Origin: Pedobacter changchengzhani
GTDB taxonomy: Bacteria > Bacteroidota > Bacteroidia > Sphingobacteriales > Sphingobacteriaceae
Length of the DNA stretch: 64,000 bases
Direction of reading: 5' to 3'
NCBI RefSeq assembly: GCF_004354365.1
Contig: NZ_SJCY01000007.1
Location: 62,001 to 126,000 of the forward strand
Part shown: one piece after another, positions 1 through 64,000 of the stretch
Numbering within the stretch: position 1 is the stretch's first letter
Layout of the letters: each line of letters starts with the position of its first letter
Program-made: the position numbers and the translations under genes
Notes under the pieces: model-generated
Told to the model about the DNA's origin: nothing
What the model saw: only the letters and a program-made list of their open reading frames with translations
Databases searched by the model: none

Positions 1-141
1 TGCAGCAACAAGAGGCATAACTAAATCGTTTACCACGCTATCTATAATTTTACCAAATGCACCACCGATGATTACACCGATAGCCAAATCCATTACATTG
101 CCTTTAATGGCAAACTCTTTAAATTCCTTTACAAAACCCAT
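1..141 (-). CDS. mscL: Large-conductance mechanosensitive channel MscL (partial, N-terminus)
   Basis: The reverse strand from an ATG at 141 encodes the first 47 residues, starting [20 protein letters not shown], and runs off the left edge of the window. The amphipathic N-terminal helix followed by the glycine-rich first membrane helix ([14 protein letters not shown], then the conserved [10 protein letters not shown]) is diagnostic of MscL, the homopentameric inner-membrane valve that releases solutes on hypo-osmotic shock. The gene is divergent from rpoN, and the 167 bases between them must hold both promoters. The C-terminal half cannot be judged from this window. Confidence 0.93.
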
Positions 142-272
142 AGTTAATTAAAATTTAGTTTATTTATCATAAATGTAGTAAAGATTCAACTATATTCAAA
201 TATTCTAGTAAAATTACACGTTTATCATTCAGCCAAATGAAGCATTGCAAAGAAAATTTGAAATGATTTGTT

Positions 273-280
273 TATTTTTG
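273..280 (+). promoter_or_regulatory. Putative -7 box for rpoN
   Basis: The octamer TATTTTTG matches the Bacteroidota -7 consensus TAnnTTTG and lies 28 bases before the rpoN start codon. No good TTTG -33 element sits at the usual spacing; the nearest TTG is about 25 bases upstream. The call rests on the -7 box and its position only. Confidence 0.4.
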
Positions 281-308
281 TCTCAATTCCTTATTTTTTT
301 TTTAAAAT

Positions 309-1784
309 ATGTTAAAGCAACACCTACAACAAAAATTATTACAAAAGTTATCACCGCAGCAAATACAGTTTATTAAACTTTTGCAGGTGCCAACGGTTGC
401 TTTAGATACTCGAATTAAAGAAGAGCTGGAAGAAAACCCGGCTTTAGAAGACCCAAGTTTAATGACTGCCGAAGAACCGAAAGGCGAGTACGATGATTTA
501 AACGACACATCTGATGATTATGACAGCTCGGCAAATGAAACCAGCAGCACTGATGAGTTTAATGTAGATGACTACCTACAAGACGACAATACCAACGATT
601 ATAGCACCAATTATAACAATAGCGACGACGATGAGGAGAAGAAAGAAACGCCAATTGCTATTGAAATCACTTTTTTCGAAAGTTTACAAGAACAGTTGGA
701 TTTAACACCCCTATCGGATGAAGATTTTATTATTGGAAAGCAAATTATTGGCAGTTTAGATGATGATGGCTATCTACGCCGCCCGCTAACTTCGATGATT
801 GATGATTTGGCTTTCTCTCAAAATGTAATGGTTGAGGAAGCTGATGTTTTGGAAATATTACGTTTAATACAAAGTTTTGACCCTCCGGGGATAGGCGCGC
901 GCGATTTAAAAGAATGTTTGTTAATACAGCTTAAAAGAAAGGATGCCAATAACCCAATAATTGTAAAGGCAATGAATATTGTTGAAAATTATTTGGATGA
1001 ATTTACACGCAAACATTACGATAAATTAGAGAAAAGTTTAGGTTTAGACAGTGAGGAACTGAAAGAAGTTGTAAACGAGATTTTACGTTTAAACCCGAAA
1101 CCCGGTGATGCTAATCAGGTTACTACCAAGCAGATGCAGATTATTCCCGATTTTCACATCAGCAATAATGAAAATGTACTAACGTTAACCCTCAACTCAA
1201 AAAATGCACCGGAGTTAAAGGTAAGTCGTTCGTATCAAGAAATGTTCGAGCACTATGATAAATCTTCGGCGAAAGACAAAAAACTTAAAGAAGCGGTTCA
1301 ATTTGTAAAAATGAAGCTCGATTCTGCCCGATGGTTTATTGATGCAATAAAGCAACGCCAACAAACTTTGCTAAAAACCATGAATGCAATTATGCATTAT
1401 CAGTACGAATATTTTTTAACTGCTGATGAACGCAAAATGCGACCAATGATTTTGAAAGATATTGCCGATAAAATCGATATGGATATTTCTACCGTATCGA
1501 GAGTTGCAAATTCTAAATATGTACAGACAGAGTTTGGTACTTTTTTACTAAAATCTTTTTTCTCTGAAGCCATTCAAACCGAAAACGGCGAAGAGGTTTC
1601 TAACAAAGAAGTTAAAAAAATTCTTGAAGATTGTATTGGCAACGAAGATAAACGCAAACCTTTAGCCGATGAAAAACTAACCGATATTTTGAAAGAAAAA
1701 GGATATAACATTGCCAGACGAACGGTTGCTAAATACCGCGAACAAATGAATATACCGGTGGCTAGACTTAGGAAAGAACTTTAA
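309..1784 (+). CDS. rpoN: RNA polymerase sigma-54 factor RpoN
   Basis: This 491-residue protein directs RNA polymerase to -24/-12 promoters and needs AAA+ activators to melt DNA. The N-terminal 50 residues form the glutamine/leucine-rich activator-interacting region I (QQKLLQKLSPQQIQFIKLLQ). An acidic Asp/Ser/Asn-rich region II follows (about 55-115), then the core-binding domain, the HTH region, and the RpoN box ARRTVAKYR near residues 470-480, which reads the -24 element. Length and domain order are normal for the family. It starts with ATG at 309, directly after an A/T-rich leader, and stands alone. No bacterial enhancer-binding protein is encoded in this window. Confidence 0.97.
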   Translation: MLKQHLQQKLLQKLSPQQIQFIKLLQVPTVALDTRIKEELEENPALEDPSLMTAEEPKGEYDDLNDTSDDYDSSANETSSTDEFNVDDYLQDDNTNDYSTNYNNSDDDEEKKETPIAIEITFFESLQEQLDLTPLSDEDFIIGKQIIGSLDDDGYLRRPLTSMIDDLAFSQNVMVEEADVLEILRLIQSFDPPGIGARDLKECLLIQLKRKDANNPIIVKAMNIVENYLDEFTRKHYDKLEKSLGLDSEELKEVVNEILRLNPKPGDANQVTTKQMQIIPDFHISNNENVLTLTLNSKNAPELKVSRSYQEMFEHYDKSSAKDKKLKEAVQFVKMKLDSARWFIDAIKQRQQTLLKTMNAIMHYQYEYFLTADERKMRPMILKDIADKIDMDISTVSRVANSKYVQTEFGTFLLKSFFSEAIQTENGEEVSNKEVKKILEDCIGNEDKRKPLADEKLTDILKEKGYNIARRTVAKYREQMNIPVARLRKEL

Positions 1785-1816
1785 TTAGTTGGTTAGGTGG
1801 TTAGTTGGCTAGGTGG
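1785..1816. repeat. Two tandem 16-bp repeats after rpoN
   Basis: TTAGTTGGTTAGGTGG is followed directly by TTAGTTGGCTAGGTGG, one mismatch apart, and then by a partial third unit (TTGGTTA). The repeat starts at the base after the rpoN stop codon and lies between convergent genes. Its function is unknown; slippage-prone tandem repeats of this kind are common in intergenic DNA. Confidence 0.7.
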
Positions 1817-1863
1817 TTGGTTATACCCTAATCCAAACAACAAAAAACCAAAAAAACTAAAAG

Positions 1864-2874
1864 CTACCACATTTTAATATAAGACGGTACTTTATAAATA
1901 TTGTTGAGTAGCAAACCCAAAACAATTTCATGACTTCCGTTACTTACTTGATTAAGATCTGAAGTGGTGAAATCATAAGAATACGTTAAATTGACCATTT
2001 TCCCGATATTAAACCCAATCATTCCGGCAAAAGAATCATCTTTACGATAACTTCCACCTAACCAAAAGCGATCTTTAAAAGCCACTTTCATATTTAAATC
2101 GAACGAAACTGGCGCCGGCTGAACGTATTTCACCAACACTGACGGGATTGCAGCAATTTCATTATCAATAAAAAATTTATAACCAACAGTGGCAAAATAA
2201 TGAGGCACTTCTTTGCCAGTATTGTAATCACTTGTGCTTGTAAAACTTAATTTTTGAGGTAGAATTTGTTGTGCCGAAACGCCAGCAAAAAGTCTAGCGC
2301 CGTACAACCATACGCCCAAACTTAAATCTGGCTTAGTTTGGTTTACAATAGTTCTAGAAATTGCTGGATCATTTGCGTATTCAAAACTCAGTGCATTCAC
2401 ATTTAACGAAATATTTGAAATACCACCTGCAACACCCACAGATAAATTAAAATTATTACTTAATTGCAAATGATAGGCATAAGTTAAGTTAACATCCGTG
2501 GTAGAAATTGGGCCCGCCTTATCTACAACAGCTGTAACGCCCACACCATGGTGTGCTGGCGACGATGTATAATTTTGCGTGTAATTTCTATCCATCGGGT
2601 TTCCTGTTTGTTCTGGAAAAGATGTCAGCGCATTGCTCCATAATTGTTGATCGCCGAGCGCCCAACTTACTGATGCAAATGACGTTTGAGGTGAGCCATT
2701 TATACCTGCCCACTGTTTACGAAAACCACCTTTAAAATCTACATAATTATCTATACCCGATAGCGCTGGATTTAGCAAATATTGATTAAATATATACTGC
2801 GTATATTGTGGTTTTTGCTGTGCGTAAGCTTGCGCACTAAAAAACAAAATGAATATGGTGGCTAATTTTTTCAA
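1864..2874 (-). CDS. Type IX secretion system membrane protein, PorP/SprF family
   Basis: A 336-residue predicted outer-membrane beta-barrel protein with a signal peptide ending near AQAYAQQ. The family signature follows at once (PQYTQYIFNQYLLNPALSGI, then DFKGGFRKQWAGINGSP). PorP/SprF proteins pair with large surface adhesins carrying gliding-type C-terminal domains and help export or anchor them. The preceding gene encodes exactly such a protein, and its stop codon directly abuts this start. The start codon at 2874 is TTG (TTGAAAAAATTAGCC), with no ATG at the junction, so translation probably couples to the upstream gene. Confidence 0.93.
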   Translation of the reverse strand: MKKLATIFILFFSAQAYAQQKPQYTQYIFNQYLLNPALSGIDNYVDFKGGFRKQWAGINGSPQTSFASVSWALGDQQLWSNALTSFPEQTGNPMDRNYTQNYTSSPAHHGVGVTAVVDKAGPISTTDVNLTYAYHLQLSNNFNLSVGVAGGISNISLNVNALSFEYANDPAISRTIVNQTKPDLSLGVWLYGARLFAGVSAQQILPQKLSFTSTSDYNTGKEVPHYFATVGYKFFIDNEIAAIPSVLVKYVQPAPVSFDLNMKVAFKDRFWLGGSYRKDDSFAGMIGFNIGKMVNLTYSYDFTTSDLNQVSNGSHEIVLGLLLNNIYKVPSYIKMW

Positions 2875-5800
2875 TTATCTTATTATGGTTAGTGGGCCCG
2901 AAATATTTTTTCTCCCATTTTTTGGGCTTATTAAAAAGTAGTAAACGCCAACAGGTAACGCCGAGCCCATATAATTTCCATCAAAGGGAACGGAATAACC
3001 TTTACTAAAAAACACCCTCACGCCATCTCTGTTAAATACTTCTACTGTGGCATTAGGGTAAGTTTCTAAATATTTAATGTTCCAAACATCATTTATGCCA
3101 TCGCCGTTAGGCGTAAAAGTATTGGGCGGTGTTACCCCTTCTAACACTTTTACAGTTACCTTACTGGTAGCTGTACAACCTAAATCGGTGGTTGCCGTTA
3201 ATGTATATTGGGTATCTTGTTCGGGCGAGGCAATTGGATTTAAAACATTCGGATTATTCAACCCCTCTACCGGTAACCACGAAAATACAAGATTATTTCC
3301 ACTTGCAACAGCCGGTATTGGAATTTCTCCACCAGCAAGAATATAAAGTGTTTCGCCAGCATCTGCAGTTGGTGATGCATTAACGGTAATGCTTTGTGTT
3401 ATTGATGATGAACAACCATTATCGGCATTAAAAAGATATGTAATATTATGTGTGCCAACGCCTGCTAATTTTGGATTAAATTTTCCATCGATACTCATCC
3501 CATTTGCATCACTTGAGTAAGTGCCATCACCAGGTATCCCCGAGGTTTCCGTGGATTGAGTGATCATTACCTGACCATCGTTTTCGCAAATTGGATTGAT
3601 AGCAGAAAAACTTAAAATTGGCGATGCTTTTAATGCTACGGCTTTACTAATAAAGCTCGAACATACAGTGCCAGAAAATGCTTTTAAAGCAACATTAAAA
3701 GTTTTTGTACTTGGCGTGCCGAACGATTGGTAGTTTAAAAGAATTTCTGGTGGAATTGGCGCAGTGAAAGTTTCGAAGTTGGTTGGGTCATTATCAAAAT
3801 CTTTATAAACTTCTATCCTAGTAATGCTTCCGAAATCTACTGTCGATGTATTTTTGATAACGATAGGGTTATTGCCACACAAAGAATTTATAGACTGATC
3901 TAAAATATCAAAATTAGCCATTGGATTTGATCCATTAACGGTAAAACTTTGCGTTTTTACTGAAATACAACCACTGGCATTGGTAATAGTTAAGGTAACA
4001 TTATAAATATCCGCTTTTGTATAAGTGTGCGTCCCATCTTTATCAGTCGAAGTATTAACACCATTTCCTGGCGATTGTGTATCACCGAAATCCCACAAAT
4101 AAGTAAATCCAGTGTTAGTGCCATCAACATCTGTGGAGGTATTTATAAATTTAGCAGTTCCATCATTTAAGCAGATATTGGGCATTGTAAAGTTAGCCGA
4201 CGGTAGCTCAGTCACTTCAACAGACTTTGAAAATACATTACTTTCACAGCCCGTTTCGGATGTTGTGGTTAAGGTAATAGTGTAAGTTCCTGTTGCTGTG
4301 TATTTGTGTACAAAAGGAAGTGCATCTGTTCTATCTTCGTTGGTTCCATCACCGAAAACCCAGTGCCATGTTTTAATTAATGCTGTAGGAATTTCTGCCG
4401 TGCGAATTGAAGATTGATCCGTAATTACAAGATCAGTATTGACACATGTTTTATCGAAAGCAAGAAAACTTGAAACTGGAACAGGATTGATCGTTATACT
4501 TTTAGAAACAGCATCAGCATAACAGCCTAAGGTAGATTTTGCAATAAGCGAAACCTCGTAAACGCCCGGCTGTGCAAACTGGTGTTTCGGATTTTGATCT
4601 GTAGAGGTAGTACCATCTTTAAAATCCCAAAGCCAACCGATAACGCTCGCATTTGGTTCATCGGTAGTACTTTGATCGGTAAAAGAAATCGCAGCTTGCT
4701 CACAACCAGAATCCGCTACATCAAACTTAGCGATTGGTAAACTATAAACAATAAAAACATAATTTGTTGTTAAATCTCCACTTACGCAGGTAGAAGCATT
4801 TGTAGGCACATGCGCATCAACCTTTAAATGATGTTCGCCTACTACGTTGTAAGTTTTGCCTACATTATACCGATAAACGTAAAGCGTCTGTCCATTAATT
4901 ACTTTAACTTCTGGTGTCGGATTCAAAATTTCTTCGGGTGCTTCACCATCCAAAGTCCAAACAATTTTATCAGGTTGATAAGTCAAATTTACTTTAAGAT
5001 CCAATTTAGTACCTACACAGCCGTTTTGGTTTTCTTCGTTTTTCGAATCATTTACTACAGTTAAAAAATTGTTGGCGGCTAAGTTTGTCCCTGCAGAATA
5101 GCCGTAAGATTCTACACTACCAAAACCATACGCAATGGCGTTAAATCCATCATCAGCAGAAAGTGTTAAACTGGTAGCAGTTACTGGAATTTGCGTATAG
5201 GAATAGTTAGCATTGCCGGCCAACGGCGACCAAGTTGTAGATGGCGCAGTTCCGTTAATTTTAAAGCTAGCTGTTTTATTGGCCCTAATTAATACGTTAA
5301 TGTACTTGGCTGTGATATTTTCTAAATTTGAGGAGAAAACCGTTACATTGCTAATATTAAACTCTATTGGATTCAGGATTACCATTTCCGGATCGCCTTC
5401 TGCACTGCCACCACTTGCCGAAGAGCAAGCCTGGGTTAACGAATATTGAGCAACACTAATTAATTTATCGGCGGTAATGTAAGTAGATGAAGTTAACTGG
5501 CCACTTTCGATAAAAGCACCTTTATTTATAACCTGCGTTGAGCCATTAAAAGTAACACTGGTGTTATCTTCTTGCGCCATAATTCTTACAATGCAACGCC
5601 TGCCGAAAAAAGGAACTATACCATAGGTTTTGCCCCAGCTAACCGTTGGGTAAAGTTGTTGAAATATTGGATCTTGTGAACCGGTGCAAACAATGCCAAT
5701 TACCGATGAACCAGAAAATGCAGCAAACCTTTTACACGAGGATGTAGCAGCATCTGTTTCTACATAAACGCCTGTAATATCTGGTGTACCACGTGGTAAA

Positions 5801-6396
5801 TACTCATAAACATCGCCAGGATTAGCTAAATTTACTTTAATGATGTTTCCACTTTTTTCGTGTATATTAACAGTAGTATTCGGCTCTACACCAACCAACG
5901 TTAAGTAATTACTCCCGCCTGGGGTTTGGGTAAAATTCATGGAGTAATAGGTTTGCCCCAATGTTTCGAAAGGCAAAATTAACGATGCGGCAGATCTGGC
6001 CTTACCATAAATGTGGGTATATGCAGAAACTTTTGGCTTTCCATCAGTTACTTTAATATGAATACCCCTATTGATAATGTTTTGGTTTGCCTCGTTTTTA
6101 TTTACATAAGCATTGGTACGGGGCACATCAAACTGCACGGCCGTATTTGCCGGAATAGTTTTGGTTGAGGAAAATGAACCGGCGCTCACCGTTACTTCAG
6201 AAGTTTGTTTGGCGGTAACAAAAATTGCAATTTGACCAAGATATACTACATTATCTCTATCCACACTAGGTTCGTGCGTAGGAAAGACACTCCAAAAATC
6301 AGTACCCTCGTTAGAAATATTTTGGGCAACTGTTTTGGTGAATGAAAGAATACATAAGAGGAGCGTAACTAGCAACCACGATCTTTTCATCAACAT
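2875..6396 (-). CDS. PKD-domain surface protein with gliding-type type IX C-terminal domain
   Basis: This 1173-residue secreted protein has a signal peptide (about 1-25). An N-terminal region resembling the IgGFc-binding-protein N-terminal domain begins at GTDFWSVFPT. Several PKD-like domains follow (for example WLWDFKDGTTSTDQNPKHQF, WHWVFGDGTN and YLWDFGDTQS). The protein ends in a gliding-type C-terminal domain (NTFTPNGDGINDVWNI, then VEVFNRDGVRVF and GVYYFLI), the sorting signal for type IX secretion. The partner SprF-like gene follows with no gap, so the two form a secretion pair. The likely role is surface adhesion, gliding or matrix binding; the ligand is unknown. ATG at 6396 or the ATG two codons later (6390) may be the true start. 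Confidence 0.9.
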   Translation of the reverse strand: MLMKRSWLLVTLLLCILSFTKTVAQNISNEGTDFWSVFPTHEPSVDRDNVVYLGQIAIFVTAKQTSEVTVSAGSFSSTKTIPANTAVQFDVPRTNAYVNKNEANQNIINRGIHIKVTDGKPKVSAYTHIYGKARSAASLILPFETLGQTYYSMNFTQTPGGSNYLTLVGVEPNTTVNIHEKSGNIIKVNLANPGDVYEYLPRGTPDITGVYVETDAATSSCKRFAAFSGSSVIGIVCTGSQDPIFQQLYPTVSWGKTYGIVPFFGRRCIVRIMAQEDNTSVTFNGSTQVINKGAFIESGQLTSSTYITADKLISVAQYSLTQACSSASGGSAEGDPEMVILNPIEFNISNVTVFSSNLENITAKYINVLIRANKTASFKINGTAPSTTWSPLAGNANYSYTQIPVTATSLTLSADDGFNAIAYGFGSVESYGYSAGTNLAANNFLTVVNDSKNEENQNGCVGTKLDLKVNLTYQPDKIVWTLDGEAPEEILNPTPEVKVINGQTLYVYRYNVGKTYNVVGEHHLKVDAHVPTNASTCVSGDLTTNYVFIVYSLPIAKFDVADSGCEQAAISFTDQSTTDEPNASVIGWLWDFKDGTTSTDQNPKHQFAQPGVYEVSLIAKSTLGCYADAVSKSITINPVPVSSFLAFDKTCVNTDLVITDQSSIRTAEIPTALIKTWHWVFGDGTNEDRTDALPFVHKYTATGTYTITLTTTSETGCESNVFSKSVEVTELPSANFTMPNICLNDGTAKFINTSTDVDGTNTGFTYLWDFGDTQSPGNGVNTSTDKDGTHTYTKADIYNVTLTITNASGCISVKTQSFTVNGSNPMANFDILDQSINSLCGNNPIVIKNTSTVDFGSITRIEVYKDFDNDPTNFETFTAPIPPEILLNYQSFGTPSTKTFNVALKAFSGTVCSSFISKAVALKASPILSFSAINPICENDGQVMITQSTETSGIPGDGTYSSDANGMSIDGKFNPKLAGVGTHNITYLFNADNGCSSSITQSITVNASPTADAGETLYILAGGEIPIPAVASGNNLVFSWLPVEGLNNPNVLNPIASPEQDTQYTLTATTDLGCTATSKVTVKVLEGVTPPNTFTPNGDGINDVWNIKYLETYPNATVEVFNRDGVRVFFSKGYSVPFDGNYMGSALPVGVYYFLISPKNGRKNISGPLTIIR

Positions 6397-6548
6397 TAGT
6401 TAAGCTTGGTAATATTTGGCATTAGTATATAAATAGAATGCAATATAACATTAATGCGAAAGAACAAGCACATCGTTACCAGAAATTAACCAAAAATATC
6501 AATTCTTGTATCATAAAAAATACAAACTGGTAAAAAATTCTAAAATTG

Positions 6549-6749
6549 TTAGTCAGCAGATTGATCGGCGCTTCCAAATTTCTCAGAGAAATTTTTTGCA
6601 TTTTCGTCTGCAAGTTCATCGTTATGGTCTTCAGTCTCTAAATTTTCATCCAATCGTTCATTCCACTTATCCAAACCAGATTGTTCAGATTCATTGCTTT
6701 CGATAATTGGATTTTGGCTTTCTTGAGGTTGGTTTTTTGGATCTTCCAT
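6549..6749 (-). CDS. Small acidic hydrophilic protein, function unknown
   Basis: A 66-residue protein rich in Glu, Asp, Asn and Gln (MEDPKNQPQESQNPIIESNE). It has no membrane segment, no cysteine and no recognised domain. It lies 49 bases downstream of tatA on the same strand and could be co-transcribed. Composition suggests an intrinsically disordered protein. It has an ATG start and is not a shadow of another gene, but I do not recognise the family. Confidence 0.55.
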   Translation of the reverse strand: MEDPKNQPQESQNPIIESNESEQSGLDKWNERLDENLETEDHNDELADENAKNFSEKFGSADQSAD

Positions 6750-6798
6750 GATAATAATTTAAAATTTAAACACTCATCTAAAACATTTGTTTCAAATA

Positions 6799-6930
6799 CT
6801 ACTCTGCCGGCGTTTCATTTTTACCAGATTCAAATTCTTTTTTCGATTTTCCGATTCCTCTTAAAAGCTCTGGAAGTTTTTTGCTTCCAAATAGCAAAAC
6901 AACCACAACTATGATTAATATAATTTCCAT
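6799..6930 (-). CDS. tatA: Twin-arginine translocase TatA/E family subunit (43 residues)
   Basis: A 43-residue ORF reads MEIILIIVVVVLLFGSKKLP, then ELLRGIGKSKKEFESG and ends NETPAE. This is the TatA architecture: a short N-terminal membrane helix, the hinge FGSKKLPEL with the invariant FG and LPEL, then a basic amphipathic helix (RGIGKSKKEF). TatA oligomers form the channel that exports folded proteins carrying twin-arginine signals. The ATG at 6930 and stop at 6799-6801 give a protein shorter than typical TatA (about 50-90), but the functional core is complete. The small acidic ORF lies 49 bases downstream. A Tat-type signal occurs elsewhere in the window on the MBL-fold protein at 57787-58686. 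Confidence 0.88.
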   Translation of the reverse strand: MEIILIIVVVVLLFGSKKLPELLRGIGKSKKEFESGKNETPAE

Positions 6931-7200
6931 TTCTTTTCTGTTTTGTTACAATATACGTTTTATTAACAGGAATCGATTTTACGAAGCGTTTTTCTTTTTA
7001 TTTTCAATTTACGCTTTTAAAATATTTTAATCCACTAAATTATTAAGCTAAAAAACCTTTGCTATGCCCTATTCGTATATACGCACGAAGATTCTGTTTT
7101 AGATGTAAATTATTGAATCAGTTTAATTAAATTATCGCTTAAACGTTATCTTTATAGTACAGCAAAAAAACAATTTTTTAGCATAAAAAACTTCAAAAAT

Positions 7201-7860
7201 ATGGCTACCGTTCAACAAATTAGATCAGCTTATATCGATTATGTTTTAACCAATAATGAGCAACCCAAATCGGTTTATAGTTTTGTAAAAAAGCTTAAAA
7301 TTCCTGAGGCAGATTTCTATCAATTTTATACCTCTTTTGAAAGTATTGAGAAAACCATTTGGTTTGAGTTAACATCAGAAACAATAAGTGCCCTTAAAGC
7401 GCAAGAAGTTTGGCCTCAATATTCCGCTCGAGAGAAAATACTAGCCTTTTTTTACAGCTACGTAGAACGGATGAAAAGCGATAGAAGTTTTATCATTTAT
7501 AGTTTAAAAAGCCACAAAGATAAATTTACCACGCCTGCTGTTTTAAGTGGTGCAAAATCTATTTTTCAAAATTTTGCCGATGAAATAATTAACGATGGTT
7601 TGGAAAGTGGCGAACTGGCCGAACGCCGTTTTTTGAGTAAGCGCTACAAAGATGCAGTTTGGTTACAATATGCGTTTATTCTTAATTTTTGGATAAATGA
7701 TGATAGCGTTGAATTTGAAAAAACTGATGAGGCCATTGAAAAAGGAATTAACGTAACGTTCGATTTGTTTCAACATTCTCCAATTGATAACTTATTAGAA
7801 TATGGCAAGTTTTTGAGCAGAAATGGAAACCTTAAAGAACGGATGGGATTTAGCATATAA
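7201..7860 (+). CDS. TetR-like regulator
   Basis: A 219-residue all-helical protein. The first 50 residues form a TetR-like HTH (residues about 5-50; SVYSFVKKLKIPEADFYQFY aligns with the recognition-helix region). The rest resembles a TetR C-terminal ligand-binding domain (ILAFFYSYVERMKSDRSFII). Its stop codon overlaps the start of the AarF-like kinase gene by one base, so they are translationally coupled and the regulator probably works with or on that gene. The ligand is unknown. The HTH is degenerate compared with classical TetR, so DNA binding is inferred rather than certain. Confidence 0.72.
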   Translation: MATVQQIRSAYIDYVLTNNEQPKSVYSFVKKLKIPEADFYQFYTSFESIEKTIWFELTSETISALKAQEVWPQYSAREKILAFFYSYVERMKSDRSFIIYSLKSHKDKFTTPAVLSGAKSIFQNFADEIINDGLESGELAERRFLSKRYKDAVWLQYAFILNFWINDDSVEFEKTDEAIEKGINVTFDLFQHSPIDNLLEYGKFLSRNGNLKERMGFSI

Positions 7861-9164
7861 TGAAGACACAAAAAAGTATTCCTACAACAAAAGTAGAACG
7901 CTCGGCAAAGTTTGTTAAAACAGGCTTTCAAATTGGTGGCAACTACATAAAACATTATTCTAAAAAGTTATTTAATCCTGATTTAGATCGATCGCAATTA
8001 AATGAAGATAACGCAACCGACATTTATCAATCATTAAGTGAGCTCAAAGGCAGTGCATTAAAAATTGCGCAAATGTTAAGTATGGATAAAAACATACTTC
8101 CAAAATCGTATGTAGATAAATTTACGCAATCGCAATACAATGCTCCTCCCCTTTCTGGCCCATTAATTGTGAGAACATTTACTAGAAATTTCGGCAAAAC
8201 GCCGCAAGAAATTTTTGATACCTTTAACATCAATTCTACAAACGCAGCATCGATTGGGCAAGTACACCAAGCCAGCTTAAACGGAAAGAAGTTAGCCGTT
8301 AAAATTCAATACCCAGGTGTTGGCGATAGTATTTCATCGGATTTGAATTTGGTAAAACCATTTGCTTTTAGGCTTTTGGGAATGGATGAACGAGAATTAG
8401 CGATCTACATTAAAGAAGTAGAAGAACGACTTTTAGAGGAGACAGATTACGAATTGGAAGTAAAACGATCGATTGAATTTACAGAAGCCTGCAAAAATTT
8501 ACCAAATATCGTTTTCCCAAGTTATTATCCAGAATTTTCTGCTAAGCGGATTATTACAATGGATTGGATTGAAGGGCAACATTTAAAAGAGTTTTTAAAT
8601 ACAAATCCCTCTCAAGAATTAAAAAATAAAATTGGTCAGGCACTTTGGGATTTTTATAATTTTCAGCAACACGAATTAAGGGCAGTTCACGCAGATCCAC
8701 ATCCCGGAAACTTTTTGATCACACCTGATGAAAACTTAGGCGTAATTGATTTTGGATGCATTAAAGAATTACCAGATGATTTTTATTACCCATTTTTCTC
8801 TCTTATTTCTAGCGATGTAATTAAGGATAAAGCTAAAACTATAGATGCATTTAGAAAACTAGACATGATTCATGCCGATGACACTGCACAGCAAGTTGAG
8901 TTTTACTATAAATCGTATAAAGAAATGATTGAGCTTTTTGCGAAGCCTTACACCAGTAATTCTTTCGATTTTGGTAAACCCGAATTTTTTACCAAATTAT
9001 ATGAATACGGCGAGAAAATATCTAAAATGCCCGAATTTAAGCAAGCCCGTGGGGTTAAGCATTTTATTTATGTAAACAGAACGAACTTCGGTTTATATAC
9101 AATTTTGCACGAATTAAATGCAGTTGTAAAAACCGATACTTACAAACCAAAGGTTTTGGTTTAA
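7860..9164 (+). CDS. AarF/ABC1/UbiB family atypical kinase
   Basis: A 434-residue member of the ABC1/ADCK family of atypical kinases or ATPases, linked in other organisms to quinone and lipid metabolism. The Ala-rich loop AASIGQVH, VAIK-type lysine (LAVKIQYPG), catalytic HADPHPGNF and metal-binding VIDFGCIKEL are all present. The family KxGQ motif appears as KIAQ (LKIAQMLSMDKN), a Gly to Ala change. The ATG at 7860 overlaps the TetR-like stop. There is no C-terminal membrane pair like that of E. coli UbiB, so a soluble or peripheral protein is likely. The substrate is unknown. Confidence 0.9.
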   Translation: MKTQKSIPTTKVERSAKFVKTGFQIGGNYIKHYSKKLFNPDLDRSQLNEDNATDIYQSLSELKGSALKIAQMLSMDKNILPKSYVDKFTQSQYNAPPLSGPLIVRTFTRNFGKTPQEIFDTFNINSTNAASIGQVHQASLNGKKLAVKIQYPGVGDSISSDLNLVKPFAFRLLGMDERELAIYIKEVEERLLEETDYELEVKRSIEFTEACKNLPNIVFPSYYPEFSAKRIITMDWIEGQHLKEFLNTNPSQELKNKIGQALWDFYNFQQHELRAVHADPHPGNFLITPDENLGVIDFGCIKELPDDFYYPFFSLISSDVIKDKAKTIDAFRKLDMIHADDTAQQVEFYYKSYKEMIELFAKPYTSNSFDFGKPEFFTKLYEYGEKISKMPEFKQARGVKHFIYVNRTNFGLYTILHELNAVVKTDTYKPKVLV

Positions 9165-9166
9165 GT

Positions 9167-9523
9167 TTAAGCGTTTTTTTTAACCACATCAACCATGTGG
9201 TCGAGATCAAATGGTTTTTCAATATAATCATCGGCATTGCAAGCAGCAGCCTGCTTCTCCAAATCTTTGGATGTAGATGTTAATATTGCCGGAAAATCTT
9301 CCGTTTGAGGATCTGATTTAAGGTTTTTAACCACTTCAGATCCCTTAACATTCCCTTTAATGTGGTCATCAATCACCACAACATCAGGATCAATTCTTTC
9401 TATATCATCAATTGGCTTCGTTGTTAAAGCAGGAATTACTTCAAATCCTTCTTCATCGAGTACATTTTCCATGATATTCAAAATATCCTCATTATCCTGT
9501 ACCAGAATAACCTTCTTCTTCAT
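9167..9523 (-). CDS. Single-domain response regulator (receiver only)
   Basis: A 118-residue CheY-like receiver with no output domain. It has the acidic pocket (QDNED near residues 9-13), phospho-acceptor Asp52 (VVVID), the switch Thr/Ser in ILTSTS and the conserved Lys103 (IEKPFD). It stops two bases beyond the end of the convergent AarF-like gene. No histidine kinase is encoded nearby, so it probably relays phosphate within a distant phosphorelay or acts by protein contacts. The ATG at 9523 gives a full-length domain. Confidence 0.93.
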   Translation of the reverse strand: MKKKVILVQDNEDILNIMENVLDEEGFEVIPALTTKPIDDIERIDPDVVVIDDHIKGNVKGSEVVKNLKSDPQTEDFPAILTSTSKDLEKQAAACNADDYIEKPFDLDHMVDVVKKNA

Positions 9524-9784
9524 AACTAGGGCTTCAAAATTTTATTTAAATATAAATAAAGATCATTTATATACAAAAGTAATATATCAACATTCCAAAA
9601 CAATAGCTGTTTAGCTTTCTACATATAAAAATTACAAATTTTCGTATAAGAATAATCGCTGTTGGTCGATTGTTATTTCATTCTTGTATAAAATCGCTAT
9701 CTCTCTTGAAACTAATTCGCCAGAATTTGCTCTTAACTACAAAACATAAAGAAATCAATTATTTAAAACTTAAAATCAAAAATC

Positions 9785-10369
9785 ATGAAAACTCAACTTA
9801 AAAACATCATTCTTACAGGATTAACTATTTTTTCATTATCAGGTCTGGCTTTCACAAGTACCGCAGCGGTAAAAGTAAAAGCGCCTAGAGCAATTATTTT
9901 AGATAATGGTTTTAAACGAATTTTAGTAAGTGGCGATGTTGAGTTATTAATTGTACAAAATAAAATAGAGGGTTTGGTTTACGATGAATCAAACTTAGGG
10001 AAAGCAAAAGTTGTAAAAGAAGGCAATATCCTTACCATTACATCATCTGGTACAGAAACTGCAAAACTGATCTTATATGTAAACGATTTTTACAGAATAG
10101 ACGCTTCAGGAAATGCAAAGGTTAAAAATTATGGAGAACTAAACTTAAACTATCTTCAAATCTTTTTAAAAGATAATGCCACCGCAGAAATCAATTCTAA
10201 AACAACAGGTTTATACACTGTTTTAAATGATAATGCTAACCTAAAATTAGATGGTGTGACAGACAACTATATCTTAGCGAAAACTAAAACATCAAAATTA
10301 ACTATAGATAAATTTTATGCTACAACGGTACAAAATAGCCCTGATGAGTTTTTAGCGGAGACGAAGTAA
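9785..10369 (+). CDS. GIN-domain (DUF2807-like) secreted protein
   Basis: A 194-residue protein with a signal peptide (about 1-28, ending near TSTAAVKV). Its regular beta repeats match the head GIN domain seen in Bacteroidota auto-transporter-adhesin-like proteins (VSGDVELLIVQ, YRIDASGNAKVKNYGELNLN, IFLKDNATAEINSKT). Such proteins are predicted to be periplasmic or surface right-handed beta-helix proteins of unknown function. The gene stands alone and is followed by a very strong intrinsic terminator 24 bases after its stop, suggesting it is well expressed. Confidence 0.75.
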   Translation: MKTQLKNIILTGLTIFSLSGLAFTSTAAVKVKAPRAIILDNGFKRILVSGDVELLIVQNKIEGLVYDESNLGKAKVVKEGNILTITSSGTETAKLILYVNDFYRIDASGNAKVKNYGELNLNYLQIFLKDNATAEINSKTTGLYTVLNDNANLKLDGVTDNYILAKTKTSKLTIDKFYATTVQNSPDEFLAETK

Positions 10370-10392
10370 AACTTCCACATTATAAACTTTTT

Positions 10393-10428
10393 AAAAGCGT
10401 TTCAACTTTAAGTTGAAACGCTTTTTTT
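10393..10428 (+). terminator. Intrinsic terminator of the GIN-domain gene
   Basis: A perfect 16-nt inverted repeat (AAAAGCGTTTCAACTT and its complement, one base between arms) is followed by a run of T to 10428. The stem plus U-tract directly downstream of the stop codon is a textbook Rho-independent terminator. The A-tract on the left arm would let it work in both directions. Confidence 0.9.
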
Positions 10429-10521
10429 GTTTCATTTTCACTATAATTGCAAAACGGAGACTAATTAATAATTTTCACAATAAAATAATTAAGACAATTA
10501 AAGTCTTAAAATTAAATCACT

Positions 10522-12465
10522 ATGCAAATATTTAAATCAAGATATGGCGCATTTTTTGCGTTTTTAAGTTATTTTACGATTGCATCATTCATCGTTAGAA
10601 CAATTTTACTAATTGCATCTTTAAAAACGACGAGCTTTGGGTTGTTATCCATACTAAAAATATATTTTACAGGTTTATTTTTCGATTTAGGCACTGGCTT
10701 GATAATACTCACTTTCTATGCGGTTTATCTTTTGTTAATGCCAAACCGTTTTTATCAAAAGAAATGGAGTAAGCTATTAACCATCGGTATATTTTTTCTT
10801 TTGGTGATGATTACTTTATTTTCGTTTTTTGCTGAATTAACTTTCTGGCAAGAGTTTGAAAGTCGTTTCAATTTTATTGCCGTAGATTATTTAATTTATA
10901 CCTACGAGGTAATTAACAACATTAATGAATCTTATCCGCTGCCGCTTTTAATTTCTGGGATGCTAATTCTGGCAGTTGCCATCACTTACTTATTTAAAAG
11001 ATTAGGCGTTTTCGAACAAAGTATCAACAGCAAAACTCCTTTTAGGCAACGTATTATTATTTCGGGCAGCTTTATCGCTATTGCAGTGTTGTTTTTACTT
11101 TTTGTGAAAAATTCGTGGGCAGATAACAGTCCAAACAGATATGATAATGAATTGAGCAAGGATGGGATTTATTCGTTTTTTGCGGCCTTTAGAAACAACG
11201 AATTAAATTACCACAATTTCTATAGGCTAATAGATGAGAAAGAAGCTTATCAATTGGTTAGGAAACAGTTAATCGATTCTAATACTACATTTGATAAAAA
11301 TGATTTCTCTATAAAAAGAACCATTAAAGGGAATAATTCTAATTATAAACCAAACATAATGATGATTACGGTGGAGAGTTTAAGCGCCGATTTTTTAGCA
11401 CATTATGGCAACACTCAAAAACTTACGCCTGTACTGGATTCTTTAGCCGATAAAAGTATCTTCTTTAGCAACATGTACGCAACAGGAACCCGTACAGTTA
11501 GAGGAATGGAAGCTTTAACTTTAGCCATACCGCCTACTCCAGGCAGTAGTATTGTGCGCCGAGATAATAACGAACATTTATTTACCACTGGGCACGTTTT
11601 TAAACAAGCAGGCTACACCGATACTTTTTTTTATGGCGGTGATGGTTATTTTGATAACATGAACCACTATTTCGGAAACAATGGATACAATATTGTAGAT
11701 AGAGGCAGAAAATTATTGAATGAAAGTTTTGATGGTACCCGAACGCTTATTACCGATGGTGAAGTGAAGTTTGAGAATGCTTGGGGCATTTGCGATGAAG
11801 ACATATTTAATGTTGCGATAAAAGATGCCGATCAAAAGTTTAAAGAACATAAATTGTTTAACAATTTCATCATGACGACATCCAACCATAGGCCGTTTAC
11901 TTATCCTGCAGGTAAAATTGCCATACCCGAAGGCAGTAGAGAGGGCGCTGTTAGATACACAGATTTTGCCATTGGTGAGTTTTTAAAGAATATTAAAAGT
12001 AAACCTTGGTTTGAAAATACTATTGTGATTATTGTGGCCGATCATTGTGCAAGTAGCGCCGGTAAAAATGAAATCGATATATCTAAATATCAAATTCCTT
12101 GTTTGGTTTTGAATATGAAAAATATTGCACCAATGAACATTAAAAAAATGTCATCTCAACTAGATCTTTTTCCTACTTTATGGAGCTTGATGGGTTGGAG
12201 CTACACGAGTAATTTTTATGGCAAAAACGTTCTAGATGCTTCTTACCAACCGAGAGTAGTTTTAGGGACCTACCAAAAACTGGTGTATATGAAATCGGAT
12301 AGCTTAGTAATTTTAAGTCCGCAGAGAAAGGTTGAAACTTACATTTACAATAAAACTAAAAATGAACAGATACAGGCTAAATTTCCTAAATCTTTAATTG
12401 ATGAAGGCATTGCACAGTATCAAACAGCTTATGATTTGTTTAAGAATGGGGATTTGAAGTATTGA
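10522..12465 (+). CDS. LtaS-type sulfatase-fold phosphoglycerol/phosphoethanolamine transferase
   Basis: A 647-residue inner-membrane protein. Five hydrophobic segments fill residues 1-200, and a large alkaline-phosphatase/sulfatase-fold domain begins at NIMMITVESLSADFLAHYGN. The metal-binding Glu of ITVES, the nucleophile Thr in GTRTVRGMEAL, the late metal site IIVADHCASSAG and the histidine of SNHRPF are visible. LtaS relatives in Gram-negative bacteria transfer phosphoglycerol or similar groups to envelope glycans. The acceptor here is unknown. It is monocistronic, followed by a repeat-filled convergent intergenic region. Confidence 0.88.
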   Translation: MQIFKSRYGAFFAFLSYFTIASFIVRTILLIASLKTTSFGLLSILKIYFTGLFFDLGTGLIILTFYAVYLLLMPNRFYQKKWSKLLTIGIFFLLVMITLFSFFAELTFWQEFESRFNFIAVDYLIYTYEVINNINESYPLPLLISGMLILAVAITYLFKRLGVFEQSINSKTPFRQRIIISGSFIAIAVLFLLFVKNSWADNSPNRYDNELSKDGIYSFFAAFRNNELNYHNFYRLIDEKEAYQLVRKQLIDSNTTFDKNDFSIKRTIKGNNSNYKPNIMMITVESLSADFLAHYGNTQKLTPVLDSLADKSIFFSNMYATGTRTVRGMEALTLAIPPTPGSSIVRRDNNEHLFTTGHVFKQAGYTDTFFYGGDGYFDNMNHYFGNNGYNIVDRGRKLLNESFDGTRTLITDGEVKFENAWGICDEDIFNVAIKDADQKFKEHKLFNNFIMTTSNHRPFTYPAGKIAIPEGSREGAVRYTDFAIGEFLKNIKSKPWFENTIVIIVADHCASSAGKNEIDISKYQIPCLVLNMKNIAPMNIKKMSSQLDLFPTLWSLMGWSYTSNFYGKNVLDASYQPRVVLGTYQKLVYMKSDSLVILSPQRKVETYIYNKTKNEQIQAKFPKSLIDEGIAQYQTAYDLFKNGDLKY

Positions 12466-12520
12466 TGTTTAGTTTTTATATTTTTTATATGGGATGATGT
12501 TTTGAACGGCCTTCATTTAT

Positions 12521-12738
12521 AAAAAATCCCGAAGGGATGAAATTATTGTTGCATTAATAAACGCGCACTAAAAATCCCGAAGGTGGTGGCATATTTAAAG
12601 TTGCAAATAAAAAAAGATATCACCCACTACGGGGTTCAATCCGCTTAACAATTTATCGATTCTACAATAATATCAGTCCTACGGACTTTATTATTCTCAA
12701 CTAGACCGAAAGTTATTTAATGCCAATAAAATTTACAA
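12521..12738. repeat. Intergenic repeat, copy 1 (parts A and B)
   Basis: This is the first of three direct copies of a composite repeat. Part A begins with the hairpin ATCCC-GAA-GGGAT and contains CCGAAGGTGGTGGC. Part B begins with a TACGGG-TTCAATCCGC-type segment, contains the small hairpin AGTCC-TAC-GGACT, and ends near AATGCCAATAAAATTTACAA. The copy lies between convergent genes. No ORF or spacer structure is seen. Confidence 0.85.
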
Positions 12739-12755
12739 ATTCAAATAAAAATCAT

Positions 12756-12970
12756 AAAAAATCCCGAAGGGATGAAATTATTTTTGCATTAATAAACGCG
12801 GAATAAAAACCCCGAAGGTGGTGGCATATTTAAAGTTGCGAATGAAAAAATACCAACTATTACGGGTTCAATCCGCTTAATAATTTATAGATTCTATAAT
12901 AATATCAGTTCTACGGACTTGATTATTCTCAACTAGACCGAAAGTTATTTAATGCCAATAAAATTTACAA
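12756..12970. repeat. Intergenic repeat, copy 2 (parts A and B)
   Basis: The second copy starts 235 bases after the first, again with part A then part B. It differs by scattered substitutions (for example the GAATAAAAAC segment in place of CACTAAAAAT), so the duplication is not very recent or has been diverging. The part B hairpin becomes AGTTC-TAC-GGACT with one wobble pair, which preserves the stem. Confidence 0.85.
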
Positions 12971-12993
12971 CTAAAATCATAAATATCATTTAT

Positions 12994-13080
12994 AAAAAAT
13001 CCCGAAGGGATGAAATTATTGTTGCATTAATAAACGCGGAATAAAAACCCCCGAAGGTGGTGGCATATTTAAAGTTGCGA
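12994..13080. repeat. Intergenic repeat, copy 3 (part A only)
   Basis: The third copy starts 238 bases after the second and contains only part A, ending at AAAGTTGCGA. The array therefore has the form A-B-A-B-A. It ends 49 bases before the stop codon of the convergent GAF-protein gene. The conserved ATCCC-GAA-GGGAT hairpin is intact. Confidence 0.8.
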
Positions 13081-13128
13081 AGTCATCCTGTTAATTGTGC
13101 GATTATCAAAGGCAGGCTAGCATACCTT

Positions 13129-15474
13129 TTAATCATTTCCGCTCACATACTTAACCCCTACTCTTATCGCTTTTAAACCTGCAACACCCTGCAGCTCATC
13201 CAACTCCAGAAATTCCAAATCATCGTTCAACAGATCTTGATCTTGCAAAAACTTAATGTAATCGGCGTATTCTTTGGCTTCATCAGCATTGAAATAAACC
13301 ATTGCTATTTTATCGGGCTGCGTTAATCGCTCTGCCGTATTTTTAATCAATACCTTATCAATACGCTTTTTAACTACCTCATATCTAATATTATATGCAC
13401 CCTCTACGTCAAACCTACGTTCATCATTTCTAAAACTAATATCTATAGCATTGGAGTGGATAAAAATAAGTTGGGTGGTAAGTAACGGTCGAGGCATTTC
13501 ATTTACTAAACCTTTGGTAATCCGTGCGATCTCTACCATAGAAGTAAGTTGCCATAACCTAATATTTTTTAAATAAAGTGTATCGAAGGATTTATCTGGT
13601 GCAAGTTCCTGGCCGATATAAATATCATACTCCACGCCATCAGTTCTAAATTTACCGAAATAACAAGGATAAGAAGCCTGAAGGTTTGCTTGTGCCTGCT
13701 CCAAAAACTGGTTAATTTCCGAGTTAATCATTTGCATAGATACCTCCAATTTTCTTCTATTTTTAAAGGATAAACCGCGTTCTTTTTCTATGCTTTCGAA
13801 GTATAAATCCACAACCTTTGTTTTTGAAGGATGACTGGTTTTTATCAACAATAAAAATGGATAAACTTGTGTTTCTAAAAACTCAATCAATAAATTTTCT
13901 TCGTTGGTAGAGGTTAGGCTATTAATCCGGGTTAGCCACTCATTGCAATCGAAGAGTATTTTATCGGTAAGCTCTAAATGAACCAACGATTTGATTTTCT
14001 TTAGCGTTTCTAAAAGCTTATTAAGCTGTAATTGAAGATCTTCTTTTAATGCTAAATTACGTTCAACAGTAGAATCTTTAATATCTATCGCCCCAAAAAG
14101 AGGATACATATTTTTAAAAGAAACCGTTTCTATCTCTCGTGTTTTTCTTTTATTTCTATTGTTTTTAATGTATCTCCAAACTGCTTCGTTAAATTTCCAT
14201 TGCACTGAAGGTTGTAAAGCAGTGAATTTATCCTTTAGTATTGCGTCCATTTTTGTACCAAATTCATCAATACTATATTGAAAAAACTGACCGATTAGAG
14301 GCATGGCGGGTTGCAGTTTGGAGCGTAAATTATCATCTACAGCATACTCGCTTTTAGAATATACTTCCATAATACCTGCCAATTCGTTATTGTTAAAAAC
14401 CGGCAAAACCGAATAAGACGAAATACCTGCTTGCTTAAGCACCTTTAAAAATGGATCTTTCAACGCCAAATCTTCCGTTATACGTTTAACGAAAATAGAA
14501 CGAGGATTTTCTTTGTAAGCATCTACTTGTGCAAAAAAAACATCTTCCGCAAGGGCAAATTCTCTTGTCGCATTAATTAGCTTACTGTCAGAAAACTCTT
14601 GGTTATCAAATACCAATTTACCATTTACGGTTAAGAAAGGCATTAAACCAAAATCAATTTTACTATTACCGCCAATTGTTTTAAGTGCCTGGCTAATTTG
14701 GTTAAATGTTTCTTTCTGATAATTATGGTCGACTAGCACATTTCTAATCCCAAGTAAGGCATGTTCTACGGTAATATCGCTTAACGAAATAACTGTAAAA
14801 CCTTCAAAACTAAAATTGTTAAGAGGCAACGTTTTCTCTAAAAATTCAAGTTCATCTCCCTCTTGAAAATGATAACCAAGTTTTTCGTAATTGATTTCGG
14901 GCAATGAACCCACATACTTAATATCAACAAACTGCGTGTCGGTGTGGATATTGTAATACTGTGTTAAATTGGTTTCGGGGTGCGAGTGAGCATAAATAAT
15001 CTCATTTTTTAAAACAGAACTAAACTTGTAAAAACGTTCTAAAATAATGCGATAAATAAATCGCAGTTGTTGCCGATCTAAAGATTCTTCTTTTTTATTG
15101 ATTTTACTTTTAGGATTTCTATCTTGAAAAAAATTGTAAAATGTATCTGTGCTAAAGAAAATTTTATCGGGAATGGGTGTGCTCAAAGCCCAATATAAAT
15201 CTTCGCTATTGGCCATTAATGGCGTTAAAATAGTAAAAATAAGTTCTAGTGTGTCGCTGTATGCTGTAAGTTCTTCGGGATTGATGTTGCTAACCAACAG
15301 TTCATCCTCTCGTTCTATCTTGTCTAATAAAAACCTATAAAATTCTGATTTTAAAGATTGTTCAGTTTTTAATCTTCCTTTTAAATGCGCCACTAAAGGC
15401 CTAAAAGACAAACTAGAATCAATTTGGCAATGAACACTCTCTTTATCGTTCAGCCGAATTACCTTGGTATTCAT
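13129..15474 (-). CDS. GAF-domain-containing protein
   Basis: A large (about 781-residue) soluble protein without a signal peptide or membrane segment. A GAF-like segment lies near the middle (FLKVLKQAGISSYSVLPVFN, then ELAGIMEVYSKSEYAV). The flanking helical regions are Bacteroidota-specific and I cannot assign them. GAF domains bind small molecules such as cyclic nucleotides or act as redox sensors; no output domain is visible. I prefer the ATG at 15474 (MNTKVIRLND) to an upstream GTG at 15516, which would add a 14-residue A/T-rich leader. Confidence 0.7.
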   Translation of the reverse strand: MNTKVIRLNDKESVHCQIDSSLSFRPLVAHLKGRLKTEQSLKSEFYRFLLDKIEREDELLVSNINPEELTAYSDTLELIFTILTPLMANSEDLYWALSTPIPDKIFFSTDTFYNFFQDRNPKSKINKKEESLDRQQLRFIYRIILERFYKFSSVLKNEIIYAHSHPETNLTQYYNIHTDTQFVDIKYVGSLPEINYEKLGYHFQEGDELEFLEKTLPLNNFSFEGFTVISLSDITVEHALLGIRNVLVDHNYQKETFNQISQALKTIGGNSKIDFGLMPFLTVNGKLVFDNQEFSDSKLINATREFALAEDVFFAQVDAYKENPRSIFVKRITEDLALKDPFLKVLKQAGISSYSVLPVFNNNELAGIMEVYSKSEYAVDDNLRSKLQPAMPLIGQFFQYSIDEFGTKMDAILKDKFTALQPSVQWKFNEAVWRYIKNNRNKRKTREIETVSFKNMYPLFGAIDIKDSTVERNLALKEDLQLQLNKLLETLKKIKSLVHLELTDKILFDCNEWLTRINSLTSTNEENLLIEFLETQVYPFLLLIKTSHPSKTKVVDLYFESIEKERGLSFKNRRKLEVSMQMINSEINQFLEQAQANLQASYPCYFGKFRTDGVEYDIYIGQELAPDKSFDTLYLKNIRLWQLTSMVEIARITKGLVNEMPRPLLTTQLIFIHSNAIDISFRNDERRFDVEGAYNIRYEVVKKRIDKVLIKNTAERLTQPDKIAMVYFNADEAKEYADYIKFLQDQDLLNDDLEFLELDELQGVAGLKAIRVGVKYVSGND

Positions 15475-15603
15475 TGTAATGTTTTTCTGCAAAAATATAT
15501 AATTATTACGCTGCACTTGTCAATATTTATTCAGGAAAAATCGCCTTAAAAATTGGCAATTTATGCGTTGCTTATTGCTGATAAATGTGAAAAGGATAAA
15601 CTT

Positions 15604-18600
15604 TTAAAATCTAAACCCAATTGAAACATAAGGATACCATCCATCGCTAGAGTGGCCCATAACAAACTGCAATACGGCTAACGAAGCGGGCGCAAAATAT
15701 ACACCTCCGCCAATACCTTGGTGCCAACGATCAGACTGTTCATTGCTTGCCCAAACACGACCAACATCATAAAAGCCTAATAATCCAACTTGGCCAGGCA
15801 AAACGTAACTCACAAAATCGCCCAATTTATAGCGCAATTCTAAATTATTATAAAAACTATTTTGCCCCGCGAAGCGAAATTGCCTAAACCCTAAAAGATT
15901 ACCTTGACCGCCCAAAAATTGGGCTTGGTAAAAAGCAGGCTTCCCGATGGTAATGCCACCGCCAAATCGATCGGCCAAAATTAAATTTGCGCGCCCATCC
16001 AGGTTTTTATAGATGGCGATATCGGCATTTAGCTGTGCATAATCGTTAGCATATTTATTTAAACCTTTATTCAAAATCAGTTTAAAATTAACGAAACTAC
16101 CTAACGTAGGTAACAAATCATTATCTCGCGTATTGTTTGAAAAATTTACAACAGCACCTGCAAAAATCTTATCATTTGTAATAGTTAAACTATCGTACGA
16201 ATGTAATTCATTGCTATTGTTTATAAATCTGCCAAAATTATCGCTCTTATCAAACTTATAATATTGAAATGTTGGACCAAAACTAAACGATGATTTTGGT
16301 CTGCGGTAGCGAATTAGTGGTGTTATTTGGTAAATATTAAAACGTGCCCTGTAATAAGTAATGTCGTCGCCATGCTCGTCGAATTTTGATTCGTTTCCAT
16401 AACCAAAAAAGTTTTGTGTATTGTCTGGCGCGTAGGCATCTGCCTTAACAATCAAATCACCTTTACCCAAAGCTTTTAACCACTCGCCAGTATAATGAAA
16501 TTTAAAGGCTGTGGTAGCGAACGAATGTAAAAAAGAAACTGTTTGAGAATTTCCATACGGATGTTTTCGAAATCCTGGATTAGTTATCCGATACGTTAAA
16601 CCCGCCAGCAAGCCATCGTCTGTATTAAAACCAGCGTTTAAATTTAACGATGATCTTTTGTAAATATCTTTCGGGGCGTAACCAACATTTGCCGTATCGT
16701 TTGATAAACGAGTGGATAATTTATTTACCGCATCTCCATTAAATTGAGCCTTATACCCTTTCGCATAAACGATTACCCTATTTTCGGCATTAGCCACATT
16801 ATAAACCTTTTTACCTTTGCCTCCAATAATTCTCAATTTTATGTTAGATGTTTTGTTATTTAAAATTAAGCTATCATTTCCATTATGCATGTAAACTCTA
16901 ATCTCTTTCGTTACTAAAGGATCAAAAATTCGTTTATAAATTACTTTCTTAAGCTCCCCTTCTTTGGATATTTTATTGATTTTTATCGCCAACCCACCAT
17001 CTTGTGTATCATTAATATGAATTGATTCATTTTTATCAGACATTTCAACATCAACTATTTTATTAAAAAAATGGTAATAATCATTCATCATTTTAGGCAA
17101 GGTGGCGCGCCTTTTTTTCATTTGATCCAAAAACTGATCATGACGTAACGCATACTGCACTGTCGGAAGTTTTAGCAATGCTTTCTCCATCACTTCATCA
17201 GTTATCGACGCACAAAATTCGGCTACAATACTATCCCATTGTTTTTCATCAATTTCCGAAAAGTATTTTGTATTTATCTCCCTTCCTTCCCACAAAAACC
17301 AATTAATATCTTCAACATTTCGTTCGTAACCTTGCATCATCGGCAGTAATGTAGAAGACTGGGCAAATCGTTGTACTAAACCTTGCGAACGATAAAAAAC
17401 CTGATCTCGATCTCTGGGAACAGCCGAATATTTGGAACCTTTATCTGTCTTCTCTTCTTTCCAACGCCATTGGTCGTCGTGTCTATCCCAATCGCCAATT
17501 AAAACATCCAACGCCCTCGCTTTTACCTGCAAAGGCCCATCGTAAGTATTATCATTATCATCGACCAATTTTTTCATCATTTTGGCGGTATTGTCCGATT
17601 CGCCAGTAGGCTCTCTCTCCTCCAGCAAACACAACGTATTGGCAAAAACAGACGAAAAATCGCCCAAACCTGGATCAGCAGATACATAACCGATAATTGG
17701 ATTACTGTGTGGCACACCCGCAGCCTTCGCCAGTTCTGGCACCACCAAGGCAGAAAAAGGGTGCTGTGCAGATACATTGTCTCTAATAATATCTTTGGCA
17801 AAGGTTTCTCGCAATTGTGCAGGCAATAAAACTTCGGGGTATTTTAAAACAGATCTCAACACCCACTCCTTGCCATCCTTATCTACCAATCTTAACGATT
17901 TTGACTGATTGCCACCGCCAAGTTTGGTTGCTGTTAAACCACCTTTAAACTGCGACATCCGCAAAACAGGAACCTTAGTTGCTAACGCATAATCTTTTCG
18001 GTAATTCTCTCCAAATAAGAAACGATGAAACTTGCCCACACTGTCATAAGCGGTATTAATTTTAATGGTAATGCTGTCGCCAATGATGGGTTTAATTGGT
18101 GTGATATCCTTTTGAGTAAGCTTTACAAAAGGTTTTATGTAGGTGTAAACCTTTTTTGCGCCGCTATCTGCATAGATATAGTATGTATATCGCATATCGT
18201 TGTTTAAAAGCTGATCTGCAATAACATAACCTTGTTTCTCTTCGTGAAATAAGGTATTTTTTCCAAACTTATTGGGCGATGCTTTTGAGCCCGAACCGCT
18301 TACAATTTGCAGTTGCTTACTTTGAATAAGTTGCAAACCATGCTCGTGCCCCGAAACAAAAGCAGCATTAGGGTAAGCACCAAAAACACTGTTAACAGAC
18401 TTAATCAAATCTTTGTAAGCAGGATGATTCAAATCTTCGGGACTAAGCAAGCTACTCCTAAGCAGGGGATATAATGAACCGATGCCGGGTAAAGGAATGT
18501 ATAAATTATCTTTTAGTGATAAAAGTGGAAACAAATGATTTTTCCAAGTAAAATAACCACCGTGCGAACCGTAACTCTGCATTGGATGGTGTGATGCGAC

Positions 18601-19212
18601 AAGGATCGTTTTACCCAAATTTTGGTCGAGCAAATCTTTCATCTTTACCACTATTTCGTCTTTGGTATGGCAGTCGCAATCGGCTATCGGATTATTTTTA
18701 TTATACGGAAATAGCCACCATTCGCTATCATAAGCAACTACGGTAAGTTTATCGGTTAATTTAATGGCAACCGGATCAGGGCAACCATCTTCTGGAATCA
18801 TTTTTAAAAGCGGATCGTTTTGCGCACGTAAATAATCACCTTGTGCTTTAATTTTCGCTAATCCATCAGGGCCAGATTTGTCCCAATCGTGGTTACCGGG
18901 GATAAAATATACCGAAGCGCCCATCGCCCGCATGGGTTGAAACTGAGATTGTAAAATTTTCTGCCCTTCCGCTTCGCTCGCAGTACCAGACAAACCCATA
19001 CCAGTTGGATATATGTTATCGCCCAAAAAAAACACGGCAGTTTTATTCGGAATAACCTGTTGGGCGGCATTTTTTAAATCCTGCATTTGCAAGGTGTTCA
19101 TTTCTCCGGCATCGCCGATTAAAATTACCCTATATTTTATGCTGTCGGTTTGTGCGGAAACAACAATGTGAGTTAAAATAAAAGCAACTATAAACGTAAT
19201 TTTTTTGAGCAT
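15604..19212 (-). CDS. Metallophosphoesterase with kinase-like middle and BamA-type outer-membrane barrel
   Basis: A 1202-residue protein with a signal peptide (to VVSAQT). Residues about 25-350 form a calcineurin-like phosphoesterase with all metal motifs (LIGDAGE, LGDNIYPTG, GNHDWD, ASHHPMQ, SGHEHG). Residues about 400-720 hold a domain with GGGNQSKSLRL, KEWVLRS, VLIGDWDRHDDQW and VPRDRDQVF, which resembles the Gly-rich loop, VAIK-like, catalytic and metal-binding segments of CotH/HipA-like atypical kinases. The last 300 residues are a BamA/D15-type surface-antigen barrel ending in an aromatic residue (VSIGFRF). The phosphoesterase would sit in the periplasm or at the surface. The kinase reading is inference. 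It is followed on the same strand by no close gene. Confidence 0.8.
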   Translation of the reverse strand: MLKKITFIVAFILTHIVVSAQTDSIKYRVILIGDAGEMNTLQMQDLKNAAQQVIPNKTAVFFLGDNIYPTGMGLSGTASEAEGQKILQSQFQPMRAMGASVYFIPGNHDWDKSGPDGLAKIKAQGDYLRAQNDPLLKMIPEDGCPDPVAIKLTDKLTVVAYDSEWWLFPYNKNNPIADCDCHTKDEIVVKMKDLLDQNLGKTILVASHHPMQSYGSHGGYFTWKNHLFPLLSLKDNLYIPLPGIGSLYPLLRSSLLSPEDLNHPAYKDLIKSVNSVFGAYPNAAFVSGHEHGLQLIQSKQLQIVSGSGSKASPNKFGKNTLFHEEKQGYVIADQLLNNDMRYTYYIYADSGAKKVYTYIKPFVKLTQKDITPIKPIIGDSITIKINTAYDSVGKFHRFLFGENYRKDYALATKVPVLRMSQFKGGLTATKLGGGNQSKSLRLVDKDGKEWVLRSVLKYPEVLLPAQLRETFAKDIIRDNVSAQHPFSALVVPELAKAAGVPHSNPIIGYVSADPGLGDFSSVFANTLCLLEEREPTGESDNTAKMMKKLVDDNDNTYDGPLQVKARALDVLIGDWDRHDDQWRWKEEKTDKGSKYSAVPRDRDQVFYRSQGLVQRFAQSSTLLPMMQGYERNVEDINWFLWEGREINTKYFSEIDEKQWDSIVAEFCASITDEVMEKALLKLPTVQYALRHDQFLDQMKKRRATLPKMMNDYYHFFNKIVDVEMSDKNESIHINDTQDGGLAIKINKISKEGELKKVIYKRIFDPLVTKEIRVYMHNGNDSLILNNKTSNIKLRIIGGKGKKVYNVANAENRVIVYAKGYKAQFNGDAVNKLSTRLSNDTANVGYAPKDIYKRSSLNLNAGFNTDDGLLAGLTYRITNPGFRKHPYGNSQTVSFLHSFATTAFKFHYTGEWLKALGKGDLIVKADAYAPDNTQNFFGYGNESKFDEHGDDITYYRARFNIYQITPLIRYRRPKSSFSFGPTFQYYKFDKSDNFGRFINNSNELHSYDSLTITNDKIFAGAVVNFSNNTRDNDLLPTLGSFVNFKLILNKGLNKYANDYAQLNADIAIYKNLDGRANLILADRFGGGITIGKPAFYQAQFLGGQGNLLGFRQFRFAGQNSFYNNLELRYKLGDFVSYVLPGQVGLLGFYDVGRVWASNEQSDRWHQGIGGGVYFAPASLAVLQFVMGHSSDGWYPYVSIGFRF

Positions 19213-19242
19213 TTTTTTTTATTTGATACTATTGTAGCGCAA

Positions 19243-20103
19243 TTATTTCTGTAGGTGTTTAAACATTAAAATATTACCTGCTTGTAGGGTTCCACCTTCA
19301 TTTGAAATGTATAGATTTTGATCTTTATCAAAAGCAATCCCTTCGGGCTGATTAAAATAACCGCCTTTTAACGGATAAACGGCCTTGATTTTAAAATTTT
19401 CATCCGTTACCACGATCATTTTATTTACCGATGATAATATAAACCACTCGTTAGTTGCCTTATTTTTTGCCAACGCAGATGGGTGGAATTTGAATTTTTT
19501 ATCGCCCGTAAATTTAACAATATCGCTGTGGGCAATTAACGATTCTCCTGCAGGTGTTAAAACGCCATCCGCAGCCAATTTTAGTTTAAAAATAGGTGTG
19601 TCTTTACTCGCCTTACTTTGCTTATTAAGCACATAAATAGTATTCGCTTGTTCATCGGCATATAAACCCTCATACTCAGCTTTTGGCACCAAGCCTTTAA
19701 ACGCCTGAACATTCGTTGCCTCATCGCCATTGGTACCGCTTAGTGGCATGGTATGCAGTTCGCCATTGCTTTTTAAGATGATTACTTGGTTATTGGAAAT
19801 GCTCAAATCTTCGTAATCGCCTTTGCCAGCAAATTTAGAAAGCTTTGCTTCTTTATCTTTTAACCCTAAACTGAACAAGTAACCCTCTTCATCTTGTATG
19901 GCGTAAACTTTGGATGGGTCGCCGTTAACAAATGCGATACCCGAAATTTCGAACAACCGTTGAGGCATATTATATTTTATAGGCTTTGATAAATCGTAGC
20001 CCGGCAAAGTTGCTTCGGTTTTAGCTTCAACGCAAGAAATTGCTGTAAAAATACCGAAGGCAACTATTAATTTTAAAGCGCTATTATTTGTGTGATTTAA
20101 CAT
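19243..20103 (-). CDS. SdiA-regulated-type beta-propeller lipoprotein
   Basis: A 286-residue protein whose signal sequence ends in a lipobox-like site (FGIFTAISCVEAK), so the mature N-terminus is probably a lipidated Cys. The body is a beta-propeller of the SdiA-regulated family (FEISGIAFV, GDYEDLSI, AEYEGLYAD, HPSALAKN, QPEGIAFD, LYISNEGG). These proteins resemble phytase or SMP-30 propellers; their activity is largely unknown. It lies four bases downstream of ppk1 and 30 bases upstream of the metallophosphoesterase gene on the same strand. The grouping with polyphosphate and phosphoester enzymes suggests a phosphate-related envelope role (inference). Confidence 0.75.
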   Translation of the reverse strand: MLNHTNNSALKLIVAFGIFTAISCVEAKTEATLPGYDLSKPIKYNMPQRLFEISGIAFVNGDPSKVYAIQDEEGYLFSLGLKDKEAKLSKFAGKGDYEDLSISNNQVIILKSNGELHTMPLSGTNGDEATNVQAFKGLVPKAEYEGLYADEQANTIYVLNKQSKASKDTPIFKLKLAADGVLTPAGESLIAHSDIVKFTGDKKFKFHPSALAKNKATNEWFILSSVNKMIVVTDENFKIKAVYPLKGGYFNQPEGIAFDKDQNLYISNEGGTLQAGNILMFKHLQK

Positions 20104-20107
20104 AGAA

Positions 20108-22150
20108 CTACATTTTACTTAACAACTTATAAATACTTAATTGAGATTGATTTGGCAAACTACTATTAACAACAGGAATATTGTTTAAATGTTCATCGAT
20201 AAAAACGGCCTGCACATTATCTGTTACCGACAAATTTAAAATATCCAATATTTCAAGTTTAATTTTGGCATCGTAAATTGGAAAACACACTTCTATCCTA
20301 CGGTAAATATTTCTGTTCATCCAATCGGCCGATCCTAAAAACACATCTACCTTGCCCAAATTATTAAATGCAAAAATGCGGCCATGCTCTAAATATCGAT
20401 CAACAATTCTAATTACTTTAATATTTTCGCTTTGCCCTACAACCTGCGGGATTAAGCAACAAATACTTCTAACCAGCAACGTAATTTTTACGCCCGCCTG
20501 CGAAGCTTCATAAAGTTTATCAATAAGGACTTTCTCTTCTAAATTATTTAATTTAATCGTTATCGAAGCCTCTTTACCAGCTTTGGCGAACTCGATTTCT
20601 CGTTGTATAAGCGCCAAAAACCGATCTTGCAGATTAAACTGCGCCACCAATAAATGCTGAAATTGAATTAAATTTTTTGACGTTGGTTTGGTTCTTTTAG
20701 CTAAGAAGATGAACAACAATTCAACCTCTCTCAATAAACCAGCATGGGTGGTAAATAAAATATGATCGGTGTAAAAAGAAGCTGTTGTTTCGTTAAAATT
20801 ACCGGTTGCTAAAAGCCCCGAATAATGCATCCGACCATTAATTTCTCTTTTAACCAACGCAATTTTGGCGTGCACTTTAAGTGCGGTAACGCTGTGAACA
20901 ATTTCTACGCCTGCAGCAGTCATTTTTTTCGCCCATTTAATGTTGTTGGCCTCATCAAACCTGGCTTTTAGCTCCACCAAAACAAAAACCTTTTTACCAT
21001 TTTTAGCGGCGCTGATTAGTGCATTTACAATTTTAGAATCGCTCGCTACGCGGTAAAGTGTTACGTAAATCTCTTTGGTGTTTGCATCTATTGCAGCCTC
21101 ATTAAAGAACCTTAAAACGCTATCGTAGGCTTGGTATGGCGTGTGTACAATTAAATCTTGATGCTGTATATTTTCATAAATAGTACCTTCAGCCTCTTTT
21201 AACCGATTAATTTTTGGCCAAGGCTGAAAACTTAAAACTTCGTCGTGAATGGGAAAATCGAAAAAGTCTTTTAAATTATGATAATTTCCACCTTCCACTA
21301 TACCCGCTTTTTTTAGGCTGAAAATTTTCTTTACTCGCTTTAAAGTATTTTCGGGTATGCCCGGTTGATGAAGAAAACGGGTAGCGAAACCAAAATCGCG
21401 TTTTTGCAATTGCGCTTCAATTTGATCTGATAAACTTCCTGGATATTCGTCTTTTAAATCAATCTCTGCATCGCGTGTAACTTTAAAACTGTAACAGCCC
21501 GTAATTACTTGGCAGGGAAATACATGATGTAAATTATTTCGTACAATATCGTCCAAAAAAGCGACGAACGTAATTTCATCAACCTTTATTTTAAAAAATC
21601 TTTTTAGCGTAGCTGAAGGAATATTTAAAACGTAGATGATTTCATCCGCCCCGGTTTTAATGGTAATTAAAAAATATAATTCGTTATTATTTGGGAAGAA
21701 ATTACTTGTTGCATTTAGCTTTATGGGTTGAAGAAATGCAAGGATTTGCGTTAAAAAGTAATGCTCGGCAGTTTTTAAAATTTGTTGAGGAAAAGCTTCA
21801 TTATAAACTAAATGAATTTTATTTGCTTTTAAAACCGGAATGATACACTGCGTTAGTGTTTTTCCATATCTAATTTGCTGTTTGGTAATTAAATTAGATG
21901 CAGATAGTAATAAATCTTCATGAACCTCAATCGCATTGCCCACTTTATTACTCAGCTTTTCTAAAGCCAATAAAACTGGCATCCTAACGCGATAAAACTC
22001 ATCCAAATTTGAAGAGAAAATAGATAAGAATTTTATTCTTTCCAAAACTGGAACATTTTCTCGCTCTGCTTCTGCCAATACCCGATCGTTAAAATATAAC
22101 CAACTTATGTCGCGGTTAAAATACGTTTGCTTACCACCAATTTCTGTCAT
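20108..22150 (-). CDS. ppk1: Polyphosphate kinase 1
   Basis: A 680-residue PPK1 that reversibly polymerises the ATP gamma-phosphate into polyphosphate. The N-terminal signature FNRDISWLYFNDRVL and SSNLDEFYRVRM are present. Both phospholipase-D-like histidines are in place: His427 in KVHAKIALVK (the autophosphorylated residue) and His589 in YLEHGRIFAF. I take the ATG at 22150 (MTEIGGKQTYFNRD) as start rather than an upstream TTG at 22168, because it leaves a four-base gap after the HD gene stop and begins at the conserved domain. Co-transcription with the HD/Pycsar-type gene upstream is likely. Confidence 0.96.
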   Translation of the reverse strand: MTEIGGKQTYFNRDISWLYFNDRVLAEAERENVPVLERIKFLSIFSSNLDEFYRVRMPVLLALEKLSNKVGNAIEVHEDLLLSASNLITKQQIRYGKTLTQCIIPVLKANKIHLVYNEAFPQQILKTAEHYFLTQILAFLQPIKLNATSNFFPNNNELYFLITIKTGADEIIYVLNIPSATLKRFFKIKVDEITFVAFLDDIVRNNLHHVFPCQVITGCYSFKVTRDAEIDLKDEYPGSLSDQIEAQLQKRDFGFATRFLHQPGIPENTLKRVKKIFSLKKAGIVEGGNYHNLKDFFDFPIHDEVLSFQPWPKINRLKEAEGTIYENIQHQDLIVHTPYQAYDSVLRFFNEAAIDANTKEIYVTLYRVASDSKIVNALISAAKNGKKVFVLVELKARFDEANNIKWAKKMTAAGVEIVHSVTALKVHAKIALVKREINGRMHYSGLLATGNFNETTASFYTDHILFTTHAGLLREVELLFIFLAKRTKPTSKNLIQFQHLLVAQFNLQDRFLALIQREIEFAKAGKEASITIKLNNLEEKVLIDKLYEASQAGVKITLLVRSICCLIPQVVGQSENIKVIRIVDRYLEHGRIFAFNNLGKVDVFLGSADWMNRNIYRRIEVCFPIYDAKIKLEILDILNLSVTDNVQAVFIDEHLNNIPVVNSSLPNQSQLSIYKLLSKM

Positions 22151-22154
22151 TTTA

Positions 22155-23372
22155 CTAATCTTTCCCAAACCACAAATAAGCTACCATAAACGACAGCACA
22201 GATAAAACAATACCGAACATAAAAATATTGTAGGCCAACCTAATCAGCTTATATTTCCGACCGAGCACGACGCCCTGAGAATACACATCTCTAATTAAAG
22301 TACCATATAAAAACTCTTTATCGCCCATAACCTGGCGCATACCATTGGCATAATTATCGAGTGGCATTTTGTAAAAATTACCGAAGAATAATAAGTTAAC
22401 ACGCTTGTTTTTTAAATCTTCATCGTTAAAAACACCCGAAGGAATGGATGGACGCGTAGATAAAATAGATACCACTACACAAGCCAGACTTACAATGAGT
22501 AACATAAAAGTTGGCACCATCAAAAAACTGTTGTTTTCGAGTCTGCGGAGCAGTAAACTTACAATTAACGATAAAATGATTGAGTTAACGGTAATGAGAA
22601 TGTGAGCTTTATTATCGGCCATATCGCTTAACCGCTGATTGTTGGCAGATGTAATCCTAAACATGGTTTCTATTCCCTTCTCGGGCCGCTCTCGCTTGTT
22701 TTTTTTCTCGTTTTTCGTTTCTGGTTCTACTGGTTTTAATTCTATAACTACAGCCTCGGGTTTTATTTGAGGCTCTTCTACTTTTAATTTGCTTTTTATC
22801 TTATCTAAATTCTTTTGTTTTTGGTCGTTCAGCAACAACTGACAATAATCGGTATGGTAATGATGTTTTTCTAAAAAGTCTAAATCTTTTTTACGCCAGT
22901 CGCTTTTGCTAATATTCCGCTCACAAATAAGTTCAACCTCTTTGTGCATTAATTTTGCTCTATCACGAAATTCTTCTGTTCCTAAATGAAATAAATCGGC
23001 ATCGCATAAAATATTTTCCAACAGATTGGCTGGATTTTGAGGTATTTTGGTGCTTAAAATCGTATTGGAGATTTCCGTTCTAATATCTTGTGGAATCCCT
23101 TTATTTTTCAAATAAACATCAGCAATTTCGGCACCTTTTTGCTCGTGGTTTTTTGCATCTTCAAAATAACCCACATCATGAAAAGTAGCCGCCAAAACAA
23201 CAATAAAATAATCGCGCTCATTTAACTGATAATGATTTGCAATTTGCTCGGTTGCCCGGATAACTTCAGCAGTGTGTTGCGCATTATGATACGCCAACCT
23301 AACATCTTTATGGGTTTCAAAATAATTGCTTACGTATTGTTTGGCTTCATTTTGAATCTCGGAATATTTCAT
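22155..23372 (-). CDS. HD phosphohydrolase fused to Pycsar-effector-type membrane domain
   Basis: A 405-residue two-domain protein. Residues about 25-200 form an HD phosphohydrolase (His33, HD pair at 65-66 in TFHDVGYF, His76, later Asp in DADLFHLG). After a charged Glu/Lys-rich linker, residues about 235-405 form a membrane domain with three or four helices. Its entry motif, RITSANNQRLSDMADNKAHI, is characteristic of the Pycsar effector transmembrane domain (DUF5706/PycTM). In Pycsar defence, PycTM domains impair membranes when a cyclase makes cCMP or cUMP. No cyclase is encoded here and the partner is ppk1, four bases downstream. A housekeeping nucleotide or phosphate role is as likely as defence. 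Confidence 0.85.
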   Translation of the reverse strand: MKYSEIQNEAKQYVSNYFETHKDVRLAYHNAQHTAEVIRATEQIANHYQLNERDYFIVVLAATFHDVGYFEDAKNHEQKGAEIADVYLKNKGIPQDIRTEISNTILSTKIPQNPANLLENILCDADLFHLGTEEFRDRAKLMHKEVELICERNISKSDWRKKDLDFLEKHHYHTDYCQLLLNDQKQKNLDKIKSKLKVEEPQIKPEAVVIELKPVEPETKNEKKNKRERPEKGIETMFRITSANNQRLSDMADNKAHILITVNSIILSLIVSLLLRRLENNSFLMVPTFMLLIVSLACVVVSILSTRPSIPSGVFNDEDLKNKRVNLLFFGNFYKMPLDNYANGMRQVMGDKEFLYGTLIRDVYSQGVVLGRKYKLIRLAYNIFMFGIVLSVLSFMVAYLWFGKD

Positions 23373-23458
23373 CAGTACAAATTGCTTTTATCTGAGCTAA
23401 CAACATTATTAATTCAAATTAGTTTTACAGCTTAAAGTCTGTTTAAGATAATTAAACA

Positions 23459-23474
23459 GTTTACAACTGTAAAC
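23459..23474. promoter_or_regulatory. 16-bp palindrome in the HD-protein/tRNA intergenic region
   Basis: GTTTACA-AC-TGTAAAC is a perfect 7-bp dyad with a two-base centre, and a further GTTTACA half-site follows about 7 bases later. It lies 87 bases upstream of the HD/PycTM start. The spacing suits an operator or a small hairpin. No factor can be assigned. The rest of 23373-23725 is A/T-rich and holds only a short unsupported ORF. Confidence 0.35.
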
Positions 23475-23725
23475 ATTTCGGTTTACAATGATAACCATTT
23501 CATCATTTTATTGGATTATTTTTAGCTTTAATATCGGTTTTAAAAGCGTTTAAGTTACAATAATGCTGTGAAAAAGATGATTTTAAATTTTTAGTCTGTT
23601 TTAAACAAACTGATAAACAGTGATTTGAAGCGTCATTAAAAAATTTTTGATACTTTTCGTTAAAAAATTTTCCGAATTTGAACACAAATTTGTAACATTG
23701 CAACTCAAAATCAAACGATTTTGCC

Positions 23726-23799
23726 GGGCCTATAGCTCAGCTGGTTAGAGTAGAAGACTCATAATCTTTTGGTCCCTGGTTCGAGCCCAGGTGGGCCCA
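23726..23799 (+). tRNA. tRNA with CAT anticodon (tRNA-Met or tRNA-Ile2)
   Basis: A full cloverleaf of 74 nt can be drawn. The acceptor stem is GGGCCTA/TGGGCCC, the D arm GCTC-loop-GAGT, the anticodon stem GAAGA/TCTTT around loop CTCATAA with anticodon CAT at 23760-23762, and the T arm CCTGG-TTCGAGC-CCAGG with discriminator A. CCA is not encoded. A CAT anticodon means elongator Met, initiator Met or lysidine-modified Ile. The first acceptor pair is G-C, which argues against initiator tRNA. Met versus Ile2 cannot be settled by eye. A terminator follows directly. Confidence 0.95.
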
Positions 23800-23802
23800 C
23801 AA

Positions 23803-23832
23803 AAAAACCTCAACGAAAGTTGGGGTTTTTTT
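23803..23832 (+). terminator. Terminator of the tRNA gene
   Basis: A 12-bp stem (arms AAAAACCTCAAC and GTTGGGGTTTTT, one T-G wobble) is closed by a GAAA tetraloop and runs into a T tract ending at 23832. It starts four bases after the tRNA discriminator base. Confidence 0.9.
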
Positions 23833-23892
23833 ATGCGAAAACCACTGTTTACAGACTTTAAAGCTCACTTTTAGGTAAGTAGGCAACTGCTA

Positions 23893-24027
23893 CTATTTTT
23901 TAAAGGTACTCATTTGAAAATAGAGCTTACACTCTATTTTAATCTTAGGGCGCTCACTAATTTTGTAGTCTGGTGTGTAGGTTACCTGTACCTCACATAC
24001 TTTTAAACTGTTTTCTATCTGTACCAT
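23893..24027 (-). pseudogene. Truncated RadC-like JAB-domain protein remnant
   Basis: A 44-codon ORF reads MVQIENSLKVCEVQVTYTPD, then YKISERPKIKIECKLYF and stops. The pattern (short leader, V-x-E-V-Q-V-x-Y, x-S-E-R-P-K-I) matches the N-terminus of the RadC/JAB-domain proteins that are frequent on Bacteroidota mobile elements. The rest of the roughly 150-residue domain, including the HxH...D metal site, is missing. It sits just after the tRNA, where integrated elements often end. Family assignment is from memory of the N-terminal pattern and is moderately secure. Confidence 0.5.
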
Positions 24028-24452
24028 AGTATTTATTAATTATGGTACTCAATCCACCTTTCAAACCAATTAAGCAAAGGAGGAACGGAATAAATAGGGT
24101 GTGTGAGGGCTACGTGAGCGTTTATGCCGTAGTTCCTTTAAGCGTATTGGGTGGACAAGGTTAAATTTGTGTAATGATTGATAGATACTCTACTCTCTCA
24201 CTCTTTTCAATATCCAGATTTCAATCTATTTCTTACTATTAAGGGGTAGGTTTATTTTTTGGATATTAGTTAACTACCAGATTTTAGAGGTAGATCAACC
24301 TTTATGTTTTAAAAGTTAAAACAGTTCGATTCATAGCTAACTAACAGCTATACGGGCAATCTACGCCAATATTTATAGAGTTTATTGTTTTACCAACTGG
24401 GGTTTAACCCCCCTTTAGTGAAACGATAATTGCTCAAAAGCCAAAATAACTT
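24028..24452. other. Non-coding stretch between the radC remnant and the 506-residue gene
   Basis: I see no ORF of note in these 425 bases. The stretch is likely the 5' region of the radC-like remnant plus the 3' flank of the restriction-modification operon. A short GGGGTTTAACCCCCC dyad near 24400-24414 could serve as terminator for the convergent direction. No integrase, terminal repeat or tRNA copy is visible. Confidence 0.4.
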
Positions 24453-25973
24453 CTAACCGTATATTTTGAGATAATTTTCAATTGACTGTTTACTGAGAGT
24501 CATACTGCTCAGATAATCTTGATGAGTAGATAAGTTTTGATTTAAATTATCACATTTCTCGCGAGATTCTTCAAGTTTAATCAACATCTTCTCGAATTTC
24601 TCTTCTATACCAGTAAGTTTTGGATACCTCTGCTTTATTTCTTTAAGAGCCAAGTTGTCTAAATCTTCATTACTAATAGTATGTAGTTTTTTAGCTTCTA
24701 CATAATTATTGTAAATCTCTATTCTAATCGAAGGTAGCGTGTTTTGATAAAAATTTGTTTTTTCAAGCAAGTCATCAACTTCTACCTTTATTTGGTCTCT
24801 TTTTTTACATGAGTTTTCTAATTCGATTTGCTTAAGGCTTAAAAAAATATTGATTTCATCGATGCACTCTAATAGCTCGGGATATACCACTAAACAGCAA
24901 TTGTCGATACGGTCAATATATTCTTGCGTGGGCACAAAATCACACCAACTATAAATACTATCGATGAAGTTAGTGGCACCTGAAATTTTTTCTGCTTTTA
25001 CAACCATTTGTAAAAACCCTTCAAGGTGAATCTCATGAAGCTTTTCTGGTTTGAATGAGATAAAATATCCAAATAAATTATCTGACTCTTCAATCATGTT
25101 ATCATATAGACACCTTTCTAAAGAGTTTACCAGATTTTCACATTCATTAATCACGTATTTTTTAATAAATTCGTCATTACCGCCCTCTTGGAAGCCATTA
25201 GAAGCGTCTCTGATAAAATCCAATGCCAAAGCCCAACTTTCATTTTCACAGGCGTACTCTCGAGTATTCCGTAGAATTTGCAAAAAATCAGCGTTTCTGT
25301 ATATTACTAGTCGCGAATAAGGTATTATTTTGATACCTTTAAAAATGAGCGTTACAGTAAAGTATGATGCTGAACCAAACCCAAAATTGGTCGCTATTTC
25401 CACAGATAAAGTATCATCAAGAGTGTACCAAAAGTTCTTCCATCCGTTAAACCTATGGGAAATAACCTTTATTTCAGCTTCATGTATAAATTTCTCATAG
25501 GTCGTTTGGAGAAAATACGACTGTAAAAAAGTTTCTGTGTAGTTTTTAAAATTTTTAGCACCATAAACCCTGCTTGCCCCATTAGCATCTCGGGGTAATT
25601 CTACTAATATGGGGAAATTATAATTAGTGTGATTTTGATAAAGTGTTATTTGAGTGTTTACTGTAATATTAAAGAAACCTCCATATTGGCTACTTAGATA
25701 TAGACAATAACTCCTATTTCGGTATAAATAACTATAATTAAGAGATATTTTAGAATAAAACTCTATAATAGATTGCTGTTGTTTTTCAACTCTATCTCTT
25801 GCATTAAGTTCTCCATATGTTTTGTCATCTAAGGTTTGATAAAAACTCTCAACATCTATCTCGTTCAACAATGCTTTCTCTATAGGAATATATTCCGTAT
25901 AAAAATTGCCTAGGTTGTCTTTTTTTAGTGCATAAACCGCATCTTCATTGATATCTGTGTACGTGTAACTCAT
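24453..25973 (-). CDS. Unrecognised 506-residue protein at the end of the type I R-M operon
   Basis: I do not recognise this protein. It has no signal peptide or membrane helix. Residues about 1-230 are mixed alpha/beta with many aromatic residues (FGFGSASYFTVTLIFKGIKI, then PYSRLVIYRNADF). The centre is helical, and residues about 380-500 form a long predicted coiled coil (SLKQIELENSCKKRDQIKVE onwards). It is the last gene in the same direction as hsdM, hsdS and hsdR, 45 bases after the hsdR stop, so co-transcription is likely. Such cargo next to type I restriction genes is often defence-related, but no catalytic motif supports a specific activity. Confidence 0.75.
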   Translation of the reverse strand: MSYTYTDINEDAVYALKKDNLGNFYTEYIPIEKALLNEIDVESFYQTLDDKTYGELNARDRVEKQQQSIIEFYSKISLNYSYLYRNRSYCLYLSSQYGGFFNITVNTQITLYQNHTNYNFPILVELPRDANGASRVYGAKNFKNYTETFLQSYFLQTTYEKFIHEAEIKVISHRFNGWKNFWYTLDDTLSVEIATNFGFGSASYFTVTLIFKGIKIIPYSRLVIYRNADFLQILRNTREYACENESWALALDFIRDASNGFQEGGNDEFIKKYVINECENLVNSLERCLYDNMIEESDNLFGYFISFKPEKLHEIHLEGFLQMVVKAEKISGATNFIDSIYSWCDFVPTQEYIDRIDNCCLVVYPELLECIDEINIFLSLKQIELENSCKKRDQIKVEVDDLLEKTNFYQNTLPSIRIEIYNNYVEAKKLHTISNEDLDNLALKEIKQRYPKLTGIEEKFEKMLIKLEESREKCDNLNQNLSTHQDYLSSMTLSKQSIENYLKIYG

Positions 25974-26018
25974 TTTTGTGACGACTAATTCGTGAAAATA
26001 ATTTTTTTAGTTAATAAC

Positions 26019-28949
26019 CTATCCTGCCATTCCATTAATAAACGTTTCTACAAAATCCATAATTCGTTTTAATATCCTATCGCCTAGTTTTTTACGCTGT
26101 AATAAACTAGGTTTCTCTCCTTCAATCAGTTCTAACACTTCATCTCTCAAAGGTTGTCGCTCGGCAAACAAGTAGTTTTCAATCAGCTTCTCTGTCTTTT
26201 CTGCTGATAGATTTTCTTCCCCTACCAGCTTGGTAAATTCCTTTTGCTGTTCCTGATTCCAATACTTATCAAACTCTGGTTGAATATTGTCTGTATCATC
26301 GATTACAGGTAAGTTCTCCGAAATGAATTTCTCAATCAGCTCTCGCTTGCTACGTAGCGTTGTTTCTGTACCTAACAGGTTGAAGATTTCTTGCTCTGCC
26401 TTTGTAGTGTCTTTTTGATTTTTAGATTTTAGTTTTATTAAAAGCTGAATGATGTACGCAACATTTATTTCATCGCGGTGGATTAACTCCAGTTCAAAAT
26501 CAACATCCTCTAAAATTGAAACCTTCTCTTTTTGGTGTTCGCCTTTTACTTTATCATAGAGGTCAAGGTATTTACTTTTGTAATCTTCAAATAGCTGTTC
26601 GGTCATTTCTAAATCAGCCCACTTGAAGTCAGAGAATGCACTGAGTACATTTTTTATTCTCATTAAATCCCTAAACGCCTGGACAAACGCCAGTTCATCA
26701 TCCTCTGTTTCTAACTCATTTACGCTATCTACAGTTGGCGTTAAACTGATTAAGTGATCAAAAGCTTCATCAAACTTTGCAGTATAATCTTCATAAGGTT
26801 TCATGATGATCACCTCAATGGCTTCCTTGTTGCTAAACAAAGTTATCGCTTCGTCTGTGCGGTTTTTAAGGTTTCTAAAGGCTACAATATTCCCTTGACT
26901 CTTCTGTTCATTTAGTATCCTATTCGTTCTACTATAGGCTTGTATTAAGCCGTGATGTTTTAGGTTTTTATCAACGTACATTGTGTTTAATGTAGGGCTG
27001 TCAAATCCTGTTAAAAACATATTTACAACTAACAAAATATCAATTTTGCGGTCTTTTACCTTCTTAGAGATGTCGTTATAGTAGTTGTAAAAGCTTTGGC
27101 TGTCTTTTGTGGTAAAATTATCGCCAAACAGCTTGTTATAATCACCTATAAACTCTTCCAACTTATCTCGGCTGTGCACATTTATTTTATAGTCGGCAGG
27201 CGGTTCTGCAACCATGTTTAAATCTACGTTGTCAAAATCTTCTTCGAAATTTAGATAGCCGTTTGCATCTGCATCATTTTCATTTACGCCATAACTAAAT
27301 ATGGTGGCAATGTTCAAGTTGTGCAGTCCCTCAGCTTTTTTCTTTTTAAATAGATCAACGTACTTAATCAGCGTAGCTACATTGTTAATGCAGAACATTG
27401 CCGTAAATTCTCGGCTGTGGGTTTTGCGATTGTGATGCGCAATGATGTAATCTGTTATCTTTTCTAAACGGGTTCCATCTTCCATCAACTCTTTTGTGTC
27501 GATGTCTTCTACCTCAATATCGATATTGGTTTCTCTTCCGTCTTTGTGCTTGTATCTGCCCACATACTCAACTGAAAACTTTAATACGTTTTCATCTTTT
27601 ATGGCATCGGTAATTACATATTTATGTAAACAGTCTTCAAATAAATCTTTAGTAGTACGTTTACCATGTTCATTTTTGGAAGCATTATCTGCAAAAATTG
27701 GTGTCCCTGTGAAACCAAATAGCTGTGCGTGGTTAAAAAACTGATTGATGCGTTTGTGGGTGTCTCCAAACTGACTGCGGTGGCATTCATCAAAAATGAA
27801 AATGATACGTTTATCTTTCAGTTCAGCCATTTTAGCCTCGTACTTCAACTTGGTAATTGCTGTATTTAGCTTTTGAATTGTAGTTACAATAAGTTTAGAG
27901 TTTTTAGCTTCGCCTTTCTTATCTACATAAGTGCCTATAAACTGCTTAACCAAATTTTGCGTATTGTCAGTTCCATCAATACATCCCTCTTGAAAACTAT
28001 TGAATTCTTTAGTGGTTTGATAATCCAGATCTTTTCTATCTACCACAAAAACAACTTTATGTACCTGGGGTAAAGCCATTAAAATTTGACTGGCTTTAAA
28101 ACTTGTTAAGGTTTTACCAGAGCCTGTGGTATGCCATATATAGCCGTTTTTACTGGAGTTCTTAACTCTTTCTATTAGTGCTTCAACTGCATAAAATTGA
28201 TAAGGACGAAGCAACATCGGTGTTTTATAGGCTTCATTCAACACAATGTACTTACATATCATTTTGCTCAAATGGCAAGGCTCTAAAAACGAATCGGTAA
28301 AACCATTTAAGATGTTAGACAATCTTTTATTTTCTACATCTGTCCAATAGAAAGTCTGCTTGAAACTTTGGTTTTTGTTGTTGGCGTAATATTTAGTGTT
28401 TACGCCATTACTGATAATGAAGATTTGGACGTACTGGAACAGGGCAGAATTTGCACCAAAGGAATGCCTGTGATAGCGGTTAATCTGATTGAACGCTTCT
28501 TTAAGTTCTAAACCTCTCCGTTTGAGTTCTATCTGAACCAGTGGCAAACCATTAATCAGTATGGTTACATCATAACGATTTTTATATTTTCCTTCTTGGC
28601 TGACTTGGTTGGTAACTTGATATTGATTTTGGCACCAGTGCTCAATGTTTAAGAATTCAAAATAAAGGTTGTCTCCATTATCTCTAACGATGTGCTGTTT
28701 TTGTCTTAACGTTTTACCCTTTTCAAACACTGAACCCTTGCTCAGTAAATTTAAAACCCTTTCAAATTCAGTTTGTGTAAACTGCTCACTGCCTGTTTTG
28801 GTTAATGCTGAAAGATTGTGTTTCTCCAACTGAGCTTTTAGGTTGAGCAACATATCTCCTTCGCTATTTATAGCGACATGCTTATAACCCAGTTTTTGTA
28901 ACTGGATGATGAGTTGCTCTTCTAATATTTGTTCTGATTGCTTAGCCAT
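26019..28949 (-). CDS. hsdR: Type I restriction enzyme, R subunit (HsdR)
   Basis: A 976-residue motor-nuclease subunit. The N-terminal HSDR nuclease region (about 20-220) includes RYDVTILINGLPLVQIELKR, whose D...E-x-K pattern is the PD-(D/E)xK site. The SF2 helicase core follows, with Walker A HTTGSGKT, the DEAH-like box FDECHRSQFG, GFTGTP, and motif VI QAYSRTNR. The C-terminal helical domain contacts the methylase. HsdR translocates and cleaves DNA lacking the methylation mark. The first eight codons (MAKQSEQI) are duplicated upstream at 29315-29338, indicating a rearrangement at the gene's 5' end. Confidence 0.97.
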   Translation of the reverse strand: MAKQSEQILEEQLIIQLQKLGYKHVAINSEGDMLLNLKAQLEKHNLSALTKTGSEQFTQTEFERVLNLLSKGSVFEKGKTLRQKQHIVRDNGDNLYFEFLNIEHWCQNQYQVTNQVSQEGKYKNRYDVTILINGLPLVQIELKRRGLELKEAFNQINRYHRHSFGANSALFQYVQIFIISNGVNTKYYANNKNQSFKQTFYWTDVENKRLSNILNGFTDSFLEPCHLSKMICKYIVLNEAYKTPMLLRPYQFYAVEALIERVKNSSKNGYIWHTTGSGKTLTSFKASQILMALPQVHKVVFVVDRKDLDYQTTKEFNSFQEGCIDGTDNTQNLVKQFIGTYVDKKGEAKNSKLIVTTIQKLNTAITKLKYEAKMAELKDKRIIFIFDECHRSQFGDTHKRINQFFNHAQLFGFTGTPIFADNASKNEHGKRTTKDLFEDCLHKYVITDAIKDENVLKFSVEYVGRYKHKDGRETNIDIEVEDIDTKELMEDGTRLEKITDYIIAHHNRKTHSREFTAMFCINNVATLIKYVDLFKKKKAEGLHNLNIATIFSYGVNENDADANGYLNFEEDFDNVDLNMVAEPPADYKINVHSRDKLEEFIGDYNKLFGDNFTTKDSQSFYNYYNDISKKVKDRKIDILLVVNMFLTGFDSPTLNTMYVDKNLKHHGLIQAYSRTNRILNEQKSQGNIVAFRNLKNRTDEAITLFSNKEAIEVIIMKPYEDYTAKFDEAFDHLISLTPTVDSVNELETEDDELAFVQAFRDLMRIKNVLSAFSDFKWADLEMTEQLFEDYKSKYLDLYDKVKGEHQKEKVSILEDVDFELELIHRDEINVAYIIQLLIKLKSKNQKDTTKAEQEIFNLLGTETTLRSKRELIEKFISENLPVIDDTDNIQPEFDKYWNQEQQKEFTKLVGEENLSAEKTEKLIENYLFAERQPLRDEVLELIEGEKPSLLQRKKLGDRILKRIMDFVETFINGMAG

Positions 28950-28970
28950 TATTTCTTATTGCTTTCAAAT

Positions 28971-29123
28971 TTAAGGCAAAAAATAGGCACTTAGCCTGTA
29001 ATAACTTATTTCATGTAAATAAGATAGCGCTTTGGAATTGTCTTCTATTAATAAACCTCTACTTTTTAGCTTAGCAATTTGATCATCAAAGCTAAGTGGC
29101 TTTTTGTTGTAAATTTTACTCAT
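28971..29123 (-). pseudogene. Truncated Abi_2 (AbiD/AbiF-like) abortive infection protein remnant
   Basis: A 50-codon ORF reads MSKIYNKKPLSFDDQIAKLK, then SRGLLIEDNSKALSYLHEIS and YYRLSAYFLP before a stop. This is the N-terminal signature of the Abi_2 family (K-P-L-S-x-x-x-Q-I-x-x-L-x-x-R-G-L, then the L-x-x-I-S-Y-Y-R-L-S-x-Y core). Intact members are about 300 residues, so more than 80 percent is missing. It lies between hsdS and hsdR on the same strand. Abi_2 genes are often found as cargo in type I R-M loci, so this is probably the relic of a former intact defence gene. Confidence 0.75.
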
Positions 29124-29131
29124 AACGCCTA

Positions 29132-29180
29132 TAAAAAGAGAAAACCCCCCAAGTGTGCTTCATAGAGAGGCATGGGAGGT
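29132..29180 (-). terminator. Terminator-like hairpin between hsdS and hsdR
   Basis: On the minus strand, ACCTCCCA pairs with TGGGGGGT (8 bp, one T-G wobble) around a 21-nt loop and is followed by TTTTCTCTTTTT. This resembles a Rho-independent terminator inside the R-M operon. It overlaps a nominal 82-codon ORF, which argues against that ORF being real. If active, hsdR and the downstream gene would depend on a separate promoter or on readthrough. Confidence 0.5.
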
Positions 29181-29340
29181 GTATTATCGTTATTAAAATT
29201 ATTGTCTAAAAAGAAAGACCCATGGGCTGATCTAACGAGAAGCATCACAGGTACTGTTGGTACAAATGTATATTTTTTTTTGAATTGAATAATCATTTTA
29301 AAATTATCTTTCTCTATTTGTTCGGATTGCTTAGCCATAT

Positions 29341-30507
29341 TTACACGAACATTTTTTGTAACAAGCCCTTTTTCCAAACCTCCATTTTTTTAATCTGAAC
29401 ATCGGTATATTTTATTTTATCGTCTACAGCTGATAGGAAGTTGGCTATTTTGGTCTGCTCAGGAAGATAGGGTAAGTTGATTGCTATTTTCATCAATTGA
29501 AGCTTCGACATATTATATCTTGTGCTTCCTTGCGCCAACTTAATTATTTCATTTCTGAAAATCTCGCTCCTAAAAAGATATTTAGAGAAATATGGACTTA
29601 ATATCTCTAGCGAGTTTGCTCTATACCCAAAGCAAAAACTATTCAAATACAATTCATCAATGTAATCCAAAAGCACAGAACTCATTCCTATTTCATTTGG
29701 CGTCTCAGAGGATACAGTAAAAAAGACATCACCAAATTTCGCTTTATTTTGCTTCTCCTTTACACTAATATCTACTAACTCAAACCTAGAAATATCAATC
29801 TTACTATCGTCAAAAATTTGCTTGTACTGCACGTAAGGTTTTCCTTTCCCAAAATCATCCTTAGTTTTACCGGATAAGCCACCATAGGTTTCTCCCAGCT
29901 CCCCTAACTTCTTTACTTCCCAATCTGGAAAATCTTTTCCCTCCTCATCTTTGAACCTCAGCTCTTGCGAAAATAGTTTTTGACTTATTCCCTTTTTATA
30001 ATCTTCTAAAAGGCTTTTTTTCTTTTTTAGGGATTGTATTTTTTCATCTACCGCTGTGAGGAAGCTGGCGATTTTAGTTTGTTCGGATACGGTTGGGAGA
30101 TTTAATACTATTTGTTCAATAGTACTTTTTGATAGACTTGGAACTCCACCTGCTTCATTATGCTGTTTCCAGTTGACTCTTTGAAATAAAGCGTATACAA
30201 ATTTAGGTATTGCGTCTATAAAAGAATGAGTATAAAACAACGTGTCAACAGTCCAGATTTTACCAATGAAATACATCGGTTTGTCAATTGTACCTTTTCT
30301 ACCAATGCAAACAGTCTCTCCTTCATATAAATATTGGTCAACCATAGTCATTAATCCCCCAGTACCAAAAACAGGAACGTCCCCACTAGATAAATGCTTA
30401 TAATCTCTACCACTTCCAATTTTCAGGATCTTTCCCAACTTTTTTTTTTCCCACTGCCCTTCAAATTCAGGAAATCGCAACTGTGGTATGTTCATTTGCT
30501 TTTCCAT
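29341..30507 (-). CDS. hsdS: Type I restriction-modification specificity subunit (HsdS)
   Basis: A 388-residue protein with two target-recognition domains, each followed by a conserved coiled-coil region. The internal repeat is clear. The first half starts IPQLRFPEFEGQWEKKKLG and ends EQTKIASFLTAVDEKIQSLK; the second starts ELRFKDEEGKDFPDWEVKKL and ends EQTKIANFLSAVDDKIKYTD. HsdS sets the bipartite DNA target for both methylation and cleavage. It starts (ATG 30507) two bases after the hsdM stop. The target sequence cannot be predicted by eye. Confidence 0.96.
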   Translation of the reverse strand: MEKQMNIPQLRFPEFEGQWEKKKLGKILKIGSGRDYKHLSSGDVPVFGTGGLMTMVDQYLYEGETVCIGRKGTIDKPMYFIGKIWTVDTLFYTHSFIDAIPKFVYALFQRVNWKQHNEAGGVPSLSKSTIEQIVLNLPTVSEQTKIASFLTAVDEKIQSLKKKKSLLEDYKKGISQKLFSQELRFKDEEGKDFPDWEVKKLGELGETYGGLSGKTKDDFGKGKPYVQYKQIFDDSKIDISRFELVDISVKEKQNKAKFGDVFFTVSSETPNEIGMSSVLLDYIDELYLNSFCFGYRANSLEILSPYFSKYLFRSEIFRNEIIKLAQGSTRYNMSKLQLMKIAINLPYLPEQTKIANFLSAVDDKIKYTDVQIKKMEVWKKGLLQKMFV

Positions 30508-30509
30508 TC

Positions 30510-32105
30510 TTAAAAAGGTGTAGAGATATTTAATTCAGCACAAAAGTCTGCTATTGTTTTATCAGTTGCCGTGATGCTTTCATCGAGTGCCTTAATTTCA
30601 TTTGCAATCACTTCAATGTCTATGTTTTCTTCTGCTTCAAACGTATCTACATACCTTGGTATATTAAGGTTATAATCGTTTGTAGCTATCTCCACAAGGG
30701 TCGCTTTTTTACTATACTTTAATGTTTCTGTTCTGTTCCGGTAGGTATCAATAATTAAGTTAATATGCTGTTCTCTTAATACATTTTGAGTTTTCACTTT
30801 ATCAAAGTGTGCGCTTGCATCTATAAACAAAATGTCATCAGGGTGTTCCCTACATTTTTTAAACACCAAAATGCAAGTTGGAATGCTTGTACCATAAAAT
30901 ATATTAGCAGGCAAGCCAATTACAGCATCTAAAAAATTTTTGTTCTCTATTAAATACCTACGGATGTGTTGCTCTGCACCACCTCTAAACAATGCACCAT
31001 GAGGCAATACAATTGCCATCGTTCCATTATCTGCTAAATGATAGATCATGTGTTGCACAAAAGCAAAGTCAGCCTTGCTACTTGGTGCAAGTTTACCATA
31101 TTGACTAAAACGGTCATCGCTTGTAAATAAAGGATTTGCACTCCACTGAGCCGAAAATGGGGGGTTCGCTACAATGGCTTCAAACTGCTTATCAATATGC
31201 TGTGGATGCTCTAATGTATCATCTTGTTTAATATCAAACTTGCGGTAATGCACACCGTGCAAAATCATATTCATTCGTGCAAGATTGTAGGTAGTACGGT
31301 TCATTTCTTGTCCATAAAAGTCGCTTACGTCTTCAACCTCTTTGGCAACGCGAAGCAACAAAGAACCCGAGCCACAAGTAGGGTCGTAAACAGATTTGAG
31401 TTTGCTTTTACCTGTGGTTACTATTTTGGCAAGTATTTTAGATACCTCTTGCGGTGTATAAAATTCACCTGCTTTTTTTCCTGCACCACTTGCAAACTGT
31501 CCTATAAGGTACTCGTAAGCATCGCCCAAAACATCTAATTCGGTATGCTCCAGCTTGAAATCAATTTTATCAAGGTGTGTGAGCACCTTTGCAATAATGG
31601 CATTTCTTGCTTCGGGTGTTTTACCTAATTTGGAGCTGTTCAATTCCATGTCCTCAAAGAGGTTATCAAAATCTTCCTCGCTATCCGTACCCATTGTACT
31701 CAACTGGATATTGATTAGGATCTTTTGTAGATCCTCCAGAATGAAGTTGGTTTTGCTTTCGTCAAATTTCTCTACATCATCTTCGTTATCGCCCATTCCA
31801 CGTTTAGCAACCTCGCTAAACAATTCTTCAGGCTTTAAAAAGTAACCTAATTTCTCCAGGGCTTCTTCTTTAATGGCTTCAATAAATTCGTTGCCATCTA
31901 CGGTTTTAGCCGTTATATCCCTAAACTTAATATTGTCTTGTTTTAATATCTCATTAGCGAAGATATCCATCTTCTCACTCAGATACTTATAGAAGATAAA
32001 CCCCAAAATGTAATCCCGAAACTCGTCGGCATTCATTTTACCTCTTAGTGTATTGGCTATATTCCAAAGTTGGGCTTCTAATATCTTTTTATATTCTTCA
32101 CTCAT
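30510..32105 (-). CDS. hsdM: Type I restriction-modification methylase (HsdM)
   Basis: A 531-residue N6-adenine methyltransferase. The HsdM N-terminal helical domain (about 1-150) is followed by the catalytic domain with the SAM-binding motif DPTCGSGSLLL and the catalytic NPPF (AIVANPPFSAQW). The QFASGAGKKAGEFYTPQEVS linker is typical of HsdM. It is the first gene of the operon hsdM-hsdS-(insert)-hsdR-506-residue gene, with two-base spacing to hsdS. It protects host DNA and is required for the restriction complex. Confidence 0.97.
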   Translation of the reverse strand: MSEEYKKILEAQLWNIANTLRGKMNADEFRDYILGFIFYKYLSEKMDIFANEILKQDNIKFRDITAKTVDGNEFIEAIKEEALEKLGYFLKPEELFSEVAKRGMGDNEDDVEKFDESKTNFILEDLQKILINIQLSTMGTDSEEDFDNLFEDMELNSSKLGKTPEARNAIIAKVLTHLDKIDFKLEHTELDVLGDAYEYLIGQFASGAGKKAGEFYTPQEVSKILAKIVTTGKSKLKSVYDPTCGSGSLLLRVAKEVEDVSDFYGQEMNRTTYNLARMNMILHGVHYRKFDIKQDDTLEHPQHIDKQFEAIVANPPFSAQWSANPLFTSDDRFSQYGKLAPSSKADFAFVQHMIYHLADNGTMAIVLPHGALFRGGAEQHIRRYLIENKNFLDAVIGLPANIFYGTSIPTCILVFKKCREHPDDILFIDASAHFDKVKTQNVLREQHINLIIDTYRNRTETLKYSKKATLVEIATNDYNLNIPRYVDTFEAEENIDIEVIANEIKALDESITATDKTIADFCAELNISTPF

Positions 32106-32426
32106 TGTTAACGTGGTTGTATTTGTGGCTAAGGTACAATTAAGGGTTGTGTTATTTTAGTATTGGTTTTAAAGAATTAAGATTTGGAGGTTTATGTTTT
32201 ATAAGTTAGACCTTGCGTAATTAACTCTAATTCATAAAATTAAATGGTTTAATTTACACGTGGGCTTTATCGTTAACCTAAATTCTTCTAAAAACATTTT
32301 TATTAACACAAAACTAGCCAATTTAGAGTCGATGTTAGATAGCGATAAAATAGCCTATTTTTGAAACTCGATACTTTTCTGATTTTAAAGACCTTCAAAA
32401 ATCCTTCGCTGTTATGAAAAGCATTT
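32106..32426. other. Intergenic region upstream of hsdM; nothing recognised
   Basis: These 321 bases lie between the hsdM start and the TPR gene stop, both on the minus strand. The stretch must contain the promoter of the R-M operon. I see no ORF, long dyad, tRNA fragment or terminal repeat, and no copy of the tRNA 3' end that would mark the right edge of an integrated element. Confidence 0.4.
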
Positions 32427-33248
32427 TTATTTACATTTACTCAAATAACCTTCTATCCTATCTCTTTGAAAGCCTTTACTAAGACCAAGATTAAAATATT
32501 TACAAGCATTTTCAAAATCTCCATTTTCGTAATAAATTTCTCCTTTAGTAATTAAGGCTACAACATATTCAGGAGATATCTCTAACGATTTATTTACATC
32601 TATCATTGCTTTATCATATTTTTTAGTTTTCAAAAACAAGTCTGCCCTATTATTATAAAGTGATGCATCATTTGGATGATCTTCAATCAATTTACTAAAT
32701 TCTGCTAAAGCGCCTAAATAGTCACCTTGTGATTTCTTTACGTTCGCTAGGTTAGAAGCAACTAAGTAATCATCTGGAAATCTTGAAAGCAACTTTTCAA
32801 AGTACGACCTTGCAGTTGCAAAATCCTTTGAGTTTACGCACATTAAACCTAAATCATTCAGCGCAGGTTGATTATAAGGATCTATTTCAAGTGCGGTATT
32901 ATAATCCTTTAAGGCTTTTTCTCTTTCGTTCAAACTCCTATATAATTTTGCCCTATTTGTGTAGGCCAATACAAATTTTGGATTTAGTTTTATTGCTGTA
33001 TTAAAAGAATTTAATGCTTCCGGTTGTTTTCCTAAATTTATTTGAAAAACCCCTAAATTAGACCAATACCAATAATTGCTTACGTAATTCGAATCCAAAC
33101 CTATAATTAGCTTTAACACCTTTTCACCGTTAACATTATCTCCTGATGCTGAATATATTTTCGCTTGCTCAGTTAATTGTTCCCTCGTTTGTCCGTTTGC
33201 AGTTAAAACTAGTACTCCTAATGTAAATGTTAAAATTATTCTTTTCAT
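32427..33248 (-). CDS. TPR-repeat secreted protein
   Basis: A 273-residue protein with a signal peptide (MKRIILTFTLGVLVLTANGQ) and about six tetratricopeptide repeats covering most of the mature chain. Examples are YWSNLGVFQINLGKQPEALN, AYTNRAKLYRSLNEREKALK and ALNDLGLMCVNSKDFATARS. TPRs form a superhelix for protein contacts, here in the periplasm or at the outer membrane. Nothing in the sequence names a partner. It stands alone between the R-M operon and the divergently transcribed acylation-type operon. Confidence 0.82.
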   Translation of the reverse strand: MKRIILTFTLGVLVLTANGQTREQLTEQAKIYSASGDNVNGEKVLKLIIGLDSNYVSNYWYWSNLGVFQINLGKQPEALNSFNTAIKLNPKFVLAYTNRAKLYRSLNEREKALKDYNTALEIDPYNQPALNDLGLMCVNSKDFATARSYFEKLLSRFPDDYLVASNLANVKKSQGDYLGALAEFSKLIEDHPNDASLYNNRADLFLKTKKYDKAMIDVNKSLEISPEYVVALITKGEIYYENGDFENACKYFNLGLSKGFQRDRIEGYLSKCK

Positions 33249-33529
33249 AGTTGCAATTGAGCACAGTCATTAATTTATTCCCACAATGTATAAACTTTTA
33301 AAAAATAAAATAAAATAATTTTCAATCTTAGCATTTAGGAAATAAAAACTTAAATCAACTTCCCAATCGCATTATTTTTTTTAACTATCAGGAAAAATTA
33401 GAAAAATTCATCTCGATTGGAATAAAAGAAAACTTAAAAAGTGGCGAAGGTTTGCAATCTTTAACTAAAAGGATATTATCTTTGATTTCTTATTGATTTC
33501 ATAACAAATTTGAAGTTAATAAAATCTTG

Positions 33530-36337
33530 ATGAAGAAGAACTACAATGATTATTTAAAAACGAATTCAATTCGTTTAGTACCTACTATTGATAACCTTTA
33601 TTTTTTTAATGAAAAAGACTTACTCTTAGATCGGGAAATAGAAGCGAAGAAAAATGCAATAACAACTATTTTAGAAAATAAAAATCAGTATGAGCTTTTT
33701 TTAAAACAAAAAATACGTCGCCCAAATCACGATATTTATGCATGTTTTCATCCGTTTAATGAGGCCATAAAAGCGGTATATCCTTTTTTAAAAAAGCTTC
33801 AGGGTGATGTTAAAAAAGATGATGTTATTTTAAACTTATGGGATAGAAGCGGTTGGCTAACCACACTTCTTTTAGGCATATTTCCTGAACAACAAATTGT
33901 AACCACATGGGAAGGCAATAAGGATATATTAGGCTATAAGGGATTTCATTATTGGATGAAAGACATTAAAAACCTAAATATTATTTTCTGTGATTTGAAT
34001 GCTCCGTTGCCTTTTAAAGATAATAGTATTGCATTTTCTATTGGCATTGATGCTTTTCATCGTTTTGATCAGTCCTTATTATTAGAAGAATTAACGAGAG
34101 TAGTTAGCGATAACGGAGCCATTTTATTTCCACATGTGCATTTATCAAACGCTGAACCTGAGCCTTTTTTCGAAAGAGGTTGTAAACAAATTCATGGTAG
34201 CGATTACGAGGCTGTTTTTAGTCGGTTATCAAAGGTTTCGAACTGGGACGGTTATGTTTTTTCAGAACCAAATTTGTTTGTAGAGAATGACATTAATAAA
34301 TCAACTGAATTTGTTTTAAAGTCAGAACCAAGCACTTTAGATTATAATGCATTGGTAGCACTATTACCTAAATCATGGTCTAACCAAGCGCTGTCTTCTT
34401 TCTCCATAAACGATGTTAGAAATGTTGGGGAAGCAAGAATTCTAGTAAATCTATTGCTTAATATTGATTTAAATCAGCAAACAGTTACAATAGATTATAA
34501 TCAATTCGAAGGTGCAGTTGGACATTTGTTTGAAAGACATCCTATCTATGTTGAACGAATTAAACTACTTGATAATTATCAATTATCTGATTTAGCGACT
34601 AAAACCATCTATCTATCAAAGCTTGGATACACAATAAATGAGATTTGCAGTAAGTTAAATGTATCGCAAAACAGTCTCTTGTCTGAATTAGAAAAGCTAG
34701 AAAATTTAGGATTGTTGCAAGTGCTTCCTATTTCATATAACGGTATTCGCTTGCAATATCATATTATGTCTCAAGAATATTTAATTCCAAAATGCGAACA
34801 AAATATTCAAGATTTATGGCAAAAAGCATTAGCAAATTTTTCCAAAAGAACGGCCATAATCTCTTTACAAGATGAAAGTGAATTTACCTATGAGGACTGT
34901 AACGAAATCACAAACAATATCATCACAGCGCTCAATAATAGCGATTTAAAACCTGGTGATAAAATTATAATTTGCAGTAGAATAAACACTGAATCCGTTC
35001 TTTTAACATGGGCCTGCCTACGTATGGGAATAATTATTGTTCCCATAGGAACACATTTACCAGCAGATAATGTAACATATATTATTGAACTTACTGAAGC
35101 AAAGATCTTTTTCAGTAGCCAATCTTATTTCCAAGAAAACAAATCAATTATTAAAAATATTAAAACGATTCTCTTTGACGCAGAAGAACAAGAATTTGAT
35201 GAAAAATATTTTTCTGATTGGTTGAATTTTGATCGATTAAATACAGATTCTTTTCAAACAAAGACTATACTAACCGAGGATATTGCAGTTTTATTATTTA
35301 CATCTGGCTCCACCGGAATACCAAAAGGAGTTTGCCTATCCCACGGTAATTTGTTTAGAAGTGGACAATTAATAACGGATACTTTTCATTGGAAAATTGA
35401 AGACCGCTTTTTTGTTCTTGGAGGATTAGAAAGCATGAGTGGTTTAAGAAATGCAGCTATAGCTCCTCTTCATATAGGTGCTAGCATAATTATCCCTAAA
35501 GAAAACAATACCAATAATTTGTTTGCTACTACGGATTCTATTGATGAAAGCAAAGCTACAATTCTGGGTAGTAATCCTGCTTTTCTTAGACAATTGGTAA
35601 AATATAAAGATAAAATTAGGGGAAATTTAGACAGTATTAAGCGTTTAATGTGTACAGGAAACAATTTAACAAACTCGCTCCGAAATGACATCAAAGAAGC
35701 CTACAATTTGTCAATATTGAACTACTATGGGTTAACTGAGACTACCGGAATTTGTATTTCTCAACGCGCAACAGATAATTATTTAGAAGAAGAAACAATT
35801 GGAAAACCTGTTGGATGTATTGCACAAATTGTAGATGATTTCGGAAGCTTAGTTAAAAAAGGAGAACAAGGAGAGTTAAGAATTTTTAGTGAGAACCTAA
35901 TGCTCGGTTATTACAAACAGCAAGAACTAACCCAAAACACCATTAAAAACAATTGGTTTTACTCAAAAGATATTGCGAAGTACACGGAAAACGGTAACCT
36001 TCAACTTTTGGGAAGAAAAGAAGAAGTGATAAAAACAGCTAGAGAAGAGTTTATTTATCTTGATGAAATACAACGATTTATTAGCAAAATAGAATTTATA
36101 TCAGATGCTTTTGTATGTTCGTATATTAGGGATGATTCTGAAAAAATTGCTGCATTCCTAGTGTTAAAAAAGGATTTTTTATTAACTACTTCAGCGTTAA
36201 AAAATGAAATTAGCGCTCTAATTTTGAAAAATTTAGGCAAAAAAAATATCCCAAGTCAAATACAGTTTTTATCAGAACTTCCTTATACCGAGAATGGTAA
36301 ATTATCAAAAAAACAACTAATTAATGGACTCAAATAA
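33530..36337 (+). CDS. Methyltransferase-like / HTH-like / AMP-forming adenylation fusion protein
   Basis: A 935-residue protein with three parts. Residues about 75-235 look like a Rossmann methyltransferase (VILNLWDRSGWLTTLLLGIF at motif I, NAPLPFKDNSIAFSIGIDAF, then ELTRVVSDNGAILFPHVHLS), but motif I has DRSGW instead of the usual D-x-G-x-G. Residues about 345-400 resemble a winged or HTH segment (YTINEICSKLNVSQNSLLSE). Residues about 415-935 are an adenylation domain with FTSGSTGIPKG, YYGLTET, YSKDIAKY, GRKEEVIK and NGKLSK. It lacks a carrier domain. The ATG at 33530 is preferred to the adjacent TTG at 33527. It overlaps the next gene by 14 bases and leads a five-gene operon. Confidence 0.8.
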   Translation: MKKNYNDYLKTNSIRLVPTIDNLYFFNEKDLLLDREIEAKKNAITTILENKNQYELFLKQKIRRPNHDIYACFHPFNEAIKAVYPFLKKLQGDVKKDDVILNLWDRSGWLTTLLLGIFPEQQIVTTWEGNKDILGYKGFHYWMKDIKNLNIIFCDLNAPLPFKDNSIAFSIGIDAFHRFDQSLLLEELTRVVSDNGAILFPHVHLSNAEPEPFFERGCKQIHGSDYEAVFSRLSKVSNWDGYVFSEPNLFVENDINKSTEFVLKSEPSTLDYNALVALLPKSWSNQALSSFSINDVRNVGEARILVNLLLNIDLNQQTVTIDYNQFEGAVGHLFERHPIYVERIKLLDNYQLSDLATKTIYLSKLGYTINEICSKLNVSQNSLLSELEKLENLGLLQVLPISYNGIRLQYHIMSQEYLIPKCEQNIQDLWQKALANFSKRTAIISLQDESEFTYEDCNEITNNIITALNNSDLKPGDKIIICSRINTESVLLTWACLRMGIIIVPIGTHLPADNVTYIIELTEAKIFFSSQSYFQENKSIIKNIKTILFDAEEQEFDEKYFSDWLNFDRLNTDSFQTKTILTEDIAVLLFTSGSTGIPKGVCLSHGNLFRSGQLITDTFHWKIEDRFFVLGGLESMSGLRNAAIAPLHIGASIIIPKENNTNNLFATTDSIDESKATILGSNPAFLRQLVKYKDKIRGNLDSIKRLMCTGNNLTNSLRNDIKEAYNLSILNYYGLTETTGICISQRATDNYLEEETIGKPVGCIAQIVDDFGSLVKKGEQGELRIFSENLMLGYYKQQELTQNTIKNNWFYSKDIAKYTENGNLQLLGRKEEVIKTAREEFIYLDEIQRFISKIEFISDAFVCSYIRDDSEKIAAFLVLKKDFLLTTSALKNEISALILKNLGKKNIPSQIQFLSELPYTENGKLSKKQLINGLK

Positions 36338-38180
36338 CATAAATCATCTTTTAGATGAATTATCCAATAATTCGCTTTCAAAGCGCATCTTCAGCGAAAT
36401 TGATGGCAAAAAAATCAGTTATGGAGAATTAACGGCAGATATTAATAAATTGTTTGTTCTGTTTGAAAAAAATGGCTTAATAAAAGGAGACAGAATTATA
36501 CTATCAACCAAAGATGATTATTATACTTCTCTATTTTTCTTAGCCTTTTTACGCTATGGTTTAGTTACAGTTTTTTTAGATCCAGATGTACCTGTGCAAA
36601 GAGGTATGGCTATTATTCTTAAGGCGGAACCTAAAGGATTAATAATGGATGAAGAGTTGTTCTCGGAAAGACATAACAATCAAAAATCTCCTCTTTATCA
36701 ATTAAAAATTAAAAAATCAAAGCAAAAAAAGGGATCGCTCTTTAAAAAATTATTGGGGAATAAAAAGGATTCTCCCGAAATAGAAGAAGCTAATTTTCCA
36801 GCAATAATTGAGACAATAAATAATAATTTAAAGGATTTAAAGCCTGTAAATAATACGGACCTGGCCTATATCATATTTACGTCTGGTACCACTTCTGAAC
36901 CGAAGGGCGTAATGATAACGCACGAAAATCTTTTTGTTCACTTAAATACACTGACTAAAGTTTATGGCTTGAACAAAGATAGTAGATTGCTCAATATATT
37001 AATGCTATACCACGCCGATGGTTGCATACAAGGTCCGCTATTAACTGCTTACAATAAAGCAAGTTGGATACGCCCGTTTAGTTTCGATTTATCAAAAATT
37101 GATATGCTTTTCAATAGTATTTATAAATATAGAATTTCTCATTTTGTAGCCGTTCCTACACTGCTGTCCTTCATGGATAAATTTTCTGAAGGTTATGAAG
37201 ATAGTTTTCAAACAGATGATTTTAAATTTATAATATCCTGTGCTTCAAAATTAGAACGCAAGCTTTGGTTTGATTTTGAAGCGAAATTTAACACCAAAAT
37301 TTTAAATGTTTATGGATTAACAGAGACCGTTGCAGGCTCTATGTTTGCTGGAATTACTAAAGAAACTAGAAAGTTAGGCACTGAAGGGATACCTGTTGAT
37401 TGTGAAGCAAAGATAATTAAAGAAGATGGCAATGAAGCATGTATTAATGAACTAGGCAATTTGCATTTAAAAGGGAAACATTTGTTTGCTGGTTATTTTA
37501 ACGACTTAGAAGCAACCGAAAAAGTACTTAAAAACAGTTGGCTAAACACCGGAGATATTGCATTTAAAGATGAGGAAGGTTTTTATAACATTACAGGAAG
37601 AAGCAAAAATACGGTTAATTCAGGAGGTGTAAATATTTATCCAGAACAAGTTACCGAAATGGTAAACACACATCCTGATATTTTAGAAAGTATTTGTGTT
37701 GGTATTGATGATGAAACTTTTGGCGAAAAATTAGTTTGTGCCTATGTGGTTAAGCCCACTAGTGCACTGGATAAATTAACATTAATAAGTTTTTTAAGAC
37801 CTTTATTAGAACAAAATCAAATTCCTAAAGATTTTTTCATTTTTGAAGAGCTGCCAAAAGGACTTTCAGGGAAAATACAAATCAACGAAGTTAAAGACTT
37901 GATCAACGATCAAAAACAAGAAAATTCAGACAGCCATATTAATTCTTTTGATGAAACTATAATAAAAGTTGCTTCAGAATCATTTGGTGTAAGTATTACA
38001 GAGATTTTGATTTCAGATAATTCAAATACTTTAGAAGGTTGGGACTCTATGGGACACCTTGTTTTTATAACCGATTTGGAAAAAAGATTCAATGTAACAT
38101 TTTCCACAGCCGAGATGATAACTATAAATAGTTTAGCTGAAGCAAAGAGAGTATTGCTAAAAAAGATAAATTCAAAGTAA
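36324..38180 (+). CDS. AMP-forming acid:carrier ligase fused to acyl carrier domain (DltA-DltC-like)
   Basis: A 618-residue protein. Residues about 1-530 are an ANL-family adenylation domain with FTSGTTSEPKG (near 186), VYGLTET (near 329), NTGDIAF, GRSKNTVNSGGVNIYPEQ and SGKIQ. Residues about 540-618 are an acyl carrier with the phosphopantetheine serine at Ser575 (EGWDSMGHL). It would activate an acid as acyl-AMP and load it on its own carrier, doing the combined job of DltA and DltC. The A4 position reads LYHADGC rather than FDxS, so an alpha-amino acid substrate is unlikely. A lysine-rich insert at about 128-151 is unusual. It overlaps the previous gene by 14 bases and precedes the SGNH gene by three. 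Confidence 0.85.
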   Translation: MDSNNINHLLDELSNNSLSKRIFSEIDGKKISYGELTADINKLFVLFEKNGLIKGDRIILSTKDDYYTSLFFLAFLRYGLVTVFLDPDVPVQRGMAIILKAEPKGLIMDEELFSERHNNQKSPLYQLKIKKSKQKKGSLFKKLLGNKKDSPEIEEANFPAIIETINNNLKDLKPVNNTDLAYIIFTSGTTSEPKGVMITHENLFVHLNTLTKVYGLNKDSRLLNILMLYHADGCIQGPLLTAYNKASWIRPFSFDLSKIDMLFNSIYKYRISHFVAVPTLLSFMDKFSEGYEDSFQTDDFKFIISCASKLERKLWFDFEAKFNTKILNVYGLTETVAGSMFAGITKETRKLGTEGIPVDCEAKIIKEDGNEACINELGNLHLKGKHLFAGYFNDLEATEKVLKNSWLNTGDIAFKDEEGFYNITGRSKNTVNSGGVNIYPEQVTEMVNTHPDILESICVGIDDETFGEKLVCAYVVKPTSALDKLTLISFLRPLLEQNQIPKDFFIFEELPKGLSGKIQINEVKDLINDQKQENSDSHINSFDETIIKVASESFGVSITEILISDNSNTLEGWDSMGHLVFITDLEKRFNVTFSTAEMITINSLAEAKRVLLKKINSK

Positions 38181-38183
38181 TCA

Positions 38184-39095
38184 ATGAGAAAAATTGAAAC
38201 CCCATTGAAAATTTGGGTATATATTATTTTTATTTTTATTGGGATTCAGTCTATCGTTTCTTTTTTCGGTAAAAAAATAGGTAGCCAGTCTTTGATATTA
38301 CCAAATAATGAAATATATGAATCAATAAATGATTTAAAACAACCTGACTCTACAATAGAATCAAAAAAAATAGCTGTAATCGGTTCATCTTTAGTTAGTT
38401 ATGGAATAGGAGTCAGAGGTCAAAATACTGTTTCGCTATCTACAAAAACGAATCATTTAATTAAACTCACAAAAATATGGAAAATTGGAAACCCTTATGT
38501 TGAATTTGTTAAAAAAGATAAACTGCTTAAAATCCTGAAGGAAATTCACCCAGATTTAATTTGCATTCAATCAGAATTGGTTGCAGTCGATATATTCAAA
38601 AAAGATGAATTTAATTATTTACTTAGCAATTTAACGGATTACTCTTATCATAACAAATTAAGAATCTACTCCATTTTAAATTACTTAAATATTTACAAAA
38701 AAAAATATAACAAATTCAACTTAAAATCGGATGTCTTTTCAAAAAGTTATGATACGATTAATTATACACCAGCAATTAGAACAGCTAAGAAAATTAGTGA
38801 TATCGAATTTGCCTTTAATGATTTAAAAGAACTTCGAAATGCTGGTATAAAAGTGGTAATTCTCGACCTACCAAGACCTAAAAAAGTAGAAGATGAAATT
38901 TACACAAAAGAATTTAGTACAGAATTGAAAGGAATTTTGAACCTCTACAAACGAAAATTCGATATGGATTATTGGCCATACACAGGGCAACCGTTATATT
39001 ATAAAGATTTCAAAGATGGCGGACACATGAATGAAAAAGGCCGCAGGATATATACAAATTGGCTTAAAGAAAAAATTATTAAAGAGATTAAGTAA
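38184..39095 (+). CDS. Membrane-anchored SGNH-type protein (DltD/AlgX-like acyl transfer partner)
   Basis: A 303-residue protein with one N-terminal membrane helix (about 9-28) and an extracytoplasmic SGNH-hydrolase-like domain. The nucleophile block is AVIGSSLVSYG (Ser68/Ser69) and the catalytic dyad block is Asp278/His281 in DGGHMNEKG. PDLICIQSE and VVILDLPRP are intermediate conserved blocks. Size, topology and location directly before an MBOAT gene (one-base overlap, TAATG) match DltD or AlgJ/X-type proteins that finish polymer O-acylation. It was not named dltD because similarity across the whole chain was not verified. Confidence 0.75.
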   Translation: MRKIETPLKIWVYIIFIFIGIQSIVSFFGKKIGSQSLILPNNEIYESINDLKQPDSTIESKKIAVIGSSLVSYGIGVRGQNTVSLSTKTNHLIKLTKIWKIGNPYVEFVKKDKLLKILKEIHPDLICIQSELVAVDIFKKDEFNYLLSNLTDYSYHNKLRIYSILNYLNIYKKKYNKFNLKSDVFSKSYDTINYTPAIRTAKKISDIEFAFNDLKELRNAGIKVVILDLPRPKKVEDEIYTKEFSTELKGILNLYKRKFDMDYWPYTGQPLYYKDFKDGGHMNEKGRRIYTNWLKEKIIKEIK

Positions 39096-40228
39096 TGGAA
39101 TTATTGGTCAACATAATCAGTTTAAGTATTCCAATACTTTTTTTAGCTTGGTTACTTCCAGGTAAAGGGCAAGTTGCGGCAATCATTGTTGCTACAGCAG
39201 TTTTTATTGGGTTAATTTCTCCTGTTTCATTGGTAATTTTATCAACAACAAGTATTTGCAGTTATTTTGTTTTAAAGCGATACCCTACTTCTACAACAGT
39301 TGTATTAACAATAATTGTTTCATTAGCATCAATTTTTTTGTTCTTTAAATTAGAATATGGTCATCATTTTAAACTTTTAGGAAATAGGATTTTACCTTTT
39401 GGGTTATCTTATTATTCGTTCCGTCAAATCCATTACGCAATAGAAAGCTATAAAAAGAAACTTCCAAAACATCATTTTATAGATTATTTGAGCTATTTAT
39501 TCTTCTTGCCTACATTTTTTGTAGGACCAATTAATCGTTTCCAGCCTTTTCTTAAAGATTTACAGAAACGAAGATGGAACAGTACGTTATTTTCGAGCGG
39601 ACTTGAACGAATATTGTATGGATTCGTGAAAATCTCGTTGATAGGTAATTATTTATTAAGCATAAAGTTAGATAGTTTTTCAAACTCTTTAGTTCATGAT
39701 CATTTATGGTTTGCGCAATATCTTCAAATGTTTAAATTCGCTGCAAATTCGTACGTCCAATTTGCCGGTTATTCTGATGTTGCTATTGGTTTGTCTTTGT
39801 TATTTGGGTTTAACATTATTGAAAATTTCAACTATCCATTTTTAGCTAAAAATATTGCAGATTTTTGGAAACGATGGCATATTTCCCTTTCAGAATGGTG
39901 CCGAGACTATATTTTTTATCCGTTCTTAAGCATAACCCGAAATGGTAAAGTAAGTGTCATTATCACCATGTTAATTTTAGGTCTTTGGCACGAAATTTCA
40001 ATTCGATATATTATTTGGGGAATTTTACATGCCATAGCAATCAATATTTGGCATCAATACGAAGGAACCAATTTTCAAAAAAAATTAAACCATTTTCCTA
40101 AAATTCAAGCGGGAATTGGAATTTTTATAACTCTAAATTTCGTTATGCTCAGTTTTGTAATCATCAGAGAAGAGACTTTAAGTAATGCATTGGAAACTTA
40201 TAAAATTTTGTTTTTCATCAAAAACTAA
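39095..40228 (+). CDS. MBOAT-family membrane O-acyltransferase (DltB/AlgI-like)
   Basis: A 377-residue polytopic membrane protein with about ten hydrophobic segments. MBOAT signatures are FLPTFFVGPINRF, FAGYSDVAIGLSLLFG, NIADFWKRWHISLSEWCRDY and the membrane-embedded catalytic His299 in ILGLWHEISIRYIIWG. In DltB and AlgI this fold carries an acyl group from a cytoplasmic carrier across the membrane to an extracytoplasmic acceptor. It follows the SGNH gene with a one-base overlap and precedes the microprotein gene by five bases. It is shorter than DltB/AlgI (about 400-500), missing part of the C-terminal helices. Confidence 0.9.
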   Translation: MELLVNIISLSIPILFLAWLLPGKGQVAAIIVATAVFIGLISPVSLVILSTTSICSYFVLKRYPTSTTVVLTIIVSLASIFLFFKLEYGHHFKLLGNRILPFGLSYYSFRQIHYAIESYKKKLPKHHFIDYLSYLFFLPTFFVGPINRFQPFLKDLQKRRWNSTLFSSGLERILYGFVKISLIGNYLLSIKLDSFSNSLVHDHLWFAQYLQMFKFAANSYVQFAGYSDVAIGLSLLFGFNIIENFNYPFLAKNIADFWKRWHISLSEWCRDYIFYPFLSITRNGKVSVIITMLILGLWHEISIRYIIWGILHAIAINIWHQYEGTNFQKKLNHFPKIQAGIGIFITLNFVMLSFVIIREETLSNALETYKILFFIKN

Positions 40229-40233
40229 AATCT

Positions 40234-40371
40234 ATGTATAATTTTTTATTTCACCGGCTTGGAAAAAGCAAAGCAGTTATTCTAATTTCTCTGTGGTATT
40301 TACTCTTAATCTATTTACTGTTATTATCAATTGATGCCGAAGATGGAAGATTTAGATATGCAGTTTGGTAA
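40234..40371 (+). CDS. DltX-like single-pass membrane microprotein with C-terminal F-x-Y-x-x-W
   Basis: A 45-residue ORF begins MYNFLFHRLGKSKAVILISL, continues WYLLLIYLLLL and ends SIDAEDGRFRYAVW. It has a basic N-terminus, one strong membrane helix (about residues 14-32) and a polar tail ending in F40-x-Y42-x-x-W45. DltX of Gram-positive D-alanylation operons has the same size and topology and a C-terminal F-x-Y-x-x-F motif whose tyrosine carries the acyl group between DltB and DltD. Position as last gene, five bases after an MBOAT, fits that role. Aromatic Trp replaces the final Phe. The reading frame is clean, with ATG start and TAA stop, and its match to context makes a chance ORF unlikely. 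Confidence 0.72.
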   Translation: MYNFLFHRLGKSKAVILISLWYLLLIYLLLLSIDAEDGRFRYAVW

Positions 40372-40560
40372 TTAACAAACTTTTGTAAAAGTACTCTTAA
40401 CTCATCTCCCGAAAAACAAATTTTCATTACCCGCCTATCACATTGCTTTCCTCCAAAAATCTGAGAAATTACTCCTAACAGTCACAATTTTTAAAACCAG
40501 AAATAAACAATAAAAATATAAGTTAAAACCCAAATAATCAACCAAAAACAATTGCTTAAA

Positions 40561-40611
40561 TAATAAAAGATATTTTTATCTTTTATTATTGATAACTATG
40601 TTTTAACTTTG
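40561..40611 (+). promoter_or_regulatory. Rrf2-gene promoter with perfect 12-bp dyad operator
   Basis: The -7 box TAACTTTG (40604-40611) matches TAnnTTTG exactly and lies 8 bases before the Rrf2 ATG. A perfect inverted repeat with 12-nt arms (TAATAAAAGATA, 40561-40572, and its complement, 40577-40588) around a TTTT centre covers the region where the -33 element should be. A dyad of this size at -33 is the expected layout for autorepression by a dimeric Rrf2 protein. An alternative is an A/T-rich hairpin without regulatory role. Confidence 0.6.
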
Positions 40612-40618
40612 TGCAACA

Positions 40619-41056
40619 ATGGGAATTTTTTCAAAAACATGTGAGTACGCAATGCGGTCGGTGTTCTTCATCGCGCACCGAACTTCAGATGGAAAAAAAG
40701 TTGGAATTAAAGAAATCTCGTTAGGCATCGACTCTCCAGAACATTTTTTAGCCAAAATACTGCAAAGCCTTAGCAAACAAGATATTGTAAAATCGGCAAA
40801 GGGGCCAAATGGTGGTTTTTACATGGATGAGGCAAACTTAAAACGGCCTTTGGCAGATGTAGTTAAAGCCATTGATGGTAGAAAAATATTTACTGGCTGT
40901 GGTTTAGGCCTAAGTTATTGCTCCGAAATAAATCCTTGTCCGCTGCACAACGATTTTAAAATAATTAGAGAAAAAATAACAAAAATGCTGGAAGAAACGT
41001 CAATCGAAAATTTTAACGAAAATTTAAACCTTGGCATTACCAGTTTAAAGAAATAG
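40619..41056 (+). CDS. Rrf2-family transcriptional regulator with three-cysteine cluster motif
   Basis: A 145-residue winged-HTH protein of the Rrf2 family (KTCEYAMRSVFFIAH, VGIKEISLGIDSPEHFLAKI, SAKGPNGGFYM as the wing). Cys94, Cys101 and Cys107 (TGCGLGLSYCSEINPCPLH) match the Fe-S ligand region of NsrR/IscR/RsrR-type sensors, with spacing C-x6-C-x5-C. Such clusters report nitric oxide, oxygen or iron status. The gene precedes a cbb3 oxidase operon with a truncated haemoglobin, which suggests control of low-oxygen or NO-response genes (inference). A dyad in its own promoter suggests autoregulation. Confidence 0.9.
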   Translation: MGIFSKTCEYAMRSVFFIAHRTSDGKKVGIKEISLGIDSPEHFLAKILQSLSKQDIVKSAKGPNGGFYMDEANLKRPLADVVKAIDGRKIFTGCGLGLSYCSEINPCPLHNDFKIIREKITKMLEETSIENFNENLNLGITSLKK

Positions 41057-41095
41057 ATCATCAATAAAATAGAAGTAAAAACAAATATGATACAC

Positions 41096-41148
41096 TTCTT
41101 AATTCAATATCATCATTTTATTATATTTAACGATAGTTGAATTAAGAA
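41096..41148. terminator. Inverted repeat after the Rrf2 gene (possible terminator)
   Basis: Perfect 12-nt arms TTCTTAATTCAA (41096-41107) and TTGAATTAAGAA (41137-41148) flank a 29-nt A/T-rich loop and are followed by TGTTTTT. It lies 40 bases after the Rrf2 stop. The weak A/T stem and long loop make it a poor terminator; it might instead be an operator for the oxidase operon downstream. The remainder of 41057-41272 holds no ORF. Confidence 0.4.
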
Positions 41149-41272
41149 TGTTTTTGGTTAGTTAAAAGTGCTAAATTTCGCTTAAATAAACACCAATATA
41201 AACCTCATCATCAAAAATAACGACTATTAGCAGTCGGAATAATAAAAATTTAAAAAGAAATAAATATACATT

Positions 41273-43390
41273 ATGGTAAACGCTTATTTATTTATGGCAC
41301 CCCAATCGCACCTACTCGTTGCGCCATCAGGCATAACTTCGCTGTTGCTCATTGTTGCATTTTTGGTCATCTTATCCGTGTTAGTTATTGCTTTATCACT
41401 TTATCGAAAAATAATGAACACACAGAAGCTAGCGAGGCAAACAGCCCTTAAAAAAAATCATCCAGATTTAAAGGAATATATTAACACCCTTAATTCCAAC
41501 CAAATAGAGGTTTTCCTAAATTATCTTGGTAATAAAGACGAGGAAAAATCTAAAATCAATAAAACTGGTATTTTGGGGTTAACAGCTTTTCTATTTCTGA
41601 TGTTTTCTGGTGAACAGAGTTTTTCTCAAACAACAGCATCAACAGGAGGAATATGGACAGAAGGTGGCATAATTATAACATTAGTGTTGCTCCTTATCCC
41701 AGTAATTGTTGGCATTTGGTTAATGATTAGCAAAACCAATAATCTGTTTAAACAATATCAACTTAAGCAAGCCTCGGAAGACGCTGATGAGCTTATCGAT
41801 ATCATTGACAATGAAGATAAAGATGAACTTAAAAAATCATTAAAGAAAAGACAGGAAGCATTAGATTACAAGTTAAGTCACCGTGAATTATCTGGCAATA
41901 TTACTGCAGAAGATACCAAAGGTTTGTTACAACAAGTGGATATTGAGGCAGATTTACCAGTTGTTTCGTTAAAAAAGCGAGCAATAAAACGTCCGCCGAT
42001 TGATCCTGCCCTTGCAAAACTTATTTTATGGTTTATCGGCACAGCAGCCTTTTGGCTCATTTTTGGAACAACAGTTGGCGAATATTTGGGCATTAAGTTC
42101 GTTGCGCCAGATGTAGATCAATTAAGCTTTTTAAGTTTCGGTAGGTTAAGGCCAGTACACACCAATGCCGTATTTTGGGGTTGGGCATCTTTAGGGATGT
42201 TGGGTTTAGGCTATTACGTGGTTCCTCGCGTAAGCAACGCACCGCTTAAAAGTATAAAAATGGGATGGTATACGCTCATCCTTATTAATATTACCGTAGT
42301 GCTCGGTACAATCTGTTTAATGTCTGGCATTAATAATGGTGGTGGCGAATACCGAGAATACATTTGGCCAGTTATGCTAATGTTCGGTATTGGCTTAATA
42401 CTTACGTTAATTAACTTTATCGGCACCATTGCGCAAAGAACAACCAAAGAAATTTACATTTCCAATTGGTATATCGTAGCATCGGTAATTTTTGCCATTG
42501 TAATTTCTTTTGTGGCTTATATTCCAACTTGGCAGGATGGATTGGGCGAAACCATTATACAAGGTTATTACATGCACCAAGGCGTAGGAATGTGGTTTAT
42601 GTTGTTTATGTTGGGTGTGGTTTATTATTTCTTACCTCAACAACTTAACAAACCTATTTATTCCTACAGTTTAGGCATTTTAGCCTTTTGGACGCAGATT
42701 TTATTCTACACCGTAATTGGTACGCACCATTTCGTATTCAGTTCTATACCTTGGTGGTTGCAAACTACAGCTATTGTGGGCAGTATGGGTATGGTAATTC
42801 CGGTTGCAGCAGGTACAACAAATTTCTTGCTCACCTTTAAAGGTTCTTGGTACAAAATCCCATCAAGTTATACGTTGCCATTTTTTATAATCGGGATTAT
42901 ATTTTATTTTACTGGCTCTTTACAAGGCACAGCAGAAGCTTTTAGATCGACCAATTTAATTTGGCACTTTACCGATTTTACGGTTGCCCACTCCCATTTA
43001 ACCATGTATGGCATTATTTGTTTTTTCCTTTGGGCAGGAATTTATGCGGTAGTACCGAGGTTAACCGGAAAGGAAGCACCGCAAATTACCGTTGGCGCAC
43101 ATTTTTGGCTCGCCCTGATTGGTTTGTTGATTTATACGGTACCATTAATGTACGGCAGCACACTTAGAGGAATGATGTGGGTTGATAAAAAACCTTTTAT
43201 TGATACCGTTGTATTTATGGCGCCTTATTGGCTATGGAGAGCAATTGGCGGAAGTTTAATGTGGTTATCTCACATCTTTTTTGCCTATAATTTTTATAAA
43301 ATGCTTACCGGTACTACAACTATTAATGCAAGTGAAGTTGCTATACAAAAGCTTAATGAAAACACTGCACATTCAGAAAACAGTTTATAA
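41273..43390 (+). CDS. ccoN: cbb3-type cytochrome c oxidase subunit I, N-terminally extended (CcoN)
   Basis: A 705-residue haem-copper oxidase subunit. Residues about 245-690 are the CcoN core, with low-spin haem His in RPVHTNAVFWG, CuB ligands in YYMHQGVGMW and GTHHFVFS, haem ligands in DFTVAHSHLTMYG, and the cross-link Tyr six residues before the His pair (FYTVIGTHH). The first 240 residues are an extension with two membrane segments (about 20-45 and 95-155), an embedded segment resembling an internal signal (FSGEQSFSQTTAST) and a charged linker. It reduces oxygen to water with high affinity in the inner membrane. ccoO follows by 16 bases. Confidence 0.92.
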   Translation: MVNAYLFMAPQSHLLVAPSGITSLLLIVAFLVILSVLVIALSLYRKIMNTQKLARQTALKKNHPDLKEYINTLNSNQIEVFLNYLGNKDEEKSKINKTGILGLTAFLFLMFSGEQSFSQTTASTGGIWTEGGIIITLVLLLIPVIVGIWLMISKTNNLFKQYQLKQASEDADELIDIIDNEDKDELKKSLKKRQEALDYKLSHRELSGNITAEDTKGLLQQVDIEADLPVVSLKKRAIKRPPIDPALAKLILWFIGTAAFWLIFGTTVGEYLGIKFVAPDVDQLSFLSFGRLRPVHTNAVFWGWASLGMLGLGYYVVPRVSNAPLKSIKMGWYTLILINITVVLGTICLMSGINNGGGEYREYIWPVMLMFGIGLILTLINFIGTIAQRTTKEIYISNWYIVASVIFAIVISFVAYIPTWQDGLGETIIQGYYMHQGVGMWFMLFMLGVVYYFLPQQLNKPIYSYSLGILAFWTQILFYTVIGTHHFVFSSIPWWLQTTAIVGSMGMVIPVAAGTTNFLLTFKGSWYKIPSSYTLPFFIIGIIFYFTGSLQGTAEAFRSTNLIWHFTDFTVAHSHLTMYGIICFFLWAGIYAVVPRLTGKEAPQITVGAHFWLALIGLLIYTVPLMYGSTLRGMMWVDKKPFIDTVVFMAPYWLWRAIGGSLMWLSHIFFAYNFYKMLTGTTTINASEVAIQKLNENTAHSENSL

Positions 43391-43406
43391 TTTCAATTAA
43401 ATTAAC

Positions 43407-44417
43407 ATGGAATTTTTTAATAACCACACCAAATTATTTATTACTGCCTTTCTGCTTTTCGCAGGATTAACACTTTTGGTTTGTATAATCCCTGCACTTA
43501 ACAATCAAAGCAACAATGCACCCTTACCAATGGCAGTACCGCTTAGCGATATGGCAATTAAAGGAAAAGGTGTTTTTATTGCAAATGGTTGCGTGGGTTG
43601 CCATACCCAGCAGGTAAGAAATGTAGATATGGATAAAGTTTGGGGCGAGCGCCCGAGCATTGCTGCGGATTATGCAGATATACACCGTACCGATTTTTGG
43701 CGAAATACGGCAACGTTAATGGGTACCGAACGTACAGGACCAGATTTAACCAGTATTGGTACACGCCAACCTAGTAAAGAATGGCAATTGCCACATTTAT
43801 TTAATCCACGTATTTTGATCAAAGAATCCATTATGCCTGCTTATCCATGGATGTTTGAGATAAAAGATAAAGCCCAACCGGGCGATGTAGTAGTAAATAT
43901 CCCCGAAGAGTATTTAGGTGGTAGAAAAGGAAAAGTAATCGCGAAAGCAGAGGCGCTAGAATTATTGGCCTATTTACAGTCGTTAAAACAAACTAAGTTG
44001 CCAAGTGCATCTCCTCAACCTGCTTTTCTTTACGGTAAAGTTGGCGAAGAAAGTGATGCTAAACCGGGTGCAACCAAAGAACTTAACGGCGGAATGTTAT
44101 ACACAAATAACTGCCAAAGTTGCCACCAACAAAATGGCGAAGGTTTAAAAGGTGCATTTCCGCCGCTAAAAGGTAGCAAAGTAGTAACTGCCGAAGATCC
44201 AGAATTACTTGTTAACATCATCATGAATGGCTACACCGGAAGAGAGAAAGAGGGCTATCCTGCAATGCCTCCAATTGGTACAAATAACCGATTAAAAGCC
44301 GAAGAAATTTCTGCAATTATGAACCATGAACGTACAAGTTGGGGCAATAGTGCTAAAAAAGTAACGGTTGATGAGGTTAAAAAATTAATGGAAAAAGTTA
44401 AAGTAAAAGCTAAATAA
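43407..44417 (+). CDS. ccoO: CcoO cytochrome c subunit fused to a second cytochrome c domain
   Basis: A 336-residue protein with an N-terminal membrane helix (about 8-30). The first c-type haem site is Cys62-Cys65-His66 (GCVGCHTQQV) in a typical CcoO context (MGTERTGPDLTSIG, MPAYPWMF). A second is Cys236 to His240 (NNCQSCHQQNGEG) in a separate monohaem domain with AMPPIG as Met ligand region. The second domain resembles half of CcoP. Fusion of CcoO to one CcoP-like domain gives two haems in one chain instead of the usual one plus two in separate subunits. No separate ccoP is present in this operon. Confidence 0.92.
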   Translation: MEFFNNHTKLFITAFLLFAGLTLLVCIIPALNNQSNNAPLPMAVPLSDMAIKGKGVFIANGCVGCHTQQVRNVDMDKVWGERPSIAADYADIHRTDFWRNTATLMGTERTGPDLTSIGTRQPSKEWQLPHLFNPRILIKESIMPAYPWMFEIKDKAQPGDVVVNIPEEYLGGRKGKVIAKAEALELLAYLQSLKQTKLPSASPQPAFLYGKVGEESDAKPGATKELNGGMLYTNNCQSCHQQNGEGLKGAFPPLKGSKVVTAEDPELLVNIIMNGYTGREKEGYPAMPPIGTNNRLKAEEISAIMNHERTSWGNSAKKVTVDEVKKLMEKVKVKAK

Positions 44418-44423
44418 GAAATT

Positions 44424-44693
44424 ATGAAAATTAAAGTATTTATAGCAACAACCATTTCGATGTGCTTTTTTATCATTTCTGCATTCGGTTGTCCGGCTTG
44501 CGAAAAACAGCAGCCTAAACTATTTCAAGGACTTACGCACGGTGGTGGACCAGATGGTTTTACCGACTATATTATTATTGGGATAACTGTTTTAATCGTA
44601 ATTATTACCCTCTTCTTCTCAATTAAATGGTTAATTAATCCAGGCGAAAAAAGACAAAACCACATTAAGCAATTTATTCTTAATATAGATTAA
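44424..44693 (+). CDS. Small membrane protein of the cbb3 operon with CxxC motif
   Basis: An 89-residue protein with a signal-like N-terminal helix, then CPACEKQQ, a Gly-rich segment (GLTHGGGPDGF) and one further membrane helix (about 48-70). The CPAC motif directly after the first helix would lie outside the membrane and could bind metal or haem or act in thiol exchange. It lies six bases after ccoO and two bases before the next gene, so it is part of the operon. Assembly factor or small subunit is the likely role; family unnamed. Confidence 0.65.
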   Translation: MKIKVFIATTISMCFFIISAFGCPACEKQQPKLFQGLTHGGGPDGFTDYIIIGITVLIVIITLFFSIKWLINPGEKRQNHIKQFILNID

Positions 44694-44694
44694 A

Positions 44695-45111
44695 ATGGAA
44701 GCTCGAAGTAAAATATACATCTTTATTGATGAAGATACCCAACCTATTGCAGAACTTGTTGCACCTGTAAATTTCGAATTAGATACCACAAAACTGATTG
44801 ATGGTAAGCATACGCTTAAAATTGTGAGTAAAGATCCTACCGGGAAAGAAGGTGTTAGGCATGTGCCGTTCGAGGTGCGTAATGGTCCAGCCATATCTAT
44901 CGAAGGCATAAAAGAAAATGCAGTTGTAGATGGTATAATACCACTAATGGTTAACGCCTACGGAAAAGGAGATTCGAAAAATTTCTTGATAGAAGGTAGC
45001 GAAACGCCACAAAGTATCCCATTTTGGATATTTATATTGTTAATACTATTCGTGGCGTGGAGTGCGTACTTTTTCTTTACCTCATCAGCTGTAGAACTTT
45101 TTACAAAATAA
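44695..45111 (+). CDS. Ig-like membrane protein of the cbb3 operon
   Basis: A 138-residue protein with an Ig-like beta domain (about 1-90; LIDGKHTLKIVSKDPTGKEG, HVPFEVRNGPAISIEG), then a short linker and a single C-terminal membrane helix (IPFWIFILLILFVAWSAYFF). There is no signal peptide, so orientation is uncertain. Location between the small CxxC protein and the truncated haemoglobin, with 1-12 base gaps, indicates a role with the oxidase. No catalytic or metal motif is visible. Confidence 0.6.
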   Translation: MEARSKIYIFIDEDTQPIAELVAPVNFELDTTKLIDGKHTLKIVSKDPTGKEGVRHVPFEVRNGPAISIEGIKENAVVDGIIPLMVNAYGKGDSKNFLIEGSETPQSIPFWIFILLILFVAWSAYFFFTSSAVELFTK

Positions 45112-45123
45112 CAATTAAATAAT

Positions 45124-45516
45124 ATGGCGAGAAAGAAAGATATTGAAGGGCTGGATGATATTATGCTATTTGTAAATCAATTTTACGGTAAAGTGCAAAA
45201 AGATGATTTAATTGGCGAAATTTTTAATAATGTAATACTTGATTGGACACCACATTTAGAAAAGATGTACAGTTTTTGGAATGCAGTATTATTTGGTGTG
45301 GCTGGTTTTGTTGGAAACCCTTTTGCCAAACATGCACCGTTACCCATCAGCGAAGAACATTTTGAACGCTGGATTTCGCTCTTCTATGCCACTATTGATG
45401 AAAATTTTGAAGGCGAAATGGCGGTTAATACTAAAAAAAGAGCAGAAACTATGGCGCTTATGTTTCTAAGTAAACTCAAAGCGATGCGAGGTGGCTCATC
45501 ACGAGTAATTGTATAA
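45124..45516 (+). CDS. Group III truncated haemoglobin
   Basis: A 130-residue protein of the truncated haemoglobin family. The group III pattern is clear: FVNQFYGKVQKDDLIGEIF, the WTPHLEKMYSFWNAVLFG helix, GNPFAKHAPLPI, and the likely proximal His in EEHFERWISLFY. Such proteins bind oxygen and nitric oxide and are linked to NO detoxification or oxygen handling. It follows the cbb3 genes by 12 bases in the same direction and so is likely co-expressed. The exact group depends on a profile search. Confidence 0.9.
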   Translation: MARKKDIEGLDDIMLFVNQFYGKVQKDDLIGEIFNNVILDWTPHLEKMYSFWNAVLFGVAGFVGNPFAKHAPLPISEEHFERWISLFYATIDENFEGEMAVNTKKRAETMALMFLSKLKAMRGGSSRVIV

Positions 45517-45773
45517 TTAAATGGTTTTAAAAATTGTTTTGAAGGCTAAACGTGTTTCCTTCCGAAGTAAACTCATCCTACGATGGAAAAGGCTAATTAT
45601 GCGATAAGGCTAAAAACTATATTTGAGTGAGGCATTACACCCCATTATATTTTTTTTGTCGTAAAATTTGGCTTCGCTTGTGCAGAATTTATGACCCAAA
45701 CACAAGGTATAAATCGCGTTAGCAAATTAAAAATTTTGAACGTTGATTCCCCAATCAATTTTGGATAAAAAAA

Positions 45774-46103
45774 ATGAAAAGAACAGACGTCGTTAAAATT
45801 AAAATAGATTATGAAGGCTTTTTACACGAGGTGGAAACCTTTCCTAATGAATATCGAAGTTTAATGGCCTTAATTTTCGATAGAATTTCGCCAGATGATT
45901 TTGGAGATTGTTTAGGTATGGGAAAATGCGCCACCTGTTTGGTACAAATTAAAAATCAACATCATCCACTCACAACTTTCGACAGAAACGAACAAACTAC
46001 ATTAAAAAAACATGGCATACTCGAAGATGGTTTCCGCTTATCTTGTCAACTCCAAATTGATGAAAACCTAAATAATTTGCAAGTTGAGATAATTAGACCT
46101 TAA
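45774..46103 (+). CDS. 2Fe-2S ferredoxin
   Basis: A 109-residue ferredoxin with four cysteines spaced as in plant-type 2Fe-2S domains: Cys46, Cys52, Cys55 and Cys91 (DCLGMGKCATCLVQI and LSCQLQI). It lies 258 bases after the haemoglobin stop, in the same direction, so it may have its own promoter. It would be a soluble single-electron carrier. The partner is unknown, but proximity to the oxidase and haemoglobin genes suggests a reductase partner for the same response. Confidence 0.93.
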   Translation: MKRTDVVKIKIDYEGFLHEVETFPNEYRSLMALIFDRISPDDFGDCLGMGKCATCLVQIKNQHHPLTTFDRNEQTTLKKHGILEDGFRLSCQLQIDENLNNLQVEIIRP

Positions 46104-46228
46104 ATTTCGCTATTTATTACTCCTCAAAAATTGTACATTGATATTTTATAATGCTATTGCTTATAAATTATCATATTTGTATTGGCTGTATTTATGTTTT
46201 AAGAACAGTTGCATTTAATGAAAGGTAG

Positions 46229-47566
46229 ATGATTATTAAAAAGAGAGGTTTATTAGAGCCATTAACAATATTTTTGCGCAGGCGGTTTAGCCTACATTTA
46301 GTTAAATCAGATGAGATAGAAGTTGTATCCTCTATTTTAAACAATTCGGTATTTGTTAGAGATAAACTCTGGATCCTCATATTTGCAATCATAATTGCTT
46401 CCATCGGCCTAAATGTAAATTCTACAGCTGTAGTAATTGGTGCAATGCTTATCTCTCCCCTAATGGGCCCGATTATGGGTATAGGTTTAGGAATTGGAAC
46501 CAACGATTTCGAATTGGTAAAAAAAGGTGGACGAAATTTACTCGTTGCCACCATTATTGGTATTGCAACATCTACTTTATACTTCTACATTACGCCTTTA
46601 CACGATGCGCAAAGCGAGTTACTTGCCAGAACAACGCCATCAATTTGGGATGTTTTTATTGCATTTGCTGGCGGACTTGCAGGCATTATTGCCGTTACAA
46701 GCAGAGAAAAAGGCAATGTAATCCCTGGTGTTGCCATTGCCACCGCCTTAATGCCACCGCTTTGTACAGCTGGCTATGGAATTGCAATGGGTAATTGGTA
46801 TTTTTTCTTGGGTGCAATTTATCTATACTTTATAAATAGTCTTTTTATATGCATATCTACCTATTTAATCGTTAGGTTTTTAAATTTTAATAAGAAGCGT
46901 TTTGCAGATCGTAACACAGAGAAAAGAGTTTCTAAATATATACTCATCTTGGTTTTAATTACCATTATACCAAGCATTTACTTGGCTTACGGCATAGTAG
47001 AAAAAAGTATTTTTGAAAATAACGCACAAAAATTCGTGAAAGAGAATTTCGCTTTCCAAAATACTCAAGTTATAAATAAAAACTTCAAATACAGCTCAGA
47101 ATTGAAAGAAATTGATCTATTACTTATTGGCGTTGAGCTTACAGATAGCACCATAAAAAGGATAGAAAAAAAACTGAAAAACTACAAGCTTTTAGGAACA
47201 AAACTTAAGATTAGACAAGGATTAAATGCCAAACAGGAAATTGATTTCTCTCAAATCAAAGCCAGTATAATGGAAGACGTTTTTAAAAGAGATACCGTAA
47301 AAATTGATTCGCTAAAACCCAATAAACTCCAACGCGTTCTGCCCGATGTTTCTTCAGAATTAAATATTTTATTCCCGTTGATTAATACTTTTAGTCTTAA
47401 TAATGTGATTGTAAACAGGTTGGATAGCACTAAAAAAGATACGATAACTTTGTTTACGGCAGAAGTACAAAAAAAGATGTTATCAAAAGAAAAAGTACGC
47501 TTAGAAAAGTGGATAAAAGTTAGAGTAAAAAATGAATCAGTAAGAGTAATCCTGCAATCTAAATAA
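46229..47566 (+). CDS. DUF389 / TIGR00341 family membrane protein
   Basis: A 445-residue protein with about six membrane helices in residues 45-260. The family signature is VVIGAMLISPLMGPIMGIGL, followed by AFAGGLAGIIAV and VAIATALMPPLCTAGYGIAM. The C-terminal 180 residues are hydrophilic. The DUF389 family has no firm biochemical function; its repeated GAMLISPLM and ATALMPP motifs suggest a transporter fold. The gene is monocistronic. The ATG at 46229 is the best start. Confidence 0.85.
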   Translation: MIIKKRGLLEPLTIFLRRRFSLHLVKSDEIEVVSSILNNSVFVRDKLWILIFAIIIASIGLNVNSTAVVIGAMLISPLMGPIMGIGLGIGTNDFELVKKGGRNLLVATIIGIATSTLYFYITPLHDAQSELLARTTPSIWDVFIAFAGGLAGIIAVTSREKGNVIPGVAIATALMPPLCTAGYGIAMGNWYFFLGAIYLYFINSLFICISTYLIVRFLNFNKKRFADRNTEKRVSKYILILVLITIIPSIYLAYGIVEKSIFENNAQKFVKENFAFQNTQVINKNFKYSSELKEIDLLLIGVELTDSTIKRIEKKLKNYKLLGTKLKIRQGLNAKQEIDFSQIKASIMEDVFKRDTVKIDSLKPNKLQRVLPDVSSELNILFPLINTFSLNNVIVNRLDSTKKDTITLFTAEVQKKMLSKEKVRLEKWIKVRVKNESVRVILQSK

Positions 47567-47672
47567 TGATATTCTCTTTTTAAAGTTGAATTAGCTTTTA
47601 CTTAACCGCTTTTGAGACAGCTTCCTGTCAAATTTACTATCGCCCTCGGTTTTAACCAACGAATATTTAATT

Positions 47673-47805
47673 GAGAATATTGTTGGCTTTAGCCAAAATA
47701 ACTAAAATCGTTTCCCTTAACTATAGCTATCGGGTTTCTATTGGCTCTACTATTGTGAGAATATTATTGGCTTTAGCCAAAATACCTAAAATCGTTTCCC
47801 TTAAC
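47673..47805. repeat. Two direct 49-bp copies containing the TTGGCTTTAGCCAA palindrome
   Basis: Copy 1 (47673-47721) and copy 2 (47757-47805) both read GAGAATATTxTTGGCTTTAG then CCAAAATAxCTAAAATCG and TTTCCCTTAAC, with only a few differences. Each contains the near-perfect palindrome TTGGCT-TTAGCCAA. Further copies of the core flank the GH51 gene on the far side (50022-50148). This is a dispersed Bacteroidota-type intergenic repeat. No other feature is seen in 47567-47992 apart from the promoter box. Confidence 0.7.
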
Positions 47806-47957
47806 CACAGCGCTGTATAAAAAAGTAAATCTATTCCAATCATTCAACTATCGAACTGAGATTAATCATTTTATTAACCTAAAATTCCAATTATTTTAAT
47901 GTTATTTATGAAATAAAAATTAATCGTTAAATTAACGTTTATTTAATTATAAATTAT

Positions 47958-47965
47958 TATGTTTG
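47958..47965 (+). promoter_or_regulatory. Putative -7 box of the arabinofuranosidase gene
   Basis: TATGTTTG matches TAnnTTTG and lies 27 bases before the ATG. A TTTA at 47938-47941 could serve as the -33 element with a 16-base spacer, slightly short. Confidence is limited by this spacing. Confidence 0.4.
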
Positions 47966-47992
47966 AGATCATAAAAATCAAAAATCTCTATT

Positions 47993-49996
47993 ATGACATT
48001 AAATTTAAATGTAAAAATTTCACCGATAGGTTATATTACTACTTCATTAATTTTGCTGTTTTCTGTTTTTACAGTAACTGCTCAAACCACAAAAATCATC
48101 AAAATTAATGCAGATAAAACACTTGCCAAAGTTCAACCAAACATGTGGGGCGTTTTTTTTGAAGATATAAATTTTGGAGCTGATGGAGGCATTTATGCCG
48201 AATTGGTAAAAAATAGATCATTTGAATTTCCAGAGCCATTAATGGGTTGGGATGTAAATACTAAAAAACAAAAAGACGGAGAAATCCTCGTTCTAAATCA
48301 ATATGAGAAAAACCCTTCAAATCCGCGTTATTTACAAATAACAAAAGAAAATGATGATGTTCAATTGATTAATAAAGGTTTCAGAGGAATGGGCATAAAA
48401 AAAGGTTTACGTTACGACTTTTCTTTATCATACAGACTCCAACAGCCAGGCATAACGATGGTAATCAGCTTACTTGATGAAGCTGGTAAAGAAATTGGCA
48501 AAACAGATTTTACACCCAAACCATCATCAAAAGATTGGCTGAAAGAAAAATTAAGTTTTGTTGCCACCGAAACTTCGATGAAAGGTAAACTGTCGATCGT
48601 ATTTAAAGGCAGCGGACAAATAGATTTAGATATGATTTCTTTATTTCCGGGCGATACTTGGAAAAATAGACCAAATGGATTGCGTGCCGATATGGTTAAA
48701 ACTTTAGAGGATATGAAGCCTGGTTTTATTCGCTTTCCCGGTGGATGTATTGTTGAAGGAAGGGACATGGCAAATCGTTACCAATGGAAAAACACAATCG
48801 GCCCAATAGAAGACAGGAAACTGCTATTAAACCGCTGGAATCTCGAAGTTCCAAATCGCCAAACACCCGATTATTTTCAAACATTTGGTTTAGGATTTTT
48901 CGAATATTTTCAACTGTCTGAAGATATTGGTGCAGAACCACTTCCTATTTTGAATGCGGGTATGGCATGCCAGTACAATACAGCGGAAGTAGTTTCGCTT
49001 AGCGAATTAGGCCCTTACGTACAAGATGCGTTAGATTTAATAGAATTTGCCAATGGAGCTGTAGAAACAACTTGGGGTAAAAAACGTGCAGAAATGGGGC
49101 ATCCAAAACCATTCAACTTAAAAATGTTGGGCATTGGTAATGAAAACTTCGGCCCACAGTATGTAGAACGCCTAAAAATGTTTACAGCTGCAATCGGTAA
49201 AAAATATCCAAATATTAAAGTTATAAGCAGTGCGGGAACGGATGCTGACGGACGACAATTTGATTATTTGAACAAAGAACTTAGAGCAATTGATCCTGCA
49301 TTTATTGACGAACATTATTATCGTTCTGCAGAATGGTTTTTGAAAAATGCAGGCAGATATGACAATTATCCACGGACTGGCTCAAAAGTTTTTGCAGGTG
49401 AATATGCCGTACATTCTGGTGCAGAAGCTTCGGGCGTTAAAAGAAACAATTGGCAAAGTGCTTTAGCAGCCGCAGCTTTTATGACGGGCTTGGAAAGAAA
49501 TGCAGATGTGGTTGAAATGGCATCTTACGCGCCTTTATTTGCACATATTAATGCTTTTCAATGGTCACCAGATTTAATTTGGGTAGATAATTTGAATATC
49601 TATGGCTCGCCAGATTTTTACGTTCAAAAATTATTTTCGATAAATAAAGGAACAGATGTAACGCCAATAACATTAAACAACGAGAAAATTGTTGGTCAGG
49701 ATGGACTATATGCTTCTTCCGTATTGGATGAAACTAAAAAAGAACTGATTATTAAAATTGTAAACAGTTCAAACAAAACTCAACAGGCAGATTTTGAAAT
49801 TGCTGGAAATAAGAAATTTAAAAAAACAGCTCAAATTCAAGAAATTGCGAATGGAAATTTAATTGAATCAAATTCGATGGAAAAACCAAAGGCGGTTAGC
49901 CCTGTTGAAACAACAAAAAGTCTTAAAGGGAAAAATTTAAATTACACGTTAAAGCCTTATTCATTCAATGTAATAAAAATTAAATACAGTAAATAG
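47993..49996 (+). CDS. GH51-type alpha-L-arabinofuranosidase, secreted
   Basis: A 667-residue glycoside hydrolase with a signal peptide (to VTAQTT). The start of the catalytic region is WGVFFEDINFGADGGIYAEL, and a carbohydrate-binding-like insert lies at about 75-210. The acid/base Glu is in MLGIGNENFGPQY and the nucleophile Glu in KVFAGEYAVHSG. FIRFPGGCIVEG and DEHYYRS are also family motifs. It would release terminal arabinofuranose from arabinan or arabinoxylan in the periplasm or outside. No other polysaccharide-utilisation gene (susCD) is nearby, so it is an orphan enzyme here. Confidence 0.92.
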   Translation: MTLNLNVKISPIGYITTSLILLFSVFTVTAQTTKIIKINADKTLAKVQPNMWGVFFEDINFGADGGIYAELVKNRSFEFPEPLMGWDVNTKKQKDGEILVLNQYEKNPSNPRYLQITKENDDVQLINKGFRGMGIKKGLRYDFSLSYRLQQPGITMVISLLDEAGKEIGKTDFTPKPSSKDWLKEKLSFVATETSMKGKLSIVFKGSGQIDLDMISLFPGDTWKNRPNGLRADMVKTLEDMKPGFIRFPGGCIVEGRDMANRYQWKNTIGPIEDRKLLLNRWNLEVPNRQTPDYFQTFGLGFFEYFQLSEDIGAEPLPILNAGMACQYNTAEVVSLSELGPYVQDALDLIEFANGAVETTWGKKRAEMGHPKPFNLKMLGIGNENFGPQYVERLKMFTAAIGKKYPNIKVISSAGTDADGRQFDYLNKELRAIDPAFIDEHYYRSAEWFLKNAGRYDNYPRTGSKVFAGEYAVHSGAEASGVKRNNWQSALAAAAFMTGLERNADVVEMASYAPLFAHINAFQWSPDLIWVDNLNIYGSPDFYVQKLFSINKGTDVTPITLNNEKIVGQDGLYASSVLDETKKELIIKIVNSSNKTQQADFEIAGNKKFKKTAQIQEIANGNLIESNSMEKPKAVSPVETTKSLKGKNLNYTLKPYSFNVIKIKYSK

Positions 49997-50021
49997 TTGT
50001 CAGGGCGAACGTTTTCAAATA

Positions 50022-50148
50022 TTTTGGCTAAAGCCACCAATATTTTTAACATAAATTCGGCCTTAAAACCGATCGTAATAAAAAAAACTTATAGCCCTTT
50101 GCTTCAGCCAAGGGATTAAATAGAATTTGAAACAGGCTTTAGCCAAAA
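50022..50148. repeat. Inverted copies of the GGCTTTAGCC repeat after the GH51 gene
   Basis: TTTTGGCTAAAGCC (50022-50035) and GGCTTTAGCCAAAA (50135-50148) are exact reverse complements and match the core of the repeats at 47673-47805. A smaller stem CCCTTTGCTTCAGCCAAGGG lies between. The GH51 gene is thus flanked by related repeats on both sides. Apart from a terminator further on, nothing else is seen in 49997-50429. Confidence 0.65.
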
Positions 50149-50264
50149 ATTCAACAACACACCAAAATAAGAGAATTTTAAAAGCGTTTGCCTTGAAATA
50201 GCTATTTCTCATCGTATCTAATTTCGTAAATGCGTTTAAGATCATTTCGATAAATATTTAATAC

Positions 50265-50302
50265 ACGCTAATCTTCAATTTTATTGTAAGATTAGCGTTT
50301 TC
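50265..50302. terminator. Terminator-like hairpin before the DUF4290 gene
   Basis: Perfect 11-nt arms ACGCTAATCTT (50265-50275) and AAGATTAGCGT (50288-50298) with a 12-nt loop are followed by TTTCTTT. It lies about 270 bases after the GH51 stop and probably insulates the next gene. Confidence 0.65.
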
Positions 50303-50429
50303 TTTATTACCTTTGGATACAAAACGAAAGCTGGCAATAGACATTTCGATGAATTCATAACCTAATCTCCTCTGGTTATTTCATAATTCGTATCGCCAGG
50401 TGATTTATCCATTAATTTATCTGTACACA

Positions 50430-51125
50430 ATGAATTTTGATTATAATACTACGCGTAGCCATTTAATTTTATCAGAATATGGCCGCAATGTTCAAAATAT
50501 GGTAAAGTATATTTGCGAATTACCAACCATAGAAGAACGTAATAAATATGCACAAGCAGTGATAGACCTTATGGGGTTTTTGCAACCACACTTAAGAGAT
50601 GTTGCTGATTTTAAGCATAAACTTTGGGACCATTTACACATCATTTCTGGTTATCAGATAGATGTTGACAGTCCGTACCCAAAACCTTTGATTGAGAATG
50701 CCTATGTTAAACCACAGCCTCTAGCCTATCCACAACAAAGAATAACGTATAAACATTACGGTAAAACGGTTGAAACGCTTATCGAAAAAGCCATGCTTGA
50801 AGAAAATCAAGAGCAGAAAAAGGCGATGGTGCAAAGCATTGCTAACTTCATGAAAATGTCGTACGTTACTTGGAATAAAGACAATGTAAGCGATGATACC
50901 ATTATTAAAGATTTAAAATATCTGTCTGGCGGTTTGCTATCTCTTGATGAAGGTGTAAATTTAGCTAAAGTTGAGTTTAGAGCACAAAATCCACGTCAAA
51001 ATAACAACAACAATCGCGGTAGAAGCAATACAAACAACAACAACGGAAAAAATCGCCAAAACAACAACAATAGCAACAGTAATAATCGTGGTAGAAGTAA
51101 TAACAACAATAAACCGAAATATTAA
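50430..51125 (+). CDS. DUF4290 protein with Asn-rich tail
   Basis: A 231-residue protein conserved across Bacteroidota next to murA. The folded part is helical (RSHLILSEYGRNVQNMVKYI, then DFKHKLWDHLHIISGYQIDV). The last 40 residues are a low-complexity Asn/Arg/Gly tail encoded by AAC/AAT runs (51000-51110), resembling an RNA-binding RG-type tail. I start at the ATG at 50430 (MNFDYNTTRSH), since the upstream ATG would add a hydrophobic leader not seen in the family. Function is unknown; linkage with murA suggests a link to cell-wall synthesis. Confidence 0.8.
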   Translation: MNFDYNTTRSHLILSEYGRNVQNMVKYICELPTIEERNKYAQAVIDLMGFLQPHLRDVADFKHKLWDHLHIISGYQIDVDSPYPKPLIENAYVKPQPLAYPQQRITYKHYGKTVETLIEKAMLEENQEQKKAMVQSIANFMKMSYVTWNKDNVSDDTIIKDLKYLSGGLLSLDEGVNLAKVEFRAQNPRQNNNNNRGRSNTNNNNGKNRQNNNNSNSNNRGRSNNNNKPKY

Positions 51126-51222
51126 AGGTTAAAGGTAAAAGGCATAAAGTTAAAACAGCAATACCCAATCTAATTACTCAATATGCCAAAGGCATCCCCT
51201 TTGGGATTAAATACTAACATAT

Positions 51223-52548
51223 ATGAATGCATTTGAAATAACAGGTGGCATAAAATTAAAAGGCGAAATAACCCCTCAGGGCGCAAAAAACGAAGCTTTG
51301 CAAATTTTATCGGCTGTTTTACTTACCGATCAAAAAATAACAATTAGCAATATTCCTGATATTAAGGATGTAAATAAGCTTATTGAATTGCTTGGCGATT
51401 TAGGTGTTATTGTAGAAAGAATAAATAAAGACACTTATTCTTTTGAAGCTAAAAACATAGATTTAACCTTTTTCGAATCTGATACTTTTAAAGCAAAAGG
51501 TGGTGGTTTACGTGGCTCGATTATGATTGTTGGGCCCTTGTTAGCGCGTTTCGGTAAAGCAGCAATACCAAAACCAGGTGGCGATAAAATTGGCCGTAGA
51601 AGATTAGATACGCACTTTATTGGGTTTGAGAAACTTGGTGCAAAGTTTGTTTATGACAGTAAAAAGGCATTTTTTAATGTAGATGCTACCGATTTGAAAG
51701 GTGCATATATTTTATTAGATGAAGCATCGGTTACGGGAACAGCAAATATTGTTATGGCTGCTGTTTTAGCCAAAGGGATTACTACAATTTACAACGCCGC
51801 TTGCGAACCTTATTTACAACAGCTTTGTAAGATGTTGAACCGTATGGGTGCAAAAATTTCTGGTATTGGCTCTAATTTATTAACGATAGAAGGCGTTAAA
51901 GTTTTAGGCGGTACAGCACATAGAATGTTGCCCGATATGATTGAAATTGGATCATTTATTGGCTTAGCTGCCATGACAGAATCTGAAATTACGATTAAAG
52001 ATGTTTGTTATGACGAACTTGGCGTAATTCCTGAAGTTTTTAAAAAACTGGGGATAAAATTAGAACGCCGAGGCGACGATATTTATATTCCTGCTCAAAA
52101 ACATTATGAAATTGATACTTTTATCGATGGATCAATTTTAACCATTTCTGATTCTCCATGGCCTGGCTTTACACCCGATTTGTTAAGTATTGTTTTAGTT
52201 GTGGCTACCCAAGCAAAAGGCAATTTGTTAATTCATCAAAAGATGTTTGAAAGCCGTTTGTTCTTTGTGGATAAACTAATTGATATGGGTGCACAAATTA
52301 TACTTTGCGATCCACATCGTGCAACTGTAAACGGAATTGATAAGAAATATAAGTTACGTGGAATTAGCATGACTTCGCCCGATATTAGAGCTGGCGTTTC
52401 ATTGTTAATTGCAGCGCTATCTGCCGAAGGCAAATCGACCATTTACAACATTGAGCAAATAGAACGTGGTTACCAAGATATTGATACACGTTTACGTGCT
52501 TTGGGTGCACAAATAAAACGCGTTAATGCAGATGGCCCAAGCCATTAA
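51223..52548 (+). CDS. murA: UDP-N-acetylglucosamine 1-carboxyvinyltransferase MurA
   Basis: A 441-residue enzyme that transfers enolpyruvate from PEP to UDP-GlcNAc, the first committed step of peptidoglycan synthesis in the cytoplasm. The family core is clear (ITPQGAKNEALQILSAVLL with the catalytic Lys-Asn, RGSIMIVGPLLARFG, DLLSIVLVVATQA). The active-site loop reads KPGGDKIGRRRLD, with Asp121 in place of the Cys (Cys115 in E. coli) that fosfomycin alkylates. Aspartate at this position is known in other bacteria to keep the enzyme active but fosfomycin-insensitive. DUF4290 lies 97 bases upstream. Confidence 0.97.
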   Translation: MNAFEITGGIKLKGEITPQGAKNEALQILSAVLLTDQKITISNIPDIKDVNKLIELLGDLGVIVERINKDTYSFEAKNIDLTFFESDTFKAKGGGLRGSIMIVGPLLARFGKAAIPKPGGDKIGRRRLDTHFIGFEKLGAKFVYDSKKAFFNVDATDLKGAYILLDEASVTGTANIVMAAVLAKGITTIYNAACEPYLQQLCKMLNRMGAKISGIGSNLLTIEGVKVLGGTAHRMLPDMIEIGSFIGLAAMTESEITIKDVCYDELGVIPEVFKKLGIKLERRGDDIYIPAQKHYEIDTFIDGSILTISDSPWPGFTPDLLSIVLVVATQAKGNLLIHQKMFESRLFFVDKLIDMGAQIILCDPHRATVNGIDKKYKLRGISMTSPDIRAGVSLLIAALSAEGKSTIYNIEQIERGYQDIDTRLRALGAQIKRVNADGPSH

Positions 52549-52581
52549 TTAAATTTAATAGCCTTTTTGCACAGCTAAATA

Positions 52582-52635
52582 GTTATGTAGCGCTTGTTGA
52601 AAATCTCTTAAGTATTTCGACAAGCGCTACATAAC
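52582..52635. terminator. Long perfect hairpin between convergent murA and GNAT genes
   Basis: GTTATGTAGCGCTTGT (52582-52597) and its exact complement (52620-52635) form a 16-bp stem that extends by about 6 more pairs with one G-T wobble. No long T tract follows. It may be a bidirectional transcription stop, an RNA-stabilising hairpin or a REP-like repeat. Confidence 0.6.
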
Positions 52636-52662
52636 AAATTTTGTAAAATAGCGCCGTAAAAG

Positions 52663-53085
52663 CTAAATTTTCTTAACCATTTTATAGTGTTGAATGCCAG
52701 CTTCTTCGAACTGCTCGCCCACTACATTAAAGCCAAATTTAGCATATAAGCTAACGGCATTTAATTGCGAGTTAAGGTAAATATAATGAGCATCTTCCGG
52801 TATATCAGATAAAGCCTCGGCGATTAATGCCCTACCAACGCCTTGACCGCGAAATTCTTTCAGCACAGCAAAACGCTCCATCTTGTAGCCATCTTCTGTT
52901 TTACGCCAACGGCACGCACCACAGGGTTTGCCAGAAATGGTTGCTAAAAAATGGACAGATTCATCTTCATGTTCCCATTCCAACTCGGGCGGACAGGCCT
53001 GCTCCTCTACAAAAACAACTTTACGAATAGCAAATACTTTCTCTAAATCTTCTGGATGATTTACTTTTTGGACCAATAAACTCAT
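52663..53085 (-). CDS. GNAT-family N-acetyltransferase
   Basis: A 140-residue acetyltransferase of the YjcF/ElaA-like group. N-terminal FAIRKVVFVEEQACPPELEW is characteristic of that group. The acetyl-CoA loop is LKEFRGQGVGRALI (R-G-Q-G-V-G-R), followed by YLNSQLNAVSLYAKFGFNVV. The acceptor substrate is unknown. The gene is monocistronic, convergent with murA and downstream in orientation from the aldolase gene, from which a strong hairpin separates it. Confidence 0.9.
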   Translation of the reverse strand: MSLLVQKVNHPEDLEKVFAIRKVVFVEEQACPPELEWEHEDESVHFLATISGKPCGACRWRKTEDGYKMERFAVLKEFRGQGVGRALIAEALSDIPEDAHYIYLNSQLNAVSLYAKFGFNVVGEQFEEAGIQHYKMVKKI

Positions 53086-53210
53086 TGTTTTATATTTTTC
53101 TAAGCAATATGATTAAACACTGTAGTTGTAAACGAATATTGGATTAATTTCTTGTAAAAACCAATCAAATAATGTTGTTAAATTATGCACCTAAATGTAA
53201 ATAATTAAAC

Positions 53211-53254
53211 AAACAAAAGCGCCATAAGTTTTTATACTCATGGCGCTTTTGTTT
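53211..53254 (-). terminator. Terminator of the aldolase gene
   Basis: Perfect 15-nt arms AAACAAAAGCGCCAT (53211-53225) and their complement (53240-53254) around a 14-nt loop. On the minus strand the right arm follows the aldolase stop by 89 bases and the stem ends in TTTTGTTTGTTTAATTAT. This is a good intrinsic terminator; symmetric A/T ends allow function in both directions. Confidence 0.85.
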
Positions 53255-53342
53255 AAAAAATTGCTAAATGCTATTTTGTATTATAAGTTGAAGTTATTAA
53301 ACAACATTTCAACTTTGTAACTTTCCAACATTTTCAACCTTG

Positions 53343-54422
53343 TTATAACTTATCATTTGCATTTATACAATTCAAATCTTCAAAAGCAACTGTTAAACGT
53401 TTAACAAAAGTTTCTTCCGCTTTGCGTAACCAAACACGTGGGTCGTAATACTTTTTATTCGGTTTATCATCGCCATCAGGATTACCAATCTGACCTTGAA
53501 GATAAGCTTCATTCTTTTTATAATATTCTAAAATACCTTCCCAAAATGCCCATTGCATATCGGTATCAATATTCATTTTAATTGCGCCATAAGAAATTGC
53601 TTCTCTAATTTCTTCTTGAGAGGAACCAGAACCACCGTGAAACACAAAGTTAATTGGCTTCTCTGCGGTTAAGTTAAATTTCTCCTTAATAAAATCTTGA
53701 GAATTTTTCAAAATTACAGGCTGAAGTTTAACGTTTCCAGGCTTGTAAACACCGTGTACATTTCCAAAAGCCGCCGCAACAGTAAAACGTGGCGAAACTT
53801 TGCTCAATTCTTCGTAAGCATACGCCACTTCACTTGGTTGAGTATATAATTTTGAACTGTCAACATCGCTATTATCTACACCATCTTCTTCTCCACCGGT
53901 AACGCCCAATTCAATTTCGATGGTCATATTCATTTTAGCCATACGTGCTAAATATTTAGCAGATATTTCCATGTTCTCTTCAATCGGTTCTTCCGATAAA
54001 TCCAACATGTGCGATGAAAACAAAGGTTTTCCTGTTTCTGCGAAGAATTTCTCTCCGTGATCCAAAAGTCCATCAATCCAAGGTAATAACTTTTTAGCCG
54101 CATGGTCGGTATGTAAAACCACAGCAACACCGTAATGCTCTGCCAATAAGTGTACATGCTTGGCAGCAGATACAGCACCTAAAATACATGCTTGCAACTT
54201 CTCGTTATCCAATGATTTGCCAGCGTAAAACTGCGCACCACCATTTGATAATTGAATCATAACAGGCGAATTTACAGCCTTAGCAGTTTCTAAAACAGCA
54301 TTAACTGTATTTGTACCAGTAATGTTTACTGCAGGTAGTGCAAACTGGTGCTTTTTAGCCTGCTCAAATAATTCTTGAACGGCATCTCCGTAAATTACGC
54401 CTTTATAGCCTTTTAAACTCAT
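53343..54422 (-). CDS. fbaA: Class II fructose-bisphosphate aldolase
   Basis: A 359-residue zinc-dependent aldolase of glycolysis and gluconeogenesis, cleaving fructose-1,6-bisphosphate to DHAP and glyceraldehyde-3-phosphate. Metal and substrate motifs are VAVVLHTDHAAKKLLPWIDG, SSHMLDLSEEPIEEN, IEIELGVTGGEEDGVDN, AAAFGNVHGVYKPGN and NFVFHGGSGSS. Length and insertion pattern match the class IIA (E. coli FbaA-like) group. It is monocistronic with a strong terminator. Confidence 0.97.
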   Translation of the reverse strand: MSLKGYKGVIYGDAVQELFEQAKKHQFALPAVNITGTNTVNAVLETAKAVNSPVMIQLSNGGAQFYAGKSLDNEKLQACILGAVSAAKHVHLLAEHYGVAVVLHTDHAAKKLLPWIDGLLDHGEKFFAETGKPLFSSHMLDLSEEPIEENMEISAKYLARMAKMNMTIEIELGVTGGEEDGVDNSDVDSSKLYTQPSEVAYAYEELSKVSPRFTVAAAFGNVHGVYKPGNVKLQPVILKNSQDFIKEKFNLTAEKPINFVFHGGSGSSQEEIREAISYGAIKMNIDTDMQWAFWEGILEYYKKNEAYLQGQIGNPDGDDKPNKKYYDPRVWLRKAEETFVKRLTVAFEDLNCINANDKL

Positions 54423-54738
54423 TTCTTGTAAATTTTATTTAGTCCGAAGTTATAAAAAAAAAATAACATTTTTATCATTTTAAATTATACATTTATTTGC
54501 TTATCAAGTAAATGAAGGCAATTTTAGTACGAAAAACCCCCTTAGTTAGTGTAAAAAACACACACTAGTTAAAATGATCAAATCTCAAAAATCAATTTAA
54601 TTAACAAATTGCGTTATTAATTTAATTCTGATTTCTTTTAAACCTAGGCTATTTTGATATTTAAAATTTGATGATTGGTTATTCATAAATTTGATTATAT
54701 TTTTCGTTTCTTTGCAATCCGATTCTTTAAAAAATAAT

Positions 54739-55584
54739 ATGGCTTGGTTTAAAAGAGAAAATAAAGGTATCATTACCACAACCGAAGAGAAAAAAGAGGC
54801 ACCTGATGGGTTGTGGAACAAATGTCCAAATTGTAAAAAACCATTACATCAGGCAGAACTTCAGGAAAACAAATACGTTTGCCATTACTGCAACTTTCAT
54901 CTTCGTGTTGGTTCTAAAGAATATTTCGAAGTTTTATTCGACAATAACGAGTTTACCGAACTGTTTGCCAATTTAACTTCAGGCGATCCACTTAACTTTA
55001 ACGACAATAAACCATACACGCAAAGAATTATCGAAAGTCAAGCTAAAACTGGCTTAAAAGATGCAATTCGCGCTGGTGTGGGTAAAATTGAAGGGCAAGA
55101 TTTAGTAATCGCTTGTATGGATTTTGCTTTTATCGGCGGTTCTATGGGCTCGGTAGTTGGCGAAAAAATTGCGCGTTCTATCGATTATTCTATCAAACAT
55201 AAAATTCCATTCTTGATGATTTCCAAATCAGGTGGCGCAAGAATGATGGAAGCGGCATTTTCTTTAATGCAAATGGCAAAAACATCCGCAAAGCTCGCTT
55301 TGTTAAGTCAAGCTAAAATTCCTTACATATCGTTATTAACAGATCCTACAACTGGTGGTGTAACGGCTTCGTATGCCATGCTCGGCGATATCAATATTGC
55401 TGAACCAGAAGCTTTAATCGGCTTTGCCGGACCAAGAGTAATTAAAGAAACCATCAAAAAAGATTTACCCAAGGGATTCCAAACTTCTGAATTTGTTTTA
55501 GAGCACGGTTTTCTCGACTTTATTGTTGACAGAAGAGCAATGAAAGCTAAACTTGGATCTTTTTTAAAAATGATGAATAACTAA
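54739..55584 (+). CDS. accD: Acetyl-CoA carboxylase carboxyltransferase subunit beta
   Basis: A 281-residue subunit of the carboxyltransferase that makes malonyl-CoA for fatty acid synthesis. The N-terminal zinc ribbon is [11 protein letters not shown] and VCHYCNFHL; the crotonase-like body has [20 protein letters not shown] and [21 protein letters not shown] choose the ATG at 54739 ([11 protein letters not shown]), the usual AccD start, over an upstream ATG at 54691 that would add a poorly coding leader. accA is not in this window. Confidence 0.96.
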
Positions 55585-55631
55585 AGTGTTTTTTTGTTCA
55601 AAAAAATAATTAATACTTACAATAATCTACA

Positions 55632-55700
55632 AAGCAGTGCTTTTGGCCAAAGCTTGGAATAGCAATCGTTAATTTTAGCCATCTTTCAAAAGCACTGCTT
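55632..55700. repeat. 14-bp inverted repeat after accD
   Basis: AAGCAGTGCTTTTG (55632-55645) and CAAAAGCACTGCTT (55687-55700) are exact complements 41 bases apart. They lie about 50 bases after the accD stop. They may form a hairpin in the accD mRNA tail or be a REP-type element. There is no U tract. Confidence 0.55.
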
Positions 55701-55962
55701 GCTCTTCAGCCGTTTATTCGAAATCCCAATTTTAACGGTGCACATTACCAGCAACGCTCTCAAAATACCACCTAAATAACTGATATAAAGCAATTTGCTT
55801 CTATTTCGCGCCAAAAAACCGAAGTTGCTTTAAAATTTCCCTTATTGCTAAGTGGTTGTATTTCTCACAAAAACGCATTACAAATATTGCAACATTTCTA
55901 ATACCCTGCGTTTTACAAAAGCTTATTTCTTAATTTGCAAAATCAATGCTAACTTAAATCTT

Positions 55963-57510
55963 ATGAATAAACGTATTCCATTTGCAACGTTGTTGCTTTT
56001 TACAACCTCCATGTTATTTGCGCAAAGCGATAAAATAACCGGTAGCATTGTTAAAGAAGCAAATCAAAACTCACAATTAGAAAATTTGGCTCATGAACTT
56101 TTGGATGTTGTTGGGCCGCGTTTAGTTGGTTCACCACAAATGAAGCAAGCAAATGATTGGGCAGTAAGAAAATATGCAGATTGGGGTATTGTTGCAAAAA
56201 ATGAGAAATGGGGCGAATGGGCAGGTTGGGAAAGAGGTATTACCCACATTGATTTAACCAGCCCAAGACTGCGCACTTTAGAAGGAACACAACTTGCGTG
56301 GAGCCCTTCAACCAATGGCAAAACGATAAATGCCGAGGCTATTATCTTACCAGAAATAACTGACTCTATAGCCTTTAGCAAATGGTTGCCAAGTGTAAAA
56401 GGGAAAATCGTTTTAATATCGATGAATCAACTTTCTGGCCGACCAGAGAAAAATTGGGAGGAATATGCGACCAAAGATTTGTTTAATAAATATAAAACAG
56501 AAAAAGAACAATTTCATAAATCATGGTCAATTGCAATGAGAAAAAGTGGTTTTAACGGAAAAACTTTGTCTATTGCTTTAGAAAACGCTGGTGCATCTGC
56601 CATCATCATCAACAATTGGTCGGAAGGCTTTGGCGTAGATAAAATTTTTGGTGCAAATACAACGAAAGTACCAACCCTAAATTTATCGTTAGAAGATTAT
56701 GGCTTGGTTTACAGGTTAGCGTTAAACGGCAATAAACCGATGTTAAAAATCCAATCTGAATCTAAAAAACTTGGAATGGTGCCAACTTTTAATACCATTG
56801 CCGAAATAAAAGGAAAGGAAAAGCCGAATGAGTACGTTATGTTATCGGCGCATTTCGATTCGTGGGATGGCTCGAGTGGCGCAACGGATAACGGTTCGGG
56901 AACTATTATGATGATGGAAGCTATGCGTATTTTGAAGAAATTTTATCCAAATCCAAAAAGAACCATTTTAGTTGGCCATTGGGGAAGTGAGGAACAGGGT
57001 TTAAATGGTTCGGGTGCTTTTGTAGCAGATCATCCAGAAGTTGTGAAAAACTTGCAAGCGCTTTTCAATCAAGATAATGGTACAGGAAGAGTAAACAACA
57101 TCAACGGTCAGGGTTTTGCAAAGTCTAAAGATTATATCACACGTTGGCTTTCTGCTGTTCCCGATACGATTAAAAATCAAATTACCACAACTTTTCCAGG
57201 AGCACCAAGTTCGGGCGGTTCTGATTTTGCTTCCTTTGTAGCTGCAGGTGCTTTAGGTTACTCATTAAGCTCAACAAGTTGGGATTACGGGGTTTACACG
57301 TGGCATACCAACCGCGATAGTTATGATAAACTTGTTTTTGATGAGATTAGAAGTAATGTTATTTTAGCCGCAATTATGGTTTATATGGCGTGCGAAGATC
57401 CAGAAAGAACATCAAACGAAAAATCAATCGATTTACCTATAAACGAGGAAACAGGAAAGCCGATGGCATGGCCAGAACAAAGAAAGGTTATTAGAAAGGG
57501 TGGGATTTAA
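55963..57510 (+). CDS. M28-family zinc metallopeptidase, secreted
   Basis: A 515-residue peptidase with a signal peptide (to MLFAQSDK). The N-terminal part carries a PA-like insert (VKGKIVLISMNQLSG, SAIIINNWSEGFGVDK). The catalytic M28 domain shows zinc ligands in SAHFDSWDGS, ATDNGSGTIMM, GSEEQGLNGSG and VYTWHTNRDSYD, with PSSGGSDFASFV between. Such enzymes are aminopeptidases or carboxypeptidases acting in the periplasm or outside. The ATG at 55963 (MNKRIPFATLL) begins a clean signal peptide; the upstream ATG at 55852 does not. Confidence 0.92.
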   Translation: MNKRIPFATLLLFTTSMLFAQSDKITGSIVKEANQNSQLENLAHELLDVVGPRLVGSPQMKQANDWAVRKYADWGIVAKNEKWGEWAGWERGITHIDLTSPRLRTLEGTQLAWSPSTNGKTINAEAIILPEITDSIAFSKWLPSVKGKIVLISMNQLSGRPEKNWEEYATKDLFNKYKTEKEQFHKSWSIAMRKSGFNGKTLSIALENAGASAIIINNWSEGFGVDKIFGANTTKVPTLNLSLEDYGLVYRLALNGNKPMLKIQSESKKLGMVPTFNTIAEIKGKEKPNEYVMLSAHFDSWDGSSGATDNGSGTIMMMEAMRILKKFYPNPKRTILVGHWGSEEQGLNGSGAFVADHPEVVKNLQALFNQDNGTGRVNNINGQGFAKSKDYITRWLSAVPDTIKNQITTTFPGAPSSGGSDFASFVAAGALGYSLSSTSWDYGVYTWHTNRDSYDKLVFDEIRSNVILAAIMVYMACEDPERTSNEKSIDLPINEETGKPMAWPEQRKVIRKGGI

Positions 57511-57526
57511 GGTTTTTAATCGTCAT

Positions 57527-57767
57527 AAAAAAGGGGCCTGTCTCAAAAAAATAAGTTAAGAAATTGTAAAAGAATTAAATTTGGCGCTATCGTCATGCTC
57601 AACTCGTTCCGATAGCTATCGGAAGGGCATCTTAATGCTTTAGAAAGGAGTAGTTTCGTAGCCTTTCTAAAGCATTAAGATTCCCGCCTGCGCGGGAATG
57701 ACGGCCTTTGAGGACTTAACTCTTACTACAAAATTCCACAATTAATTTTGAGACATGCCCCTTTTTT
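57527..57767. mobile_element. MITE-like/REP-like composite element
   Basis: Outer inverted ends AAAAAGGGGCCTGTCTCAAA (57527 onward) and TTTTGAGACATGCCCCTTTT (to about 57767) match as inverted repeats with one mismatch and bound about 240 bp without an ORF. Inside are a perfect palindrome TTCCGATAGCTATCGGAA (57607-57624), a perfect 20-nt inverted repeat ATCTTAATGCTTTAGAAAGG (57629-57648 with complement 57662-57681) and the stem TTCCCGC-CTGC-GCGGGAA, a known kind of dispersed repeat. No transposase or target-site duplication is obvious. Confidence 0.6.
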
Positions 57768-57786
57768 ATGCAAAATTCAGTAAAAA

Positions 57787-58686
57787 CTACAAGCCTTTTA
57801 ACTCCTCGTAAGCAGCAATCAAACTCCGCTGAATCCCTTCGCCCTGCCATTCTGATGCATTAGGTATCGTTGTAGCGTTTAAAATTTCTGCCTTAGTTTT
57901 ACCAGCTTTAATTTCACCACCTACAAAAGCCAGCAAACTTTGTAAATAATTTTGAAATGCCCTAATGTCTTCTTTTGTACCGGTAATTTTTTCAGGATCT
58001 AAACTATGACCCCAAATAAACAGGGTATCCTTATCAAATTGGCTCATTATTTTGTCTAAAACCAAAATCCAGTTGCCAATATGAGCGCCATTTTCTCTGT
58101 CGATATACGGAAATCTCCTATTAAATACTAAATCGCCAACATGCACAATATTTGCATTTTCGAAATGGTAAACCGCATCACCATTGGTATGGCCTGATCC
58201 GTAATAATAGCCCTTAATGTGCTCCTCTCCTACTTTGGCATTCCAGCTTTTGCCAAAAGTACTGTTTGGCAACAATTGTTGATCCAGGTTATTTGCTTTA
58301 ATTGCAGCGTTAGTTTGATTAATAAGCGAGTTTTTATGCGCAATAATAGTATCGGTTAAACCTTTAAACGAGATATTTCCTGCGGTATGATCGCCATGAT
58401 GGTGCGTGTTGATCAAATATTTGAAAGGTTTATCACCAAGTTTTTTCAATTCTGCAATTACGTGTGGTGCAGTTGTAGGAAACTGCGCATCCACAACTAC
58501 AAAACCATTAGATGAATTTAACCAACCAATGGTTCCACCTTGTTCTACAAAAACACCAACGCCATTACGAAGTGGCTTAAAGTTATAAGTACTTAACAAG
58601 TTTTTCTGAGCAAAAACATCGGTTTTATAAATCGACAGCAACGCCATCGCTAAGGCAGAATTTTTAATAAAATTTCTTCTTTCCAT
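57787..58686 (-). CDS. MBL-fold metallo-hydrolase with Tat-type signal
   Basis: A 299-residue metallo-beta-lactamase-fold enzyme. The N-terminus MERRNFIKNSALAMALLSIY carries a twin-arginine signal (RRNFIK) followed by a hydrophobic stretch, implying export as a folded protein. The zinc motif is INTHHHGDHTAGN, with further ligands in YYGSGHTNGDAVYHF (His and Asp) and FIWGHSLDP. The subfamily resembles the periplasmic MBL hydrolases of unknown substrate; hydrolysis of beta-lactams is possible but not indicated. It is monocistronic, downstream of the MITE-like element. Confidence 0.87.
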   Translation of the reverse strand: MERRNFIKNSALAMALLSIYKTDVFAQKNLLSTYNFKPLRNGVGVFVEQGGTIGWLNSSNGFVVVDAQFPTTAPHVIAELKKLGDKPFKYLINTHHHGDHTAGNISFKGLTDTIIAHKNSLINQTNAAIKANNLDQQLLPNSTFGKSWNAKVGEEHIKGYYYGSGHTNGDAVYHFENANIVHVGDLVFNRRFPYIDRENGAHIGNWILVLDKIMSQFDKDTLFIWGHSLDPEKITGTKEDIRAFQNYLQSLLAFVGGEIKAGKTKAEILNATTIPNASEWQGEGIQRSLIAAYEELKGL

Positions 58687-58775
58687 ATTTAATTTAACGT
58701 AAAAACCACAGCGGGTGCCGTGGTTTAAATTTAACTATTAAAATTTAAGTTTTTGTAAAAAATTAACGTACAAAA

Positions 58776-58979
58776 TTAAATTCCCGCTCCTGGGGTAGTT
58801 CCTGGTTCGTGGCCTGGCCCGAAGGAGTTATTTTTCCGCTCGGTATTTTTAGAGAATAAATTTGTTGTAATTTTTGATGATTTATTCTCATCCAAGGTTC
58901 TGTTTCCTTTTACATCTTCTACATTTTCATCAAGCAAGTCGTTCTTAACAACTTTACCTTCTTCTTTATTTGTTTCCAT
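58776..58979 (-). CDS. Small hydrophilic hypothetical protein
   Basis: A 67-residue protein, charged and rich in Asn, Lys and Glu (METNKEEGKVVKNDLLDENV) with a Gly/Pro tail (GPGHEPGTTPGAGI). No membrane segment, cysteine or recognised domain is visible. It is probably disordered. It has an ATG start, is in the same strand as the MBL gene 89 bases away, and is not overlapped by a better ORF. Function unknown. Confidence 0.5.
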   Translation of the reverse strand: METNKEEGKVVKNDLLDENVEDVKGNRTLDENKSSKITTNLFSKNTERKNNSFGPGHEPGTTPGAGI

Positions 58980-59117
58980 AATATTTTAACTTTGATGTAC
59001 TTATGGAACAAGTGATGCAATATTTTGTTTCAGATAGTTATATAAGGAGTAGGTTTTGATGGAACTTATCTCAAACCGTAACACGTCTTTAATAAAAAGG
59101 GATACGAATTTTACTTC

Positions 59118-59558
59118 CTAATAAAGCTCTTTTAGTAGCTTCACTACAGTTTTATCTGTTTTAAACGTAATTTCGTCAATATCCAGCAAGGCGATATTCA
59201 CCCATCGAAATGCTTGAAGAATTTCTCCTTCACCATCAAAATCGAAAATTTTACTTTTAAAGTTTAATTTCAGTGGCGCAATTTCTTTTACGAGATAGTA
59301 AATACTAATCAGTTGGCTTTCATTAAATGATGACTTTTCGTAGAAATCTGTGGTGTAAAAGTGAGAAATTACTTCAATTTCGGCATTACATTCTTCCATA
59401 AACTCACGCTTTAATCCGTCAATCAATCCTTCTCCAAACTCTAAGCCTCCACCTGGAAACTTGCTAAATTTTACGCCATATTCTTGTTCATCACTAACTA
59501 AAATCTCGTGCTTTTCGTTAATTAACAATCCGTAAACCCTAACGTTAAAATAAGTCAT
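59118..59558 (-). CDS. Nudix hydrolase
   Basis: A 146-residue Nudix protein. The Nudix box GGGLEFGEGLIDGLKREF then MEEC fits G-x5-E-x7-R-E-U-x-E-E-x-G-U with Cys-Asn replacing the final Gly region. Nudix enzymes hydrolyse nucleoside diphosphate derivatives; the substrate is unknown. The start at the ATG 59558 (MTYFNVRVYG) is preferred to the TTG at 59564. It overlaps the 3' end of the CDF gene by 14 bases, so the two are coupled. Confidence 0.9.
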   Translation of the reverse strand: MTYFNVRVYGLLINEKHEILVSDEQEYGVKFSKFPGGGLEFGEGLIDGLKREFMEECNAEIEVISHFYTTDFYEKSSFNESQLISIYYLVKEIAPLKLNFKSKIFDFDGEGEILQAFRWVNIALLDIDEITFKTDKTVVKLLKELY

Positions 59559-60561
59559 TTGCAAAGTGTTTTTGATTTTTGATTACGAGTTCTGATGTCC
59601 AAACAATTTCCGCTTTAAAAGGCTCGAACCTAACCGGGCAATCAATCATTTTGCAGTAATTGCAACATTTTGGCAAACATGGATCGGCATGAATAAATAA
59701 TTCAGACTTCCTAAATCCACTATTTACCAATTCATCTATCTGAGAAATTTCTTTATGAACTTTATTTAAATCAAAATAATAAGGCAAAGTTACATGGCAA
59801 TCAATATGAAATTCTGGTCCGTACTGTTGTGTACGTAAATTGTGTACATCTATCCACGGAATGTGGCGGTTTTTCTGCAAAATATCAACCACTTCCTCCA
59901 CTAAGGTCAAATCACTTTCATCCATCAGTCCTCCAACGGATTTTCTTGTGAGTTTATAACCCGTATAAATGATATAAAAGCCAACGATTATTGAAATAAG
60001 GCTATCTAACCAAATAATATTTGTCAACTGTATTAATATCAAACCGATAACAATACCAAAACTAGTATAAGTATCTGTTAATAAATGTCTTCCATCGGCC
60101 TGCAACGTTACAGAATGCTCGTTTTTACCTACATTTAAGAGGTACAGACCTACTATCATATTTATTAACCCGGTAACACCAATAATTAAAGTACCCACTA
60201 AAAGCTCGCTCACTTTCGAAGGATAAATTAGATTGTATGAAGACTTGAGAATAATAATAACCCCAGCAATCAGAATTAAAACACCTTCTACAAATGCCGA
60301 AAAAAATTCTACTTTACCGTGCCCATAAGGATGGTTCTCATCTTTCGGTTGCGTACTTAAATAAATGCTGTAGAAGGCAAAGCTACTGGCAATTATATTC
60401 ACAATGCTTTCCGCAGCATCGGTTAAAATGGCGTTAGATCCTGTAATAAAGTAGGCTAAAAATTTAGCCAACATTAACATAAGGCTTACCAACAACGAAA
60501 TGATTACAGCTCTCTTTTTTACCGACACATTAATGATTTTCTGCAAAAATACGGTTATCAA
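59545..60561 (-). CDS. Cation diffusion facilitator (CDF) transporter
   Basis: A 338-residue CDF transporter with about six membrane helices in residues 20-200. It exports divalent cations (typically Zn2+, Fe2+ or Mn2+) in exchange for protons. Metal-site motifs are LTDAAESIVN in TM2, HPYGHGKVEFF, and LQADGRHLLTDTYTS in TM5. The C-terminal cytoplasmic domain ends with an unusual Cys-rich tail (PCLPKCCNYCKMIDCP). The start is uncertain: TTG at 60561, TTG at 60546 or GTG at 60528, since no ATG precedes the first helix. Confidence 0.93.
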   Translation of the reverse strand: MITVFLQKIINVSVKKRAVIISLLVSLMLMLAKFLAYFITGSNAILTDAAESIVNIIASSFAFYSIYLSTQPKDENHPYGHGKVEFFSAFVEGVLILIAGVIIILKSSYNLIYPSKVSELLVGTLIIGVTGLINMIVGLYLLNVGKNEHSVTLQADGRHLLTDTYTSFGIVIGLILIQLTNIIWLDSLISIIVGFYIIYTGYKLTRKSVGGLMDESDLTLVEEVVDILQKNRHIPWIDVHNLRTQQYGPEFHIDCHVTLPYYFDLNKVHKEISQIDELVNSGFRKSELFIHADPCLPKCCNYCKMIDCPVRFEPFKAEIVWTSELVIKNQKHFANDLF

Positions 60562-60616
60562 TTAAATTAAATGTGAAAAACTAAGTCTTTTTTAGTGCAG
60601 AATAATATTTGGTTTA

Positions 60617-60624
60617 TATATTTG
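60617..60624 (+). promoter_or_regulatory. Putative -7 box of the aminotransferase gene
   Basis: TATATTTG matches TAnnTTTG, 18 bases before the ATG at 60643. A TTTA at 60591-60594 lies 22 bases upstream as a possible -33 element. Confidence 0.5.
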
Positions 60625-60642
60625 CATTCAAAGTATTTAACC

Positions 60643-61839
60643 ATGAGCATCTTATCAACCAGAATCAACAACCTATCAGAATCTGCGACTTTAAAAATGA
60701 CCAAACTTGGTCGCGAGTTAAGCGCAAAGGGCATTAATGTAATTAGTTTAAGTGTTGGCGAACCTGACTTTAACACACCAGATCACGTTAAAAATGCAGC
60801 TAAAAAAGCATTAGACGACAATTACACGCGTTACTCGCCAGTTCCCGGCTATCCAGAATTGCGCCAAGCCATTGTAAACAAGCTTAAAACTGAAAACAAT
60901 CTTGATTACGATATTTCGCAGATTGTAGTTTCTACAGGTGCCAAACAATCTCTATCGAATGTTATTCTAACGCTTATTAATCCAGGCGACGAAGTTATAA
61001 TTCCTACACCTTACTGGGTTTCTTATTCAGAAATGGTGGTTTTGGCCGAAGGTAAATCTGTTTATATCGACACCGATCTTGAAAGCAATTTTAAAATCAC
61101 ACCGGCGCAGTTAGAAGCCGCCATCACACCGAAATCAAAATTATTCATGTTTTCATCACCATGTAACCCAACAGGATCGGTTTACAGTAAAGATGAATTG
61201 GCAGCTTTAGTTAAGGTTTTCGAAAAACATCCAAATATATTTATCCTTTCTGATGAAATTTACGAGCACATCAATTTCGTAGATCAGCATGAATCTATCG
61301 CTCAGTTCGATAGCGTTAAAGATCGCGTAATTATTGTAAATGGATTTTCTAAAGCCTTCGCAATGACAGGTTGGAGATTGGGTTACATTGCTGCAAATAA
61401 AGAAATTGCTGCAGCTAACGATAAGTTACAAGGGCAAACCACTTCTGGAACCTGTTCCATTTCGCAACGTGCTGGTATTGTGGCTTACGAGCAAGGTTTA
61501 GAAAGTGTTTTAGAAATGAAAAAAGCTTTTTTACGCCGCAGAGAATTGGTTTATAATTTATTAAATGAAATTCCGGGTGTTAAAACCAACCTTCCTGATG
61601 GTGCATTCTATTTCTTCCCAGAAATTAGTTCATTTTTTGGCAAAAAAGATGCCGATGGAAATGTAATAAAAGACTCTTCAGATTTAGCGCTTTATTTATT
61701 AAATGTTGGTCATGTTGCAACTGTAGGTGGCGATTCTTTTGGAAACGATAATTATATCCGCTTGTCTTACGCAGCATCAGACGAGAGTTTGGTAGAAGCA
61801 TTACGAAGAATTAAAGAAGCGTTGGGTAAATTGAGTTAA
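60643..61839 (+). CDS. Class I/II aminotransferase, aspartate aminotransferase-like
   Basis: A 398-residue PLP-dependent enzyme that exchanges amino groups between aspartate and 2-oxoglutarate. Motifs are VISLSVGEPDFNTPDHV, YWVSYSEMV, PCNPTGSVYS and ILSDEIYEHI, with the PLP-binding Lys in NGFSKAFAMTGWRLGY and the substrate Arg in NYIRLSYA. This is the Igamma (thermophilic AspAT-like) form. The ATG at 60643 follows the promoter box well; an ATG at 60595 would add 16 poorly conserved residues. A terminator follows closely. Confidence 0.95.
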   Translation: MSILSTRINNLSESATLKMTKLGRELSAKGINVISLSVGEPDFNTPDHVKNAAKKALDDNYTRYSPVPGYPELRQAIVNKLKTENNLDYDISQIVVSTGAKQSLSNVILTLINPGDEVIIPTPYWVSYSEMVVLAEGKSVYIDTDLESNFKITPAQLEAAITPKSKLFMFSSPCNPTGSVYSKDELAALVKVFEKHPNIFILSDEIYEHINFVDQHESIAQFDSVKDRVIIVNGFSKAFAMTGWRLGYIAANKEIAAANDKLQGQTTSGTCSISQRAGIVAYEQGLESVLEMKKAFLRRRELVYNLLNEIPGVKTNLPDGAFYFFPEISSFFGKKDADGNVIKDSSDLALYLLNVGHVATVGGDSFGNDNYIRLSYAASDESLVEALRRIKEALGKLS

Positions 61840-61860
61840 TCAATATTCAAGCAGAAGCAA

Positions 61861-61903
61861 AAAACCCTTAGTTAATTAAATTTAGCTGAGGGTTTTGTTT
61901 TTT
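61861..61903 (+). terminator. Terminator of the aminotransferase gene
   Basis: AAAACCCTTAGTTAA (61861-61875) pairs with TTAGCTGAGGGTTTT (61882-61896) with two wobble pairs and is followed by GTTTTTT. It lies 21 bases after the stop codon. Confidence 0.85.
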
Positions 61904-62352
61904 AATATCGTATAAAGCGTTTGCCATTCCCGCTTGGTTTTTTCTTGCGTTAACGATTGGAGCGACATCCTTTTTTTCTTTTTCAGAAAAAGAGATATAG
62001 CGTAAAGCGTGTTAAAACGCCCATATAATTATCTTAACTTTTCAAAACCATTTTTTTTAAATTTCCTTAAATTTCTGACCTTGGCCGGATGGGCATGCGA
62101 CAAATACTAGAGTTTTATGAGGAACTAAGAAAAACAATTTTATACTTAACTCTTTTTATTTTTATGTTATTTGAAAACGTAAGTTAGTATTTCATCGCTT
62201 AGTACAGTCCTTCTTTTCGTTGCAAGTCCGCCCCGAAAAGGCCTCTGCGTGAATTCAATGTCGTTAAATAGAACAAAATACGGTAAGTAACCGGGTTTCC
62301 GGCTTTCCACTTCAATAAGGTTTATTAAACGCTGTACACTGCAAAAAACGCA
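61904..62352. other. Non-coding region between the aminotransferase and permease genes
   Basis: No ORF with coding character is visible in these 449 bases, which lie between convergent genes. The region contains a pyrimidine-rich stretch with TTTTTCAGAAAAA and a segment AGCGTAAAGCGTGTTAAAAC resembling short intergenic repeats of related genomes. It may be decayed repeat DNA. No tRNA or transposon end was seen. Confidence 0.4.
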
Positions 62353-63594
62353 TTAAGACCGTATAGCTTCCACCGGGTCTAACTTAGATGCCGAGTAAGC
62401 AGGCCAGAAACCAGAAATCACTCCGATGGCTACAGAAATCCATAAGCCTAAATTTATATTTTTGAGGTACAATACAATTTTGAAATCGAAAAAATAATCG
62501 ATGATAACCGTACTTAAATAAACTAAAAGCAAACCCAATAATCCACCCATTACGCAAAGGGTTATAGATTCGAAAATAAACTGTAGTAAAATAAAATACC
62601 GCTTTGCGCCTAACGATTTTTGGATACCTATAATGTTTGTACGCTCTTTAACCGAAACGAACATAATGTTGGCAATACTAAAACCACCAACTAAAATAGA
62701 AAACAAGCCGATTACCCATCCACCAATATTTACAGCATCAAACATGGTATCTAGTTGGTTAGAAAGCATGGTGGTTTTATTCAACGCAAAATCGTCTTCC
62801 TGGCCGGGTTTTAAACGGTGTATAGCGCGCATTAAACCGCGCACCTCGCTCTCGCTTTCCTCTAACGACACATTATCTGAACCGCTCACAATTATTTGAG
62901 GGTTGTATTGTTGATCTTCTACATTAAACAGCCCTTTTGCAAAATTTAATGGAATAACAATGTTATTATCTAAAGATGTACCTAACATATCCTCACCTTC
63001 TTTAGTAAACACGCCAATAACGGTAACTTTTCGACCCATTACTTGCACTTGTTTGCCTACTGCTGTTTCGTCGTTAAATAAACCATCGGCAATTTCCGAG
63101 CCTATTAAACATACCGGCGAGCCAGATTTACTTTCGCTCTCGGTATAATATCTGCCATCCACTAACTCAAAGTTTGATGTTTTATTAAAATCTTGAGTAA
63201 CGGCGAGTAAGGTTGCCCCTTCAACAGAATTGCTCCTGTACTTAATTGTTCGGTTACTGCTTCTCGCTTTAAATACAATCCCAGTAGCATTTCCCATACG
63301 CTCGTTTAATGAGGTATAGTCTCTTATAGATGGTTGCGGACGATTAATGTATTTCCACCACGGATAATCGCCAAAAATCCAAGGGAATTTATCAACGAAA
63401 ATAGTTTTAGACCCTAATTTATCTACGCTAGATTGCAATTTATTCCTAAATGTATCCACGCCAGAAAACACACCAATAATGGTAAATATTCCAATTGTTA
63501 TGGCTAATAAAGACAAAACCGTACGCATTCTGTTTTGGCGCAAAGCATCAAAAGCAAAACGGAAACTCTCACCTATTAGTCTAAAAATAATCAT
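62353..63594 (-). CDS. MacB-like ABC transporter permease
   Basis: A 413-residue permease with one membrane helix near the N-terminus (about 23-42), a periplasmic MacB_PCD domain (about 50-245), and three further helices in the FtsX domain (about 285-405). SLLAITIGIFTIIGVFSGVD and VGGFSIANIMFVSVKERTNI are typical (the second includes the conserved VKERTxxIGIQKSLGAK). Such permeases work with a cytoplasmic ATPase to export peptides, lipids or toxins or to transmit mechanical force. The ATPase partner is not in this window. It starts at the ATG 63594. Confidence 0.93.
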   Translation of the reverse strand: MIIFRLIGESFRFAFDALRQNRMRTVLSLLAITIGIFTIIGVFSGVDTFRNKLQSSVDKLGSKTIFVDKFPWIFGDYPWWKYINRPQPSIRDYTSLNERMGNATGIVFKARSSNRTIKYRSNSVEGATLLAVTQDFNKTSNFELVDGRYYTESESKSGSPVCLIGSEIADGLFNDETAVGKQVQVMGRKVTVIGVFTKEGEDMLGTSLDNNIVIPLNFAKGLFNVEDQQYNPQIIVSGSDNVSLEESESEVRGLMRAIHRLKPGQEDDFALNKTTMLSNQLDTMFDAVNIGGWVIGLFSILVGGFSIANIMFVSVKERTNIIGIQKSLGAKRYFILLQFIFESITLCVMGGLLGLLLVYLSTVIIDYFFDFKIVLYLKNINLGLWISVAIGVISGFWPAYSASKLDPVEAIRS

Positions 63595-63742
63595 AATATA
63601 AGGTTTAGATACATACGGGAGATAAAGGTTACAAGAAATTTAAAAAAAGATTGTAAACCACCAATAATCTACTAAAGTAAATATAAAAACATTTAATAGG
63701 TACATTACGTTTATTAAAATACGAAAAAAGAAAATTAATTCG

Positions 63743-63750
63743 TATTTTTG
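63743..63750 (+). promoter_or_regulatory. Putative -7 box of queA
   Basis: TATTTTTG fits TAnnTTTG and lies 22 bases before the queA ATG at 63773. No TTTG lies at the expected -33 spacing. Confidence 0.45.
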
Positions 63751-63772
63751 CACCTCAAAAAATTCATCAAGA

Positions 63773-64000
63773 ATGAAATTATCACAATTCAAATTTAACT
63801 TACCAGAAGCATTAATTGCCGAAAATCCGGCCGATCAACGCGACGAAGCACGTTTAATGGTTTTACACAAAGACAGCGGTAAAATTGAGCATAAAATTTT
63901 TAAAGACGTTTTAGGTTATTTCGATGACAAAGACGTAATGATATTGAATAACACTAAAGTTTTTCCGGCGCGTTTATACGGCAATAAAGAGAAAACAGGT
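63773..64000 (+). CDS. queA: S-adenosylmethionine:tRNA ribosyltransferase-isomerase (partial)
   Basis: The first 76 codons of QueA are present and the gene runs off the right edge. [20 protein letters not shown], then [20 protein letters not shown] and [14 protein letters not shown] are conserved QueA features. QueA makes epoxyqueuosine at tRNA position 34 using SAM. It is divergent from the ABC permease. Completeness cannot be judged. Confidence 0.93.

Follow-up and report, generated by a model that had tools for sequence, protein, structure and literature searches.

A putative Dlt-type envelope acylation module in Pedobacter changchengzhani and scattered Bacteroidota

Five adjacent genes in the Gram-negative bacterium Pedobacter changchengzhani quite likely encode, by analogy with characterized systems, a Dlt-type envelope acylation machine divergent from its Gram-positive counterpart, with the chain of transfers recognizable in outline. 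Its parts, their candidate catalytic residues and their conserved co-occurrence are read from sequence. A preliminary description of this locus had recognized the parts and proposed a Dlt-like logic, both of which stand, but the identification of the individual proteins as DltA, DltB, DltD and DltX proper is not supported. The module appears to work like Dlt, yet it lies outside the Dlt families, since the models for DltB, DltX and DltD are missed and the MBOAT falls in a clade of its own. Its recurrence across genomes, together with an invariant microprotein tyrosine and the retention of the key residues, makes the Dlt mechanism the most likely one.

Gene organization and distribution

The stretch of DNA analysed (the window) is 64,000 nucleotides long and forms part of contig C33 of a 3.9 Mb genome. 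The five genes lie on the plus strand between 33530 and 40371 (Table 1), separated by overlaps of 14 and 1 bases and gaps of 3 and 5 bases, exactly as first described, and an in-frame TTG at 33527 precedes the start of MT-ANL1. The operon has a G+C content of 30.7%, near the minimum for 6.8-kb stretches of the window (range 30.5 to 37.0, mean 34.4). To its left are hsdR, hsdS and hsdM of a type I restriction-modification system (26019-32105, minus strand), and to its right an Rrf2-type regulator followed by COX1 cytochrome oxidase and FixO-like genes (40619-44417).

Table 1. Genes of the putative acylation module, in window coordinates.
Product	Position	Strand	Length (aa)
MT-ANL1, fusion of a methyltransferase-like domain and an AMP-forming ligase	33530..36337	+	935
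ANL2-ACP, AMP-forming ligase with C-terminal carrier domain	36324..38180	+	618
SGNH acyltransferase-like protein with one N-terminal membrane helix	38184..39095	+	303
Short MBOAT protein without fused C-terminal shuttle motif	39095..40228	+	377
Membrane microprotein with C-terminal acyl-shuttle-like motif FRYAVW (FxYxxW)	40234..40371	+	45

This type of MBOAT was found at 26 loci, 25 in Bacteroidota and 1 in Myxococcota; these are independent loci and include the window, with L034 and L052 counted as one locus and L039 and L076 as another. Scanning public genome contigs yielded 22 named relatives, of which 21 have this MBOAT type, and four further loci came from the phylum, order and class samples. 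Carriers include Saprospiraceae, Ferruginibacter, Flavobacteriaceae, Cytophaga, Lewinella, Hymenobacter, Spirosoma, Ekhidna and Flavisolibacter, among others, and one scan relative labelled Deltaproteobacteria belongs to Myxococcota in the tree taxonomy. A Butyrivibrio locus (L056) was left out because its MBOAT has the length of AlgI/PatA proteins (486 aa).

All five genes occur together at 19 loci, in the same order at 17. The order MT-ANL1, ANL2-ACP, SGNH, MBOAT, microprotein is complete at 15 loci, at 2 more the first gene is cut by the contig start, and at 2 loci all five genes are present with the SGNH gene relocated. Joint occurrence at 19 loci places the grouping beyond chance, so the proposed conservation of the five-gene set holds. 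Other loci depart from this pattern to differing degrees. G009 lacks MT-ANL1 and has a second ANL2-type copy instead, L051 has ANL1 with the methyltransferase domain absent, and in G310 the MBOAT and microprotein are on one contig while the methyltransferase domain is a short separate frame ending another. Two more loci are cut by contig ends. The incomplete sets that count against the proposed route are those of Ekhidna lutea (L049), where the MBOAT and microprotein stand alone with no ligases or SGNH protein nearby, and of a Lewinella contig (L055), which has no SGNH protein or microprotein. In L049 (7957-10218) the pair directly follows an arsenosugar-type arsM gene (NF038099, 562 bits, cut-off 400); the genes next in line in L055 (8560-9302) resemble, by eye, a toxin-antitoxin pair.

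A check for conservation in Pedobacter and its relatives came out negative: only one other short MBOAT of this type appeared among 301 genomes of the same family, and the copies most similar to it come from different families and orders. The rest of the same-family matches listed are mostly of AlgI/PatA length (about 460-550 aa). This MBOAT occurred in none of the 350 other genomes of the order sample, and no relative of the system was found in viral contigs. Overall the module is rare, in about 1% or fewer of the sampled genomes, and patchy. The nearest copies of the window MBOAT come from Ferruginibacter, Saprospiraceae and Sphingobacteriia and not from the same-family genome G009. These nearest copies outside the family, the low G+C of the operon and the sparse distribution point to horizontal spread, and the module has probably moved in this way.

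A divergent four-gene version occurs outside the Bacteroidota on a plasmid of the alphaproteobacterium Sulfitobacter pontiacus (NZ_CP049347.1; L080, 8926-12740), consisting of a ligase-carrier gene, an SGNH-like gene, an MBOAT gene and an unannotated microprotein that ends DQIIYIDLQEAQ, with no second ligase in the region read. It lies a few kilobases from three glycosyltransferase-type genes and is the sole locus among those found that hints at a glycan acceptor. On Halomonas and Paraburkholderia plasmids with matches to ANL2, the 15 kb read contained neither an MBOAT nor an SGNH protein matching this family. Among the neighbours of the Bacteroidota loci there was no shared family that would name an acceptor, and no polymer genes stood beside the loci.

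The MBOAT protein and its separate microprotein

The window MBOAT matches the Pfam MBOAT family (2.4e-27), and its His262 and His299 are invariant in 24 sequences. Its closest PDB chain is DltB (6bug, 6.9e-38), and DltB structures (6bug and 8jem) are its only strong solved relatives, so that it does not group with enzymes acting on free lipids. Its identification as DltB proper is nevertheless not supported: it scores 195 bits against the NCBIfam DltB model TIGR04091, whose cut-off is 375, and the MBOATs of four relatives score 134-180, against 551 for the control, L. oris DltB. In a tree of 45 rows (26 of this family, 1 from Sulfitobacter, 4 DltB and 14 AlgI types), the family rows and Sulfitobacter are separated by a branch with 98/95 support from the DltB and AlgI types, which form two separate clades on the other side, although the long branches call for caution.

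In known systems the shuttle motif FxYxxF either closes the DltX chain or, in the PatA-like ones, is fused to the MBOAT (PMC12148441). All 28 AlgI-type MBOATs from the same family carry a fused FxYxxF-type motif at the C-terminus, and no such motif is present at the C-terminus of the window MBOAT, which suggests that the microprotein and this MBOAT complement each other. Four AlgI-type MBOATs with the fused motif, in same-family genomes (L015, L024, L026 and L027), have a gene for a carrier protein of about 80 aa nearby, so that carrier-linked MBOAT pathways may exceed the range stated in the literature. The window's own genome also has an AlgI-type MBOAT, adjoining an SGNH-like gene, whose reading frame is interrupted, leaving parts of 192 and 276 codons (G000:C1, about 221014-223366; L079 1515-3867, minus strand); this is a broken gene or a sequencing error.

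Of the 26 loci, 25 have a homologue of the microprotein close to the MBOAT, in frames of 45-48 codons, a size at which genes are easily overlooked by gene finders. The Dlt arrangement of a short MBOAT without a fused motif and a separate microprotein with a C-terminal tyrosine is therefore found at these 25 loci. Tyr42 is invariant in all 25 copies, F40 is nearly so, and the C-terminus reads FxYxx[W/Y/L] in most. Within two close pairs of microproteins, codon changes at positions 1/2/3 number 6/1/17 and 11/1/25, and this dominance of third-position changes, combined with the invariant C-terminal tyrosine, indicates a real gene. Basic residues precede a single hydrophobic stretch and the motif follows at the very C-terminus, as would be expected if the C-terminus lies outside.

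The microprotein had been described as DltX-like, which holds for its separateness and its invariant tyrosine, whereas membership in DltX proper is not supported. It has no Pfam match; four members gave no match to Pfam DltX (PF12459), which recovered the S. aureus DltX control at 2.1e-14. Comparison with the DltX profile gave a weak match (probability 22%), and a search of the microprotein profile against the PDB returned nothing useful. With the Pfam model missed, the profile match weak and most C-termini departing from FxYxxF, identity as DltX was rejected.

The SGNH protein

The SGNH assignment rests on a predicted fold (pLDDT 81), which matches SGNH hydrolases such as TesA, and on conserved candidate catalytic residues, Ser69, Asp278 and His281, the latter two forming the Asp-x-x-His of the superfamily. 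Ser69 and His281 are invariant in 20-21 sequences and Asp278 is kept in 20 of 21. The protein has no Pfam match and misses in particular the Pfam DltD model (PF04914; S. aureus DltD control 7.2e-103), so that its identification as DltD proper is not supported. A sequence profile search against the PDB returned nothing relevant, the matches coming from the fold search alone.

Two ligases, one carrier and the possible cargo

MT-ANL1 comprises a class I methyltransferase-like domain (about residues 70-260), a winged-helix-like region (about 330-410) and an AMP-forming ligase (about 423-930) with matches to Pfam AMP-binding (1.7e-60) and AMP-binding_C. By Pfam the methyltransferase stays under its cut-off (15.4 versus 21.2 bits), and a sequence profile search of the domain against the PDB gave a weak HTH match alone. 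The predicted fold of residues 1-415 (pLDDT 85) shows a Rossmann-like class I methyltransferase with additional small domains behind it, and has 655 PDB matches at E<=0.001, the top ones methyltransferases. The glycine-rich SAM motif I is absent and a conserved LWDR[ST]GW stands in its place, so SAM binding is not assured. In the phylum sample the first domain occurs in 3 of 396 genomes, exactly the 3 with this MBOAT, which makes the methyltransferase domain part of the system; together with the clear fold, this confirms the leading methyltransferase-ligase fusion as genuine.

ANL2-ACP likewise matches Pfam AMP-binding (4.7e-54) and AMP-binding_C. Its C-terminal PP-binding match is below threshold (16.7 versus 20.8 bits), and the candidate phosphopantetheine serine, Ser575, lies in a GWDS motif that is invariant in 19 sequences. 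The carrier thus has the serine of the Dlt carrier and, unlike DltC, is fused to a ligase. That there are two ligases and one carrier counts against the proposed Dlt-type route. Both ligases keep the core ANL motifs, and almost every copy has the C-terminal Lys.

For neither ligase is identity with DltA proper supported, as both score best with general acyl-ligase models. The closest solved relatives of ANL1 are an NRPS subunit and aryl/acyl ligases, with DltA lower in the ranking, and it scores 133-145 bits against DltA models whose cut-offs are 476-560. The closest solved relatives of ANL2 are oxalate-CoA and malonyl-CoA ligases, and DltA models are not among its best 25 profile matches. The amino-acid-binding motif, SFD in DltA, reads MSG in ANL1 and H-x-D-G in ANL2, invariantly in both. 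D-alanine as the cargo is therefore not supported: the DltA models are not reached and the A4 motif differs.

A different amino acid could be carried by the same machine. A cargo such as beta-alanine or GABA, with the amine at the beta or omega position, would yield a positively charged surface, a somewhat doubtful reading for which the resemblance of ANL2 to oxalate and malonate ligases speaks. Where those enzymes have His (LFHVHG, IYHTHG), ANL2 has an invariant Asp (LYHADG), a replacement that could reflect an amine in place of the second carboxylate of the substrate, although this reading of the pocket comes from an alignment and not from a bound structure. VinN, reportedly a precedent for a shifted Asp in beta-amino-acid ligases, is given no evidential weight here. 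At one locus (L072, in G301) a class III aminotransferase gene (8324-9700, minus strand) shares bases with the start of MT-ANL1. Among solved structures its product is closest to taurine:2-oxoglutarate aminotransferase, which hints, as a lead and not a result, at an amino acid with its amine off the alpha carbon. Against such a cargo, the aminotransferase is present at that locus only.

Proposed route and alternatives

The order of transfers from donor to tyrosine, serine and acceptor follows from Dlt and PatAB biochemistry (PMC12148441). By its domains, ANL2 would use ATP in the cytoplasm to activate a small carboxylic acid as acyl-AMP and load it onto the phosphopantetheine of its own C-terminal carrier, with MT-ANL1 presumably contributing to the synthesis or loading of the donor. 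The MBOAT, judged by its homology with DltB and PatA, would collect the acyl group from the carrier on the inner side of the membrane and place it on Tyr42 of the microprotein on the outer side, from which Ser69 of the membrane-anchored SGNH protein may accept it, as proteins of this kind do. The last step would be transfer by the SGNH protein to a hydroxyl on an acceptor in the envelope, a surface glycan being the most likely candidate. The acyl-transfer function claimed for the locus is supported by this analogy, with the catalytic residues invariant or nearly so and the gene set conserved.

It is unlikely that the cluster instead builds or modifies a small molecule or lipid for secretion, with the MBOAT acylating that product and not an envelope polymer. 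Natural-product clusters commonly contain two ligases, a carrier and a methyltransferase, and the lack of polymer genes beside the Bacteroidota loci would fit, but the conserved set has no condensation, ketosynthase or exporter gene, and a membrane-anchored SGNH protein with a shuttle microprotein marks envelope acylation (PMC12148441).

A true dlt operon, acquired horizontally and D-alanylating an envelope polymer, is very unlikely. The parts list does match dltXABCD, and dlt or D-alanine systems have been reported in a few Gram-negatives (PMC5541007, PMC4448142); none of the DltA, DltB, DltD and DltX models is reached, however, an aligned SFD motif is missing from both ligases, and the MBOAT lies outside the DltB clade. 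An O-acetylation system of the AlgI/PatA type, likewise laid out as MBOAT plus SGNH, with unrelated ligase genes nearby is extremely improbable given a short MBOAT without fused motif, a separate microprotein and ligase-carrier genes held in fixed order within the set conserved at 19 loci. The diverged Dlt-type machine is the reading we retain.

Relation to known systems and significance

With the Gram-positive Dlt system (DltX, DltA, DltB, DltC, DltD) the module shares a ligase, a carrier, a short MBOAT, an SGNH protein and a separate FxY microprotein. It differs in its Gram-negative hosts, in the fusion of the carrier to a ligase and of a second ligase to a methyltransferase domain, in the clade of its MBOAT, in an SGNH protein and a microprotein outside the DltD and DltX models, and in a motif that ends in W, Y or L where that of Dlt ends in F. 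PatA-PatB and AlgI-type O-acetylation systems share the MBOAT, the SGNH protein and the shuttle tyrosine, but carry the motif as a fused part of the MBOAT and draw on acyl-CoA as donor, with no carrier involved (PMC12148441). AlmEFG, which adds glycine to the LPS of Vibrio cholerae, also uses a ligase and carrier to feed an amino acid to a Gram-negative envelope (PMC3783018), whereas AlmG is of the lysophospholipid acyltransferase kind and MBOAT, SGNH protein and microprotein are lacking. Dlt-like systems reported from Gram-negatives are the dra locus of Bordetella and the dlt genes of Dickeya and Pectobacterium, which are tied to antimicrobial peptide resistance (PMC5541007, PMC4448142). Their descriptions, as D-alanine systems, set them apart. 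We know of no methyltransferase-ligase fusion in any of them.

No description of this module was found in the open-licence literature. According to a 2025 study of PatAB, MBOAT-SGNH pathways outside Dlt have neither a carrier protein nor a DltX-like microprotein (PMC12148441). The module has both, in Gram-negative hosts and with an MBOAT outside the DltB clade, which places a separate tyrosine shuttle beyond the Gram-positive system. We tentatively suggest, as a possibility, that it represents a third bacterial MBOAT-SGNH branch, independent of DltB and AlgI, one that would combine carrier-bound donors and a separate tyrosine shuttle with an acyl group new to bacterial envelopes, built by the methyltransferase-ligase fusion and destined for a surface glycan of Bacteroidota.

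The module offers diverse sequences with which to study the movement of the motif between two active sites, and its carriers include the culturable Spirosoma panaciterrae, Cytophaga aurantiaca and Flavisolibacter ginsengisoli. For the organisms that bear it, it predicts a surface modification not described so far, with possible effects on surface charge and on how sensitive the cells are to cationic peptides.
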